Below are positions 1 through 64,000 of a stretch of DNA of 64,000 bases, in pieces. Made by a program: the position numbers and the translations under genes. Each line of letters opens with the position of its first letter. The stretch's first letter is position 1. The DNA is taken from positions 261,945 to 325,944 of the forward strand of contig JAGTXO010000043.1 of NCBI GenBank assembly GCA_019448385.1, in the 5' to 3' direction. This DNA comes from Diacronema lutheri. Its lineage: Eukaryota; Haptophyta; Pavlovophyceae; Pavlovales; Pavlovaceae. The notes beneath the pieces were generated by a model that saw nothing but the letters and a program-made list of their open reading frames with translations, did not search any database and was not told the origin of the DNA.

Positions 1-450
1 TGGTGCACGTCTCGGCGCGTGGCAGGCAGTGTGCGCGCCAAGCAAGCGTGGGTCCGCGTCCAGTTCGCGCGCCGATGCCGGCAGCGCATATCCTGGGCGC
101 TGTCGCCGAGTGGCTCGGCGACAGCTGCCGACGAGTCGCTCACGGGCCGCCGACGAGCCGCCGACGGCTCTGGCGGGCGCACGGCCCGCAGCTTCTCGGC
201 GCGCGAAAGCAAAGGCTGCGTGCCTGTTTGCGAGGCACGGCGAGACGTGCAACCCCTTGGCGTGCGCCGTCGAGATGAGCGGAACGTCAAGGGGCAGGGC
301 GTGCTCGTGTGGCGATGCAGTCAGTGTCTTGAGGGGGGGGGGGGGGGGGAGGGGGGGGGAGGTCACGCGGCGCAGCGTGCGCAGCGTGCACGATTGGAGC
401 GCAAGCGGCCGTGCTTGCTGCTGCGCCGCCCTGACGAGCCGCATGAGCCG

Positions 451-766
451 GGCTGGCCACGGCTGGGCTGGCCACGGCTGGGCTGGCCATGGCTGGGCTG
501 GCCATGGCTGGGCTGGCCATGGCTGGGCTGGCCACGGCTGGGCTGGCCACGGCTGGGCTGGCCACACGGCTGGGCTGGCCATGGCTGGGCTGGCCACGGC
601 TGGGCTGGCCACGGCTGGGCTGGCCACGGCTGGGCTGGCCACGGCTGGGCTGGCCATGGCTGGGCTGGCCACGGCTGGGCTGGCCACGGCTGGGCTGGCC
701 ACGGCTGGGCTGGCCACGGCTGGGCTGGCCACGGCTGGGCTGGCCACGGCTGGGCTGGCCACGGCT
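451..766. repeat. 15-bp minisatellite
   Basis: About 21 head-to-tail copies of GGCTGGGCTGGCCAC, with some units ending CAT instead of CAC and one two-base insertion near 561. It is open in several frames on both strands, which creates long artificial Trp/Pro or Ala/Gly/His translations. It lies upstream of the first recognisable exon of the RRM-Nudix gene, so it is either in an upstream intron or intergenic. G-runs of 17 (333-349) and 17+13 (933-963) flank it. Confidence 0.95.
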
Positions 767-1134
767 GCCATGGCTGGGCATGGCTAGCGCGGTGGTCTCC
801 CGCCCGTGCGCGCACCAGCCGCAGCGGCTCGCCACCGCGAGGCGGTGTCCAGCGCGGCTGTGCGGCGGTGTGGCGGTGCGGCCCCACGCAAGCGCCTGAA
901 GCAGCCACAGCGGTGCCGCATTGCGGCTGATTGGGGGGGGGGGGGGGGGTGGGGGGGGGGGGGCATGCGAAGGGCGCGTGCGCGCGCCAGCCCCCGCTTT
1001 CGCTCCTGTGCTGCACGCTGCGCGAAGGTTGGTTGCGCAGTGCTCCCCTCCCTCTCCTCACCACCCGCCCCCCCCCCCCCCCCCCCCCCCCCCCTTATGT
1101 ACCCTCCTCTTCTTCTCGCAACTGCCGTGCGTAG

Positions 1135-3133
1135 CGAGGCGCGCGGCTTTGGCTTCGTCGAGTTTGCGGATGCGACCGAGGCGGACGAGGCGCAGAAGCA
1201 CCTCGACCACACGCTGCTCGACGGGCGCGAGGTGACCGTCGTCTTCGCGCAGGAGCGGCGCAAGTCGTCCAACGAGATGCGCGGACGCGAGACGGAGGCG
1301 GCGGACAAGGGATCGCAGGACGGCACGGAGGTCGCGCCGTCCGCGCCGGCGGCGGCGGCAAGCGCGCACGGCGCGCCCAAGCCGGCGGGCGGCAAAAAGG
1401 GTCCGTCTGCCGTGGACGGCGCGGGCGCGCCGCGCGCGCCGATGGCGGGCGGTCCGGGCGGTGCGGCCAAGGATGGCAGACCGCCGAGCGCCAAGCCAGC
1501 GGGCGCGCCGGGCGGCGGCGCGCGCGCGCCCGCCGAGCCGAGCGCCGTCTCCAACGGCTTCGCGTCCTTCCCGACGACGGTGGTCGCCTCGTCGGCGGCA
1601 ATTGCTGCGCGACCTGCGTCGGCGGCGGGCGTGGCGCGCCCGTCCGTCGTCGCGCCCACCACACCCGCGTGGGGCCGTGGCGGCATCCCGCACGGCGTCA
1701 AGGAGGCGGCCGTGCGCGCGCCGCCGCAGTCGCAGGTTGGCGCGCAGCAGGCCAAGCCAGCCGACGTGGCGGCTGCGGCCGAGGCCGTGGCCGCGCCCGC
1801 CGTGCCGGCGCAGCCGCAGCCGCAGCAGCCGCCGCCGCAGCCATCGCAGCCGCAGCCATCGCAGCCGCAGCCGCCGGTGGCCGCAGCGCAGGCGGCGCCG
1901 CCGCACGCGCGCGCGGCGCTCGCGCCGCAGCCGCCGCCGCCAGCGGCGCAGCCGCAGCAGCCGCCGCCGCAGCCCGTTGCCGCACCGGCGCCGCTGCCGC
2001 TGTGGGCAACGCTCGACCCGCAGCAGCGGGTGCTGCTGCGCCCAAAGGTGGGCGTGGGCGTCTTCATCACCTCGCCAAAGCAGCACCCGGGTGCGGTGCT
2101 TGTCGGCGCGCGCACCGACTCGGATTCGTCAGTGATCTGGGCGCTGCCCGGCGGCCACCTCGAGTACGCCGAGGATTGGATCAGCTGCGCGGCGCGCGAG
2201 GGTGCGCGCAGCTGCAGCGCCCACCGCGAGGCGTGCCATGTGCTGCAGCGCCCACCGCGAGGCGTGCCATGTGCTGCAGCGCCCACCGCGAGGCGTGCCA
2301 TGTGCTGCAGCGCCCAACGCGAGGCGTGCGCGCTGGGCGCGCCGCGCCCGGCGCGCATCGCCCGCGCGCCAAACTGAACGCGCGCGTGCCGCCGGCGTGT
2401 CCCCCCCTTCTCTTCCCTTCCCTTCTTTTCCCTTCCCCCATTTTGCGCCTTTCCCCTTTTGGGGGCGCAGTCCTCGAACAGACGGGCCTGGTTGCAACCA
2501 ACATCCGCTTTGCGACGCTTGACAACTCGATCGAGGTGCGAGCGCTGCGTGCGGCCTGCTCGCCCTTTCCCCCTCCCTGAGGCCTGCTTGCCCTTGCCCC
2601 CTCCCTGAGGCCTGCTTGCCCTCCCTCCCTGAAGCCTGCTTGCCATTGCCCCCTCCCTGAGGCCTGCTTGCCCTTGCCCCCTCCCCCCCTCAGGTGACGC
2701 ACGACTACCACTACGTGGTCATCTTCTGCATCTGCGAGGTGGAGTCGGAGCCGCTCAACAAGGAGCCCGACAAGATCCAGCACTGGCAGTGGGCGGTGTG
2801 GGACTCTGCCGACTTTGAGCAGATGCCGCTCTTCGCTGGGCTGCACAACGTGCGCTCCGCCGGTGCGTCGCACGCGCCGCAGCCGGCGGCGACCGCGCGG
2901 GCGGGGGCGCGGAAGAGCAAGAAGAAGGGGGGGAGGGAGGGGAGGGGGAGGGGGGGGAGGGAGGCAGGGTTTGGCCGCGAGAGCCCCGCCCGCTGCTCAC
3001 AGCGCGCGCGGCGCGTGCACTCCCGCCACCGTCCGACGTTGGGTCGTCGCCTCGCCTCGCAGGCTACCACCCTTTCCAAAACCAGGGGCAGGCCCTGCCC
3101 GTTTTGCCGCCCCACGGTGCACTCAGCTGGTAG
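1135..3133 (+). CDS. RRM-Nudix hydrolase fusion (5' partial)
   Basis: Exons 1135-2201, 2471-2535, 2694-2862 and 3063-3133; frames join in phase at each GT-AG junction. The first exon opens inside an RRM: RNP1 motif RGFGFVEF followed by a strand typical of SC35-like SR proteins (GREVTVVFAQERRK). A roughly 270-residue Ala/Pro/Gln-rich linker follows. Then comes a complete Nudix domain whose box, GGHLEY...AARE|VLEQTGL, is split by the first intron, and it ends in the GYHPF-type tail seen in NUDT15/NUDX1 proteins. Known Nudix enzymes of this group hydrolyse nucleotide diphosphates; substrate here is unknown. The first half of the RRM must lie in an upstream exon that I could not find in 1-1134, so the 5' end is missing. 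Exon 1 runs from RRM to Nudix without a stop or splice signal, so the fusion is seen directly. Confidence 0.85.
2209..2690 (+). repeat. Intronic minisatellites in the RRM-Nudix gene
   Basis: Intron 2202-2470 holds about four copies of a 31-base unit (core GCCCACCGCGAGGCGTGCC), and intron 2536-2693 holds about four copies of a roughly 30-base unit (core CCTGAGGCCTGCTTGCC). The second array is pyrimidine-rich and reaches to the acceptor at 2693. The two units are unrelated in sequence. Confidence 0.85.
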
Positions 3134-3385
3134 GCGGGCGTAACGAACGCCGAGCGGTGGGCGGGCGTGGCGGCGGCAGGGGCGCCGCGCCGCGCCGCAG
3201 CGCGCGGCGACGTGCGGTGGGCGCGGCGGGCGCGGCGGGAGCGGCGGGAGCGGCGGGAGCGGCTGCGCGCAGAGCGGCGGCGGCGGGCGGTGGCGCGGCG
3301 GTGGCGGCGTTTGAGCGCCAGGCGCACGGGCGGCCGATGGGCGGCGCGGGCGCGGCGCGGCGCGGCGCGGCTTGCTGCGCGTGGC

Positions 3386-4327
3386 ATGGACGAGGAGGAG
3401 ACGGTGGACGAGGCGGTGGTGCACGCGGTGGTGACGGCGGTGGAGCACGCAGCGGAGCCGCGCAGCGCCGCCGCGCAGCGTCGGTTGGCAGCCGATGCGA
3501 TGCAAGCGCCGAGGCCGCCGCTGGGTGCGGAGGCGCGCGCGCGGCAGCTGCCGGGACAGCGGGAAGCGTGCGGCAGGGAAGGGAGGGAAGGGAGGGAGGG
3601 ATGGGGGGGGGGGGAGGGGGGGACGGCTAGGGCGGCGGCCATCACTTTGCGCGATCGATGGCCAGAGGGCACTTTGCACGATGGTCGCGGGCAATGGCGG
3701 CGATGGCGGCGATGCCCCGCCCGGGGCAATGGCGGCACGGCATGGCGGAGAGAGGGGGGGGGGGGGGGGGGGGGTGGGCAAGCCGGACACACGGCAAGCG
3801 TTTCTCCAGCCGCGCGGTTTGGCGAGCACTGCCGCCATCGCGTGGTGGCGCGCCGTGGGTGCGCGCTGCGCGGCTCGCCGCGCGCGGAGGTGCGGGATGC
3901 GGCGCCGTGCGATCGTCTGGTGTGGCGCTACCACGCTGAGTTGCGCTGGGCTGAGCAGCGCAAGGCGTGAGCCGCTCCGTTTGAGCACACGCATGACACG
4001 CGCTCGCACGCACAACCAGCAAGGCGGGTAGGTCCGCGCAGCGGCTGCGTGCGGCTGGCAGCCTCCGAGCACCTGCGGCTCTCACGCGCCTTTGCCGACG
4101 GGCAGCGCCGCGTGCGCATGAGCGAGAAGTGCGCGCAGACGCGCTCCGCGCGCCTCGTAGCGGCTCCCCGCCCGTGGCTGGCGCCGAAGTGTGGACGACA
4201 CATCTCGCGCGAGTTTGAGAGAGGCATGGGCGGAAGCAGGCAGCTGGCAGCCCCTTGCCCCAGTCGTTGCACGTTGAGAGCATTGCGCGTCCGCGCTGAC
4301 TGGTCGCGACAAGTCGCGCAAAAGTGA
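3386..4327 (+). CDS. Possible multi-exon hypothetical gene
   Basis: The 1.6 kb between the RRM-Nudix stop (3133) and the PEBP gene (4741) has no recognised gene. The best candidate starts at ATG 3386 (MDEEETVDEAVVHAVV) and could splice into a segment ending near 3967 (LVWRYHAELRWAEQRK). From there a GTGAGC donor and an AG at about 4037 would continue, in phase, into a basic stretch ending at 4327. The pieces look protein-like, but no family is recognised and the exon limits are guesses. Poly-G (3754-3774) and poly-C (4676-4695, 4705-4725) tracts lie in and after it. Confidence 0.25.
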
Positions 4328-4740
4328 AGTCCTTCCCTCGGGTTCGCCTGACTGCGCTGGCGCCACGAACAGCGAAGTTTGTCGCGATTGGCACGCTGAC
4401 GGCGCGTTCACCGGCGTCGACGAGCCGCGCGGCGCCGTGTGGCTACCCCCCCCCCGTACGGGTGGGGGTGGGTGCTCGGGGTGGGCTGGGTGCGGGGTGA
4501 CGGCTGGGGCTCATGTCGTGGTGCGGGTTCGGGCGACGTGGCAGACGGCGGCTCGCTAGTGAAGCGCGGCGACGCGCGTGTTGGCGGCGTCGGGCTGCAC
4601 GGCGGCGTGGATGGTGGCGGCTCACCCCCCTGGTGGCGGACGGCTCACTTTTCGGTGGGCGGTGGCGTGGCCGCACCCCCCCCCCCCCCCCCCCCTACCC
4701 CTAACCCCCCCCCCCCCCCCCCCCCTCTTTGATCATTGTG

Positions 4741-5766
4741 TCAGGCGGAGAGCGCGGTCAGCGTCGTCTTGCCGAGCACTTTACCCTTCATGGCGGCAAG
4801 CACGTCCTCCTTACTCGCACCGGCAGGCAACCCGAGCCTGCCGTTGAGTGCATAGAGTTTGAAACTAATCGAGCCCCTCCCCGTCGGCCCCTGGGGGGGG
4901 GGGGGGGGGGGGGGCAGCAGCAGCGCGGCACAGGCGCAAGGCGGCGAGGGCGCACAACGGGTTGTTAGAGCGCAGCGCAGAGCGCGCCAAGGACGCGTGC
5001 ATGGCGCGCGCACGGATGAGGCGGAGGCAGGGCGAGCGGGCGCGGTCGGTGATGCGCGGCAGCGGCGCACGTGGTAGCCGGTGCGGCCCGTCGAGCCAAG
5101 CCGCCCCTCCTTGGCGCGCAACGACGGATCGAAGCCGGCGTCCACCGCACCCGAGATCATACGGCGCATGTCTGCCATCTCGGGGTCTTCATACCCGCCC
5201 AGCCCCATCCCCATCATCGCCTGCGAAGGGGGCGCAGTGGGGCGCGTGAGCGCATGGGGCCGTCGGCAAGGGCGGACGGCCGCGGCAGGCAGCGAGCGGC
5301 GGGCGGCGCGCCGCGCGTGGCGCACGTTCTCCATCGGGTCGACGACGATGGGCTCTTGCCCCGCGTCCTCCTTCATGCCAAGGCGCGGCACGTCCGAGGC
5401 GCCAGCGCCGGACAGCTCGTCGCGCAGCTGGTCCACAGACGACGGGATGTCGTACACGAGCCAATTGGTGGTGGACGGGCCGGCGGAGGAGGCATCCGAC
5501 TCATCGGCGATGAGGACAAAGGCCTCGGTGCCCACGGGCGCGTTCTTCCACGAGAGTGCCGGGCTCACGTCGTCGCCATCGCCGCGATTGTCCGAGGGGA
5601 AGCTGCCACCCGATTTGAACGCGTCGGCCGCGAGCTCGAACGGCCCAGTCGGCGGCGGTGGAGGCGCGGGTGATGCGGTCTTCTTCGCCTTTGGTTTGGC
5701 GGTAACCCCCACCAGCGCGCTGCCGAGGCACGCGACGACGACAACAAGGCGCGCGCCGGTGAGCAT
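4741..5766 (-). CDS. Secreted PEBP (YbhB-type) family protein
   Basis: Exons 5326-5766, 5071-5220 and 4741-4890, all phase 0, give 246 residues. The N-terminus (MLTGARLVVVVACLGSALVG) is a plausible signal peptide cut near VTA-KP. A short Lys/Pro-rich linker follows, then a phosphatidylethanolamine-binding fold: DDVSPALSWKNAP, ADESD, TNWLVYDIP, RTGYHGP across the second junction, and the C-terminal FKLYALN...GASKEDVLAAMKGKVL block typical of the bacterial-type YbhB/Raf-kinase-inhibitor-like family. These bind phospholipid or other anionic ligands; the role here is unknown. The second intron ends with a 22-C tract that directly abuts the acceptor AG. Confidence 0.85.
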   Translation of the reverse strand: MLTGARLVVVVACLGSALVGVTAKPKAKKTASPAPPPPPTGPFELAADAFKSGGSFPSDNRGDGDDVSPALSWKNAPVGTEAFVLIADESDASSAGPSTTNWLVYDIPSSVDQLRDELSGAGASDVPRLGMKEDAGQEPIVVDPMENVRHARRAARRSLPAAAVRPCRRPHALTRPTAPPSQAMMGMGLGGYEDPEMADMRRMISGAVDAGFDPSLRAKEGRLGSTGRTGYHVRRCRASPTAPARPASASSVRAPCTRPWRALRCALTTRCAPSPPCACAALLLPPPPPPPQGPTGRGSISFKLYALNGRLGLPAGASKEDVLAAMKGKVLGKTTLTALSA

Positions 5767-5978
5767 CGGCCGCGCCGTCGAGTCGCGTCACGTCCGGGTC
5801 TCGACGAATCTCAGTCGGAAGCAGACACTGAGCGCCAGGGCCCACTCCTGAGTCCGGGTCTCGACGAAGTCGCGAGCGCAGCGGTGGCCTCGCCCGCGTC
5901 CGTGTGACGGCGGCTTGGGCACTGTCAGAGTTGCCGCAGGTCGAGACACTCGCGCCGCCGAGTCAGAGCCAGCCAACG

Positions 5979-8900
5979 TCAGGGTGACCGGCTGACCGCT
6001 GCAAATGCGGGCGCCATGTGCGCATACTTGCGCCGCAGCGCCTCCTCGCGTTCCAGCTCGCCCTGCACGGCCAAGCGCATGCGGCGCAAGAGAGGGTTGG
6101 GTTAGGGTTTGGAGATGCGGCGCAAGAGAGGGTTGGGTTAGGGTTTGGAGATGCGGCGCAAGAGAGGGTTGGGTTAGGGTTTGGAGATGCGGCGCAAGAG
6201 AGGGTTGGGTTAGGGTTTGGAGATGCGGCGCAAGAGAGGGTTGGGTTAGGGTTTGGAGATGCGGCGCAAGAGAGGGTTGGGTTAGGGTTTGGAGATGCGG
6301 CGCAAGAGAGGGTTGGGTTAGGGTTTGGAGATGCGGCGCAAGAGAGGGTTGGGTTAGGGTTTGGAGATGCGGCGCAAGAGAGGGTTGGGTTAGGGTTTGG
6401 AGATGCGGCGCAAGAGAGGGTTGGGTTAGGGTTTGGAGATGCGGCGCAAGAGAGGGTTGGGTTAGGGTTTGGAGATGCGGCGCAAGGAGAGGGTGGCGCG
6501 GGTGAGCGCAGACGTGCGCAGCTGCGCCACGCAGACGCGCAGCGCGCACCTGGCACAGGTCGCAATACCAAGTCTCGGCCTCAGAGGGTGGCGCGCTCAG
6601 GCCTGCGCACGAGGCGTGGAAGGCGCTCGTGCAGCCTGGCCGACGGGACAAGGGACGCGCGCGGAGGCGTCAGGTGCACGTGCGAGGGCAAGGGCTAGCA
6701 CGCCACACGAGGGTGCACGCGCCGTGCCCTCGGCTCGCAGCCCGAACTGCGTCCCCAATCGCACCGGCGCTGCCCCTCCTCCCAACCCCAGCGCGGCTTC
6801 CCCGTTGCGTTTGCGCCATTGCCACGCGAGGCGCGCGCGTACCATCGCAGCAGACGAGCAGGCCGCCATCGTTGCACGCGGCGCAGAGCGAATCGTGCTC
6901 TGGCTCGTCCTTGCAAAACGCTGGCCCCGCCCCTGGCCCCGCGCCTGGCCCCGCCTCGGCCCTCAGCTTGCCGAGCGGGTGGCCAGAGCGGCGCAACCGG
7001 CCGCCACGCGCGCGCCGTGCAGCCGATGCGAGGTAGCGCCCGAGCTGCGCCTCGAGGCACGCCGCCAGAGCCGCGCCCTCCCGCGTGCGCAGCCGTGCGG
7101 CCGCGAGGCGCGCGCGCGCCGCCGACTGCCCGCCGCCGGCGCCCAGCGGCGCCGGCGTGCGCTCGCCGTCGCCGCGCTCAGCGCTGCCGCCGGCACCGCC
7201 CTCGGCGCGCGCCGACGCGCCGTGCGCGCCGACCACGGATTCGGCGCCGGCTTCAAGCTCCGCACTGAGCCGCGCATGGAGGGCAGCGGCTGTGTGCCGG
7301 TTGATCGCGGCTGTCTCGTCGCGCAGTCCGCAGAGGAGCGCGAGCTCGACATCGAGCGATCGTTTGCCCACATCGGCCATCCACCGCTTGAGGCCACGGT
7401 CAGTGAGCGGCAGCTCCTTGTTGCCGCGGTCACGGTCGTGCACCGAGGTGACCTCGTCGAGGGCCTCGTAACTGACGAGCGGCCACCATGCGCGCGGCGG
7501 CTGCGCATCGGCGGGCGGCGGAGGCGGCGCGGCAGCGGAGGCGCCGCGCACGGGCGCGGGTGCGAGCGGCGCAGGCGCCGGTGGCAAGGGCAGATCGCTC
7601 GCCGCCCACACGCGCAGCGCGCCGTCGAGCGGCGCGGCGCCGTCGCCTAGTGCGCAGGGCGCTCCGCCCGCGCCCGCATCGGCTGCGGCTGGCGCCGCGC
7701 GCTGCTCGCTCGGTGCACGCCCGCCGCGCGGCGCGCAGCCACTCGCGGCGGGCGCGGTGGAGCGCGCGCGGGCGCGCGGCGGCGGCATGGCGGGCGCGGG
7801 TGCGAGGCGAAAGCGCGCGACGAAGCCGCTCGCGCCACTCACCCAGCCGCATTCCGCCATCGGCGAAGGTTCCGCCCAGCCGCACTCCGCCATCGGCGAA
7901 GGTTCCGCCCAGCCGCATTCCGCCATCGGCGAAGGTTCCGCCGCGCGCAGCGTGCGCGACGAGGCGCCCGCCGCCTCGCTCGCGCGCGCGCGCAACAGCA
8001 CGTCGCAGTGCAGCCGCAGCCGCACGTCCTCCGCTCCAGCCGTCTGGCTGCTCGGCGCGGTGGCGCGCTCTGCCGGCAGGGCGCGCATCTCGAGGGCTGC
8101 GTCCTCCTCGGCGGCCAGCAACGCCTCGGCAACGACGGGCGGCGCGGAGGGCGGCGGCTGGCCGCGCGCGCCGCTCAGTGGCACGGCGGCCGCGCGCGCC
8201 AGCTCCGGGTGCGCGCTGCCCAACCGCGAGAGCAGCGAGCACGGCTCGAGCACGCACGCGCAGAGCGCGTCGAGCGTGCCGCCGTCCGCAGGCGCGAAGA
8301 AGGCCTCATCGAGCTCGGCCCAGAGCGCGCGCAGCGCCGCTGCGCCGGGCGAGGCTGGCGACAGCGGCTCGCCCGCACACGCCCCCGCGGCCGTGGCCAC
8401 GGGCCGGCCGCGCTCGCGCGCGCCGGCGGACGCGCCGCGGCCGACGCGCGCGCGCCGCCTGTCCGACGCCCCGTCCGCGTCCGACATGCTCGCGTCGGAC
8501 GCGCCGGACGCGGCTGCGTCGGACGCATCAGACGCGTCAGACTCGTCCGACGCCGAGATGCGGCGCACGCGGCGCAGCGCGGAGCGCGCCCGGTCGGCAC
8601 GCGCCGCGCGACGGCGCGCGGTGCGCAATGCCGCGTCGACGTCGTCGTCGTCGCCCTCCTCGCCGCCATCACTGGCGAGCGCAAGCTCGGCGCGATTGCC
8701 ACTGTCGTCGGCGGCATCGTCCGCCTCGCGGCTCGCAGCGTTCGAGCGGTCGGACGTGCCGCCGTTTCGCGCGCGCGCGCCGCGTCGCGCGGTGGCGGAT
8801 TTCCCAGCGGCGAGGCAGCTTGAGCTCCCACGCCCCGACGGCCCAGCGCGCCCGTCGGGCCCGCTGCGACCACGGGCGCGGCCGTCGGCGACAGCACGCG

Positions 8901-9549
8901 CACCAAGCACGCTGTCATCAGCCACGCCGCGGTCGGCGCGAGGTGCGCCAACGGCCGAGCCGCCGCCTCCGACGACGAGCGTCGGTCGCACGAGCCCCGC
9001 GGGCGGTCGCACGCGCACGCGCACAAACGCGTGGTCGGTGGCGCAAGCGTCGGGCGCGGCGGAGCGCGCGGCAGGTGCACGACCAGCGACACGCCCCACC
9101 GGCGGCGCGAGGTCGCGCGCAGGCTGGCGTGGCGGCTTGATGACGACGCGCAGTCTGCCCGCGTCGATTGCGCGCGCAATGTTTGCGTCGAGCTGCACGG
9201 GCGGGCGCGCACCGGGCGCAGCCGGCGCGGCCCGGGTCGCACCGGGCGCGCCGATGCCATCAAACGGCGGTACCGCGAGCGCGCGCCGCTCGCTCGCGTG
9301 CGCGTCGCGCGCCAAGCGTGGTGCCGTGCGCCGGCCCAAGAACCGGCACGCGATGCATGAGCCGTCGGCGCAGTGTATGCACGCGTTCGCCGCGACCGGT
9401 CGCAAGCCGTCGGGCGTGACGTATGAGGCGCGCATTGCAATCGTGCCGAGCGGCGGGCGGAGCTGCTTGGCGTCATGCACGGCCACGCGCGTCGGCCGTG
9501 CGGACTTGTTCCGCGCGTGATGTGCGAGTGCAGCCCGCGCGGGCTCCAT
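5979..9549 (-). CDS. PHD-finger protein
   Basis: Exons 6843-9549, 6550-6635 and 5979-6062 give about 958 residues. Start chosen at 9549 (MEPARAALAHHARNK), since the upstream in-frame Met precedes unlike sequence. Most of the protein is Ala/Arg/Asp/Ser-rich and probably disordered. A more conserved-looking segment lies at 7280-7490 (WWPLVSYEALDEV...GLKRWMADVGKRSLD). The C-terminal PHD finger spans two exons: CAACNDGGLLVCCDG then CTSAFHASCAGL and WYCDLC, a complete C4HC3 pattern, followed by a charged tail (GELEREEALRRKYAHM). PHD fingers read histone tails, so a nuclear chromatin role is likely. The complex it belongs to is unknown. The last intron (6063-6549) is filled by a minisatellite. Confidence 0.8.
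6078..6485. repeat. 36-bp minisatellite with telomere-like core, intronic
   Basis: Eleven near-perfect 36-base units, each containing GGGTTGGGTTAGGGTTTGG on the plus strand. It occupies most of intron 6063-6549 of the PHD gene. 36 is a multiple of 3, so it reads open as a 12-residue protein repeat on either strand, but the flanking splice sites (donor at 6549, acceptor at 6063) remove it cleanly and in phase. Confidence 0.95.
7842..7940 (-). repeat. Three 33-bp coding repeats in the PHD gene
   Basis: Three adjacent, nearly identical 33-base units encode AEPSPMAECGW three times in the PHD protein. They preserve frame, and copy number could vary between strains. Confidence 0.9.
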
Positions 9550-9936
9550 CGATTTGGGCCGTTGACCGGGGACCAGTGGTACCGGGTACGACGTATTTCT
9601 TTTTCGAGCATCGGGATGTCGGACGAAGAGCTGGGTGCGAGAGGGCAGGAAAGGAAGGTGCAGGAGAAGATGCTGGCAGCACGGCGCGAGGCCGGTCGTT
9701 CGCACTTGCACGTGTGGAGAAGAAAAGGGCGGAGGGCGCGCGGGCGCCGCCCTCCGATCAGCGCATGGGCGTGACGAGTGACGAGTGACGAGTGACGAGT
9801 GACGAGTGACGAGTGACGAGAGACGAGTGACGAGCGACGAATGACGAGCGACGAGGCATCAAGGGCAAACGCGCCAGGGGGGCGCGCGCCACCCTCTAGG
9901 CAACACGTGCGCCCCTGGGCGTGCCGTCCTGCCCTC
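9550..9936. other. Intergenic region with heptamer array
   Basis: It separates the PHD start (9549) from the MTHFR stop (9937). It contains about ten copies of GTGACGA between 9768 and 9850. No gene is recognised. The PHD promoter and the MTHFR 5'-to-3' boundary must both lie here. Confidence 0.6.
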
Positions 9937-11653
9937 CTAGGCGATATGCGTGCCCTTGAGCGTGTCGCCCTCGTCGAGTGCCTCTGTCGGCTGCTCGAGC
10001 AGCAGGCCGAGGCGCTGCAGGATCTGCTGCGTGTTCGCCGATTGGTTGAGCGTGTAGAAATGGAGGCCGGGCACGAGCTGCGAGGCGACCAGCTGCTTGC
10101 ACAGCGCGACTGTCCAGCTGAGACCCATCTCCTTGAAGCCCTCCGCGTCCTCCTTGAGGGCCTCCGCCTTGGCCACCAGCTCAGCGGGCACGCGTGACTT
10201 GCAAAAGCCCTGCACGCACGCCGCGTGCGGCCGCGCGGCGCCGGGCGCGGCCTTCAGCGCGCAGGAACACGCAACGCTGCACGGCGTGCGGCACGGGAGG
10301 GGGTGGGAGCGCAGCTCGAGTGTCGTGGCGCGCACGCACCGTCATGCGCGTGAAGCCGCCATAGGCAGTAATGAGCATAATGCCCGGCAGGATGGGCGCG
10401 CTGATACCCTTGGCGCGCGCCTGCGTGACAAAGGCCTCAAAGACCTCAAAGTCAAAGAACATCTGAGTGATCACGCAGTCCGCACCCGCGTCGCACTTCT
10501 GCTTGAGGTAGCCCAGCTCGCGGTCAAAGTCGGCGTCGGAGCAGACGAACTGCTCGGCGGACGCGCCCGAGCCGACGGTGACGAGCCGCTTCTGCTCCGA
10601 CGCGCTCAGCGGGCGGCCGAGCTCGGCGACGGGCTTGATCACGTCTGGGTGGCCCTCGGGGTAGCCCGACACCTGGATGCCGAACCAGTCGCCGAACTGC
10701 TGCCGCGTGTACCTGCACCCCGCCGGGGGCGGGCGGGGAGCGCTCGCGACGGCTGAGTTGCGCGCGCGCGCCAAGGGCGCGGCACGCGGCGGTGCTGTGC
10801 GGCGCGCGCACTTGACGAGGTCGAGCGCGCAGGAGAAGCCACCGGCGACCGCCTCCCACTTCTCCTGCCCCTTTGGCGGGTCGCCGCGCAGCGCGACGAT
10901 GTTGCGGATGCCCTTGCGCTTGGCCTCGGCCAGCGCCTCGCCGCACAGCGCCGGCGCCTGGTTGGTGCATGTGAGATGCATGTTGACCTCGATGTCGTGT
11001 GCGGCGTACGCGTCCGCGCAAAGCTCGATCGTCAGCTCCGACGTCGAGCCGCCCGCGCCCCACGTGAAGTCGAGGAAGAGCGGCCGCTGCTGCGCCATGA
11101 GCGCGAGCGTCTGCCGCAGCTTTGCAACACCGTCGGCTGTCTTCGGCGGGAAGTACTCGAACGAGATGAACGGGCGCGTGCCGTTCTCAGAAACCCAGTG
11201 CGCGATCTTGTCGACGAGCTTGATGCTCTTGTGCAGCACCGGCTCTGTCAGCTCGCTCGCGCCGAACCAGCGCGTCGCGTCGGCGCGCGCACCGTCGGCG
11301 TCGGCCGCTGGCTCGACAACGCACGACGACGAACCGCTGCCTAGGTCGCCGCGGATTGTGCCGGGCGCGCACGTGAGGGGCGCGAGCGAGTCGCCAGCCA
11401 TCGCGAGCGCCGTGCTCACCGCCGACGCGCCATACACCACGACGCACACGCACGGGCCCTCGACGAGCGCCGCGGCGCGCGTCGCCGCGTCCGGCTGGCC
11501 AGCGTACCGCGACTCGGCGACCGAGCGCGTGACGTTGAGCATCTTGAGCCCAATCACGGCAAAGCCACGCCGCTCAAAGCGCCCGACGACGTCGGAGACG
11601 AGGCCTCGACGGACCACGTCCGGCATGATGAGCACCGTCGTGAACTCGCTCAT
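9937..11653 (-). CDS. MTHFR: NDPK-like domain fused to methylenetetrahydrofolate reductase
   Basis: Exons 10812-11653, 10340-10712 and 9937-10209 give 495 residues. Residues about 1-130 match the nucleoside diphosphate kinase fold (RRGLVSDVVGRFERRGF, ALAMAGDSLAP, PGTIRGDLG), but the catalytic Lys of the usual VKPD is Met (IMPD), and the NxxHGSD loop reads SCVVEPA, so the phosphohistidine is absent. From about residue 150 it is a full MTHFR TIM barrel: SFEYFPPKTADGV, FLDFTWGAGGST, NIVALRGDPP, VSGYPEGHPDV and LHFYTLN. MTHFR makes 5-methyl-THF from 5,10-methylene-THF using FAD and NAD(P)H, feeding methionine synthesis. The chain ends after the barrel, so the C-terminal SAM-binding regulatory domain of animal, fungal and plant enzymes is missing. 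The start lies 81 bases from the divergent clpR gene. Confidence 0.93.
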
Positions 11654-11734
11654 GGTGTCGTGCGTCGTGTTGCGCGCGCCTTTCTAAATGGCGAGAACAA
11701 AGTCCGGGACGCGCTCTCTCGCGAAGGGGCAACA
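11654..11734. promoter_or_regulatory. 81-bp bidirectional promoter region
   Basis: The only DNA between the MTHFR start (11653, minus) and the ClpR start (11735, plus). It must carry both 5' leaders or the core promoters. It contains a short AT-richer patch (CTTTCTAAATGG) and no clear TATA box. Confidence 0.6.
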
Positions 11735-12746
11735 ATGGCCGCTTTCGCGCTGACGGTGGTGTCGGCCCTCGCGCTCGTTGCGCCGCCGGCGCGCCTCGGT
11801 GCTCCGGCCTCGCGCGCCGGGCGTGGCGTGCCCGCGCGACCTATGGCTGCCGCGCGCGTCGCAATGGGCGCGATCAACATTGACGGCGTGCGCATCGGCC
11901 CGCCGCCCGATTTGCCGTCGCTACTGCTGCACAACCGCATCGTCTATGTCGGCACCGGCCTCGTGCCGCAGGTGGCTGAGCTGATCGTCGCGCAGCTGCT
12001 GTACATCCAGGCACGCTTCGACCACTCGCCCGCCGCCGCGCGGCCGGGCGCCGCCTGCCCACCCGACCGCCCGCCCTTACGCCGCGACGCGCGCGCGCGC
12101 GCGCTCGCGCGCGCGTCGCGCACCCGCGCAGTTTGACTCTGGCGACAAGCCCTACTTCATGTACATCAACTCGCCGGGGACGGCGTCGCAGGACGGGATG
12201 ACGGGCTTTGAGACCGACGCCTTCGCTATCGCCGACACGATGCGCTACATCCGCCCCGAGGCGCAGACGATCTGCCTCGGCATGGCGTACGGCACCGCTG
12301 CGATGCTCCTCGCGTCGGGCGCGCGCGGCAAGCGCGCGATGCTGCCCAACGCGGTCGCGATGCTGCACCAGCCGCGTTCGCGCACGCAGGGCCAGGCAAG
12401 TGACATTTCGCTTCGCGCCAAGGAGGTGCTTTACAACCGGCGGGTGCTTGCATCGCTGCTCGCAGAGCGGTGCGGCCGCCAGCTCGGCACCGTCGAGGAG
12501 GACATGGGCAGGACCAAGTACCTGACCGCGGAGGAGTGCAAGGCGTACGGACTCGTGGACACTGTGCTCCAGAGCGACGCGGTGCGCGCATCGTGCGCAC
12601 GCGTCGCCGCGCCGCGTCGCGGCTCGCGCTGCGACGCTGCACGCGCCGCGCGCCGCGCTGAGCTCGCGCGTGCGGCCCGCGCCCGCGCCGCGCCGCGCGC
12701 CTTACAGAGCCTGCCTGCCGTACCCACCTTCATGAACAAGCTTTAA
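11735..12746 (+). CDS. clpR: Plastid ClpR (non-proteolytic ClpP homologue)
   Basis: Exons 11735-12010, 12132-12581 and 12708-12746, all phase 0, give 254 residues. Intron 1 has a GC donor (CAG|GCACGC). The N-terminus (MAAFALTVVSALALVAPPA then an Arg/Ala-rich stretch) looks like a signal peptide plus transit peptide for a secondary plastid. The ClpP fold is clear: YFMYINSPG, TICLGMAYGTAAMLLASGA, LHQP and AYGLVD. Aligned to ClpP, the nucleophile Ser position (AASMG) is Gly in AYGTA, and the catalytic Asp is Thr in GRTKYL; only His remains. This is the ClpR condition: a structural subunit of the chloroplast Clp protease ring. The start at 11735 was preferred to an in-frame 11660 because it opens the signal peptide. 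Confidence 0.9.
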
Positions 12747-12929
12747 GCTCGACGGGCGCAGGCGGAGCGTCAGAGAATTGGGCGCTCCTCAGAGGGCGTG
12801 TGCGAGTCTGCGAGAGTGGTGATGCTGATCCAATCTAGCCCTTTGGACCTGCGTTGACCCCGGGTGCGTCGTTGGCACTTGAGTCGTTGGCCTCGGGGCG
12901 GAGCGCCTGCGGGCATGTAGCATGGCAAT

Positions 12930-14588
12930 TCAGTAGATGCCGGGCACGAACGTGTAGGGCACGAGCGCCGTGTACCGCTCCCAGTCGCGGCCGTACTTTG
13001 CCGCACACCGCTGCTGGTCGCGGTGTGCACGGTGCACGATCATCGCGAGGAAGAAGACGAAGTAGAAGTAGGGGATCAGCGAGCTGAAGCCGCACGTGAG
13101 GCCCCATGCGAGCGCCTGCCACGCGCGCGGCGTGCGAGGAACGTGGCGCGTTACGCTGCGCGCGCCGGGCGCGCATGGCAGGGCGGAGCACTGGGCAGAT
13201 GCCTACTCACCATCGCAATGTCCGCCGTGTAGTTCACCTTGCGCGCCACGCCCCACCAGCCGGAGGTGAGCAGCTTCGAGCCGTGCTCCGTTTGGATGTA
13301 CTTGGCATCCTGCGGAGGCACGACGCGCGCGGCCGTGCGGGGCGACACGGCGTCGGGTGCGCGCGCGCGCGCAGAACGCGGGGCGACGCACGCGGCGAAG
13401 GGCGCGCACCTTGAGGAAACGTCCCGGCAGCCACGGGAGGAAGAGGCCAATCCTCCAGCGGAAGGTGCCCTCCTGCTGCATCCGGAAGTAGCAACGCTGG
13501 GAGTTGGACACATCCCATACGTACCAGCCGGCGAGGAGCAGCAACAGCGTGGCCGCCGTGTACGCAGCAGAGTGCTCAAAGGGCGGGAGGGAGGCGAGGT
13601 AGATGGACTGGTAGCAGTAGGTGAAGGGGACGCCTGCAAGGTTCCAGAAGATGAGCATCCAACCCCACTTCTCGTAAAAGATGTCCCACGTCACGGGGAT
13701 CCCCTCCTCGCCGCGCATGATCGTGTGCGTGTACAGGCCATGTGCGAGCACCATCAGGCACATTGGCCCAGAAATGCTCCCGTGCCGGCGGAGCTGCAGG
13801 AGCGCGGCGGAGAGGGTGAGGAGGAAGAGCACGATCCACGAGACGCGCGCCTCCGCGAACATCTTGAGGTCGAGCGAGCCGATGCGCGGGTTGAGCGGCG
13901 CTCCCATGAAAAAGTCGTACAGCCGGTGGCCTGACATCCGGTGCTGCGTGCCGAGGCAGAGCGCGCCAACGTAGGCGCCGATCGCGGTCACGTCGGCGAC
14001 GATGATGGCTGATGTCATGTACGCGCCCAGATCTGCCTGAATCCCCGCCAGGTCGAAGGCGCCCGACATGTGGAGCGCTGCGAGGCCTGCGAGCGAGAGC
14101 GTCCAGCAGCCGAGCCCGTTGCAGCAGTAGGAGAGGCGCACGCCGCCAAGGTGGGGGAGCGGATAGCCCTGCACTTCGTGGCCGGGCACGCACATCGCGA
14201 GCACCGCCTGCACAACGATGAAGAGCACGTACGCGCCGACCGTGCGCGCGGTCGGCGCGCAGCCCGTCCGCACCTGGTGCGCAAAGTCGGCCCAGTCCGT
14301 CACCACGAGCGACGCGTTGTTATGCGTGATGCAATACCAAAAGTAGTAAAGCTGCGCGTGCGACCAGACAATGAGCGCCAGCGCGCCCCAGGTCCCGCCA
14401 AACTCGAAGCCCTCCTCCAGTGCCTTGGCCTTGGCGTCGCGCGCGCCGCGCGCTGCGCCATTGTGCTTCGCGACGCCGTTGGCGGCGCCGTTGGCGGCGC
14501 CGTTGGTGGCGCCGTTGGCAAGGCCATGCGCCGCGCCTTTCACCGCGGCGCCGTTGCTGCGCGTCGTCACTCCTGCCGTGATCGTCAT
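12930..14588 (-). CDS. ERG4: Delta24(28)/24(24(1))-sterol reductase, ERG4 type
   Basis: Exons 13410-14588, 13211-13309 and 12930-13115, phase 0, give 487 residues. An Asn/Gly/Ala-rich leader precedes a polytopic membrane protein of the ERG4/ERG24/DHCR7 family: GYPLPHLGGVRLSYCCNGLG, GEEGIPVTWDIFYEKWGW, NLAGVPFTYC, the family signature LLTSGWWGVARKVNYTAD in exon 2, and the C-terminal RCAAKYGRDWERYTALVPY. The FYEKWGWMLIFWNLAGVPF block is closest to ERG4, the last step of C24-alkylated sterol synthesis in fungi. Related reductases act at C14 or C7, so the exact bond is inferred. It would act in the ER membrane with NADPH. It is convergent with clpR. Confidence 0.88.
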
Positions 14589-14752
14589 GGCCGCGACCGC
14601 CCGGAACGCGCCCGCGCAACCAGGCCGGTTGCCGACTTCGGTGTTGGTCGGTCCGAAGATGGGCGAAAGCCGCCGCGGATTGAATTTGCGGGGTCAATTG
14701 ACATCAAGTGTTATCCGGCCGTGACACACGGCGCAGCCAAAGTCACATCGCG

Positions 14753-15461
14753 TCACTCCGTCGCTGCCTCGGGCTCGTCGTCGGCCGCGGCGTCTGCCTG
14801 CGAGCCCGACACGCCCGGCTTATACTCGAGAAGCTCGCGCCCGGGCCCGCTCACGACACGCCGGCGCGCGAGCCGCTCGGTCTCGTCCTCAGCCGCCACC
14901 TCGCCGGTGCGCGTCAGCGAGATGGCCGCCGGCCGCAACGCGTTGATGCCCGAGTGCACGCGCTCAGCAGCCGACCGGCGTGTGAGCTCGATCCGGGCGG
15001 ACAGCTCGTTGTACAGCGCGCTGCCGTCGTCCGCGAGCACGATTAAAAAGGAGTCGGCCGCGCGGAGCTTTTTAATATCCATCGAGTACTCGCGCACCCA
15101 CTCGTAACGTTCGGCCGCGCGCGGCAGCGGCTGCTGCTGCCGCCGCTCGGCCTCCTGCAGCGCCGCCGCCTCGACCGCGTCCGCGGGCAGCAGGTACGCG
15201 AGAAAGTTGGCCGGGCCGGACGGCAACTTGTGCGCCTGAGCCGTTACGCGCGCATAAGGCGGCGAAGGGCGCGCGGCGCGCGGCGCGCGTGAGCGCGCGC
15301 TGCACTGCCACACGGCGCGGAATGTGGTGCAGCGCGCCGCACCTGCCCAACCGCCCGCTCGAGCTGCGCGAGCTCGGCGCCCGTCGATCCGATGGCGCCA
15401 TCGCCGTCCGTGCCACCGCCGAGTGTGGCCACCGCCGGGTCGCCATCAAACCTGGCGCAAA

Positions 15462-15492
<31 letters not shown>

Positions 15493-16931
15493 GGGGCGGG
15501 AGGGGCGGTTGGTGCGCGATGCGCGGTGCCGCGCGGAACGCGGCGGTGCGCTGGTTGCGAATGGTCGCGTCGCGCATCCGTCAAGCTTGGCGCCATACTT
15601 GACGCATGTGTAGATGTTGGGCCAGCATATCGCATCGGGCAGCAGGGGCGCGACGGACACGGCGCGCAGCTGCGGGTTGAGCGGGTGGGTGGGGCCGTCG
15701 GGGCCGTCGCACTGCGCGGCGACGGCCTCGAAGGACAGCTCGATCGCCTCCACCTTCTCCGCCAGCGTCTGCGCGTGCACCGCTGTCGACAGCACACCGC
15801 CGCCGCCACCGCCGTCCACGTCGGCCGCGCGCGCCTGCTCCTGCTCGGCGCTGCCGCGCACAAGGGGCGCGGGGCGGGAGGGCGCACGCGGGGGCAGCGC
15901 GCGCGAGACGGGTTCGGAGCGCGCCATCGCGCCGCCGCGGCGCATCGCACGCGCGCATGTGCTCGCGCCGCCGCCGGCCACGCGCGCGAAGGGGCGGAGC
16001 GCGCGCACTCGGCGGCGGCCGCAGAGGCGGCGGCTGCAACGCCGACGCCGTCCGCGCCGTGCGGCGCCTTGCGCTGGGCGTAGAGGTCGTTGCTCAAATA
16101 CGTGTGCCGGCGGAGCCACGACTTGTGCACCTCGCCCAGCCCACCACCCGGCGGCTTGCGCACGCCTGGCAGCGCCGGCGCGGGGCCGCGGCCCGCGCGC
16201 GCGCCGGCCGCTGCCGCCAGCCCACCCGGTGGATCGACGCCCGGTACGGGGCCGAGGAGCGCAGCGTCTTCGGGTGCGAGGTGGTCGCGCGAGGCGAGCG
16301 CGAACGGATTCATCCGCGCCGCCGGCGACGCGAGCAGGTCGGCGCGCAGCGCGAAGGGGCCGGCCGCGCTCGCGGCTGCCAGATCGAGGACGTGGTGGAC
16401 GCCAATGCCAAGGGTCCCCTCTGCAGGCACCTCCCAGCGGTGCAGCGCCTCGAGGCCGGGCGCGAGGGCCGAGGCGGTGAGCTGCGCAAGGTCATCGCCC
16501 TCCTTGAGCAGCTTGAACTCGACAGGTGGCGGCGGCAGCGCGTTGGTGAAGGGCAGCGCGCAGACGAAATCGTTCTTGATGCGGCTCACGTCGCCGCCAC
16601 GCTTTGGCGGCAGCATCTCGACGGCAGACGCGCCGGCCGGGCGGCTCGCCGGCGGGCGCGCGCCGGACGGAGCGCCACGCGAGGACTGGGCGCCACCGCC
16701 GCCGCCGCCACCGCCGCCGCCGCCGCCTGGGCGGTGCGGCGGCGGCGGCGGCGCGCCGCGCGGCGGCGGCGCGCCGCGCGGCGGCGGCGCGCCACGCGGC
16801 GGCGGCGCGCCGCGCGGTGGCGGCGGCGCGCCGCCGAAGCCGGGCGGCGGCGGCGGCGGCCGGCGGTGCGCCTCGCGCGACTCGTCTCGCGGGCGCTTGA
16901 AGCCGCCGCCTTGCACCACGGCTGCCGACAT
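14753..16931 (-). CDS. PAF1: PAF1 complex subunit Paf1
   Basis: Exons 16009-16931, 15599-15850, 15343-15451 and 14753-15235 give 588 residues, and the four exons join in phase. The N-terminus carries about five PPPRGA repeats and a Gly run. Paf1 landmarks follow: FVCALPFTNALPPPP, WLRRHTYLSNDLY, EKVEAIELSFEA, HPLNPQLRAVSVAPLLPD, the exon 2/3 junction giving VK-FDGDPA, then YEWVREYSMDIKK and SALYNELSARIELTRR near the C-terminus, with an acidic tail. Paf1 is the core of a complex that travels with RNA polymerase II and supports elongation and histone modification. The third exon is preceded by a 30-C tract (15462-15491) seven bases from the acceptor. Donors are GTGCGC, GTATGG and GTGCGG. Confidence 0.88.
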
Positions 16932-17136
16932 GCGCGCGTTCGCCTTCGAGTTGGCCTCGCGCGGCACCCCCCTCGCTCCTCCAAAACGCCGCCCTCGCAG
17001 AAGTCTGCGTTTGGAAAGTTGACCACCGGGCGGGCGGGCGGTCTCGGGGCGAGGAGCGCGCGTTGTCGGGTGGCACGCCCGCTGGCGGCGGCAAAACACC
17101 ACGCCGCCGCGGCCGCGCAAGGCGGCCGCTGCCGAT

Positions 17137-18054
17137 GTGGATGCGCAGATCGCCACGCTCACCGCCGGGCGCACCGCCACGATCCACGACCTGGTCGCCA
17201 ACCCGTACTCGCTCGAGCGCGCGGGCAAGCTGTGTCCCGAGCGTGACCGCATCGCGGTCGAGCTGTACGAGCACAACCTGCGCGAGCTGACGCGGATCCT
17301 GAACGCGCAGCGCGGGATGTGGTGTGTCCGCCTTACCTCCGTCGGTGCGATCGACGAGGCGACGCGCTGCAAGGTTACGCAGCGGCTCGGGCGCGACTGC
17401 TTCACCGTCTTCATCCCGGCGCCGGGCGAGCGGCCGCTCTTCGGGCACACGAACATGCTCAACGAGTCGCAGGCGAGCGTGCACGCCATCATGCAGCGCG
17501 ACGCGACGACGATCGCGACAGCGCAGGAGCGCGCGCACTCCGCGCACAAGGCCGGCCTACTCAGTGCGGAGGACGCGGAGGGCACGCTCGCTGACCTGCG
17601 CCGCCGCTTCGACACGCTCCCGCCGTCCGTCTCGGCGCTGCAGGAGGCGCGGCAGGAGGAGGCGGACGCATTGGTGACGGCGGCGCGCGTGCGCGAGGCT
17701 GCCGAGGCCCTCGCCGCCGCCGAGGCGATGCCATCCTTCGAATCTCTGATGGCGGCGTTTGCTCTCGAGGATGAGCGGCACGGGCGGGGAAAGGGGCACG
17801 GGCACGGGCAAGTACACGGGCAGGGGCACAGGCAAGGGCAGGGGCAGCACGGCCGCCAGACCGCACCGCCCGCTGCGGACGGTGCCGGGCCCGCGGAGCG
17901 CGTCTCGGCAGGGGCTGGCGCCATCCTGAGCAAGAGCGCGCGCCGGCGGCAGGGCAAGAAGCTTCTTGCCGCAGTTGCCGCCAAAGCGGCCGCCGCCGCC
18001 GCCTCGTTGCCCGCGCGCGCGGCGCATGGCGGACTGGGCGGCGCGGACTCCTGA
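17137..18054 (+). CDS. Hypothetical protein, 5' end unresolved
   Basis: An open frame of about 305 codons with protein-like composition in its first 170 residues (TIHDLVANPYSLERAGKLC, FTVFIPAPGERPLFGHTN). An Ala/Glu-rich, probably helical part follows (LQEARQEEADALVTAARVRE), then a Gly/His/Gln stretch (about 17785-17850) and a basic Ala-rich tail. No family is recognised. There is no ATG in frame near the start: 17137 is GTG and the first in-frame ATG is inside the conserved-looking part, so an upstream exon is likely. It is divergent from PAF1 (start 16931) and convergent with MYG1. Confidence 0.6.
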   Translation: MDAQIATLTAGRTATIHDLVANPYSLERAGKLCPERDRIAVELYEHNLRELTRILNAQRGMWCVRLTSVGAIDEATRCKVTQRLGRDCFTVFIPAPGERPLFGHTNMLNESQASVHAIMQRDATTIATAQERAHSAHKAGLLSAEDAEGTLADLRRRFDTLPPSVSALQEARQEEADALVTAARVREAAEALAAAEAMPSFESLMAAFALEDERHGRGKGHGHGQVHGQGHRQGQGQHGRQTAPPAADGAGPAERVSAGAGAILSKSARRRQGKKLLAAVAAKAAAAAASLPARAAHGGLGGADS

Positions 18055-18159
18055 CGCAGTGAGTCGGGCGTCACCAGCGGTCAGTGACGGGCCGTGACGA
18101 GTCCGTGAGTCATCCGCCTCGGCGAGTGGCGGCCTGCTCAATGGCCAGTGGCCACCCAA

Positions 18160-19444
18160 TCAGCATGCGCCGAGCAGCGTCAGCGCCTTGCTTGCGAGCT
18201 GCATCGCACCCTCCTTGGTCTCATGCCCGCCGATGAATCCGGCAGCGTGCACAAAGACGCAGCCGGGGATGGCCGCCGCGTCCGAGAGCGAGCCGTCGCG
18301 CAGCCCGCGCCACGGCTCCGGGAGCGGCAGCTTGGACGAGAAGGAGCCCTCCTCCTGCGGAACGGCCTGCACGCGCCACTGCGCCCTCGCGTCGGCATAG
18401 AGCACATACTTGATGCACGCGGCGGGCTGCACGCCTCGCTCCGCCTCGAGCGCGAGCAGATGCGCCTGCCACGGGCAGCCACCACCGTCGAGAAGCAGGA
18501 GCTGTCGACGCGCGCTGCGCTCCGACCCACTCAGCTGCGCGGCGGCTGCCTCCGATTCGTCGAGCGCGCGCGCAACGATGGCGCGCGCCGGCCACCACTC
18601 GGTGCACAGCCGCAGCACGCACGAGACGAGCTCGCCCGCCTGCGCCAAGGTCGCGGCCGCGCGGCGTGGAGAGAGGGGGAGGGAGGGGGGGGGGCACGAA
18701 ACGTCGGCGCGGGCAATCCGCGCAGCGTGGCGCGCGTGCACGCGACGGCGAGGCGCGCACGGCGAGCTCCATCGCCTGCGCGAAGAGCGCGTTCGTGTCA
18801 TCGGCCGAGACGTCCTCGTTCCACGCAGGGTTGAGGTAGCCGACGCGCGCCGAGAGCGACGTCGACACCGAGTACGCCTTGCCGCCGACGCCGGCCTCGA
18901 TGCCGTTGTCAATGCCGTCGATGTGCTCGATGAAGCCGCCGTACACCTTGTTGTACAGGACGCGCAGGTCGCTCTCGGGCAGCGCCTCAGGCCGCGTCAG
19001 CTCGCGCAGCAGCTCGAGACCGTGGTGCCGCCACACGAGCCCAGCCGACGACAGCTTGACGCTCCGGCCGCACTCGGAGAGGCTCTCGGAGAAGCCGCGC
19101 TGGTGGTGGTCATAGCGGTGACTGGCCGGATCGTACACGCCACCCACGTCGACGAGCACGTCGCACGCCGCGAGCGCCGCAGCGTCGCGCGTGCGCATAA
19201 GCTCGTGCGAGCGGAACGTGGGCAGCATCGCGAGCATCGCGCACGCGAGCGCCTCGTCGCAATGAAAATGGCCGTCGTGCGTGCCAAGGAGTCGCGGCGC
19301 GGGTGAGGGCGCGGCGCTGTGCACGCGCAGGGCACGCACGAGCTCGAGCGCCGAGTCGAGCCGCGGCGCGTAGCGCGGGCGCTTGACGACGTGCATGGCC
19401 GGTTTTTGACTTCTGTACGAAGATTTGAGTCGGTGTAGCGCCAT
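18160..19444 (-). CDS. MYG1: MYG1 family exonuclease
   Basis: Exons 18761-19444 and 18160-18639, phase 0, give 387 residues. The match to MYG1 (UPF0160) runs end to end: LGTHDGHFHCDEALACAMLA, VDVGGVYDP, RYDHHQRGFSE, VKLSSAGLVWRHHG, IDGIDNGIEAG, STSLSARVGYLNP, WPARAIV, LPLPEPWRGLRD, PGCVFVHAAGFIGGH. The His/Asp residues of the DHH-like metal site are all present. MYG1 in yeast and animals is a 3'-5' RNA exonuclease linking nucleolar and mitochondrial RNA processing. Start 19444 adds a basic, Ser-rich leader (MALHRLKSSYRSQK) that could target mitochondria; an internal Met at 19396 is an alternative. It is divergent from ADA2, 89 bases away. Confidence 0.92.
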
Positions 19445-19533
19445 GTTGGAGTGAGCGGCCACTACCCCCCCGGCCCGCGCGTCGCACCGCGCCCGAGCCG
19501 GCCGGGCCGCTCGGCTCGCTCGCTGCGCGCGCC

Positions 19534-20589
19534 ATGGCTGATAGCTCTCCGCGTGCTGCGCCGCACGCGCGCGCGCGCAGGCGTTCGGGCGCGAAGCGTA
19601 AGCGCGCGGCGAGCTTCGGGTTGGGCGATGACGGTCCGTCCGCGCCACGCGCAATGCGCGCCGCCCTGCGACTCACGAGCGAGCCGCGCCGCATGGCCGC
19701 GTGGGCCGTGTGAGTGAGCACGCGGCGCGCGCAACGCGCAGCGCTCACGCGCGCGCACCGCCGTCGCGCCCACGCGCGCTCGCTGCGCGCAGACGACTCG
19801 GAGTCGGGCACGGACGCGGGAGCGTGCGCGGTGGCGCCAAGCGGCTGCTCGTACAAGTGCGAGGGCTGCGCGGTCGAGATGAATTGCGGCGTGGCCACGT
19901 TCATCCGCACGGCCACATCGCGCACCGAGCTGTGCCTCGACTGCTTTGCGGCGGGCGTGCTCGTGCGTGGCCGCGGCCACTCGCGCAGCGAGGGCTTCCG
20001 CGTCGTCTCCCAGCCCGGCCGTGCGCTCCTCAGCGCAGCGTGGGGCGCCGACGAGGAGGAGCGGCTCCTACACGCAATCGAGCGCTTTGGGTGCGCGGCG
20101 TGCGCCGCTGTGCGCGCGCGCGCGCCAGCGTTGCCAGCCGGTGCACACGGCGCTCAGCGCGCGCGCGCCTGGTGCCCTCCCTCGCACGCGCGCGCGCCGC
20201 GCCGCGCAGCTTTGGCAACTGGTCCGAGGTTGCGGCCTCGCTCGGCTCGCTGAGTGAGAAGAGCGGCGCGCAGTGCAGCGCGCACTACTCGCTCCACTTC
20301 TTGTGCAGCAGCGACCAGCTGCGCACTGCCGCGCTGCGTGCCGCGCCCCTCTCCGCCGAGGCCGAGGCAGAGGCGCGCGCGGCATGGCAGGCGGGGCCGG
20401 GCGCGGCGCTCGAGGCGGAGGTGCGCGCGAGGCGCGAGGCAGCCTTTCGTGCGCACGTCGACGCGGTCGGCGCGCCCGCGCTCGCCTACGGCGCGCTCTC
20501 GCTCGACGGCGGCGGCCACGGCGGCGGCGGCGTGGATACGGACGGCGGCGGTGCGCTCGCCAACGGCGGCGCGGCGGGCGAGCCGGCGG

Positions 20590-20620
<31 letters not shown>

Positions 20621-21722
20621 CGGCCGGCCGCGCGCGGGTCCGTCCAGGCCCGCCGGCCGGGGTGGCGCCGGCCCGTCTGCCGCCGAGCTCGCGGGGTACA
20701 TGCCGTTGCGCGGCGAGTTTGACATTGAGTGGGCGAACGAAGCAGAGCTGCTGCTCGCTGACCTCGAGTTTGCGCGCGGCCAGGCGTCGGGCACGGAGGC
20801 GGCGGGCGGCGCGTCATGCGGCGAATCGGACGAGGAGCGTCAGCTCAAGCTCGAGGTGTGCGCGCTGTACAACGCCAAGCTCGACGAGCGTGCGCGGCGC
20901 AAGGTATTTGTGCTGCAGAGAGGCCTCCTCGACCACCGCAAAACGCAGGCGGCCGACCGCAGGCGTGGTCGCGAGGAGCGCGAGCTGTGGGCGGCGCTGC
21001 GGCCCTTCGCGCGGCTGCACTCGGCGCAGGAGCACGCGCAGTTTGTGCGCTCTCTCCTCGCGGAGTTGCGGCTGCGCAGGCGGATTGCCCAACTGCGCCA
21101 TTACCGGCAGATGGGTCTCCTCTCACTCGCGCAGGCCGAGCTGTACGAGCGCGACCGGCGTGCGCGCGAGCTGAGCACGCGCCACCACGACCCGCTCAAC
21201 GCGACGCGCTTGGCCGTCGCCAAGGGCGGCGGCGTTGGCGGCGGCGGTGGCGGCGGCGGCGGTTGCGGCGGCGGCGGTGGCGGCGGCGGGCCCGTCGCCA
21301 CGCAGCCGCTCGCGGCGGGTGGCGCGGCCAGCGGCGCGTCCGCGCTCGCTGTGGAGGAGGAGGACGCAGTGGAGCGCGCGCTCTCGGCACACGAGCAGCA
21401 GCTGTGCGGCTCACTAGGGCTGCACGGCGGACAGTGGGCTTTCATCAAGCAGACACTCGTCGCAGAATGTGCGCGCGTGGGCGGGCTGCGGCGCGAGGAG
21501 GCGCGCGAGTTGGTGCGGATCGACGTTCGCAAGGCGGGGCACGTCTTCGACTTTTGTGTGCACGCCGGCTGGGTCGAGCCCGCCGGCGCGCCGCCACTGG
21601 CGCGCGCGGCCGGCGCGGCCACCGACGACGGCGCCGAGGCGGAGGCGGAGGAGATCGCCGCCGCGGCGGCGCTCGGCGGTGCGCGCGGCGTGCGCGTGTG
21701 CGAGTACGCGCTGCCGCCGTGA
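19534..21722 (+). CDS. ADA2: Transcriptional adaptor ADA2
   Basis: Likely exons 19534-19707, 19804-20090 and 20210-21722, about 657 residues. The first junction is the least certain; other splice choices exist between 19700 and 19804. Domains in order are: a ZZ zinc finger (CEGCAVEMNCG...CLDCF), a SANT/Myb domain across intron 2 (WGADEEERLLHAIERFG|FGNWSEVAASLG), the ADA2-specific block (GYMPLRGEFDIEWANEAELL) and a helical LRRRIAQLRHYRQMGLL region. Two poly-Gly inserts follow, then a C-terminal SWIRM domain (HEQQLCGSLGLHGGQWAFIK). ADA2 bridges GCN5 acetyltransferase to chromatin in SAGA/ADA complexes. Poly-Gly tracts (20591-20625, 21229-21295) make it longer than usual. Confidence 0.92.
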
Positions 21723-22227
21723 ACGGGGCGGCGCACGCGCCGCCGGCCGGCCGAGGCGCCGCGCACGGCGGCGCCCCTCCCGCCCCACGCCCGGCGGTGG
21801 GTGCGCCCAGTGCCGCCGCCACCGCCGCCGCCGCCGCCGCCGTGCCCGGCGCCAACGCACCCATGGCCGCCGCCACTGCCGCGGCGCACGCCGGCCGCAC
21901 GCTCGCGTTCGCGGCGCACGGCCGTGGGCAACGGTCGGGGCAGGAGAGGGCGCCGGGAAGGGTCTGTGGAGAGGGGGGTGGGTGGTGCCATGTTGTGCGC
22001 ACAACCCTGGCCTCGAGGACCTCAGTGCCACCGTCAGTCAAGGCGCCAGTCCGTGGCACAGGTGGCGGTGCAGCCGCGGGCGCCGACACCTCTGGCCCGT
22101 GGCAGTGCCCCAGCTTGACTGGCAGAGCAGGAAAGTCTTTCGAGTCTTCCATCGCGGCTTGCGCGCTTGCCCTTCCCCTTTCTTTCCCTTAGCAGCAGAC
22201 GGCTGAAACGCAAGCACACCGGCCAGC
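21723..22227. other. Intergenic region between ADA2 and the 1,661-residue orphan gene
   Basis: 505 bases. It holds a CCG/GCC trinucleotide-rich patch (21808-21842) and a pyrimidine-rich stretch (22166-22192, CCCTTCCCCTTTCTTTCCCT) just upstream of the next start. No gene or RNA is recognised. Confidence 0.5.
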
Positions 22228-25200
22228 ATGGCCGCGCGGGCGACGCGGGCCGCGCCGCGCGCGGTGCGCGCGGCGCCGGCTTCGCCCGCGGTGCCGCCGC
22301 CAGCCGTGGCCGACGTCGTCACGCTCGACGACTTCCTCGGCGACGCGGCGGACGGCGACGGCGGCGACGACGGTGACGACGGTGACGGCGGCGACGGCGG
22401 CGACGCGCGGAGCGCGGCTGGCGGCGCGGAGCCGCGCGGCCGGCAGCCTGGGTCGGCTTCCCCGCGGGCGCAGCGCACGGCGCCGCCGCAGCCCGGCCCA
22501 TCATCGCTGCCTATCGCCACGCAGCCGATTGCACGCTCCGACGAGCGCGCGCGCGAGGTGGTGCCGCTCGGGCTCGTCGAGGGTTGCGCCGAGCTCGTGA
22601 TCACGTGCGTCGCCTTCCCCGCGCTTGGCGGCGCGCGCTCCGAGGGAGGTACGGCCGCGGCGGTGCGCGAGGCGCTTGAGCAGGCGGCGGCTGCATTCGC
22701 GTTTGCGCCGCGCGCGGCCGCGCGGCTGCGGCTCGCCCTGCGCGAGGTGGAGGCGGGCCAGGACGAGGCATCGCCGCACCACCGCACCGCAGAGCGCGCG
22801 GCGCTCGACCGGCTGATGGTCGCGCATGCCGCGCTGAGCGAGCGACTCGGCGTGCTTGGCGGGCTCTTCGGCACAGGCGTCGGCGTGCGCGGCACGGAGG
22901 CGGAGAGGTGCAGCGAGAGGGGCGGCGCGCTCAGCCTGTCGAGCCGTTACTACTCGGCGGCTGCCTTTGGCGAGCCGGCGCGCGCGGCCGCGTGGGCGCG
23001 ACGCGAGTGCGACGAGCTGAGCTGGGCTCTGCGCGGCCTGGCGCAGCGGAGCGCGCAGCTCGAGCGCGCGCTCCGCGCGCACGCGGCTGCGCACGACGGC
23101 GTGCGCGCCGGCGGCGGCGCGGACGGAGCGCGCCCAGACGGTGCGCCGCCGCTCGTCCACGCCACCGCCCGCGCGCCGAAATCGGCCGCACGCTCGGGCG
23201 GCGCGGCCTTCACGTCGGAGGGCTGCAGTGGCGGTAGCGGTGGTGTGATCCGAGTGCATGCCGCGTCGGGCGAAAGCGCACCCGCGGGGGAGAGCGGCGC
23301 GGCGCGCATCCCCGTCGGCGCGGCGCGCGCGCGCGTCGTGCGCCGCGCGCGCGGCACCTCGGCGCGCTTCTCCGCCGGTATGGCAATCGCGCGCTCGCTC
23401 GGCCGCGCACTCGGCGGTCCGAGCGCACGCGCGGAGTCGTCAGAGGAGGCGTGCACGCAGGCCAACGGCGCGGGCCTGGGCGCCAGCCGTCGGAGGAGCG
23501 GCGGCGACGCCGGGCAGACGGGCGACGACAGGCAGACGGGCGACGACAGGCAGACGGGCGACGACAGGCAGACGGGCGACGCCGCCTCCGCCGCCCAGCC
23601 GACGCAGCAGCCGCGGCACGTGGGCAGCGCGCGAGGCGCGCGCGGCGAGGCACGCGCGCGCGATTCGCCACGCGCGTCGTTCGCACCGGCGGAGACGTCG
23701 GAGGGCGGCACGATGGCCGCCGAGCGGCGCGGGTCGCAGCACGAGGGCGCGGCGGCGTGCGCGCGGCCGGAGCGGCCGCGCGACGCGTTTGACGCCGCGT
23801 GCGCCGAGTGGGGCGCGCATGGCGTGTGGGAGCTGCTGCTCTGGCTGCTCGCGCAGCACGAGCTCGCGCAGGTGCCGCCATCGCGGCAGCCACCGCCGCC
23901 CCTCCTGCCGCCAAGCGCGCACGCGGCCGCGCGCGCGCGCGACGGGCGCACACCCGGCGATGGCGGCGGCGGCGGCGGCGGCGGCGCGCGCGAGGAGCGG
24001 CGCATCGTGCTGGTGGGTGCGCCGACCGAGCTCGCGCTGTCCGTGCTGCTCGAGACGAGTCTGCGCATCGGCGTGGGCGCGCCGTTCCGCTCCGTTACGT
24101 GGCTCCGTCTGTGCACGCGGCTTGCGCGGCCAGCGGCGCCGCCCGGCTGCGTCGACGAGGGGCGTGCTGAGGCGCTGCTGCTCGACGCGGCGGCGGTGAG
24201 CGTGCGGTACCTCGTGCCGCCGCCGCTGCCGCCGCCGCCGTGTCGGCCCTCCTCCTGCGCGTCCTTGGCCCCTCCGCCGCATGGCGCCGCGAGCAGCGGC
24301 GGCAGCGGCGGCGGCGGCGGCGGCGGTAGCGGCGGCGGCGGCGGCGGCGGCGGCACGTCGGCGGCGTCGTCGCCCGGCCGCCAGTCGAGCGGGCGTGCGA
24401 GCGAGCGCTCGCCGGCACGCGAGGCGAGCAGCGCGTCGTGGGTGGGCAGGCCGGCAGGCGCGCCGGTCGGCTCGTCGCTCGCCGCGGCGGCGTCCGCAGC
24501 CGCCGCCGCGTCGGCGCTCGCGCTCGTGCCGCCACCCCGTCCGGCGCTGTGCGCCATCTCGCCCGCGCCGTCGAGCGACGAGCTTTCGGGTTGGCACGTG
24601 TGGCACGAGGCGTGCGCGGGCGTTGCGGAGCTGGCGTACGGCTGTGGCTCGTACCATTGGGCGGAGCGTCTCCTCTTCCTGCGCGGCCACCCGGCAGAGA
24701 TGCACGCAGGCGCGCTCGCGCTCAGCGCAACGATCGCCGAGCGCGCGGCGCTCGGCGAGGCCCTCGAGGCCCTCGAGCGGCTGGCGCGCGAGCGGCTCGG
24801 CGCGTGCGCGACCGCGCTGGGCGGCGCGCGCGGCGGGCTGCGCGTGCGCCAGTGGGCAGCCATCGTGCAGCTCTGCGCGAGCGCGCGGTACGACCCGGTG
24901 CGCGCCGAGCTCGCCGCGCGCAGGCCCGACGAGGCGCTCGCGCGCACGCACGGCCTCGTCGACGCGGCGCTGGCGGACGCGGTGGGATTGGCGCTCGACG
25001 GTGCGGAGCTCGACGCGTGCGAGCGAGCGGCGAGCGCGGCTGGCGCGTGGCACGGCTCGGACCTTCTCCTCGAGGTTGCGGCCCTCGCGACACCGGCGAT
25101 GCGCGAGGCCGCGCTGCGGCTGCTCGGTGGCTTCGCGCATCTCTGCGCCAAGCCGCCATGCCGCGCAGCGGCGCACGCGTCGCGCGTCGACCCGCTCGCC

Positions 25201-26756
25201 GGCGCGCTCGCCGCCGCCGCCGCGCCCGCGCGCGACGAGCCGACCGCCGCGGGTGCGTACGGCGGGCTGTGCGGCGGGCCGTACGAGCTGGGCGCGCGCG
25301 CGCACGCCGCGCTGTGCGCGCGACTGCGCGAGCGGCTGCGCGCGCTCTGCGCGGCGCTCAGCGGAGGCGGCGGCGGCGGCGGCAATGGCGGCATCGACGG
25401 CGAGGAGGAGCTCGGTCGCATCGCCCGGCGGATGTGCGAAGTCTACGCCGACGCGTTGCACGCCGAGGCGCAGCTGCGCGCGCGCGTCGAGGCGCCGGCC
25501 GCGCGCTCGGCCGTCTCGCTCGGCGCCGCGCTCGGCGCCGAGCTGGCGGGCGCTTTCGGCCCGCACGTGGCCGCGCTCGTTGGCGGCTCGTTGCGCGAGC
25601 TGCGCCGCTGGGCGCGCCGCGCCGTCAGCGCCGAGCCGTTTGCGCGCGCGCCGACGGGCGGCGGCAGCGGCGGCGGCGCGCGCGCGCGCGCGGCGGCGGC
25701 GCTGCCGCCGGCCGCGCCGCCGGCGGCGTTCGCGCTCGGCGCGGCGGGCGCGGCCCGCGGCGCGGCGGCGCGCGCCGCCGCCGCGCGCGCGCGCGCCGCC
25801 GACGGCGCGGGCGTCGAGCAGCGCGAGGCGGCGGCGGCGGACGGCGGCGGGGAGGACGGCGACGCGTGCTGCGCGTGCGTCACCGACCTGTGCATGTGGG
25901 CGCACGCGCTGCTCGACGGGCTGCAGCCGTACGCGCACCACCTGCGCGCGCGTCGCGCGCACGAGCCGAGCGGGAGCGGCCTCGAGGCCGTCGGCGTTTC
26001 GCTCTGCGCGACGCTGCGCGAATTCGACGCGGCGCTGTGCGCGCGCGCGCTGCTCGAGGCGGGCGGCGATGCGGCGGACGGCGCGGCGCGCGCGGGCAAT
26101 CCGGGGCTGCACCCGCACGCTGAGCAGGCGGCGCTCGTACGCGCGCACCGCGCCGCCGCCGCCGTCGCCGCCGCCGCCGCCGCCGCCGCGCCGCCGGCGG
26201 CGCCGCCCGCGCCGCCGCCCGCCGCGCTGCGCGCGCCCGGCGGCGTGGCCGAACCGCCGCCGCCGCCCTGTGCGGACGCGACCTTTGAGGCCGCGCGCCG
26301 GCGCGGGCTCGCGCTCGACGTGCGGCGCGCGGCGCTGTACGCCGGGTCGTGCGCGCGCGCGAGCGAGGCGGCGCGCGCGCTCGGCGCACGGCTCGTCGAG
26401 ATGGGCGCCGAGCAGGGCGCCGTTGATGGCTGGCTTGATGGCGCGTACGGCGCACTCCACGCGGGCCGCAGGCGCACGCTGCGGCTGCTCGCCGACGCGC
26501 TCGGGCACGACGCGCGCGCGCGCGTCGACGCGTGCGTCGCGCCGCTCTGCCACGCGCTGCTCGCGCCCGCCGCCGCCGCCGACGCGGCCGCGCGCGCGCG
26601 CGCGCGGCTGCTCGCGCGGCTCGACGGCCGCCTGGGCGAAATTGCGACGTCGGGCCTCGACGCCGAGGCGGTCGCGCTCGTCGCGCAGCGGCTCTGGCAC
26701 GCGCACCTCGCGCACCGGCTCGAGCAGCTCGCCACCGACCCGACGCTCGCGCTCGA

Positions 26757-26795
<39 letters not shown>

Positions 26796-27213
26796 GCCGG
26801 ACGGCGCGCCGGGCGGCGGCGCGCCCGGCGGCGCGCCCGCGGGCGCCGCGGGCGCGGGCGTCGTGCGCTACTACGCGACGCGCGACGCGTCGGCGCGCGC
26901 GCTCGGTGCGGTGGGTGCGCTGCTCGACGCGCTGCGCGCGCACCTGCACTGCGGCGGCGAGGGCGTGCCGCTCGCCTACCTCGACGCAAAGTCGGCCGGC
27001 GCGCGCGCGGCGCTCGCGCGCGCGGCGGCGCCGACGGCCGAGCTGCTGCGCGCGCTCAGCGAGGCCGAGGCGGCGACGGACGCGGCGCGTGCGCGCGAGG
27101 CCCTCGCCGCGCTCGCGATGCGCATGGACGAGCCAAGCGCCGCGCGCGCGGTGAACGCGCGCGCGCGCGGCGCGTCCAACGCGCCGGGCGGCGACGAGGT
27201 GCGCCCGCCGTGA
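22228..27213 (+). CDS. Very large single-exon protein of unknown function
   Basis: One uninterrupted frame of 1,661 residues at about 80% GC. No domain is recognised. Visible features are a disordered acidic N-terminus (about residues 30-60, Asp/Gly), four QTGDDR repeats (23516-23580) and several poly-Gly/Pro inserts. Between these lie blocks with regular hydrophobic spacing, e.g. VWELLLWLLAQHELAQV, WHVWHEACAGVAELAYG, MCEVYADALHAEAQL, DLCMWAHALLDGLQPYAHHL and VAQRLWHAHLAHRLEQL. Blocks like these suggest an all-helical scaffold, perhaps of vesicle-tethering type, but that is a guess. Codon-position bias and sense on this strand support real coding; the equally long open frames on the other strand are low-complexity shadows. 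Confidence 0.65.
23516..23580 (+). repeat. 18-bp coding repeats (QTGDDR)
   Basis: Three and a half direct copies of an 18-base unit encoding QTGDDR inside the 1,661-residue protein. Confidence 0.9.
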
Positions 27214-27541
27214 GGCGCGCGGCGCGCCGCCGGCGGGAATGGCGCAGTGGCCGGCGGCGCCGTCGGGAGGCGCGGGGCCTGGAAAGGGACTCCCTGGGTT
27301 CCCCCAGGATTCCTGCAGGGGGGATGAAACGATTCTTGCCGGGCGCGAACCGGTGAGATTTAGCCATCCTCACGATCTCAAGCTGACGTTCGAACATATA
27401 TTGAGCCTCATTACTCATCCTTCACAATCCCAAGCCGCATCGAGGGCCTTGGACCGTGAGCCGCAGCAATCAAGCCGCGCGTTTGTGCGAGAAGGCCACC
27501 TTGTTCGGGTCTCAAGGCGGGCGGCCACGCGGCCGCCGTGC
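27214..27541. promoter_or_regulatory. Upstream region of the hybrid histidine kinase
   Basis: 328 bases between the orphan gene stop and the kinase start. From about 27355 the DNA turns AT-rich relative to its neighbours and contains CATATATTG near 27396, a TATA-like element on the plus strand. An in-frame upstream Met at 27239 exists, but the sequence after it is not protein-like. Confidence 0.45.
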
Positions 27542-30406
27542 ATGTACGTACCGACGGCGTCGTTGATGCAATCGGCGCTCAAGCAGGACACGCAGCCGCA
27601 CGCCCTCTTAACTTGCCGCCGGACCGGCACCGGCTCCGAGTCGCCGCCGACGTCGATCGACATTGGCGGTGACGACCTCGACCTGGGCGTGAGCAACAGC
27701 GCGTCAACGCCAGAGGACGGGTCGCAGGCGGCGTGCGCGCACGAAGACGACAGCTCACAGACGTACGACGTGGGAATCGATGATCTCGCCGAGCTCAAGC
27801 GCGCATGGACCGGCGAGTTTGTCGACCGCGACGTCGAGCACGCGTACCGGACGGAGCGCTTGTGGCCGAACCTCTCCGTGTCCGTCTCCAACGTGCTCGC
27901 GGCCGTCGGCGCGGTCAACCTGCTCGCGCTTGCGTGGACGATGGAGCACTCGCCCGATCTCTGGCACAGCACGCTCGCCACGGCCGTCACGTCGTGCGTC
28001 TTCTTTGCGGGCGCGGCGCTCTTCCGCACGTCGACGTTCTGCTGCTGCCTACCCGTCTGGACGGTGGAGTGCGTTTCGACGTGCGTGCTCGTCGCCATGG
28101 GTGTCTTCCTGCGCTTCCACCAGCTGCTGATTCCGACGTACGCCTGCCGCTCCAACGCGACGCTCATGCTGCGGCTCGGCGCGTACCTCGCGTTTGTTGC
28201 GACGTCGGTGCCGCTGTCGGTCCCGCTCTTCGCGCTCGTCTGCGTCGTCTCCACCTCGATGGCGGCCGGGCTCGACGCGTTGCACGCCGACGCGGCGGGG
28301 GCGTGCCCGCTCAACATTATGCACCTCGTGCTTCTCGCCGTCGCCGCTGCGGGCTGCCGTGGGCGCATCGCGCGCGTCGATCGCGGCGAGTGGGCATTCC
28401 GCCGGACGGTGCTCGCCGCCGAGGTTGAGCGCCGGCGCCTCCACCGCCAATACGAGCGCACGCGCGCCAAGCGGCTCAAGGCGCAGCACGCAGCGGCGGC
28501 GCTTGAGGCGGAGGTGGCCAAGCAGCACGGCGCGCGCCACGCGCGCGCGCGCCTTATCCGCATGGTGCGCGCCGCGCGTTGCGCCACGCCGCGCGCCACG
28601 CGCCGCGTCGCACGCCGCCGCGCGCCGCCGATGGCCGCCGCCGACGGCCGCCGCCACGCTGCGCGCGCGGCGCGTGGCGCGCGGCGCGCGCGCAGGTGAT
28701 GCACGACCTACGCTCGCCGCTGCTCTCGTGCCTCAACGTGACCGAGCAGATGCGCGAGTTGCCGGCCGACATGCCGATGGGCGACGCGCGCGTGGTCGAG
28801 TCGGTCGACGCGATGCACGCGTGTTCGGCGCTCATGGAAAATATCGTGCGCGGCGCAGCCGCAACGCCGCGCGGGCCGCGCGGACGGGCCGCACGCCGAC
28901 CGCGTGGCGCCGCCGTCGCGCGCGTGGTGCGGACAGGTGTCTGACATGCTCGACTTTGAGAGGATCGACACGGGTCGGCTCGTGCTCGTCTACCAGCCCT
29001 TCACGCTCGGCCGGCTGCTTAAGGACACGTACGCCACCTTTGACGGGCTCGCCAAGGCTAAGGGCGTGGTCATCAAGCGCGCGCCGCCCGATGACGACCT
29101 CATGCGCACGCGCTGGCTCGGCGACAAGCGCCGGCTGCAGCAGTGCCTCAACAACGGCGTCTCGAACGCGGTGCGCGCGCGCGCGCGCGCGCGCTTGGCC
29201 GGCGCTTGCGGCGCGCGGCGCGCGCAGCGCACGAGCCGTCCGCGCGGCGCGCGCGGTGCGGCGCGTGCAGATCAAATTTACCGAGCTGGGCGGCACCGTC
29301 GCCTTCTCCGCGTGGGTCGTCAGCGCGAGCGCGGACGCGGCGCAGCTGAACGAGGCGACGGCGGAGCTGCACATCGCCGTCGACGACACGGGCGTTGGGC
29401 TCTCGGCCGCGGAGCTCGCGCTGCTCAGCTCGGGTGAGGCGTTCACGCAGGTGGGGCGCGGGCAGCTGCAGGGCAACGGTGGGACGGGCCTCGGGCTGAG
29501 CATCGTCCGGCAGATCTTGCAGCTGCACAACAACTCGGAGCTCGTGCTCAGCTCCGACGGCGAGGGGCGCGGCGCCCATTTCGAGATGGTGGTCAACATC
29601 GAGATGGCGGCAAGCCACGTGGGCGGGGACGAGTCATCGTCCGATCTGCTCGCGGCCGAGTCCGCAGACGGCGAGCAGATTGTCGGCCTCGCCGCGCTCG
29701 CGCCCGACGCCGATGGAGCGCCGACCGCGTGCGCGCCGCTCCGGCCGCGCGCCGACCCGTGCGCGGGCAAGGCGCTGCCGACCGGCTTCCGCGTGCTGCA
29801 CGTGGAGGACGACAAGATCCTGCAGCGCATGCTGCCGCTCTCCACCTTTAAAAAGGTGGGCGCCGAGTGGGACACCGCCGAGAACGGCGAGCGCGCGCTC
29901 GCTATGCTCGCCGAGCGCACCGCGCGCGGGCTCGGCGGGTACGGCCTCATCGTGATGGACAATCAGATGCCGTGCATGAACGGCACGCTCGCAACGCGCA
30001 AGATGCGGCGCATGGGCTACGACGGCACCATCATCGGCATGACCGGTGCGCGCGCAAGCACCCGCGCGCCGAGGCATGCGCCGCTGTGCGCCGCTGTGCG
30101 CCGCTGTGCGCCGCTGTGCGCCGCGTGCGCCGCTCACGCTCACGCGGTCTGCACGCGCGCGCGGAGCGCGTAGGCGACCCGGTCGGCTCGCCCGAGCGCA
30201 ACGAATTCGAGGCGGCGGGGCTCAACGCGTGCTGCGACAAGAGCAGCGTGGGGATCAAGTACATCCACCTTCTGCTGCTCGGCATGATGGTGCCCACGCC
30301 GGATGGCGCGCACCGGGCCGAGACCGCGGTGTGCGGCGGCGTGCCGATACTCGCCGCGCGCCACCGGCCGGCAGCCGCGGCGGCGGCGGCGCTCCACGCG
30401 CACTGA
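27542..30406 (+). CDS. Membrane hybrid sensor histidine kinase / response regulator
   Basis: Exons 27542-28564, 28696-28845, 28937-29170, 29271-30045 and 30174-30406 give 804 residues. Five or six hydrophobic segments (about residues 115-280) form the membrane sensor, followed by a basic helical linker. The H box is VMHDLRSPLLS (exon 2) and the N box NNGVSNA|IKFT, split by intron 3. G boxes are VDDTGVGLS and GTGLGLSIV. The receiver domain has VEDDKILQRM and the phospho-acceptor Asp in IVMDNQMPCMNG, and ends GMTG|DPVGSPERNEFEAAG. All catalytic motifs are intact. Two-component hybrid kinases are common in algae and sense environmental cues; the signal here is unknown. Three introns sit at or beside kinase motifs and use GTGCGC donors. 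Intron 4 holds an 11-base tandem repeat. Confidence 0.92.
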
Positions 30407-30865
30407 AGCAGAAATGGCGCAGTAGTTGAAAAGAGAGTCAAAGAGTGCTTCTTTCAGTTAGTATAGATGGTCAAGCCAAATCCGATCAGGGGCACGATCG
30501 CGCCCCGAGTGCAGCGCGGGCCGTTCGGAAGGACGTCCTTGTGAGGGAGCTCTTCGCGTTTGGCGAGCGGGGGAGCACGACGCGCAGCGTTGCTGCGGCG
30601 GCGTGCGGGCGGCGAGCAGCGGTCGGGCTGCTCGCGACGAGGCCGGAGCAGACGGCGCCGTGGCCGCCGGCGCAGGTGACGCGCGCCGACGAGCCGTAGC
30701 GAGCGTCCGTGATCCGCACGGCGGTTGGAGCGGGCCGGCTGGTGCGGCGCGCTCGGCCACGGGTGGCGGCGTGCACGGTCGTGCCGCGCGCGGCACGCGT
30801 CGCCAGCCGCGCGCGACCTGGGCAGAGCCCGCAAAGCGTCGACCGCTGCGCGGCTCGGCCGTGCG
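30407..30865. other. Convergent intergenic region; possible element end
   Basis: 459 bases between the kinase stop and the stop of the Fanzor gene. On the minus strand it is directly downstream of the Fanzor coding region, where a guide (omega) RNA would be expected by analogy with TnpB/Fanzor loci. I see GC-rich, potentially structured sequence but no defined RNA. Its left part (30427-30451) is one copy of a direct repeat found again at 61551-61574. Confidence 0.4.
30427..30451 (+). repeat. Left copy of island-flanking direct repeat
   Basis: 25 bases beginning TGAAAAGAGAGTCAAAG. The copy at 61551-61574 is identical except for one missing A. GCGCA-type sequence precedes both copies. The two bracket the 31-kb accessory island in the same orientation. 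Confidence 0.7.
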
Positions 30866-33605
30866 TCAACGCCGGCCGCGCTTCGGCCCGCGCGCGCTGC
30901 CGCCGCCGGCACTGGCGCTGGCACTGGCGCTGGCAGCTCCGCGGGCGGGGGTGCGGGCGCGAGAGCCGCCGCCGCCACCGCCGCCGCGCCCGCCGCCGTC
31001 GTCGCCACCGCCGTCGCCGCCGCCGCCTCCCCCGCCGTCATCGTCGTCGTCGCCGCCGCCGCCTCCGTCGCCGTCGCCGTCGCCGTCGCCCTCGCCGCCG
31101 CCGCCGTCGCCGCTGCCATCGTCGTCGTCGTCGTCGTCGCCCTCGTCGTCGCCCTCGTCGTCGCCGTCGCACTCGTCGTCGCAGTCGTCGCCCTCGCCGT
31201 GCACCATGCGCTCCTCACGCTCCCACACCTCGCCGCGCGCCCACCAGGCGAGCACGAGGGCAAAGCGCTCAGGCGTCGACGTGGTGTCGCGCCCGGCCGC
31301 GTGCGCCGCCATGTCGTGCACGTCGTAGAAGATGTTGCGCGCGGCGTTGTAGTCGCGGTGCACGGGCTTCTTGCCGCCGTTGCACGCCGGGCAGATGACG
31401 AGCGCGTGCACCGTGCGCGTGCCGCCCTTTGCCACGGGCAGGCGCGGGTTCTGCGCGAGCTCCGCGCCGCAGCGCTGCAGCCTGCCGCCCTTGGCGAGCC
31501 GCGGCATCGAGCAGTGCATCGACGTGTACGGCTCGGGCACGAAGACGGCCGCGACGCCGCGCCGCCGCAGCTCGCGCAGCAGCCCCACCTGGAAGGCGGG
31601 CGGCGCGCCCTTGGGCTGCGCGCCCTTGTGGTCGCGCAGCCACTTGCCCACGCACACGAGCAGCCGGTCGCGCGTCACGCCGTCGACACAGTGCGCCGCG
31701 ATGAGCGCCTCGGCGACGCGCGCCGCGTTGGACCGCCCGCCGCTGTCGCGCCGCCAGCGCTCCTTCCGGCGCGCCGGCGCGTCGTACACGTGCTCGGCGG
31801 CGCGCTCGCGCACCCGCGCGCTCTCGCGGTGGAAGGCGATGTATTTGCCCGCGTCGAGCACCTTGGCGCTGTGCGCCTCGCCAAGCCGCGCCTCGTCCGC
31901 CTCCACGCTGAACTCCTCGCCGCGCCCGTCGGTGCGCACGCGCCGCCGCGCCGCGTTGGTCTTGGCCGTCTCGCGCGCAAAGCCCGCGGCGCGCGCGCGC
32001 GCGCGCTGCGTGAACTGCCGCCAGACGGCCGCCCGCCCGACGTGCGCAGAGTAGGTGGTGATGTTGCCCATGTTCGGGTCGGCCGCGACGACGACCGCCG
32101 CCTCGACGTCGATCGCCCGCCGCAGCTCGGAGCCGAGCGCGACGGCGATGCGCCCGTCCGGCCGGCGCCAGCGGTGCAGGACGCCCGAGCCGCCGGCCGG
32201 CGCCTGCGCCTTCGGCACGAGGACGGTCCCGACGGCGTGCACGGCGACGCCATCTGTCACCACCGACTTGACGGGCTGCCGGCCCGGGAGCGGCACGCGC
32301 GGCAGCGGCGCGAGGCCAACCCACGAGCGCCGCGCGTGCCACGGCAGATCGGCCGGCGGCCGCTCGCGCCCGGCGTAGTCGAAGACGCGGTTGGAGATGT
32401 CGAAGCGCGTCGCAAAGACCGCGTACCTGACGCGCACGTCCGACATCGGCGGGGTGTTGCCGTTTGTGCCTGTCCACTTGATCGGCTCGCCATCGTGGTC
32501 GCGCAGGTCCAGCGCCTTGAGCCGCGCGCGCAGCTCCTTGCGCTCGTCATCCGAAAGCGTCACCCAGATGGCGCTCGCGGCGAGGCGCACGTTGCGCGGC
32601 ACCTGCGCGCAGCGCGCGGCGCGCGAGCGCGCGGGCGCGTGACCAACCTGGCCGCGGGGCGGCGCGCACGGCGGCGGCGCGCGCGCTTGGGCGCTCGGCG
32701 GCGGCAGCGGCAGCCACGCCTCGCGCGCACATTGTGCGTGCGCAGCGGCGCCACATTGTACCGCGGCGGCCGTCCGGTCAGCTGCGTGTGGATGTGCGCG
32801 AGCCGGCAGAGCAGCGCCTGCCCCTCGGCCACGTGCTGCAGGGTGCGGATCTGCACGAGGAAGTAGCGCGTCGTGTGCCGGTCGTAGTTCCACCTTTTCG
32901 TGGGCGTGCACTTGTAGTCGATCTTGTGGAGGACCATGTCGGGCAGGTGGCGGTCGAGCGCGGCGGGGCAGCCGACGCGCGCGCCCTCCACGTCGCCGCG
33001 CAGCAGCCGCTCGCACAGCTCGCGCACGCGCGCGTTTCGCTGCATCTCGGGCAGCGCGACGAGCGCCTCGTCGCGCTCGACTGCCGCGCGGACGACGTCG
33101 CGGAGCAGCCCGTTCACGACGCGCGATGGATGCATCAGGCACGCGGTGGACACCTGCGTCGCCTCCGCCTCGAGGATCTCCGTGAGGCCCACCGCGCAGA
33201 CGGGCTGGACGCCCTCGGCCATCTCGCCGACGGCGCGCGCCGTCGCCGCCTTGGTCTGCGCGGCGGCTTGCTCGGCGGGCTTGCCTCGGGGCGCTGCACC
33301 GTACGTGCTCTCGTCCTTGTGCCAGCCGATGGCCGAGAAGATCGCACGGACGGTTCCCTTGTCCATCGTGGTCGACGTGTGCACGCTGGTCGACGGGCCG
33401 CCCGACGCCGCGCCGACGGCCTGCGCGCTCGCCACCGCAGCCTCGTCGCGCACCACCTTGTTGATGACGCGGTACGCCTGTGTCGTGAGCCTGTGCACGG
33501 CCGCCGCGATGCGCCGCAGCTCCTTCCGCGCACCGGGCTGCGCCGTCACCGCCTGCGGCCCCGCGTTGAGCGTCGAGCGCTTGACCACGAAGCCCGGGAG
33601 CACGC
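30866..33605 (-). other. Fanzor (eukaryotic TnpB-like) nuclease region
   Basis: The last roughly 870 residues of the giant gene. The start is near FVVKRSTLNAG, with the helical N-terminal region usual in Fanzors, then YNVAPLRTHN|VPRNVRLAASAIWVTL spanning intron 2. RuvC-I is VVVAADPNMGN (Asp codon about 32078-32080), RuvC-II VPEPYTSMHC (Glu about 31532-31534) and RuvC-III VHRDYNAARNI (Asp about 31352-31354). Between RuvC-II and -III lie HC, RCG and CPAC, a zinc-ribbon pattern. Fanzors are RNA-guided DNA nucleases descended from IS200/IS605 TnpB. All three acidic residues are present, so activity is plausible. Confidence 0.85.
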
Positions 33606-36600
33606 TGACGCGCGTGCGCGCCGTCGCGCCGCCGGCGGCGCGCGCGCTCGGCGCAGCGGGCTCGTCCACGCGCGCGCGCTCGACGCCGCGCGCGCGGGGA
33701 ACGCTCGGCGCGCGCGCGCCCGCGGCGTCGCGCGCGCTCGCGGCGGCACCCGCCGCGGCGCGCTTGCCCGCGGCGCCCGACTCGCCGTGCGCGCGAAGCG
33801 GCGCCGACGCCAATGCCGACGCCGCGCCCGCGCCGCCGCTGCCGCTGCCCGATACGCCCGCGCGCCGCTTCTGCTCGTCGCGCGTCTTGCGGAACTGGGC
33901 GACGAGGTCGCTGCTCACGTTGGCCTCAGGCTCCCACGTGTCGGCGCTCTCGTCGTAGCCCCGCCACCTGATCCGGAACTGGAACGTCACCTTCTTGCCC
34001 GCCTTGCGGCGCTCGTCGACGACCGCCTCGACCTCGTACGTGCGCGCCTCCTCGTCGACGCTCGCGCCCGCCGCGCTCGCGCCCGTGTCCGGCCACCCAG
34101 CGACCGTGCCGCCCAGCCTCTCGGCGGCCGCGCGCAGCTGCCGCTCGCGCTGGGCGGCCGCGGCGCCTCGCGCGACCAGCGCGGGCAGCATGCCCGCGCC
34201 GCCCGCGAGGCCGTGCGCGCCGACGCTGGCGGTCATCAGCGCGTCGAGGCACGCGAACGTTGCGAGCGCACGCGCGCCATCGTCGCCGCCGCGCGGCTGC
34301 GAGCGCACGACGGGCGATGGCCGCGGCTCCCCCTCGGCCGCGAGCAGCGGCCAGATCGCACTGGCCAGCGCGACGGCATGCGCGCCGACCGCGACGGCCA
34401 CGTCCGCGTCGAGCGGCGCAAAGTCGTAGCGCACGAGCGCGGCCGGGCGCGAGTCGTCCGTCGGCCGGTCGGCGACGAGCAGCCCGACCGGGCGCGGCGG
34501 CTCGCCGGACGGCGCGGCGACGGGCACGCAGAGGAGCACGACGAGCAGGCGCGGCGTGCCGCCGAGCAGCGCGCGCGCGGCATCCGCCCCGTCGGCTCCG
34601 CCGCGCGCGGCCGCGGCGAGCAGCTCGGCCGCGCGCGTCGGGCCCAGCGCCGTGCGCGCGTCCTTGCGCGCGCGTGCGCGGGCCGTGTACGCGGCGCAGG
34701 CGTCGTCGAGCACCGCCGCGCTGGGCGCGGTGCCAGTCGTCGCCCACGCGCGCAGCGCGTCGCGCACCCGCGTGACGATCGCCTGGTCGACCGCCGCCTC
34801 GCCGGCAGCGTGCGCCGGCGCGCACGCCGGCGGTGCGGCGGCAGGCGCGAGCGCGGGCGCGCCGTCGGCGCCGTCAACGCCGACGGCGCCGTCGGCGCGC
34901 CGCCACGCGAGCTTCGCCTCGATCTGCTGCCGGACGGCGTGGCAGTGCCGGTCGATGCCGCGCGCGTCGTCGAGCGCGGCCAGCGCGTCCTCAGCGGCGG
35001 GACGGCCGCTCGCGTCCGCGACGGCCTGCAGGCAGAGCAGCGCGGCCGCACGCGCGTTGCACGCGCTCTGCAGCTCGGGCGCGAGCGCGAGCTCGAGCTC
35101 GAGCGGCGACGCGCCTCGCGCCGCGGCGATCGCGTCCATCAGCACGTCCAACCGCTGCACCAGCGCCCTGTGCGCGTCGCGCGGCGCGCCCGTCGACGGC
35201 GCGCGCGAGCGCGTCGCCAGGAGCCCGAGCGCGCGCGCCGGCGCGCCCGCCGGCGTGTGCAGCACGAGCAGCGCCGCGCCCGCCAAGCTCGCGTTGCGCG
35301 TGACGAGCGCGAAGATGCGCGTCGCCTCGTGCGCGCCCACCGACGCCCAGATCGCAGCGCGATCGGCGTCCGTCTGCGCGTCGCACAGGTCGCGCACGTC
35401 GTCCGGCGCGAGCAGCGCGCCGCCGCCGGCGGAGCGCGCGACGATCGCCCGCGCCTCCGCCACGAAGACGGCCTGCGGCAGGTCGGCGTGGCGCGCGTCG
35501 ACGATGGCGCGCGTCGCGTGCACGCCGAGCTCCACGCCGCGGTAGAAGGCGCGCGCGTTGGCCGCGCGCGCGTGCGCCGGCCGTCCGTCCGCGTTGCGCC
35601 TCGCGCGCGCCTGCTTGCTCGTGCGCGCGAGGCCGTCGCGTGGCGGTGGCGGCAGCGTGGCGAGGAAGCGCGCGGCGGGCGGCGGCGCGCGCACGCCGCG
35701 CTGCCGCCGTGCGATGGCCGCGAGCCGCCGGCCCGCCGCGCTGCCGCCCGCGCCGACGTGCTGCCGGCGGCCGAGCGCCGCCGGTGGCGGCGGCGGCGGC
35801 GGCGCGGCGGCGGGCGGCGGCGCGACGGCGGGCGGCGGCGCGGCGGCGGGCGGCGGCGCGGCGGTGGGCGGCGGCGCGGCGGCGGGCGGCAGCGGCGGCG
35901 GCGCGGCGGCGACGGCAGCACCAGTCGGCTTGTCCGCCCACGCACCCGAGACGCTGTCCCAGGCCTTGCCCGGTGGCGCGCGCCCACGCGGCCGCGGGTG
36001 GCGGGCTCGAGCGGCGGGGGGCGGGCGGCCGGCGCGCCAGTCGAAGACAGGTGCAACCGTGGCGGCAGGCGCCGAGTGCAGCGCGTCGGTCACAGAGCGC
36101 GTGGTGCGCGCGGCGACCGTGGCGCGCATGGCGGGCGGGCGGTGAGCAGCGCCCGCCGGCGCGCCGGCGGGCGCGGCAGCCGGCGCGCCGGCGGGCGCGG
36201 CCGCCTCGAGCCCGGCGGAGGCGCCGCGCTTGCGCTTGCGCGTGCCGCCGCGCGTGCGCCTGCGCGCGCGCCCGCCGCGCGCCCGTGCGGCCTGCGCGTC
36301 GCCAGCCGCGTCGCCGGCCGCGTCGCCGCGCCGCACGTAGACGATCGCGAACGCCTCCTCGCCGGTCCCGTCGACGCCGCCGCGCGCGCGGCGTAGGACC
36401 GACCGCCACTGCAGCCGCCGCGCGCGGCCGGGCTCGCACGCAAACCAGCGCCCACCGCGCCTGACGACGGCCACAAAGTCGTCGTCGCGCCGCCCGCGCC
36501 GGCGCGTGCGCAGCAGCACGCACTGCACGTCGAGCCAGCCCTCGTGCCAGTCGGCCGTGCTGGGGGCGACGCGAATCGACTGCGGGAGCTCGACGCCAAA

Positions 36601-39600
36601 GCCGGCGAGGCGCACGATGTGCGCGACGATGACGCTCGAAATGGCGGGGGCGCTCGACGGGTCGTCCGCTGCAGCGAGCACCGCCTCGCCCCAGTGCTCA
36701 CGCGTGACGCAATCCGCGTCCTCGACGTGCACGTGCGCCACGCTCGCGCCGAGCTGGTGCAGCAACGCGCAGATGTCGGCGTCGACCGTCCTCTCCTCCT
36801 CGGCCGCCTCGGCCGTGCCGCGGGCGGCGGCGTCGCCCGCCGGCTGCCCGAGGTACGCGATCGCCCGCTCGACGGCCGCGCCCTCCGCACGCGCTGCGCT
36901 GTCGATCGCCGCATTGCCGACGGGCGCGCGCAGCGCCGCGATCGCGTCTTGCAACGCCGTCGCGTCGCCCGTCGCCGCCGCCGCCGTCACCGCCGCCGCG
37001 CTCGCGGTGCCGTGCGCGACGGCGTGCAGCGCGGCGGCGCGCGCGGCGGGGATGCGCCCGTCCAGCGCGAGCACGAGCGGCGGCCCGGCCGGCGTCTGCT
37101 GCCGCCGGTGCCGCCGGCTCGCAGCCGGGTGGTCGGCGCGCGCGCGCTCGAGCCGCGCGCGCCGCTCGACGACGCGCGCCCAGAAGGCCTGCACCCTCGG
37201 CTGCGCGAATGCAAGCCAGCCGGCGCCGCGCGTCACGACGTGCACGACGATCCGGTCCTCGTGCCTGAGGTACTGCACGTAGAGCGCTTTGCTCACGCCG
37301 AGGACGTGCATGCCGAGCTGCAGCTGATCGCGGTGCGGCTGCGGCGGCCCGTCCTCGTGCGCCGTGGCGCCCGCCTTGGTGAGCGTCTTCACCTCGACGA
37401 GGACCTGCTCGTTGTTTTCGGGGAGGATGGCGAGCCCGTCCGGCGAGAAGGCGAACGGCGCGCTCTTGTCGTGCGGGTCCGCACGCACCATCGGCAGGTT
37501 GCACACGACGGTGATGCCGTACGCGGCCGCCAGCTTGCGCAGCGCGACGGCCTCGCCGAGGATGCCCGCGGTCGTCGCCTTGGTCCGCACCTCGCGCCGC
37601 CGCCGGTGCACGTACTCGTCGGTGAGCGTCTCGTGCGCGACGCCGGCGTTGTCGTTCACGACGTCGCCAACCTTGCTGCCCGTGACCTCCTCCCATCGCT
37701 CGTCGTGCCAGCGCGGGCTGCGCTGCGCGGGCGCGCCCGCGCCGACGGCGTCGAGCACGCGGCGCAGCGCTGTGCCGTCGGGCGCAGCAGGCACGCGCGC
37801 GCGGTCCTGGGCCTCGCGAGCGTCGAGGACGCAGCCCGTAGTGGAATGTTGGGGTAGGTCGAGCTTGCTCGCCTCGCCGTAGCGGCTCTCCAGCTGGCGC
37901 GGTGCGTCGGCAGGGCCGCCGTCCGTGCGCGCACCCGACGCGCCCGCCAGTGCACGGGGCGCAGCGTCCGAGGCGCCCGCCGCGCCCGCGCCGCCGCCAA
38001 TCGCGCCAGCGCACGCGCGCGCCGCGACCTGCGGACGGCCAGCCGCAGGGACCTCGTCCGCTCGGCCGGCCGCTGCGTCGGCCGTCCGCTTGGCCACCTC
38101 GCGCACGTCTCCGAGCGCGAGCGTGGCTGGCGCCGTCCAGCTCCCGTTGCGTTTGTCCCAAAATTTGAGCAGCCCGCCAAGGAAGGGCGTGCCCGTCGGG
38201 CGGTCCTCGGGCACCTCCGCCAGGATCGCGTCGACGCGCAGCGCGGCCGCCACATCGCAGAACGCGCGCGCGGCGCGCGCCATCCGCTCGGCGCGCGCGC
38301 CGCCGTCGTCCGCCGCGCGGCGGATGGCGTGGCTCACGTGCGCGACGCGGAGCGAGACGACGGCGTGCGCCGGCGCGTCGGCGCCCGTGCCGAGCGTGTG
38401 CCGCCGGATGGCCAGCTGCCCATCGCCCATGCGCGGCGGCAGCGACGCGCACGCCGCGACGGTCGTCGTGCCGGCCGCGCTGTCGCACAGCCAGCTCGCC
38501 TCGCCGCCGCCCGCAAACTCAAAGGTCGCGAAGCCCTCGCGGCCGAAAAGCGCGACGAAGTGGTCGAGCACCGCCTTGTTGATCGCGCGCGCCGCCGGCC
38601 GCGTCGATGCGCCGCGGGCAGCGCCACCCGCCGCGCCGCGCGCATCGCTGCACGTCGCAGGGCAGGTGCAGCCGGACGCGCGCACGCCGTCCGACCGCGT
38701 CCGCGGCAGCTCGAGCTCGCGCACCTTGGGGCAGAACCAGAGCGGGTTGGACGCCTCGAGGCACAGCACGACGAGCCGCCCGTCCGTGCCGGCCAGCGCG
38801 CGCGCGTCGCGCAGCAGCTCGACGGCGAGCTCGGACGTCGCCGCGTGCACCGCCGGCTCGCCCGTCGCGCGGTCGGGCGGGAAGAGGCCGCCGCCGACGA
38901 GCGGGCTGGGGCAGCGGCCGAGCATTACGAGCAGCGGCGGCGGCGGCGTCTGCGGCGCCTGCTGCCCGACCGCAGCCGCCGTCAGCCCGGCCAGGTCGGA
39001 GCTCGTGCGGAGGGCCTTGAGCGCGACGCGCGAGCCGGTGCCCGCCTGCTCGGAAAACGTGGCGAGCATGGCGCACGTGCTCGCCCTCGCGCCGCACTGC
39101 CAGCTGACGCGCGCGAGGAGGCCTTCCAGCGTGTCGTTTTCGCGCGGCCGCGTGACCGCGTCGAGCGCCGCCGGGCCGAGCTGGAGGCTGCCGGGCGTGA
39201 CGCACAGCACCGCCTCGTGGTAGGCGCGCAGCAGCTCCCTCGGCAGCTGCTCGGCGGGCGTCGCCGCCTGCTCGCCCACCCACCGTACACCGTGGCCGCC
39301 GTCGCCCGCGCCCGCGAGCCGGACCGCCGGCCCGCCCGTGATCGCCGAGGTCGGTGGCGTGCCGAGCGCGTCGACGAGCGCGCGCACGGGCGCGACACGC
39401 CTGCGCGCAGCGTCCGCGCCGACGGCGAGCGCGGCGATCTGAGCGCCCTCCCATGCGCGCTCCCTCGCGTCGTCCCGCGCGGCCGCCGGCGCGGCGCCCG
39501 GCCGCGCGCCGGGCGGCACCGCGCACGCCGCCGCGACGACCTCCGCGCGCGCGCCGGCGGCGTCGGGCGCGTGCAGCTGCGCGAGCGCGCCAAAGAGCGC

Positions 39601-41419
39601 GGCGGCCGAGCGGTAGCGGCCGTGCGCCGCGACGAGCGCGTAGAGCACGCGCAGCGCGGCCACGCCCGCCTGGTCGGGCGCGTCGCCAGCGATGCGCCCG
39701 ACCTCCCACGTGCGCGTGGGCGGCGGGCTGCCGTCGGCCGGGTCCGGACGCAGCGCCCACGCGCGCTCGACGATCGCGTTGAACACGTCGCGCGCGGCGC
39801 CCTCGTCAAACTCGGCGGCGCCCGCCGCGTGCGCGCACCACCCGTGCACGCGCGACGTGGGCGCATCCACGGCGCGCTGCACGACGAGCACCGCCGGCCG
39901 GTCGACGCAGCCGAGGCTCACCGCCGCGTGCTTGCCCTCGAGCAGCGCCGCCGCCGCAGCCTCGACCAAGGCGTCACCAGGCGCGTCGCCGACGACGACG
40001 GCACAGCCGTCGCCGTACTCGGCCTGCATCGCGGCGACGCACGACGCGACAAAGTCGCCGCCCGCGGCCGCCGCGTGTCGCGCCGCCAGCATCCGGCGCG
40101 CGATGGCAAGCCAGACGTACTCGGCCGGCGCGCGCGCGGCGCGCGCGCGAGGCGCGCCGGCCGCGCCGCGTGCGCCAGCGCGTGCGCCTCCAGCGGCCGC
40201 AACGGCCGAGGCGGCTGGAGCGGCGGTGAGCGTGCGCCGCGCGCGCTTCGCCGGCCGCGCGATGGGCGATGCACCCGCCGTCGCACCGCCCGCAGCAGCC
40301 GGTGCGGCCGCCACAGCGCCCGCCGCGACGCCACTCGTCACGACGCCCGTGGCGGGCGGCGCGGCGTCGGACGCGGCCGCCTCGACGGGCGTCGCGCAAC
40401 TACCGCCAGCGGTCGCGGACGCGCCCGGCGACGCGTCGGCGAGGAGGTGGCGCAGCACGCCGCGCGCGAGCGCGACTCGCACGGCGAGCGTCAGCGCGCG
40501 CAGGCGGTCGGAAGGCGAGGCGTCGCGCTCGGCGTCGGCGGACGTGGCGGCAGCAGGCGGGGCGGCGGGCGGCGCGGCGGCGGACTGGGCGGCCGCCGGC
40601 GCAACCTCGTCGGCCTTGGCCAGCCAGACGAGCCCGGCGACTGCGAGCACGACGCTGTACGCGCCGACATCGTCACCCGCAACGCGCGCCAGCCGGGCGT
40701 GGGCGTCGGCCTCGGACACGGCGACGCGGAAGAGCACGTCGTCGCGGGCAGCTTGCTCGGCAAACTGACGCAGCTGCTTGGCCATCGTCACGCCGGCGAC
40801 GCACGCCTCGCCCGCCTCTGCCTCGACCTGCTCGTCCTGGCCGATGGCGGACGCGCCGGCCTCGGCGCCACCGTCGAGTGTCCGGCGGCGCTCGAGGGCA
40901 AAGCCACGCACACAGACGCTCTGGAGGCCGCCGAGCGCGCCCGCCTTCTCGTGCAGCGCGCACGACAGCTCGACCACCGAGTCCACGCGCGTCGCGGCGG
41001 CGCCCCCCCGCTCGCCGCGCGTGGGCGCGCGCACGACGAACACCGTGAATTGCGCGCGCTTCGCCGCGCGCGCCGACGCGCACGCGTGCTTCAGGAGCCG
41101 GCAAAGCGCGGGCCTTTGCGCCGCTGCGCCCCGCGTGCACAGCAGCAGTTGGCCGCGCTCGTCGCCCAGCTCCTGCTCGATGGCGGCCTCGAGCGCGTCG
41201 TCCGTCAAATCGCCGTGCTCCGTCGAGGCGAGCGCGCGCGCAGCCGCGAGCGCCAGCTCGCCTGCGCCCGCGCGCCGCCGGCGGCGCGCACCGGCGGGCG
41301 CGTGCGGCGCCGACGCGTGTGACGACGCCGCCGCGTCCGCGCGCGCACACGCGGCGCGCAACGCCTCACGCGCCGAGGCGGCCGCGCGCGCCCTGGGCGC
41401 GAGCCTCAAGAACGTGCGC

Positions 41420-41503
<84 letters not shown>

Positions 41504-44500
41504 TCGCCCGCGTCGCCGGCCGGCGGCGGCGGTGGCGGCGGTGACGGCGCGGCCACGGCGGCGGCAGCAGCGGCGGCGGCGGCGGTGGCGGCGGCGGCGG
41601 CGCCCAGCGCGGGCGGCGGCGGCGTGGCGGCGGCGGTGGCGGCGGCGGTGACGCCAGCGGCGGCCTTGGCGACGCGCGTCTGCGGCGGCGCTTCGGCGCG
41701 ATCGGGGCTGCCCCCGCCACGCACCGCGCTCGTGCCCGCGCAGACGCCGCCCGGCGCACGATCGCTGGCCGCGCCGGTCAGCGCGACGCGGAGGCGCTCG
41801 CCGACAGCGTACATGTCCGCCACGCTGAACGTGCGCGGCGCGGACGAGCAGCCCGCCGCGGCGAGCGCGTCGTTGAGCGCGCCCACTATCGCGAGGCCGC
41901 ACGTCGCGCCACGCTGCGCCGCCTCGTCGAGCAGCCGCGCGCGGCGCACGCGCGAAATGTCGAGACCCGCCGCGTGCAGCGTGGCAGTTATCGCCGTGGC
42001 GAGCACGAGCGCCCGCCTGCAGGGCGACGCGAGCGTGTCGACGAGCACCGCGTCGTAGCGACGCTCGCCCGCGCGCGCGACGCGCACAAGGCGCAACGCG
42101 GTGAAATGGCCGGAGGCGAGCTGCGCGCCGTCGTCACCGCCCGCGCCGCCGCGCTCGTCCGACGGGCTCCACACGCCGATGACAGCCTGCGTCGTCGCCT
42201 CGCTGCGCAGGCGGTGCAGCAGCGCGGCGCGCTCGGCGCCGTCCTGGAACACCGCGGGTTGCGCGGCGAGCGGCACGTGGCAGACATGCCCGCCGCCGGC
42301 CTGCCCGTGCACGCGTAGCACGACCTCGCAGCACGCGTCGACGGTTGAGGCGAGCATGTCGCCGCTGGCGATGCGCTCCACCTCTGCCTGCGGGAGGCCG
42401 GCGCTCGCGGCGGCGGAGGCCAGCCGGCGCGCAGCCGCGTCGCCCGCCCACGCAAGCAGCGCCGAGTTGGCGGGTTGGAGGGGAAGCTCAAGGGCGGCTG
42501 GTTCGGTGGCGGTAGCCTCGTTGGCAACGGGCACGTTGGCGGTGCGCACGTTGGCGGCGGGCGCGGCGGCGATGGCTGGTGGGGCGGAGGACACGCCCGC
42601 GGCGGCAGGCGCGGACGCGACAGCGGCAGCGGCTAGCGGGGCGGGGAAAACGCCGTCGGTGGCTGGCGCGGAGGCGAGTGCAGGAGCAACTAGTGGGGCG
42701 GGAAAATCGGCGGCAGGCGCGAAGGCGGATGCAGCAGCGGCTAGTGCGGCGGGGAAAACACCGTCGGCGGCAGGCGCGAAGGCGGATGCAGGAGCGCCCA
42801 GCGGGGCGCAGAAAACACCGTCGGCGGCAGGCGCGAAGGCGACAGCAGCAGTGGCCAGTGGAGCGGAGGCGCAGGGCCACGCGCGCGCCAGCCGTGCAAG
42901 CCCAAGCCGCGCGCGAGCGACGCACGCGCCGATGGCCGAGGCGGCGGCGCAGGCCACGACGTGGCCTGGCACCGGTGTGGCCAGCCGCTCGCGGGTGTGC
43001 ACGTCGAGCCGCGCCCCACGCCAAGAGCGGCGGCGCGCTGAACGGAGGCGCGCGACCCCGATCGATCCGCCCGCGCACGCGCGCGCCGGCTCAGTGTGGC
43101 CAACGCGCGCCGCTATGCAAGGCGCGCGCGCGATAACGGCGGCTGTCGGCCGTGGCGTGCGCGTGGCGGCGCCGCGGCGACGGGCGCGGCACACGAGCCG
43201 CTCGGGCGCGCCGCCGCCGCGCGGCACGATGTCGAGCAGCACGGTCACGCCGCGCGCGCGCGCGACCGCCGTGCACGCGAGCCGCACGGGCAGCGGCGGC
43301 CCGTCCGGGCGCGCGAGCGCCGCCACCTCGGCGTCGGTGAGGCTGTGCAGCTCGCGGCGCGCGCGCGCGAACGCGGCGATGTCCGCGCGCAGCTCCGCGT
43401 CCGTGCCGAGCGCGGCACGCGCGTGCACGGGGAGCGACGCGCGCAGCGCGTGGAGCACGCCGCCGCGCGCGCCGCGCGGCGCCGGCGCGCGCTCGCGCTC
43501 AGCGCGCGCGGCGCGCGTGAGCTCGCGCACCGCGCGCGCGAGATTGCGCCGCGCGGCCGCGACGGGAGGGCTAGGTGCGCGCGCGCGCCGGTTGTAGCGC
43601 GGCCGCGCCGAGTCGAGGGGCGGCGGACGCGGTGCGTACGCCGCGGCGCGGCCCGCGCGCCAAAAGGCCGGCGGCGGGCGCAGCTCCGTCGCGTCGACCG
43701 CGGCCGCGAGCGCGCCGAGCGCGGCGTCGCTGTCGCCCGCCGCGTCGGCCGCGTCGACGAGCACGAAGAGCGCGCCGAGCGCGCGCGACGCGGCCGCCTG
43801 CGCGGCGGTGGGGCGGGCGCAGGCAGCGACGCATGCGGCCGCCATGCCGCGCGCCGCGGCGAACGCCGGTGACGTGACGGCCGCGCCGATGGCAACGGCG
43901 GCGGCGGCGACGGTCGAGGCGGCAGCGCCGGCGACGGAGGTGGCAGCGGCGGCGGCGCTTGCCATCGCGCGGCGCGCGAGACGCGAGGCGCCACCGACCG
44001 CCGCCGCCGCAGCGCGCGCTGCGCGCGCGCCGGTGGCGCGCATCGTCGCCGCGCCAGGCGCCGCCGCGCCGACGCCGCCGGCGCCCGCGCCGTCGCCGCT
44101 CTCGGCCGTGCAGGGCTCCGATGGCGAACCCGGCGTGCGCTGGCGCGTGATGCGCGCGCCGAGGCGCGCGCTCCGCGCCGCGCGGCCGGCGACGTCGGGG
44201 AAGCGCCGTGCGCGCGCCGCGCGCAGGCCACGCGCGCGCGGCGGCGCACCGACAGGCGCCGAGCGCCGCGGCGCGCACGCCGGCGCGTCGCTGTCGGGTT
44301 GCGCAGCGCGCGCGCGGGAACTCGGCGCGGCGTGTGCGGGCGGCGGGCGCGCGCCCGCGCGGCGCAGAGGCGCGAGGCGCCGGCCGCAGACGAGGCGTGT
44401 GCGCAACCAGGACGGCGAGGGCCGCAGGGCGCCGTCGACGTCGCGCATCGGCGGGCCGCGAGCCCGCCGCGCAGCCGTGCGGCGCGCGCGAGGCGCTCGG

Positions 44501-47500
44501 CGGCGCGCGCGCCGCACGGCGCGCGCGGCGGCGCGCACGCCAGCGACGGCTGCGGCCACGCCGCGCGCCAACACGGCCGCGGCGTGCGCCATCGCACCGA
44601 GCACGGCGCGTGGCGCGCCGAGCAAGCGCAGCAAGCGCGACGCCGTCGCGCGCGCCGGCGCACCGTGTGCAGGGGCCTCGCCAGCGCCAGCACCGACGCC
44701 GCCATCGCCGCAGCCGCAGGTGGCGTCGCCGCCGCCGCAGGCGTCGCGACGGACGCCGCCGCCGCCGAAACAATCGCCGCACACGTCGCCGCCGACGTTG
44801 CCACCCCAGCCGCCGTTGCGTGCGCAGGTGGCTGCGGCGCGTGCGTGCGGGAGGCGTGCCGTGCGGCGCGCATCACACGGGCTGCGCGACGCGAGCGACG
44901 CCGCCGGGGTCCCCGCTGCGCCAGGCGCGCCGTGCGCGCCAGCCTCGCCGGCCTCGCCGGCGCGCGGTCGCGCGCTCGCCTCGACGTGGCCGCCTCCGCC
45001 GCCATCGCCGCCGTCGAACCGGGCGGCGGAGGGCTGCCGCTCGAACCGCTCGTCGGCGTCGGCCGCCACCGCCGCCTCGCGCTCCGCCGCCGCGGCGGCC
45101 GCACGGCGCGCGTGGCGGAGCGCGCGGCCGCCGTCCGCTGCGCGGCGTGGCGGCGCGGGCGCCGCCTTCGGCGCGCGCGGCCCCTCGGCGCGCTCGCGGA
45201 GCACGGCGAGCGGCGTGCCCGTGGCGACGCTCGTGCAGACGCGCCGCAAGGCGGCGCTTACGCACGCGTGGACGACGCGCGCCGTCCGCTTGTCGGCGGC
45301 GCGCGCGGCGCGGCGCGCGGCCTTGGCGGCGGCCTTTTTGGCGCGCCTCCGCTCCGCCTGCTCCGACAGCGCGCGCGCCTGGCGCTCGGCTGCGAGCGCG
45401 TCCTCGGGCGAAACGGTCGGCCTCGGCGGCCGCGCGCGCGCGCTGCGACGCTGCGCGCTGCGGCGGTCGGACGGCGGCTGCCGCGGCGGCGAGGACGGCG
45501 GGCGCGAGCTCGGCGTGGGCGACCAATCGCCGCTGACGGTTGCGAGCGGCGCAAACGGGTTGTCGTCCCCGCGCCCCGCGGCGTGCGACAGTGCACGCGG
45601 CGTCGGGCGCCGGCCGACCGCTGGCGGGCCCCACTCGGACGGCGGCTCCGAGGGCGAGCGCGCCGTCGGCGCCGCGCGTTGCGCGGCCGGCGGCGCCTCC
45701 CGGTCCAGCGCCGCCTGCTCTCTCGCCGCGGCCTGCTCGTCACCCTCCGGCACGCCACGCGGCGCGAGCACCGCGGTGGCGCAGCGCGTCGCGTTGAGCA
45801 ACGCCGCCTCCATCTGCCGCACGCTGGCCTTGGCGCACGCCACACCCTGTCTCGCCCGGCGCAGCGCCTCGTGCGCGCGGCGCACTTCCGCGTCGGCATC
45901 TTCGCGCATGCCAAAGTGCGCCTGTTGCAGCCGCAGGTCCGCAGGGCGCCCCTGCGCGCGAGGGGCACGGGCGCGGCGGCGCGCAGGTGACGGAGCTGGC
46001 GCGCCGTTCTGCGCTGCGCGCACGCCAATCGACGGGCGCGCGCGCGGCGGGGCGCGCGCGCGCGCGCGCGCGCGCGCTGCCTACCCAGCCGCCGGCCGGC
46101 TCGCGCGAGCGCGCCAGCTGCTCCGCCGCCTCGGCGTCGAGCACGCGCTGCTGCGCCTCCTCCTCGCCCAGTGCAGCGAGGTGCAGCCGGCGGGCTGCCT
46201 TGCGGCAGTTGCCCTCCGCCTTGCCCACGGCCTTGCGCGCCGCGTCGACGGGGTCGTCGTTGGCTCTGGCGCGCCTGCGCTTGCCCTTGTCGGCGGGCGG
46301 CGGCTCGGCGCGCTGCAGCGTGCCGAGCGCGTCGTCGGCTCCGCGCGCGGCCGCCCGCGGGCGGCGGGCCCCAAAAAGCGCACCGGTCGCCGTGCGCGCC
46401 GCGCAAGCAACGACCAGCGCTGACATGCCGGCGAAGACCGCACCGCCCAGCGCCACGGTTGCCACGATGCGCAGCGTCCCGTGCGCAAGCTGCGCTGCCT
46501 CCGCCGCTTTGGCGGCCTCGCGCGCGCGCGCATCAGCGGCTCTCATCTCGTGCAGCAGCCCGGCCGCGCCGCTCGCGCCGTCGCGGCCGCGCGCGAGCTC
46601 GCACAGCACCGCCGCCGCGCGCCGCGTGGGCTCGCGCGCGAGCAGCTGCGCGCCGCCGTCGGGGCGCAGCTTCTCAACGAACTCGACAAACGTCGCGTCG
46701 CGCCAGAGGGACATGCGGAAGGCCCTGTGCACCGCCCCCTCCTGCTCGCGCATCCGCCGTGCCGCCCGCCTGCCGTCGCGCGCGTGCGCGTGCGCGGCCG
46801 CGTCGACTCCCGCGACGCCGCGCTGCGCGTCGCGCGCGGCCGACGACGGCGCCGCCGCGCTGCCCGCCAAGGGCGCCGCAGCGGCGACGCGCGCGTGCGG
46901 AGCGACGGGATCGCCGGCGGCCGGCGGCTCGGCGCGCTGCGGCGTGCCGTTTGCTCCGCGCGCGGCCGTCCCGGGGGAGGTGGCCGCGATGGCGCCGCCA
47001 GCCGCGCCGCGCGCCAGCCACGCGCATAGGCTGCCGACGAGCTCGCCGAGACCCCCGACGGTCGCCGCGGCGGCGAGTGCGCCGGGCTTGCCGGCCGACA
47101 GCGGCTCGCGAGCGTCGTCGTCGCAGCCGCCGGCACCCGTCTTGGCGAGTGCGTCGCGCTCGCCCTCGACGCCCGCCACGACCGCCGCCCCTCCGTCGTC
47201 CGCCGCGCCGGCCGCGCGCGCGGCCGGGCGCAGAGGAGGCGTGCCGGTGCAGCCGTCGCCGCTCGTCTTCGCCGTTTCCTCCACTTTGGTCACTTCGTCG
47301 CCACCTGCGCCATCTCCGACGCCGGGGCCCTTGGTCACGCTTGCCGCCATGCGCGCCGTGCCCGCCGGCCAGCCCGCCGACTGCTCGAGCGCGGCGGCGA
47401 GCGGCGCGACGCGCGTCGACTCGGGCGCGCTCTCGTCATCGGGCTCGAGCGCGTTGTGCAGGCGCGCGAGCGCGCGCTCGACGGCCGCGGCGCCACTGCC

Positions 47501-49759
47501 GGGGGCGCGGCTCGCCGCGCGCACCGCGCGCCGCCAGGCCGGCGCGAACATGAGCGCCGGCTCGAGCGCCGCGAGCGCGCGCGCCTCGCGCGCGTCGCTC
47601 GCGCCGAGGCGCGGCGGCACGCGCGCGGCTCCGCGCGGCGCGGTGCCTCGGAAGCGTGGGCTCAGCGTGTAGGCGAGGTGCTGCGGCACGCCGCGCGCCT
47701 CCGCGCGCGCGCGTCCGTCCTCGACCTCGCGCCGCGCCTTCGCGATCGCCGGCGTGGCGCGCGCGAGCCAGTCGGGGTCGGCGGGCAGGTGGATCACGAC
47801 GAGAATCGGCGCCCAGTCCAGCCGCGGGTTCTTGTGACGGTCGGGCACGACCCACACGAGCAGCACCGTGCCCTCCGCGCCGCACGCCGCCTCGTAGATC
47901 CTGGGCTGCGAGCGCCAATCGGGCCTGACGCGCAGCGCCCGCGCGTGGTCGATGGCGGCGGCGCGGTCGCCATTGAAGTGAACCGTCGTCACCTCGCCGA
48001 TGACGGACCGGCCGGACCGCCAGCAGAACACCGCGTCCGCCGACCCGCCGGCGATGGCCGCGAGCGATTCGGGCGCGGCGAGCCGCGGCAAGCCCTCGAA
48101 GGCGGCAAAGTCCTCGTGCGCATTGTACACGCCGCCCCAGCCGTCGTGCGCGTACGCGCGCGCGGCCGCTCGTACCGCGCGCGGCTGGTTCTCCACGCCC
48201 GACGTCATGTGCCATGTCGTCCCCGCGAAGCCGGGCTCGCCCAGCTCGGCCCGCACGACGGTACCGTACCCCGCGCCCTGCGTCGGGGCGGCGAGGTGGT
48301 GCATGCCCGCGCCGGTCACGCCCTCCGTGCGCTGCCGCGTGACGATCGTGCCCGTCGCGTGCGCGAAAAGCGTGTCGACCACGGCGGGCGCGCGCCCGCT
48401 GTTCGCCCGTGGCCGCGCCCTGCCCGCTTTTAGCTGCTCGGGGTCCTTGGCGTCGTACACGCGCGCGTCCGCGTCGCCCTCATCAGGCGCAGTGTAGACG
48501 CAGCGGCGTTCGAGCGGCGCCGAGCCACCGCCGTCCGCCGCCGCCGGCGAGGTTGGCGCCGCGCCCGCCGCCACCGCGCTCGTCGCCGCCGTGCCCGTCG
48601 CCACCGCCGCAGCCGCCGCGCCCGCGGGGTCGTCGTCCCCGTCCTCCGCGCCCTCCCCGTCGTCAGCGGTGGTGGCGTCGCCATCGTCCCCGTCGCCCTC
48701 GCCCCCGCCGAGGCTGCTGAATGGTCGGGGCCCCCACGCCGAGGCGGCGCGCCGCTGCGGCGCACGCGGCGGTGGCGCTCGCGACGGCGGCCTTGGCGCC
48801 GCCGCGCCGCGCGGCCTGGCCGCCGTCGACAGCGCGCGGCCTGCAGCGCCCGTGAGCGCGTCGAGCGCGGCCGTGCGTGCGATGCGGTCGTCGGGCGCGC
48901 GCAGCGCCGCCTCGACGGCCTGCAGCAGCCCGTCGGGCGCGGATCCGCCGACACTGGCATCGCACGCCTCGGCGAGCCGCGCGGCCTCGGCGAGCCGCGC
49001 GGCCTCGCGGGTGAACGGGCCGAAGCGCCTGGCGCGGTCGCCGAGCAGAGCGCCGATGGCGGCGCGGAGCGTGCGCGCGCGGGTCTCCTCGTACGCGGCC
49101 GTCGTGAGGCGCGCGAGGCGCGCGTCCAAAGCCTTCTTGATGTCGACAAGGACACTCGCGCGGCGGCCGTAGAGCGTCGATGCGCTCGCCACGACCTCGG
49201 CCGCGACTGTTGCCGCGGCGAAGCAACACGCGGCCCCACTCTGCGGGGGCGCCTTGAAGGCATCGATGGGCGGCGCTGTTCTGCCGATGCGCTGCGCAAG
49301 CTTCTTGATGAGCACGCCGGCCGCCGTGGCGTACGCCGATTCGCCGTTGCCCAAGGTGCGCGAATCGGCGAGCAGGGCGAGCGCGGCGCCGGGCGGCGCG
49401 CCGCGCTGCGCGGGCGGCGCGAGGAGCAGGTACGCCGCCGTCCAGTGCACGAGGCCGCTGGACGCGCGGAGGCAGAGCGGTAGCACGACCACGAGCACCT
49501 GCCCAAACCGGTCCGCATCCGCGCATGCTTTGCGCAGGTTGCGCAGCGCCACCTTGAGCGCATGCTGCGAGCACCCCGTGTCGCCCACCCTAACCCTGCT
49601 CGTGCCGAAATCCGCGTAACGCAGCAGGGCGATGAGGCAAGTGGATGGGACCACGTGGGGGTGGGTATCTCCCGGCGACAGAATGGTGCTGAGGGCCAGC
49701 GAGAAACTGTCCGAGCCGCCCCGCCCGCCGGGCAAAGCGTCCTTCACGGAGTCCTCCAT
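30866..49759 (-). CDS. Giant multidomain Fanzor nuclease gene
   Basis: Exons 46085-49759, 32731-45951 and 30866-32602, joined in phase 0 by introns of 133 (GTAGGC donor) and 128 bases (GTGCGC donor), give about 6,210 residues. Order from the N-terminus: a Ulp1/C48-like peptidase; an unrecognised domain near 47750-48500; one transmembrane segment (about 46420-46490); a coiled coil across intron 1; 2 kb of Arg/Ala-rich sequence; a second C48-like peptidase; degenerate C48-like modules; a YqaJ exonuclease; more degenerate modules; a chromodomain; and a C-terminal Fanzor nuclease with an acidic Asp/Gly tail ending GPKRGRR. Single-frame continuity over 13.2 kb with catalytic motifs throughout argues for real coding. 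It could still be several genes with unseen introns, or a self-processed polyprotein. Low-complexity blocks include a 27-unit GCG run (41420-41504). Confidence 0.75.
33862..34050 (-). other. Chromodomain in the giant Fanzor gene
   Basis: Reads YEVEAVVDERR, then FQFRIRWRGYDESADTWEPE and NVSSDLVAQF. The aromatic-cage positions (Y near the start, W in RWRGY, W in DTWEP) match a methyl-lysine-reading chromodomain. It lies about 85 residues upstream of the Fanzor region in the same frame. Confidence 0.88.
37150..37720 (-). other. YqaJ-type exonuclease domain in the giant gene
   Basis: Begins SPRWHDERWEEVTGSK and continues with GILGEAVALRKLAAAYG, FSPDGLAIL (Asp about 37438-37440) and VLVEVKTLT (Glu 37393-37395, Lys 37387-37389), then QLQLGMHVLGV. 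This is the full PD-(D/E)XK set of YqaJ/lambda-exonuclease-like recombination nucleases, which are common in phages and large DNA viruses. Confidence 0.85.
41420..41504 (-). repeat. GCG trinucleotide run (poly-Ala)
   Basis: About 27 consecutive GCG/CGG units coding poly-Ala in the giant gene, right after the second peptidase module and a Pro-rich linker. Such a run is prone to length change. Confidence 0.9.
41850..42470 (-). other. Ulp1/C48-like cysteine peptidase module (second copy)
   Basis: The proposed triad is His in SGHFTALRLV (about 42106-42108), Asp in VLVDTLASP and Cys in QRGATCGLAIV, with the oxyanion Gln five residues before the Cys and the Asp 46 residues before it. This spacing is close to Ulp1-family SUMO peptidases. 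The upstream segment ASGDMLASTVDACCEVVL resembles the WL-x-D entry motif. Confidence 0.65.
42590..42870 (-). repeat. Degenerate 51-54 bp coding repeats in the giant gene
   Basis: About six imperfect copies of a 17-18 residue unit (core SAFAPAADGVFPAPL) in a linker ahead of the second peptidase module. Confidence 0.8.
49150..49620 (-). other. Ulp1/C48-like cysteine peptidase module (N-terminal copy)
   Basis: Candidate His in LVHWTAAYLL, Asp in LLADSRTLG, Gln in PPQSGAACC and Cys immediately after. Asp-Cys is 46 residues and Gln-Cys is 5, identical to the copy at 41850-42470 despite little other identity. Confidence 0.55.
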
Positions 49760-51140
49760 CTGCAGACTGTGGGCACGTCAGTGTCCGGATGGCGGCCCGG
49801 ATGATACTTGGGAGAATTTACATGATGCCCTGGAGAATGCCCCGCTCTCCCACAACCAGGACCCGCCAGCGCGCCGAGCCTACTCGTTTGCCCGCGCCGC
49901 CTCTCTCTGCGCGCCCGAGCGCGGCCTCCGAGCGCGGCCAACGTCCTCCGGGGGCGTGCATCGTGGCTGCTCGGAGGGGCTGCGACGCGGCGAAAGCTCG
50001 CTGCGCGGCCGCAACGTGAGCGCGCGCGCGCGGCCGCGCGCCGGCCTGCGCTGCTCTGCACGGCCGCGCGCCGGCCTGCGCAGCCTCGTCGCGCAGCGTG
50101 AGCGCGAGCGCGCGCGAGGTGAGCTCGGCGGATGGGTGCGCGGCGGCGTTGGCGGCGGGTGCGGCGGCAGGCTGGGCGGCGGGTTTGGACGGAGAGTGTC
50201 GGGGAAGAACGGGGCGCATCCTGGCTGGGAGTTGGACGGCGCCCACCACGCGCTGGCGGATCCTGGTTGCCACCACCACCCCCCCCCCCCCCCCCCGGAG
50301 ACGAGGACCAGGGGCATGGCCGACTCGCTGCGCCGCACAGCGCGCGGCGCGCGGCATGCTGCGCGACCTCAAGCACATCCAGCCGCGCTCCGCCCACGCA
50401 ACGCGCGCAATGCCGCGTTGCACTGCAGGTGTGCACGTGCGGCTCTCACGCGCACTGTGTTGCACGAACGGCATCACGCCACCGAGCTGCGTCCGGACCA
50501 CGCGCCGCGCGCAGGCGACCACACAGGGGCGCGCCGCGCCGCGCGTGCGCGCCCTCGCAACCGTTGCAGCACGCTCTGCCTTGCACTGCGCCGAGCCGCC
50601 GCGCGCTGTGCGCGTGCATGCAGGGCGCACGCGTGCGACGAAGCGCGCGCGCGGCGAGGCGCGCGGGCGGCTCGCTGCGCGGGCGGCAACGCGCCCAGCT
50701 GCGCCCAGGCCAGGCGCGCGCCCGCGAGTGCCACCGGGACGCACTGCCCCCGCCGGGGTCGCCGCGCGCTCTGTGTGTGCGCTCGCGCGCTGCGAGCGCG
50801 GCGGAACGTTCGTGCATGGCGCGAAGAGCGCGGCACCCGAAGACGGCTGCCCCGAGCCCGCGCCGGGTGGCAGCGAGCGGCGGCACCTCCTCGGCGAGCC
50901 CGCCCCGCGCCTTCCCCTCCACGTGGCGTTTTGAGGCAGACGGACACGCGCCCACACTGCGACTGGGCACGCTGCTCGAGGCAGACACGCACCCAACGCG
51001 CGCGCACCACGCGCCCGCGTCGGCGGGCCGGTGTGAACGAGCGAGAGCTCGGTGTCGCCAACGGGGGCACGGGCGCGACTTCGGTCCGCCTCTCGACGGA
51101 CGCAGGCGACGCTGCCGGGAACTTCCCCGACGCCTGCACA
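49760..51140. other. Upstream region of the giant gene
   Basis: About 1.4 kb holding the 5' side of the giant gene. Frames are open on both strands for long distances but are Arg/Ala-rich and match nothing. A 19-C tract lies at 50279-50297. Promoter elements are not evident. Confidence 0.4.
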
Positions 51141-51664
51141 TCCAGGGCTTCGAGGTACAGAGCTGGGCAACAGTGCCGCTCGTCACCGATGAGGCGGCCA
51201 AGCTCGCTATCCTTGCTGCCCTCGGCTCCACCAAACAGCCGGGCGACCCAACGGTTCGTGATCGCCTGGCCGCCAGGTGCGAACCGCGCCCGTGCAAGCG
51301 CTTCACCCGCATTCTCCGCCCCGCTGCGGACGTCCGCCTGCCGGCCGCGAACACGGCCGGTGCGCGTTGCCGCCTGGCCCAACACGAAAACCCGCCCGCC
51401 CCCGAGGCCGCAGGTCCTACCTGCCCAAGCGCAGCCCAACGGCACGCAGACAGCCCGCCTTGGCAACCGACTCGTGCGCGAGCGCTCCGCCCTCCACAAG
51501 AGCCTGCCCCACGCCACCGCCGACGCGGAGCCAGCGCAGCCGACGCCCCTCCGCGACGCTCGCGCCGCAAGGCGCAAGGGCCCCGGCGAGACGGCGTCAA
51601 CCAAGCCCGCCGCTGGCACAGCGCCGGCACCCGGAGCCCACCCCAAGCCCCCGCGCACGCCTCG

Positions 51665-51710
<46 letters not shown>

Positions 51711-52137
51711 ATCGGCGGACCGATTGCGTTTTGGTGCGCCAGGCTCAATGCGCCATCGCAGTGGCGGGCCCGCAGACGCAGACGCTGACATGCCCAACGC
51801 TGGGCACTGAGGCCGCAGGCCGGCCCTCCTGGACCTGGCGGGCGAGCTGCCCGCGCAGCGGCCACGCGAGCCTCGCACTGACCGTGGCGGTCGCTGCCAC
51901 CGTGATAGCTGCGGGTGCGGCGGCCTTGGCCCCAACCCCATCATCCGTCTTCATCCCCGCCCTGCTCGCGCTCGCGGCCTACGTCGGCAATCCCTGCACC
52001 GGGATCCGCCCCGCGAAGTCCACACAAGACTTATCCGTGCTGCACGCCAGCCGCGCGCGCCGACGCGCGCCGCTCCCACACGCTCACCTCCGTTTCCGCG
52101 GGCGGCCCAACGCCCCCCCCCCCCCCCCCCCCCCCCC

Positions 52138-52170
<33 letters not shown>

Positions 52171-52510
52171 CAGGCGGCCATCGAGCCGCATTAGCACACC
52201 CGCCCGGGGCCTCCCGCCGCACCCGCAGCGGCTCGGCGCCTTGAATCCTCCCGTCCCCCGGGGTGAGGCCTTCAACCCGGGCCCAGCGCGCTCCGACTGC
52301 CTCACGCGCGCCAGCGCCAACCTCGGCGGCATGGTAGACCCCGAGCGAAAAGCCGCACTTCTCGCCGTCCTCGTCAGGCGCAAGTACGTTATCCTGCTCC
52401 TACTGCCGACGCGGCTCCCGCGCGCGCGGACTACTACGCCGGGCAGATCGCCGCAGACGCACGTGAGTGCACACGTGCGGACAAGGCGCACACGCTCGAC
52501 GTCCAGTTAG
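51140..52510 (+). mobile_element. Possible LINE 5' region with start of an endonuclease domain
   Basis: A plus-strand frame contains protein-like pieces: TDEAAKLAILAALGSTKQPG near 51190, a hydrophobic stretch (51880-51990), then GEAFNPGPARSDCLTRASAN followed by LGGMVDPERKAALLAVL at about 52260-52375. The NPGP phrase followed by NxGG...K..LL..L resembles the entry to the APE-type endonuclease of non-LTR retrotransposons. The frame is lost soon after, where another frame reads ADYYAGQIAADARE. C tracts of 45 (51665-51709), 25 and 30 (52113-52168) interrupt it. No reverse transcriptase is present, so if real it is a fragment. Confidence 0.3.
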
Positions 52511-52721
52511 CGCACGTGCACGTGCGCGCCACTGGTCACATTTGAGCGTCCGTGCTCGCCCACAGCGTCGCCATCCACAAGATGCGCGCTGGAGCCATCC
52601 AAGCAGGGCTCTGCCTGCTCGGCTTCCGCAAGGCAATTTGGGCCGCGGACAGCGGACAGCGGACGGCGTGCGCGTGCGAGGTGCGAAAGGAGGAAGAAGG
52701 TAGGGAGAGTTGTGTGTGTGT

Positions 52722-52757
<36 letters not shown>

Positions 52758-54181
52758 CGGCCGCCGGAGACGAGGACGCACTCACCGCTGTTGGCAATGC
52801 GCGCGTCACGGAGACAACTTGGCGGGCCTCGCACGCAGCTGGGCCGATCGCCGCCGTAGAGATGTCTGCAGCCGTCTCCGCGATGCCGATCGTCGCATCT
52901 GTTGGCACCGCTGCCATCTGCCGCACCCGCGGCCAGGCTGCCGGCAAGGTCGGCGCGTCGGGCTCCGAGCTCGGCCACGCAGGCGATGCGGCCGACGGCG
53001 GTGACGCTGAGCCCAGCGCCGGGTCCAACGGCTCCACGTCGAGCCGGCTGTGAACGAGCATGCTCGCACCACTTGCCCACGCCAGCGCGTCGGACTCAGG
53101 CACGTTGTAGATCTGCGCGGGCAACGCGCGTGCGTGCGGCAGGCGCGCGCGCGAGCTTTCAGGCCACGCGCGCGTGCCGCGCGGGAGGACGGGGCGGTCG
53201 CGGCTGCGCTCGACCGCCGGTCGCGGCACCGAGCGACCGTGCGCGCCGCCGCACGTTGTAGTCGTCGCACGGAAACCAAGCCTCGTTGCGGAGCACGATG
53301 GCGACAAGGTGCCCGCTCATCGGCCCCTCGCCCACGTGCACCACGCCGGCGACGGGGAGGTGGTCGCGCCCGCCGAGCAGCAGCCGCGGCGCGCACACGA
53401 GCGCGCGGTTGTTCTTGCACTGCGAGCCATTGCCGCGCGTCGTGCGCGGCGCCTCGACAGCAATGCTGGCTGGCGTGAGCACGCCCGAGTGGCCCGCGTT
53501 CGTGTGGCGATCCCGCGGCGGCCCAGCGGCGCCCCCCAGAGCGTGTGCAAGCGCGCGCGCCGCATCGCCGCCGACGCTGACGAGTACGGCGATGCCCTCG
53601 CCGGCCTCTGAAGGCACGGCGATCTGCTCGAGCACTGGCCCGACGCGTGTGTCGGCTTCAAAGGCCGCAGCGAGCCCGGGCACTCGGCCGAGCAGCAACC
53701 GGAAGAACTCAGCGGCATCCTGCGGCGTCCTTCGCGCGCCACGGCCCGAGATGACGTCGATGACGGACACAAGACACAGCCGTGTCGGCGCCCTGGTGTC
53801 CTCGATCAGCGTGCCAAAGTCCCGAAAACGCGCCCTCTCGACGCTGTTGGCACGGCGCGAAGCGGAGCGAAGCATCGCACGGAGCATGTTCAGGGCGAAG
53901 AGCGATTGCATAAGGACGGTCGTGTAGCACGCGCTGCCCTCGTTTTTCGCGCCTGCGCCGCGCCGCGCAGCGCCGGGTGTGCGGGGTGCGCACGCACGGT
54001 TTGCGGCGGGATGGAGAGAGGCTGGCTGGGCGCGCGCCGAGCCCGGCAAGCCGTGCAGGCGCTCACCACGCGGCACGCCGGGCACTCTCACCGGCCACAT
54101 CGGGCCGTCAAACGCGTCTTCCACAGGCTGCCGACCGACGACGTAAAACTTGCTCAAGGCGCCGCGCCGTGCACGCGCCAT
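52507..54181 (-). CDS. USP-type ubiquitin (or Ubl) peptidase
   Basis: Exons 53255-54181, 52786-53112 and 52507-52614, phase 0, give about 453 residues from Met 54181. The Cys box is NEGSACYTTVLMQSLFALN, the QDAxEF helix TPQDAAEFFRLLLG, and the His box MSGHLVAIVLRNEAWFPCDDYN, with the terminal strand on exon 2 (DALAWASGASMLVHSRL). These are the landmarks of C19 peptidases, in a small form with no zinc finger insert. A possible extra intron lies between about 53957 and 54090 (GTGAGA donor after MWP). It removes ubiquitin or a ubiquitin-like tag; the target is unknown. Intron 2 carries a 31-C tract and a canonical GTGAGT donor. Confidence 0.75.
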
Positions 54182-55080
54182 GCGCGCGCTGTTGCGGGCT
54201 GCGCAGCAGGGACGACGGGGGAATTGGCGAGCGAGGGTTGGGCGCAGATCGGCGTGGTGGCGCGGCAAGACGAGCGCGCGCCGGGCGCCTGGCGCGGAGG
54301 CGCCCCGCGCGAGGACGCGAGCCGCTTCTCGCACCGGACGGGCGCCCACGCGCAAGCCGGCTTTCGAGGGCTGGTGGATGGTGGCAGATGCCGAAACGGA
54401 CACATGGAATGATGCGTCGGCGGCGCGAGCGCGGGACGATCTTGCCCGGGCAATTTTGCGCACGCTGCCAGCGCGCGTATGCGTGCGCATGCAGCGGGCG
54501 GCGCGCACGTTGCGCGTGACGGGGCGCCGAGCGGCACACCGGCGGGGACGCGCTCGCCGCTGCCGTGGCATCGTACGCTGCCTGCGTGCTGGCCCGCACG
54601 CACGTTGCCGGCGCGAGGGGACGGCGAGTGCGCCTCGGCCGAACAGGCGCGAACGTTACGCCCGAGCGCGTGGCCGGGCCCCGCCGACTGCACGCAGCGC
54701 CGGCCCAGGCGCGCATCCGCCCGACGCGGATTTGGACGACGCATCGACCGGCACGCCGAGCGTCTGCGCCCGCCTCGCGGCCGGTCGCGCCGGCCCCTCT
54801 TCGGCCCGAGGCCGCACGTCCGCCGCGCGCCGCTTTGGCGCGCGGCGCGGCGCTCCCGGAACGCGCATGGCACACGCGCGGTGCGCGGGCACGCCCGCAA
54901 CGCGCCATTCCAGCGCGAGCAGTTCGGCAAGCTTGCAGCGCGCGAGCAGCCGGGCATGTGCCGCGGAAACACAGTTCGCTGTGTGCGCCGGCCGCGACGA
55001 CACGGCGTAGCGGCGCGAGGCTGGCCGCCGGGGCCACGGGCGTACTGCCGTGGCGCGACGCCATGGTATGAGCAATAATT
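54182..55080. other. Region between the USP and PIF1-type genes
   Basis: About 900 bases. A minus-strand frame remains open upstream of the USP start as far as 54571 but is mostly Arg/Ala. No domain, RNA or mobile-element end is recognised. Confidence 0.4.
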
Positions 55081-58000
55081 TCATCGGGGGGTGGGGTGGG
55101 GGGGGGGGGGGGCGCGTTGTGCGCACTTGGCGCGCGAGTAGTGCGAGTGGCGGGCGAGCCTCGTCGCCCACGGAGCCCGCCCCCGGCTCGGCGGCGCGCC
55201 GCCTGCTCGCCGGGTCGCGCACCGCCGTCGCCGCCGCTGCGCACTTGCCCAGCTTGCCGGCAGGCGGCAGGCGGCGGCGACGGCGGCGGCGGCGGCTGCG
55301 GCTGCGGCGCGAGCGCGACGCCGGGCGGCGGCAGCGCCGACGGCACGCGCGCAGCGGCGACCCACGCGGCGGCGGGCAGCGCGCCAGCGTGAGGCCCCTG
55401 CGCGCCGGCCGCATTGGCGCCGCCCTGCGCGCCCTAGAAGGGCGCGCAGGTACGCGGGCCGGTCGCGCGGCGCGCGGTGCTGGCGAGCACCCGACGGCTG
55501 CGCGTCGGCGCGAGCGGCGCGGCGGGCGTCGCGCCGGCGGGTGCTGGCCAGCACCGCGCGCCGGCGGCGCGCCCGCCGCCAGCGCGCCGCCCGCCGCCGG
55601 CGCCGCGCGCGCCGTCCGCGCCCGCCGCCACCGCGCGCCGCCGCCGCGCATTCGCGCGCGGCGGCGACGGCGGCCGCGGCGAGCGCCGCCGCCGCCGCCT
55701 CGCCACCGCTGACCGCGCGGAGCACCTCTTTGAAGACGACGCTGCGCGTCACGAGGTCCGCGCCGAGCGCAAAGCGGACGCGCGACGTGTGCCCGACGCG
55801 CGAAGCGGCCACGTGGAGCTGGCCGTGCGTGAAGCACGGCTCGGCGAGCCACACGCCCGCGCACCCGAGCGCTTGCCCCTGCGCCTCGTTACGCCGGCCG
55901 CACCGGGGAACTGGCGGCGCATCCGCACAAGCGCGAACGTGCCGTCGTCGGGCGAGTGGTGGTCGACACGCGCGACGAGCACGGTGCTGTCGCGCCCGGC
56001 GGCCGCGCCGGGGCGTGCGCACTCGAGCAGCCGGCCGCCGGCGCGCACGCCGCGCACGATCAGCCGCGTGCCGCCGCACAGCCCCTCGCCGGGCGAGAGG
56101 TTGCGCGGCAGCATCACCACCATCCCGGGCTTCAGGTCGAGGACGCGGTGCGGCATCTGCGCGTGCTCGAGCGAGTCGAGGAATTCGACCGACGCCCGCG
56201 CAATCTGCTTGCCCGCCCCGTCGTCGCGCCAGCTCGTCCGCCGACGCGCACCTCGCCGCCGCGCCCGGGAAGCGGCCGATCGCCAGCCAGTTGATCCGCG
56301 CCACGTCCGTCTGCTTGGCGCAGAGCACCGCGCGGTCGCACAGCGAGCCGTCGTCGGTCCAACACGTCGCGCCGTGGACAAAGTCGTCACGAGCTCCGTC
56401 GGGTAGGCCGAGCCCACGCGGATGGGGACGCCGCCGACGGCCTCGGGCAGCTGCACGGGATCGAGCGGGAATGCGCCGGGCATGGCCCCGGCCGCCGGCA
56501 CCGCCGCGGGAACGGCGCCGTCGCCGGGGCTGCGCAGCAGCTCCGCCCACTCGCCCGCGCCGAGCGCGTCGCCCGTGTCGCGCGCCGCGCTCGAGGCGCG
56601 AACGTTCTCGACCAAGGCGTGCTGCCGATCGTGCTGCCACGGCGCCGAGTACTTGAGGCAGGAGCGCACGATCTGCGCGCGCGAGCCGCGCCGCACCACC
56701 GGCAAGCACTGGCGAAAGTCGCCGGCGAGCAGCAGCGTCTCGCCGCCGAAGCGCTCGTCGACGCCCGTCACGTCGCGCAAACACCGATCAGGCGAGTCGA
56801 GGTGGCACCGCGTCTGCATCGGCGCCTCGTCCCACACGACCAGCCGCCGCGGCGGCCAGGGAGCGCCCGCGCTCGGAGCGCGGCACGCCATTGAACGGCT
56901 TGCCCGTCGGAGTCGGCACCGCCGGGCACCTTGAAGGTCGAGTGGAAGGTGCGGCCGTCGGGCAGCAGCGTGGCGGCGACGCCCGAGGACGCGCCCACGA
57001 CGACCGCGTGCCCATCCGCGCGCACGGCGGCGATAATGGCGCGCTCGACGAACGTCTTGCCCGTTCCGCCCGGCGCGTCGCAAAGATGCAGCCGGTTGCC
57101 CACGCCGCGCAGCGCCGATTTGACGACCGCGCCGTGGAGCGCGCACTGCTGGCCGCCCTCGGCCATCGCCGCGCGCGCCGCCGCCGCGCTCGCAGCCCGC
57201 TCGGCGCGATGGTAGCCCTGCGCGCGCGCGAGCTCGCGCCCGCCCGGCCCGGCCGGCGCGCGCGCCGTGCGCAGACCGGCCACCGCCGCGAGCGCCGCCG
57301 CGCGCTCGCGCTCGTCGGGCACGTACAGCCCCGTGGAGTCGAACGTGTCGGCCCAGGCGGGCACGCCGTACGAGGCGAAGGCGTCCGAGCCGGGCTGCGG
57401 CCGCTGCTCGGCGCGCTTCAGGAGCATGACCCCGCACACGTTCCACTTGGTGCCAAACATCGAGCCCGTGAGCCCCGTGTAGACGCGGTCGAGCTGCGTG
57501 GCGATGGCGCAGACGTCCTCGTGCCGGATCTCGTCGACCGGTTCGCGCCGCGCGTCGACGAGCGGCACGACGCGCTCGGAGCCCGCCCACGTGAACGTGC
57601 GCGTCGACATGTTCAGCCGCGTGTGCGCGAGCGTGTCGTCCTCGTACTTGGGCTTGACGGCGGGCGAGAGCTTGCCGCGCACCTCCTCCTTCGAGAGGCC
57701 GCGCGTGTTGAGCAGCTCCTTCTGGCGCGCGTGCACCGTCTCGACGCGCTGATCGTCGATGGCGCGCAGGGCGCCAAAGTAGGCGTCCATCTGCGCGAGC
57801 GGCGCGCCTTCAATCGGCAGCTCCTTGTCGGTCACGCCGGCCGTGTACGCCGCCTTGTCGACGTCCGTCGGCCCGTACATGGTGCCAAAGTTGCCGTCGC
57901 CCGTGAGCTCGGGCCAGTCGACGACGCAGGGCGGCGAGACGAAGGCGAGCGCGCGGCGCGACGGCCCGTAGCTCAGCTTGTCGACCGTGCGCGCCTGCTC

Positions 58001-58081
58001 GCTCGGCTTGACCGGCCGCGTGCTCACGATCTCGCAGTTGACGAGCGCCGCGTCGAAGGCGCGCAGGTCGATGGCGGCCAT
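55081..58081 (-). pseudogene. PIF1-type helicase with unusual N-terminal domain, frameshifted
   Basis: From Met 58081 about 385 codons are intact. An N-terminal domain of about 250 residues (KLSYGPSRRALAFVSPPC, DRVYTGLTGSMFGTKW) vaguely recalls viral ssDNA-binding proteins. PIF1 motifs follow: Walker A DAPGGTGKTF and GASSGVAATLLPDGRTFHST. The rest is spread over frames: WDEAPMQTRCHLD and LLLAGDFRQCLPVV; AVLCAKQTDVARINWLAIG; VVMLPRNLSPGEGLCGGTRL; then NEAQGQALGC and FTHGQLHVAASRVG. At least five frame changes (two near 56870-56910, then about 56390, 56230 and 55890) are needed, and the stretch before NEAQGQ lacks residues, so decay is more likely than sequencing error. This helicase type is found in Helitrons and large DNA viruses. 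Confidence 0.75.
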
Positions 58082-58293
58082 GGTCGTTGTGCGCGGGAGA
58101 TCACGCTGCAGGCGGGCTCCACAGTAGGTTCGAGAAAAAAAAAAGCTGGGCCAACGGTCAGTCGAGCGCCACAAGCAATCCTCGGGAGCCGGTGGCCCAA
58201 CCCAACCCAACGATCTTCGTCGCCACCCTTCGCGCGTTTTCCGTTCGCGCCCAAGCAGACAATGAGACCACAATCTCGGTGCTGCTCGGCGCG

Positions 58294-58557
58294 ATGATGG
58301 GCCTCAGCGGCTCGGTGGCGATCGTGCTCTACGTGCGCGCGCGACGTCGCGAGGTGCAGCACGGGCGCGTGGCGACGCCGCGCATCATCCAGCGCCAGCT
58401 CGAGCTGCAGCTGCCGTGGGGCCGGCCGGACGAGGCATCCGTCGCCTCGCGTGCCGAAACGCCGGGCGTCGAGGCCGCGTCGCGCTCGGTGCGCGACGCG
58501 GCGCCCGAGCCGGACCCGGACGAGGGCTACGTGCGCGTGGCGAGCGCGGCGTTCTGA
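58294..58557 (+). CDS. Small single-pass membrane protein, hypothetical
   Basis: An open frame from 58087 (no upstream ATG) to 58557; the first in-frame ATG is 58294. It encodes a hydrophobic segment (TISVLLGAMMGLSGSVAIVL), then YVRARRR and an acidic/polar tail ending EGYVRVASAAF. The hydrophobic part begins before the ATG, so a 5' exon is likely. It is divergent from the PIF1-type gene. Confidence 0.4.
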   Translation: MMGLSGSVAIVLYVRARRREVQHGRVATPRIIQRQLELQLPWGRPDEASVASRAETPGVEAASRSVRDAAPEPDPDEGYVRVASAAF

Positions 58558-58639
58558 GGCGCGCACGACGTCGCCCAGCCAGAGCAGCCCGGGGCGGGGC
58601 GAGTCCGGCTGCGCGGAGGTCCGGCTCGAGCGGGCGGGC

Positions 58640-59530
58640 GCCATGCTCTGAGGCGCCGCCGCTTTCTAAAAGGGTGTAGGGTGTAGGGTGTAGGATGCAA
58701 AACAAGCCCTCCCCACATTTGGGCCCGACGTCATTCCTTCTTCGAAGCCGTGACGTTACTCACATACGAGTACTTTTACTTAGTGTAGGATGTATCTATT
58801 CTCTAAGTATTTGCATAGTGTAGGGTGTAGGATACGTACGGTTACGAAAGTCCTACAGGGAGTGAAGGAATGACGCTGTGACGAAAGAAGGAATGACGTC
58901 GGGCCCAGATGTGGGGAGGGCTTGTTTTGCATCCTACACCCTACACCCTACACCCTTTTGAAAAGCGGCGGCGCCTCAGAGCATGGCGGCTCGACAGCAT
59001 GGCGCCTATACAGCATGGCGTCGTCCAGCGTCACGCCGCGTCGTGGTCCTGCCGCTCCTCCGTGGCGCACGGATGGCGCTCCTCCGTGACGCAGCCGAAC
59101 GACGTCGCGGCGTCACGGCCCGGGCGCAGTCGCCATCCTGGACGCCACGCTGGACGACGCCATGCTGTCGAGGCGCCATGCTGTCGAGCCGCCATGCTCC
59201 GAGGCGCCGCCGCTTTCTAAAAGGGTGTAGGGTGTAGGGTGTAGGATGCAAAACAAGCCCTCCCCACATTTGGGCCCGACGTCATTCCTTCTTTCGTCAC
59301 AGCGTCATTCCTTCTCCCCCCTATGGGACTTTCATAACCGTACGTATCCTACACCCTACACTATGCAAATACCTAGAGAATAGATACATCCTACACTAAG
59401 TAAAGGTACTCGTATGTGAGTAACGTCACGGCTTCGAAGAAGGAATGACGTCGGGCCCAAATGTGGGGAGGGCTTGTTTTGCATCCTACACCCTACACCC
59501 TACACCCTTTTAGAAAGCGGCGCCGAAGGT
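58640..59530. mobile_element. Foldback palindrome with two inverted copies of a 306-bp element
   Basis: Copy 1 is 58662-58967, and copy 2 (59212-59519) is its reverse complement. Each copy has roughly 80-base terminal inverted repeats starting GCTTTCTAAAAGGGTGTAGG, with TGTAGGG repeated three times, and an AT-rich middle. The spacer arms (about 58968-59035 and 59150-59211) also pair with each other (GGCTCGACAGCATGGCG), so nearly the whole 890 bases can fold into one hairpin around 59090. There is no coding capacity. It resembles foldback or MITE-type DNA elements. Confidence 0.9.
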
Positions 59531-59938
59531 GGGAGGATGCCACCCGTATGCGCGCGTTTGAACGTGCGCGGACGGCCGTTGGCTTCGCGCCCTTTCGCCC
59601 ACGGTTTGCGCGCCAACGGACCAGTCCTCCGCGGGCGCCGCGCATCGTCTCAGGGGCGGTCGGTGTGGTACGCCGCGCGCATCGTCAGCGCCGCGGCGTC
59701 GAGCTCGGCGAGCGAGGGCGCGTACGTGACGCCGCTCAGCACCTCGTCCGCGCCCGCCCTCGTCGCGCTCGCCGCCTCCGCAGTGCGCGCAGGCGGCTTC
59801 GTGACGGCACGCGAGGCCACGCCGCGCGCCGCAGGTGCCTTCGCGCGCTGCATCGTCTGTCTGCCGGTCCGACGCGCTCTGCTCTGAACGAACGGACGGC
59901 ACGCCCGACGAGATCTCGTCGCGTGCACGCTCGCACAG
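59531..59938. other. Region right of the foldback element
   Basis: About 400 bases. A minus-strand frame (59650-59928) ends with a protein-like stretch (GVTYAPSLAELDAAALTMRA) and could be a small gene or a remnant; nothing is recognised. Confidence 0.3.
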
Positions 59939-60772
59939 CATGTACCCCCAGAACGTCTCCGAGCTGCTGCCCGACGAGATCTTCGGCGACGAGCTGCTCG
60001 TCGACCGGCACTACCGCGTGCGCATCCTTCAGCGCGTCGCCCGCCGCCGCGATGCGGCCGAGGCCAACTTTTGGCTCGACGGCGGGCCCGCCGACTCGGT
60101 CGTCGGCGCGTGCATGTGCGGCCGAATCTACGCGCTCAAGTGCATGGGCCGGCTCGTCCGCGGCGCCCGGATCCTCGCGCTGCTGCGCAAAAATGTGGCG
60201 CTCGCCACGTGCCGCGCACACCTCATGGGCCACATGCTCCAGCGCATCGTCGGCGACAGCGGCGTCGCGCGGCTGCTGCAGCTGGTTGCAGCTCGTTCGC
60301 GAGGATCACGACACGCTCAACGCCGAGCACCAGGCCTTGGAAGCACAGCATGACACCGGCCAAGTCATGCGACGGCATGTGCGCGCGCGCCGACGCGCTC
60401 TCCAAGGACCTCGCACGGGCGCACGAGCACGCTCACAAGCTCGATGGCTATCTGGTGTGGTGCAGCGAGCGCCTCGGTGAGAGTGACTCTTTCAACGGAG
60501 CGCTCGAGAACCTGAACACGCGGTGCAGCATGAGATGTGCTGGCTCCACGCCGAGATGTCGTCGCTCGTTGCGAGTTCGCCCGAGGCTTACGCGAACGAC
60601 AGCGAGGCCACCGACTTCAAGGACCACGGCGTGTGCGTCGAGTTCGATGTCTTCAACCGCGACGGGGTCGAGGGCGCGCCCGTGCCCGCGACCGCGCCCA
60701 CGAAGGCAGAGCCGGGCATCGAGTCCGAGTGCATCGCGCCCGCACAGGCAGAGCCGGGCAGCGAGTCCGAAG

Positions 60773-60805
<33 letters not shown>

Positions 60806-61079
60806 GGCAGAGCCGCGCACCGAGCCCAAGTGAGCCAACGTGCCGCCGAACTCGCCCAAGCTCTCGTCGGTCGACAGTCAGGCCACCGAGTACAAGACCT
60901 CCTACGCGAACTCACGTGCTCGCCACCTGCAACGCCTCGAGTTTACGCACGCGTTCGAGTCTGTGCAGGCCGAGGTCGCTTAGCCAAAGCGCGCCAAGGT
61001 TCCGGCCACCGGCGCATCCAGCCGCTGGCTGCGCAACACGGCGGTGCGCAACACCCGCAGCTCGGCCAACGGCAAGTAG
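59939..61079 (+). pseudogene. Broken coiled-coil gene
   Basis: Starts MYPQNVSELLPDEIFGDELL and stays protein-like to about 60290 (HLMGHMLQRIVGDSGVARLL). It continues in other frames as LVREDHDTLNAEHQALEAQH, ADALSKDLARAHEHAHKLDG, CWLHAEMSSLVASSPEAYAN and LSSVDSQATEYKTSYANSRA. A TAG at 60981 is then followed in the same frame by KVPATGASSRWLRNTAVRNT and a TAG at 61077. At least four frameshifts and one stop break it. The helical, charged middle suggests a coiled coil; the family is unknown. Confidence 0.5.
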
Positions 61080-61612
61080 CGCGCCGGCGCAGCGCACGGT
61101 ATGCCGCGGCGAGCTCAGTCGCGAAGAGTGTCCGACTGGCCGCGCCCTCCACGGGGTGCACGCGCACTCGGCGCGGTCCGGTCAGTCAGGGGGCCTCAGC
61201 TTGCGCGATGCCAGTTGCGAGCCCCCCCGGAATCCGCCATTCTATTCTACTAGGCGTAAATCACCCAAGCCCTTCCGGTCGCCCGCATTCCGGGGTCGGA
61301 CCCTCCGTCGGCCCGGCTCGGGCCCTCCGTCCGCCGCGCCCGCTCGACCCCGAATTCTACTCCAAATCGGCCGGTCAGGAGGGTGTCTCGGTCCTAGGCT
61401 CGTCATAAGCCTCGCCCCGACCCCTCGAGCGCTCATTGGCTGGCTTTTAACCATTGATTGTACGACCCGGGTCGTACTCTCAGCCTTACACTGGCCGGAC
61501 CAGCCCGGACCGCGCCGTATATAGGCTTCCTACCCTGCTCCCTGCGCAACTGAAAAGAGAGTCAAGAGTGCTTCCTTTTTTCGCTTCCTTTCCTACTCCT
61601 TGCGCAACAGAA
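61080..61612. promoter_or_regulatory. AT-richer region with palindrome and TATA box
   Basis: It contains a perfect 18-base palindrome GTACGACCCGGGTCGTAC (61460-61477), a TATATA element (about 61518-61523), and the right copy of the direct repeat (61551-61574). The layout (operator-like palindrome, then TATA, then a CT-rich start region) looks like a core promoter on the plus strand. However, no plus-strand gene follows; the next gene is on the minus strand and ends at 61613. It may be the promoter or end of a lost element. Confidence 0.45.
61551..61574 (+). repeat. Right copy of island-flanking direct repeat
   Basis: 24 bases, matching 30427-30451 with one deleted A, in the same orientation. 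TGCGCAAC precedes it, and TGCGCAACAG occurs again at 61600-61609. Confidence 0.7.
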
Positions 61613-63304
61613 CTATCGGCCGCTCGCGCCCGGGACGCGCTCCACGACGAGCGGCAGCGGCAACTGGATCGCGCCCGCCTCCGCCGCAGCGGCGAGCGCG
61701 TCGAGCGCGGGCAGGTCCTCCGCCGCGACGCGCGCCCAAACGGCCGTCGAAAGGCCGAGGTGCGGCATGTCGGCGAGCGCGACGAAAAATGCCGGCCCGT
61801 CTGCGCTGGCCGCGCCGCCCGCCGTCGGCCACCAGCCGACCGAGCCGCGCACGACGGGCGCCTGCGGCCACTCGATGGCGGCGGGCGAGTCGATGGCGGC
61901 GGGCGCGCCGCTCGGGCCGAGCGTGCCGCGCACGAGCGCGCGTCCCGCGGGCCAGCGCTCGCCCTCGCCCAGCCCGTCGGGCAGCGCGTCCGAGCCCCAC
62001 TGCGCTGGCGCGGCGCGCGCGGCAAGCACGGCGCACGCTCCGCGGCAGCCGGCGCGCAGCAACCGCTCAATGCGCGCGCGCGCGCGCGCGGCGCCCGCGT
62101 CGCGGAATACGAGGTGCGCTACCACCGCCGGCGTGCCGCCATCCGCGCCGTCGCCGACGACGAGCCGCACGTGCGCGCGCGCGCGCACGGGTGGCTCGGC
62201 GCCCGCGCCCGAGCTGTGGTTCGCCGGGGCGCGAGCAGCCGTGCCGGTCGTCCATCGCGGCGACGTGCCAAGGGCCACGTCGGCCGCCCACGGGTCAGGC
62301 GCGTGCTTGAGCCAGCACTCGCCGCGCGCCGCACCGCAGAGCGCATCCGAGGCGCAGAAGACCCACACGGTGCACCCGCGCGCCGGGGGCGTGGCGGCCG
62401 CGGCCGCCGCGCGGTGCGCATCGCACGCGGCGCAGCACGCGGCCGCGTCGGCGGTGCGGTGGTTCGCGCCCCAGACGAGCGGCGCGCCGTGCAGCTCGGT
62501 GCGCGGCAGCGCGTTGCAGCCGGGCGCGCACGTCGCCGCCGCACTGTCGACCGACGCGCCGCGCACCTTGAGCAGCGCAGCGCCGCGCGCCGGCTCGGCG
62601 GCGGGCGGCCGCCACGCGCGCAGCACGACGCGCAGCGGTGGGCTGGCGATGTGCATCTGGCCGGGCCGGGTGGGCGGAACGGGTAAACGCGAGATGGCGT
62701 GCGCGACCGCCATCGATGCCTCGTCCGCGACCTCGGCCCAGACCGTCCCGTCGTGCGGGTTGCCCAGCCACGCCGCCGGCCCGTCGCCAAGGTAGACGAA
62801 AAAGTCGGGGCCGTCGCTGCCGCCCGCCCATCCCACCTCTCCGCGCTCCATCACCTTGCGCGCCCGCCGCCGCGCGCCGCCTGTCGGCACGCCGGCCGCG
62901 CCGAGCCGCCCCTGCACGAGGAAGGTCGGCTCGAGCCGGTAGATGCTTGACTCGCCGCCCGCCGCGGCCGACGCGGCCGACGCGGCCGCGACGCGCTCGA
63001 CAGAGTCGGCAGAAGCGTTGCACCATTCCGCGCGCAGAAAGAGGCGAATCTCGCCGTGCGGCGCGCAGTCGAGCACCACGCCGCGCGCCGCCGGAGGCGG
63101 CGAGGCGGCCGCCGCGACCGCCGTGACACGTGCGCCGGTGGCGGTGAGCGCGGGCGCGCCGCGCGTCGCGCGCGCGCGACGCGCGGCAAGCGAGCGCGCG
63201 CCGGCGGGCGCGAGCATGCCGCGCATCCGCGCGCCCAGCAAGAAGAGCTGAAGCGCCAGCAGGCCGCCGAGGAGGACAGCGAACGCGCGCCAACCGGCCG
63301 GCAT
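61613..63304 (-). CDS. Membrane-anchored cyclophilin-like/PAN/cyclophilin-like protein
   Basis: A single exon of 563 residues. An N-terminal hydrophobic segment (AFAVLLGGLLALQLFLL) is a likely signal anchor. Residues about 75-230 are cyclophilin-like: APHGEIRLFLR, IYRLEPTFLVQGRL (compare FHRVIPGFMIQGG), GEVGWAGGSDGPDFFVYLGD and GTVWAEV. A Cys-rich PAN/Apple-like segment follows (ACCAACDAH, GCTVWVFCAS, GECWLKHA), then a second cyclophilin-like unit (RLVVGDGAD, VRGSVGWWPTAGG, DGPAFFVALADMPHLGLSTA, VWARVAAED). Catalytic Arg of active PPIases is not obvious in either copy. Probable location is the Golgi or cell surface; the function is unknown, perhaps glycan-linked as for other PAN proteins. Confidence 0.7.
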   Translation of the reverse strand: MPAGWRAFAVLLGGLLALQLFLLGARMRGMLAPAGARSLAARRARATRGAPALTATGARVTAVAAAASPPPAARGVVLDCAPHGEIRLFLRAEWCNASADSVERVAAASAASAAAGGESSIYRLEPTFLVQGRLGAAGVPTGGARRRARKVMERGEVGWAGGSDGPDFFVYLGDGPAAWLGNPHDGTVWAEVADEASMAVAHAISRLPVPPTRPGQMHIASPPLRVVLRAWRPPAAEPARGAALLKVRGASVDSAAATCAPGCNALPRTELHGAPLVWGANHRTADAAACCAACDAHRAAAAAATPPARGCTVWVFCASDALCGAARGECWLKHAPDPWAADVALGTSPRWTTGTAARAPANHSSGAGAEPPVRARAHVRLVVGDGADGGTPAVVAHLVFRDAGAARARARIERLLRAGCRGACAVLAARAAPAQWGSDALPDGLGEGERWPAGRALVRGTLGPSGAPAAIDSPAAIEWPQAPVVRGSVGWWPTAGGAASADGPAFFVALADMPHLGLSTAVWARVAAEDLPALDALAAAAEAGAIQLPLPLVVERVPGASGR

Positions 63305-63388
63305 GCTGCGGCCGGGCCAGTCGACTCATTTTTTTTGGGATTTTTTTAGGAATAAATGAACCTGTCCAAGGGGATAGTGTGCATTCAT

Positions 63389-64000
<612 letters not shown>

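Follow-up and report, generated by a model that had tools for sequence, protein, structure and literature searches.

We find that the very long open reading frame ending in a Fanzor nuclease belongs to a giant mobile element of 31,064 bp, which spans positions 30461 to 61524 of the window (the whole 64,000-nucleotide stretch of Diacronema lutheri DNA analysed here), with its Fanzor end to the left and its helicase end to the right. At a probability of roughly two in three, we interpret it as a copy of a giant Helitron-related transposon that underwent recent amplification; the predicted polyprotein carries a chromodomain joined to a Fanzor (chromo-Fanzor), and we infer how the transposon moves. 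The element has exact ends, is present in about 200 copies of several length classes, carries three coding blocks on the same strand and shows no target-site duplication in five copies. Because the long frame is the main gene of this ~200-copy element rather than a single-copy gene, it is the element that constitutes the finding.

An earlier, sequence-only reading had described the locus as a giant algal gene of unusual architecture. Its observation of a very long frame with a Fanzor end is confirmed. Its interpretation is partly supported: what looked like an odd giant gene turns out to be the principal gene of a giant transposon that has recently amplified. What that reading missed was the carrier, with its exact ends and unrelated flanks.

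Borders, copies and length classes of the element

The left border falls exactly at 30461, outside of which the fetched copies carry unrelated sequence. The left terminus is GTATAGATGG on the plus strand (30461–30470), and the 32-base pattern for this end is found within 1 mismatch at 216 genome sites. The right border lies at 61524/61525 in copies on contigs C82, C71, C98 and C9; here the terminus, read inward on the minus strand, is CTATATACGG (61515–61524), and the corresponding 39-base end pattern is found within 1 mismatch at 173 sites. As inverted repeats the two termini match at 7 of 10 bases, a level reached by about 1% of random 10-mers at this GC content. In a strict stem scan the right end shows a palindromic stem of 9 bp, the left one of just 6 bp. 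The window itself lies on contig C39 and extends on its right side as far as the contig does; contig C45 repeats the window's right flank.

The insertion sites are unrelated and relatively AT-rich. Among 26 loci (29 were tried, and 3 dropped for a left flank shorter than 200 bases) the last 60 bases before the element comprise 25 distinct sequences, and the GC content of these flanks is 52.5% in the last 20 bases versus 71.5% beyond 150. In the five copies with both flanks, the target-site duplication measures 0, 1, 0, 0 and 0 bases.

The assembly searched holds 43,492,796 bases in 103 contigs (published for Diacronema lutheri NIVA-4/92 as 103 contigs, 43.503 Mb and 73.25% GC; PMC8379373). Besides the two ends, internal patterns were recovered within 2 mismatches at 215 (YqaJ), 200 (helicase) and 154 (exon 1) sites, and reversed-pattern controls for all end and internal patterns gave 0 sites. 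A DNA search with the last frame returned at least 40 near-identical copies. Among 100 listed Fanzor ends (of the 216), 36 pair with a listed other end on the same contig, and the lengths of these pairs are 30.96–31.08 kb (17 pairs), 29.1–29.2 kb (5), 26.0–26.5 kb (4), 21.4–21.6 kb (9) and 12.7 kb (1); the other 64 have no listed partner, the list of other ends being incomplete and some ends lying at contig ends. At the window's spacing and orientation, 80 listed exon-1 sites are accompanied by YqaJ in 55 cases, the Fanzor end in 54 and the helicase in 53, and YqaJ stands at the window's spacing from 48 of 99 listed Fanzor ends, about half thus lacking a listed YqaJ (all spacing counts refer to exact listed sites on contigs C1 to C47, with mismatch sites and contigs from C48 on left out). 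One-ended truncation of the LINE or CRe kind was rejected, as the other end occurs almost as often and the lengths fall into classes. A truncation gradient drawn from counts of pieces was likewise dropped, since those counts hold only among the matches listed.

The copies are closely similar. In a fetched set that is biased towards intact copies, having been chosen as best-scoring matches, the 29 copies besides the window's show 1–8 substitutions in ~4,940 bases with one gap each (two in L029), although short-read polishing may hide differences and make copies look more alike. All 30 copies retain the GT/AG of the last intron, both the RuvC and the zinc motifs, and an intact frame over the 898 codons upstream. 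Exon 3 counts 578 codons in the window; 28 copies have 574, and L029, in which the tail is frame-changed, has 708.

One length class, of which one copy was read, carries a different module. This copy on contig C19, the only one of the 21.6-kb class read inside, shares window positions 36999–42464 at 97% and is unrelated beyond; its reading frame spans the YqaJ and second Ulp1-like domains with a different N terminus in front, the junction lying at 42.46 kb. The sequence-only reading had looked to a homologue that retains the linked order, and such an order is kept among the copies of this genome, the C19 copy keeping its Ulp1-like and YqaJ parts in the same frame; the answer is confined to this genome. 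Indels in the C19 copy measure 36, 4+2, 3 and 3 bases, and its substitutions by codon position number 33, 30 and 47. Estimates of dN/dS, in which indels and an intron may misalign codons, come to 0.47 in the Ulp1-like domain of the C19 copy and 0.52 where exon 3 begins, as against 0.79 in the stretch following the Ulp1-like domain and 1.33 in the N half of the Fanzor, where 30 substitutions were counted; for the helicase gene against a copy on C1 they are ~1.1 and 0.5 in two parts, the C1 copy having 2 stops in the second. Taken together, dN/dS and the indel pattern provide moderate, not strong, evidence for constraint.

The 6,210-residue frame and its domains

On the minus strand, three frames that measure 1345, 4506 and 1019 aa from stop to stop overlap one after the other, and joined they form a single frame of 6,210 residues from an ATG at 49759 to a stop at 30866, with zero internal stops. 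The ~6,200-residue frame with two short introns that had been described is therefore present. On the minus strand, exon 1 (46085–49759; 1,225 aa) is followed by intron 1 (45952–46084; 133 nt), exon 2 (32731–45951; 4,407 aa), intron 2 within the Fanzor (32603–32730; 128 nt) and exon 3 (30866–32602; 578 aa plus stop), which comprises the Fanzor RuvC and zinc-ribbon lobe and an acidic/Gly-rich tail. Both introns, predicted from the sequence, are GT..AG and phase 0. The stop-free run of 4,506 codons compares with a maximum of 1,257 when the bases of this 13.5-kb stretch were shuffled 300 times, and a plot of GC by codon position shows a minus-strand coding signal from ~30.9 to 49.5 kb, along most of the frame, that switches frame near both introns. 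The length of the run and the codon-position signal together argue that the frame is not a product of chance.

The C-terminal part of the frame fits the Fanzor/TnpB motif D-X(125-275)-[TS][TS]-X-X-[C4 zinc finger]-X(5-50)-RD (PMC3627910), with D5807, 184 residues to TS, four cysteines and 8 residues to RD. Its Cas12f/TnpB zinc-ribbon domain (PF07282; 31331–31570, minus strand) narrowly passes the Pfam cut-off at 27.3 bits versus 26.3, and two of the three Fanzor families of the genome match PF07282 with an E value no higher than 0.01. A profile of these three families found SpuFz1, the solved Fanzor of Spizellomyces, with E 5.8e-7, and Fanzor 1 of Parasitella with E 0.004; the window protein alone as query matched no solved Fanzor. 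An NCBIfam scan gave a weak TnpB match beside a below-cut-off lambda-exonuclease family, and the AlphaFold model of the nuclease half was poor, with a pLDDT of 41 (3-row alignment). By motif and homology, we thus assign the C-terminal part as a putative Fanzor/TnpB nuclease. It had been described as an intact-looking RuvC nuclease, and the RuvC aspartate, zinc-finger cysteines and RD motif are all in place.

The N-terminal part of the Fanzor, which has no domain match of its own, probably occupies 32731–33591 at the end of exon 2 on the minus strand, as judged from its order between the chromodomain and intron 2. Because this part would lie in exon 2 and intron 2 joins it in phase to the nuclease lobe, chromodomain and Fanzor fall within one stop-free frame, and the Fanzor closes a single, very long open frame at its C terminus, as had been proposed. 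The stretch from the Fanzor stop to the left border of the element (30461–30865, minus strand) is non-coding and, by its position, a candidate guide-RNA (omega RNA) region. Its predicted fold gives a weak signal, with a z of -2.2 for the last 180 nt and -1.1 for the whole 405 nt, and it has no Rfam match. A protein search at ENA returned, among the matches listed, one Fanzor piece of 570 aa at 98% identity; 4,440 residues of the long frame used as queries gave none among the matches listed.

The other domains attributed to the frame by the sequence-only reading fared unequally. The chromodomain (33886–34038, minus strand) passes its Pfam cut-off at E 6.7e-12 and matches the best solved chromodomain at E 8.3e-9. 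The exonuclease (YqaJ/RecE-like; 37159–37734, minus strand) is borne out by PHROG 434 at E 6.3e-15, whereas TIGR03033 (E 3.1e-5) and Pfam YqaJ (E 0.0057–0.03) both fall below their cut-offs. As for the peptidase, two stretches read by eye show the order H-D-Q-C, which we take to be the pattern of Ulp1 peptidases, but neither has a Pfam match in the scan of the long frames. One lies near the start of exon 1 (~49447–49223); the other, the second Ulp1-like domain, lies at 41851–42435 on the minus strand, its H, D, Q and C being invariant in 3 aligned copies. A profile HMM of this second domain found no further such stretch in the protein, the first one included, so that the idea of a repeated Ulp1 domain is not backed by it, and its AlphaFold model, with a pLDDT of 37 (3-row alignment), is uninformative. 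The membrane part comes down to one membrane-like segment at residues 1098–1120, assigned by hydropathy only. We suggest that the long frame may be translated as a polyprotein, which its Ulp1-like domains would perhaps cleave.

The helicase end and relatives of the element

Upstream of the 6,210-residue frame and on the same strand lie a USP-like ubiquitin hydrolase and a Pif1 helicase. The hydrolase coding stretch (53249–53953, minus strand) matches Pfam UCH at E 4.3e-8, with weak USP12/46/7 matches of which the best is E 0.045. The Helitron-class helicase gene (approximately 55500–58081, minus strand) matches Pfam PIF1 and Pif1_2B; its motifs, from 57148 to 56055, occupy two frames, with an intron or frameshift near 56.93 kb. 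Its best solved match is Helraiser (7lcc) at E 4e-25, as against 6e-6 for PIF1, and a 311-aa N-terminal domain has no credible match (best E 0.92). Just upstream of this gene lie nested inverted repeats (58639–59525) with arms of 89–207 nt that are 95–99% alike. Among the matches listed in the ENA protein search, one helicase piece of 437 aa is 100% identical.

No HUH Rep domain was found in the element: Helitron_like_N matches a single genome locus, on C63, and a six-frame HxH search turned up 8 sites, of which we judge none to be a convincing Rep. A Pfam scan of six frames over 49.7–61.5 kb and of the three long frames revealed no tyrosine recombinase, DDE or other transposase, though distant forms may escape it; within the scanned frames, nothing marks the element as a Crypton or DDE transposon. 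The ends GTATAGATGG and CTATATACGG lack both the Helitron 5'-TC...CTRR-3' form and the ATIRs and hairpins of Helitron2. The helicase type and the lack of target-site duplications thus agree with a Helitron, but Rep and Helitron termini are missing. For this reason we call the element Helitron-related and not a Helitron by membership.

Comparison with known systems places the element close to, yet apart from, several of them. It resembles Fanzor1 systems (PMC3627910, PMC10432273, PMC10711439) in its D-X(184)-TS-xx-C4-RD order, PF07282 domain, position near the element end and SpuFz1 profile match. Fanzor1s, however, measure ~600 to 800 residues (PMC10711439), whereas here the Fanzor comes after a chromodomain and closes a frame of 6,210 residues within an element of 31 kb, a fusion absent from the available text of PMC10711439. 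The Chlamydomonas Helitron2 elements CRe-1, 2 and 3 likewise hold a Fanzor inside, lack target-site duplications at full-length copies and insert at T-rich sites (PMC3627910); the present element inserts at AT-rich ones and has a Helitron-class helicase. The CRe elements differ in that we found no Rep domain here and the termini are GTATAGATGG/CTATATACGG instead of Helitron2 features, and their one-ended truncation contrasts with the retention of both ends in many copies here (PMC3627910). Among the papers listed in searches of the open-licence literature available to us, we found no description of such an element.

Helraiser (PDB 7lcc) provides the best solved match of the helicase, but we found no HUH Rep in the helicase gene here, whose N-terminal 311 aa have no known relatives. 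The TnpB elements IS200/IS605 and IS607 are small, carry the TnpA transposase and place an RNA-guided nuclease beside one end, IS605 inserting without duplication. The present element shares with them an RNA-guided-type nuclease gene beside its end and, as in IS605, the lack of duplication; their small size and TnpA have no counterpart here.

Alternative readings, a possible mechanism and other Fanzor loci

The element may be real and yet the region 30.9–49.8 kb hold several genes, the open frame joining them being a by-product of high GC; examples would be a protease/nuclease gene plus a separate chromo-Fanzor, or a plain Fanzor with its own promoter inside exon 2. We think this possible though doubtful. 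At 70–80% GC stops are rare here and antisense frames reach 1,291 aa, Met codons occur at many places in the frame, and the coding contrast weakens in Ala/Pro-rich, low-complexity stretches near 35.7, 40.1, 41.3, 42.5 and 44 kb. Furthermore, the C19 copy brings a different N-terminal module up to the same C-terminal block at 42.46 kb, and this block may therefore once have been a gene of its own. Against separate genes stand the 4,506 stop-free codons versus a shuffle maximum of 1,257, the survival of the frame through indels, also in the divergent C19 copy, and exon 3 lying in phase with exon 2 via intron 2. A related question is whether the element is non-autonomous and moved in trans, with the Fanzor polyprotein as cargo. 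That is compatible with the identity we propose for the element, and we hold it at most tentatively: no Rep, DDE, serine or tyrosine recombinase was recognised in the scanned frames and one Helitron_like_N locus exists elsewhere, on C63, but the helicase keeps a fixed spacing from the exon-1 module at 53 of 80 listed sites, and a single Rep locus is very rare beside ~200 copies.

An integrated virus or virus-derived element would explain the large size, the YqaJ/RecE exonuclease and the peptidases, and Fanzors are known in large DNA viruses of algae and insects (PMC3627910). We consider it very unlikely, because no capsid, packaging ATPase or DNA polymerase was matched by Pfam in six frames over 49.7–61.5 kb and the three long frames over 30.9–49.8 kb, a PHROGs scan of six proteins gave exonuclease and Dda-like helicase families only, IMG/VR holds no close relative of either the helicase or the Fanzor query, and the ~200 copies are dispersed. 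Least probable of all is an assembly artefact in which one or a few elements were copied into many contig ends and repeats. Contigs C1, C5, C6 and C12 do begin exactly at the element end, the element (31,064 bp) is longer than the read N50 of the assembly (23.5 kb; PMC8379373), and C45 repeats the window's right flank; yet 25 distinct left flanks in 26 loci, and several length classes that each recur, speak against it.

Returning to the Helitron-related transposon, a mechanism can be sketched. The long frame would yield a polyprotein, possibly cleaved by its own Ulp1-like domains. The helicase, together with a nuclease not yet recognised, would move a single-stranded or circular copy of the element, a proposal with which the absence of target-site duplications agrees. 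A guide RNA transcribed from the Fanzor end into the flank could aim the chromo-Fanzor at the empty sister or allelic site; the break would be resected with the element's exonuclease and repaired from the element-bearing copy, so that the element would be kept and copied, as proposed for TnpB, while the chromodomain might hold the nuclease on marked chromatin. This homing scheme follows the suggestion that Fanzor cutting at the sister chromosome aids propagation (PMC10432273). It is tempting to go further and propose a new superfamily, in which a polyprotein self-cut by Ulp1-like proteases would free a chromo-Fanzor and a RecE-like exonuclease for chromatin-aimed, RNA-guided homing, and the moving strand would be made by a helicase of the Helitron class that carries a new nuclease domain; we regard this as speculative and rather unlikely.

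The element bears on the question of why Fanzors are retained in eukaryotic transposons. In a small, culturable alga, ~200 closely similar copies point to a recent burst of an element whose Fanzor looks intact, is fused to a chromodomain and is linked to both an exonuclease and a helicase, and for this reason expression, guide RNA and movement are directly testable. By a rough estimate from copy counts and lengths, the element family may fill about a tenth of the genome. In the repeat section of the genome paper LTRs and LINEs make up the majority of annotated repeats, and a word search finds no 'transpos' in the main text available (PMC8379373).

Two further Fanzor families occur in the same genome. 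The second, fetched at eight loci (L001–L008), is 95–99% alike over ~2–2.4 kb, and its end lies close to CATATATAGGGCGCC, which is exact and in the same place in five of the eight. A helicase near a second-family Fanzor on C1 apparently sits in an adjoining copy of the 31-kb element family, which has its own right end; of two other second-family loci checked at the same distance, L051 is without right-end sequence of the 31-kb family and L050 has it in rearranged form. The third family, on C86, ends an open frame of 1,412 aa. Long frames ahead of a Fanzor thus recur in this genome, their N-terminal parts being different.

Further Fanzor families and a diverged relative

Besides the Fanzor of the window, the genome holds two more Fanzor families, of which one (loci L001-L008) is multi-copy, with one end common to the copies, and the other (locus L053) has its Fanzor terminating a 1,412-aa frame. 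A diverged relative, with ~74-95% identity to the window, lies at L054:120-4996; it skips exon 1 of the long Fanzor frame, so that the second Ulp1-like domain comes immediately after the USP-like stretch.

Repeats within the element

Two long poly-C tracts (51660-52177), situated in a non-coding part of the element, are shorter in both other copies compared (n=2). Inside the element, adjoining the helicase gene, inverted repeats lie nested within one another and carry a CATCCTACACCCTACACCC motif (58639-59525); the copy on contig C1 has a version of this region in a different arrangement.

Flanks and contig end

Window positions 61417-63721 match the first 2,300 nt of another contig of the assembly (C45:1-2300) at 99.7%, and C45 and the window's contig end may therefore represent one chromosome end assembled twice. 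Arrays of degenerate TTAGGG/GGTGAG, subtelomere-like in character, occupy 63350-64000, at the contig end. Both host flanks of the window's copy carry a near-identical stretch (GAAAAGAGAGTCAA..GAGTGCTTC; 30428-30451 and 61552-61574), separated from the element end on left and right alike.
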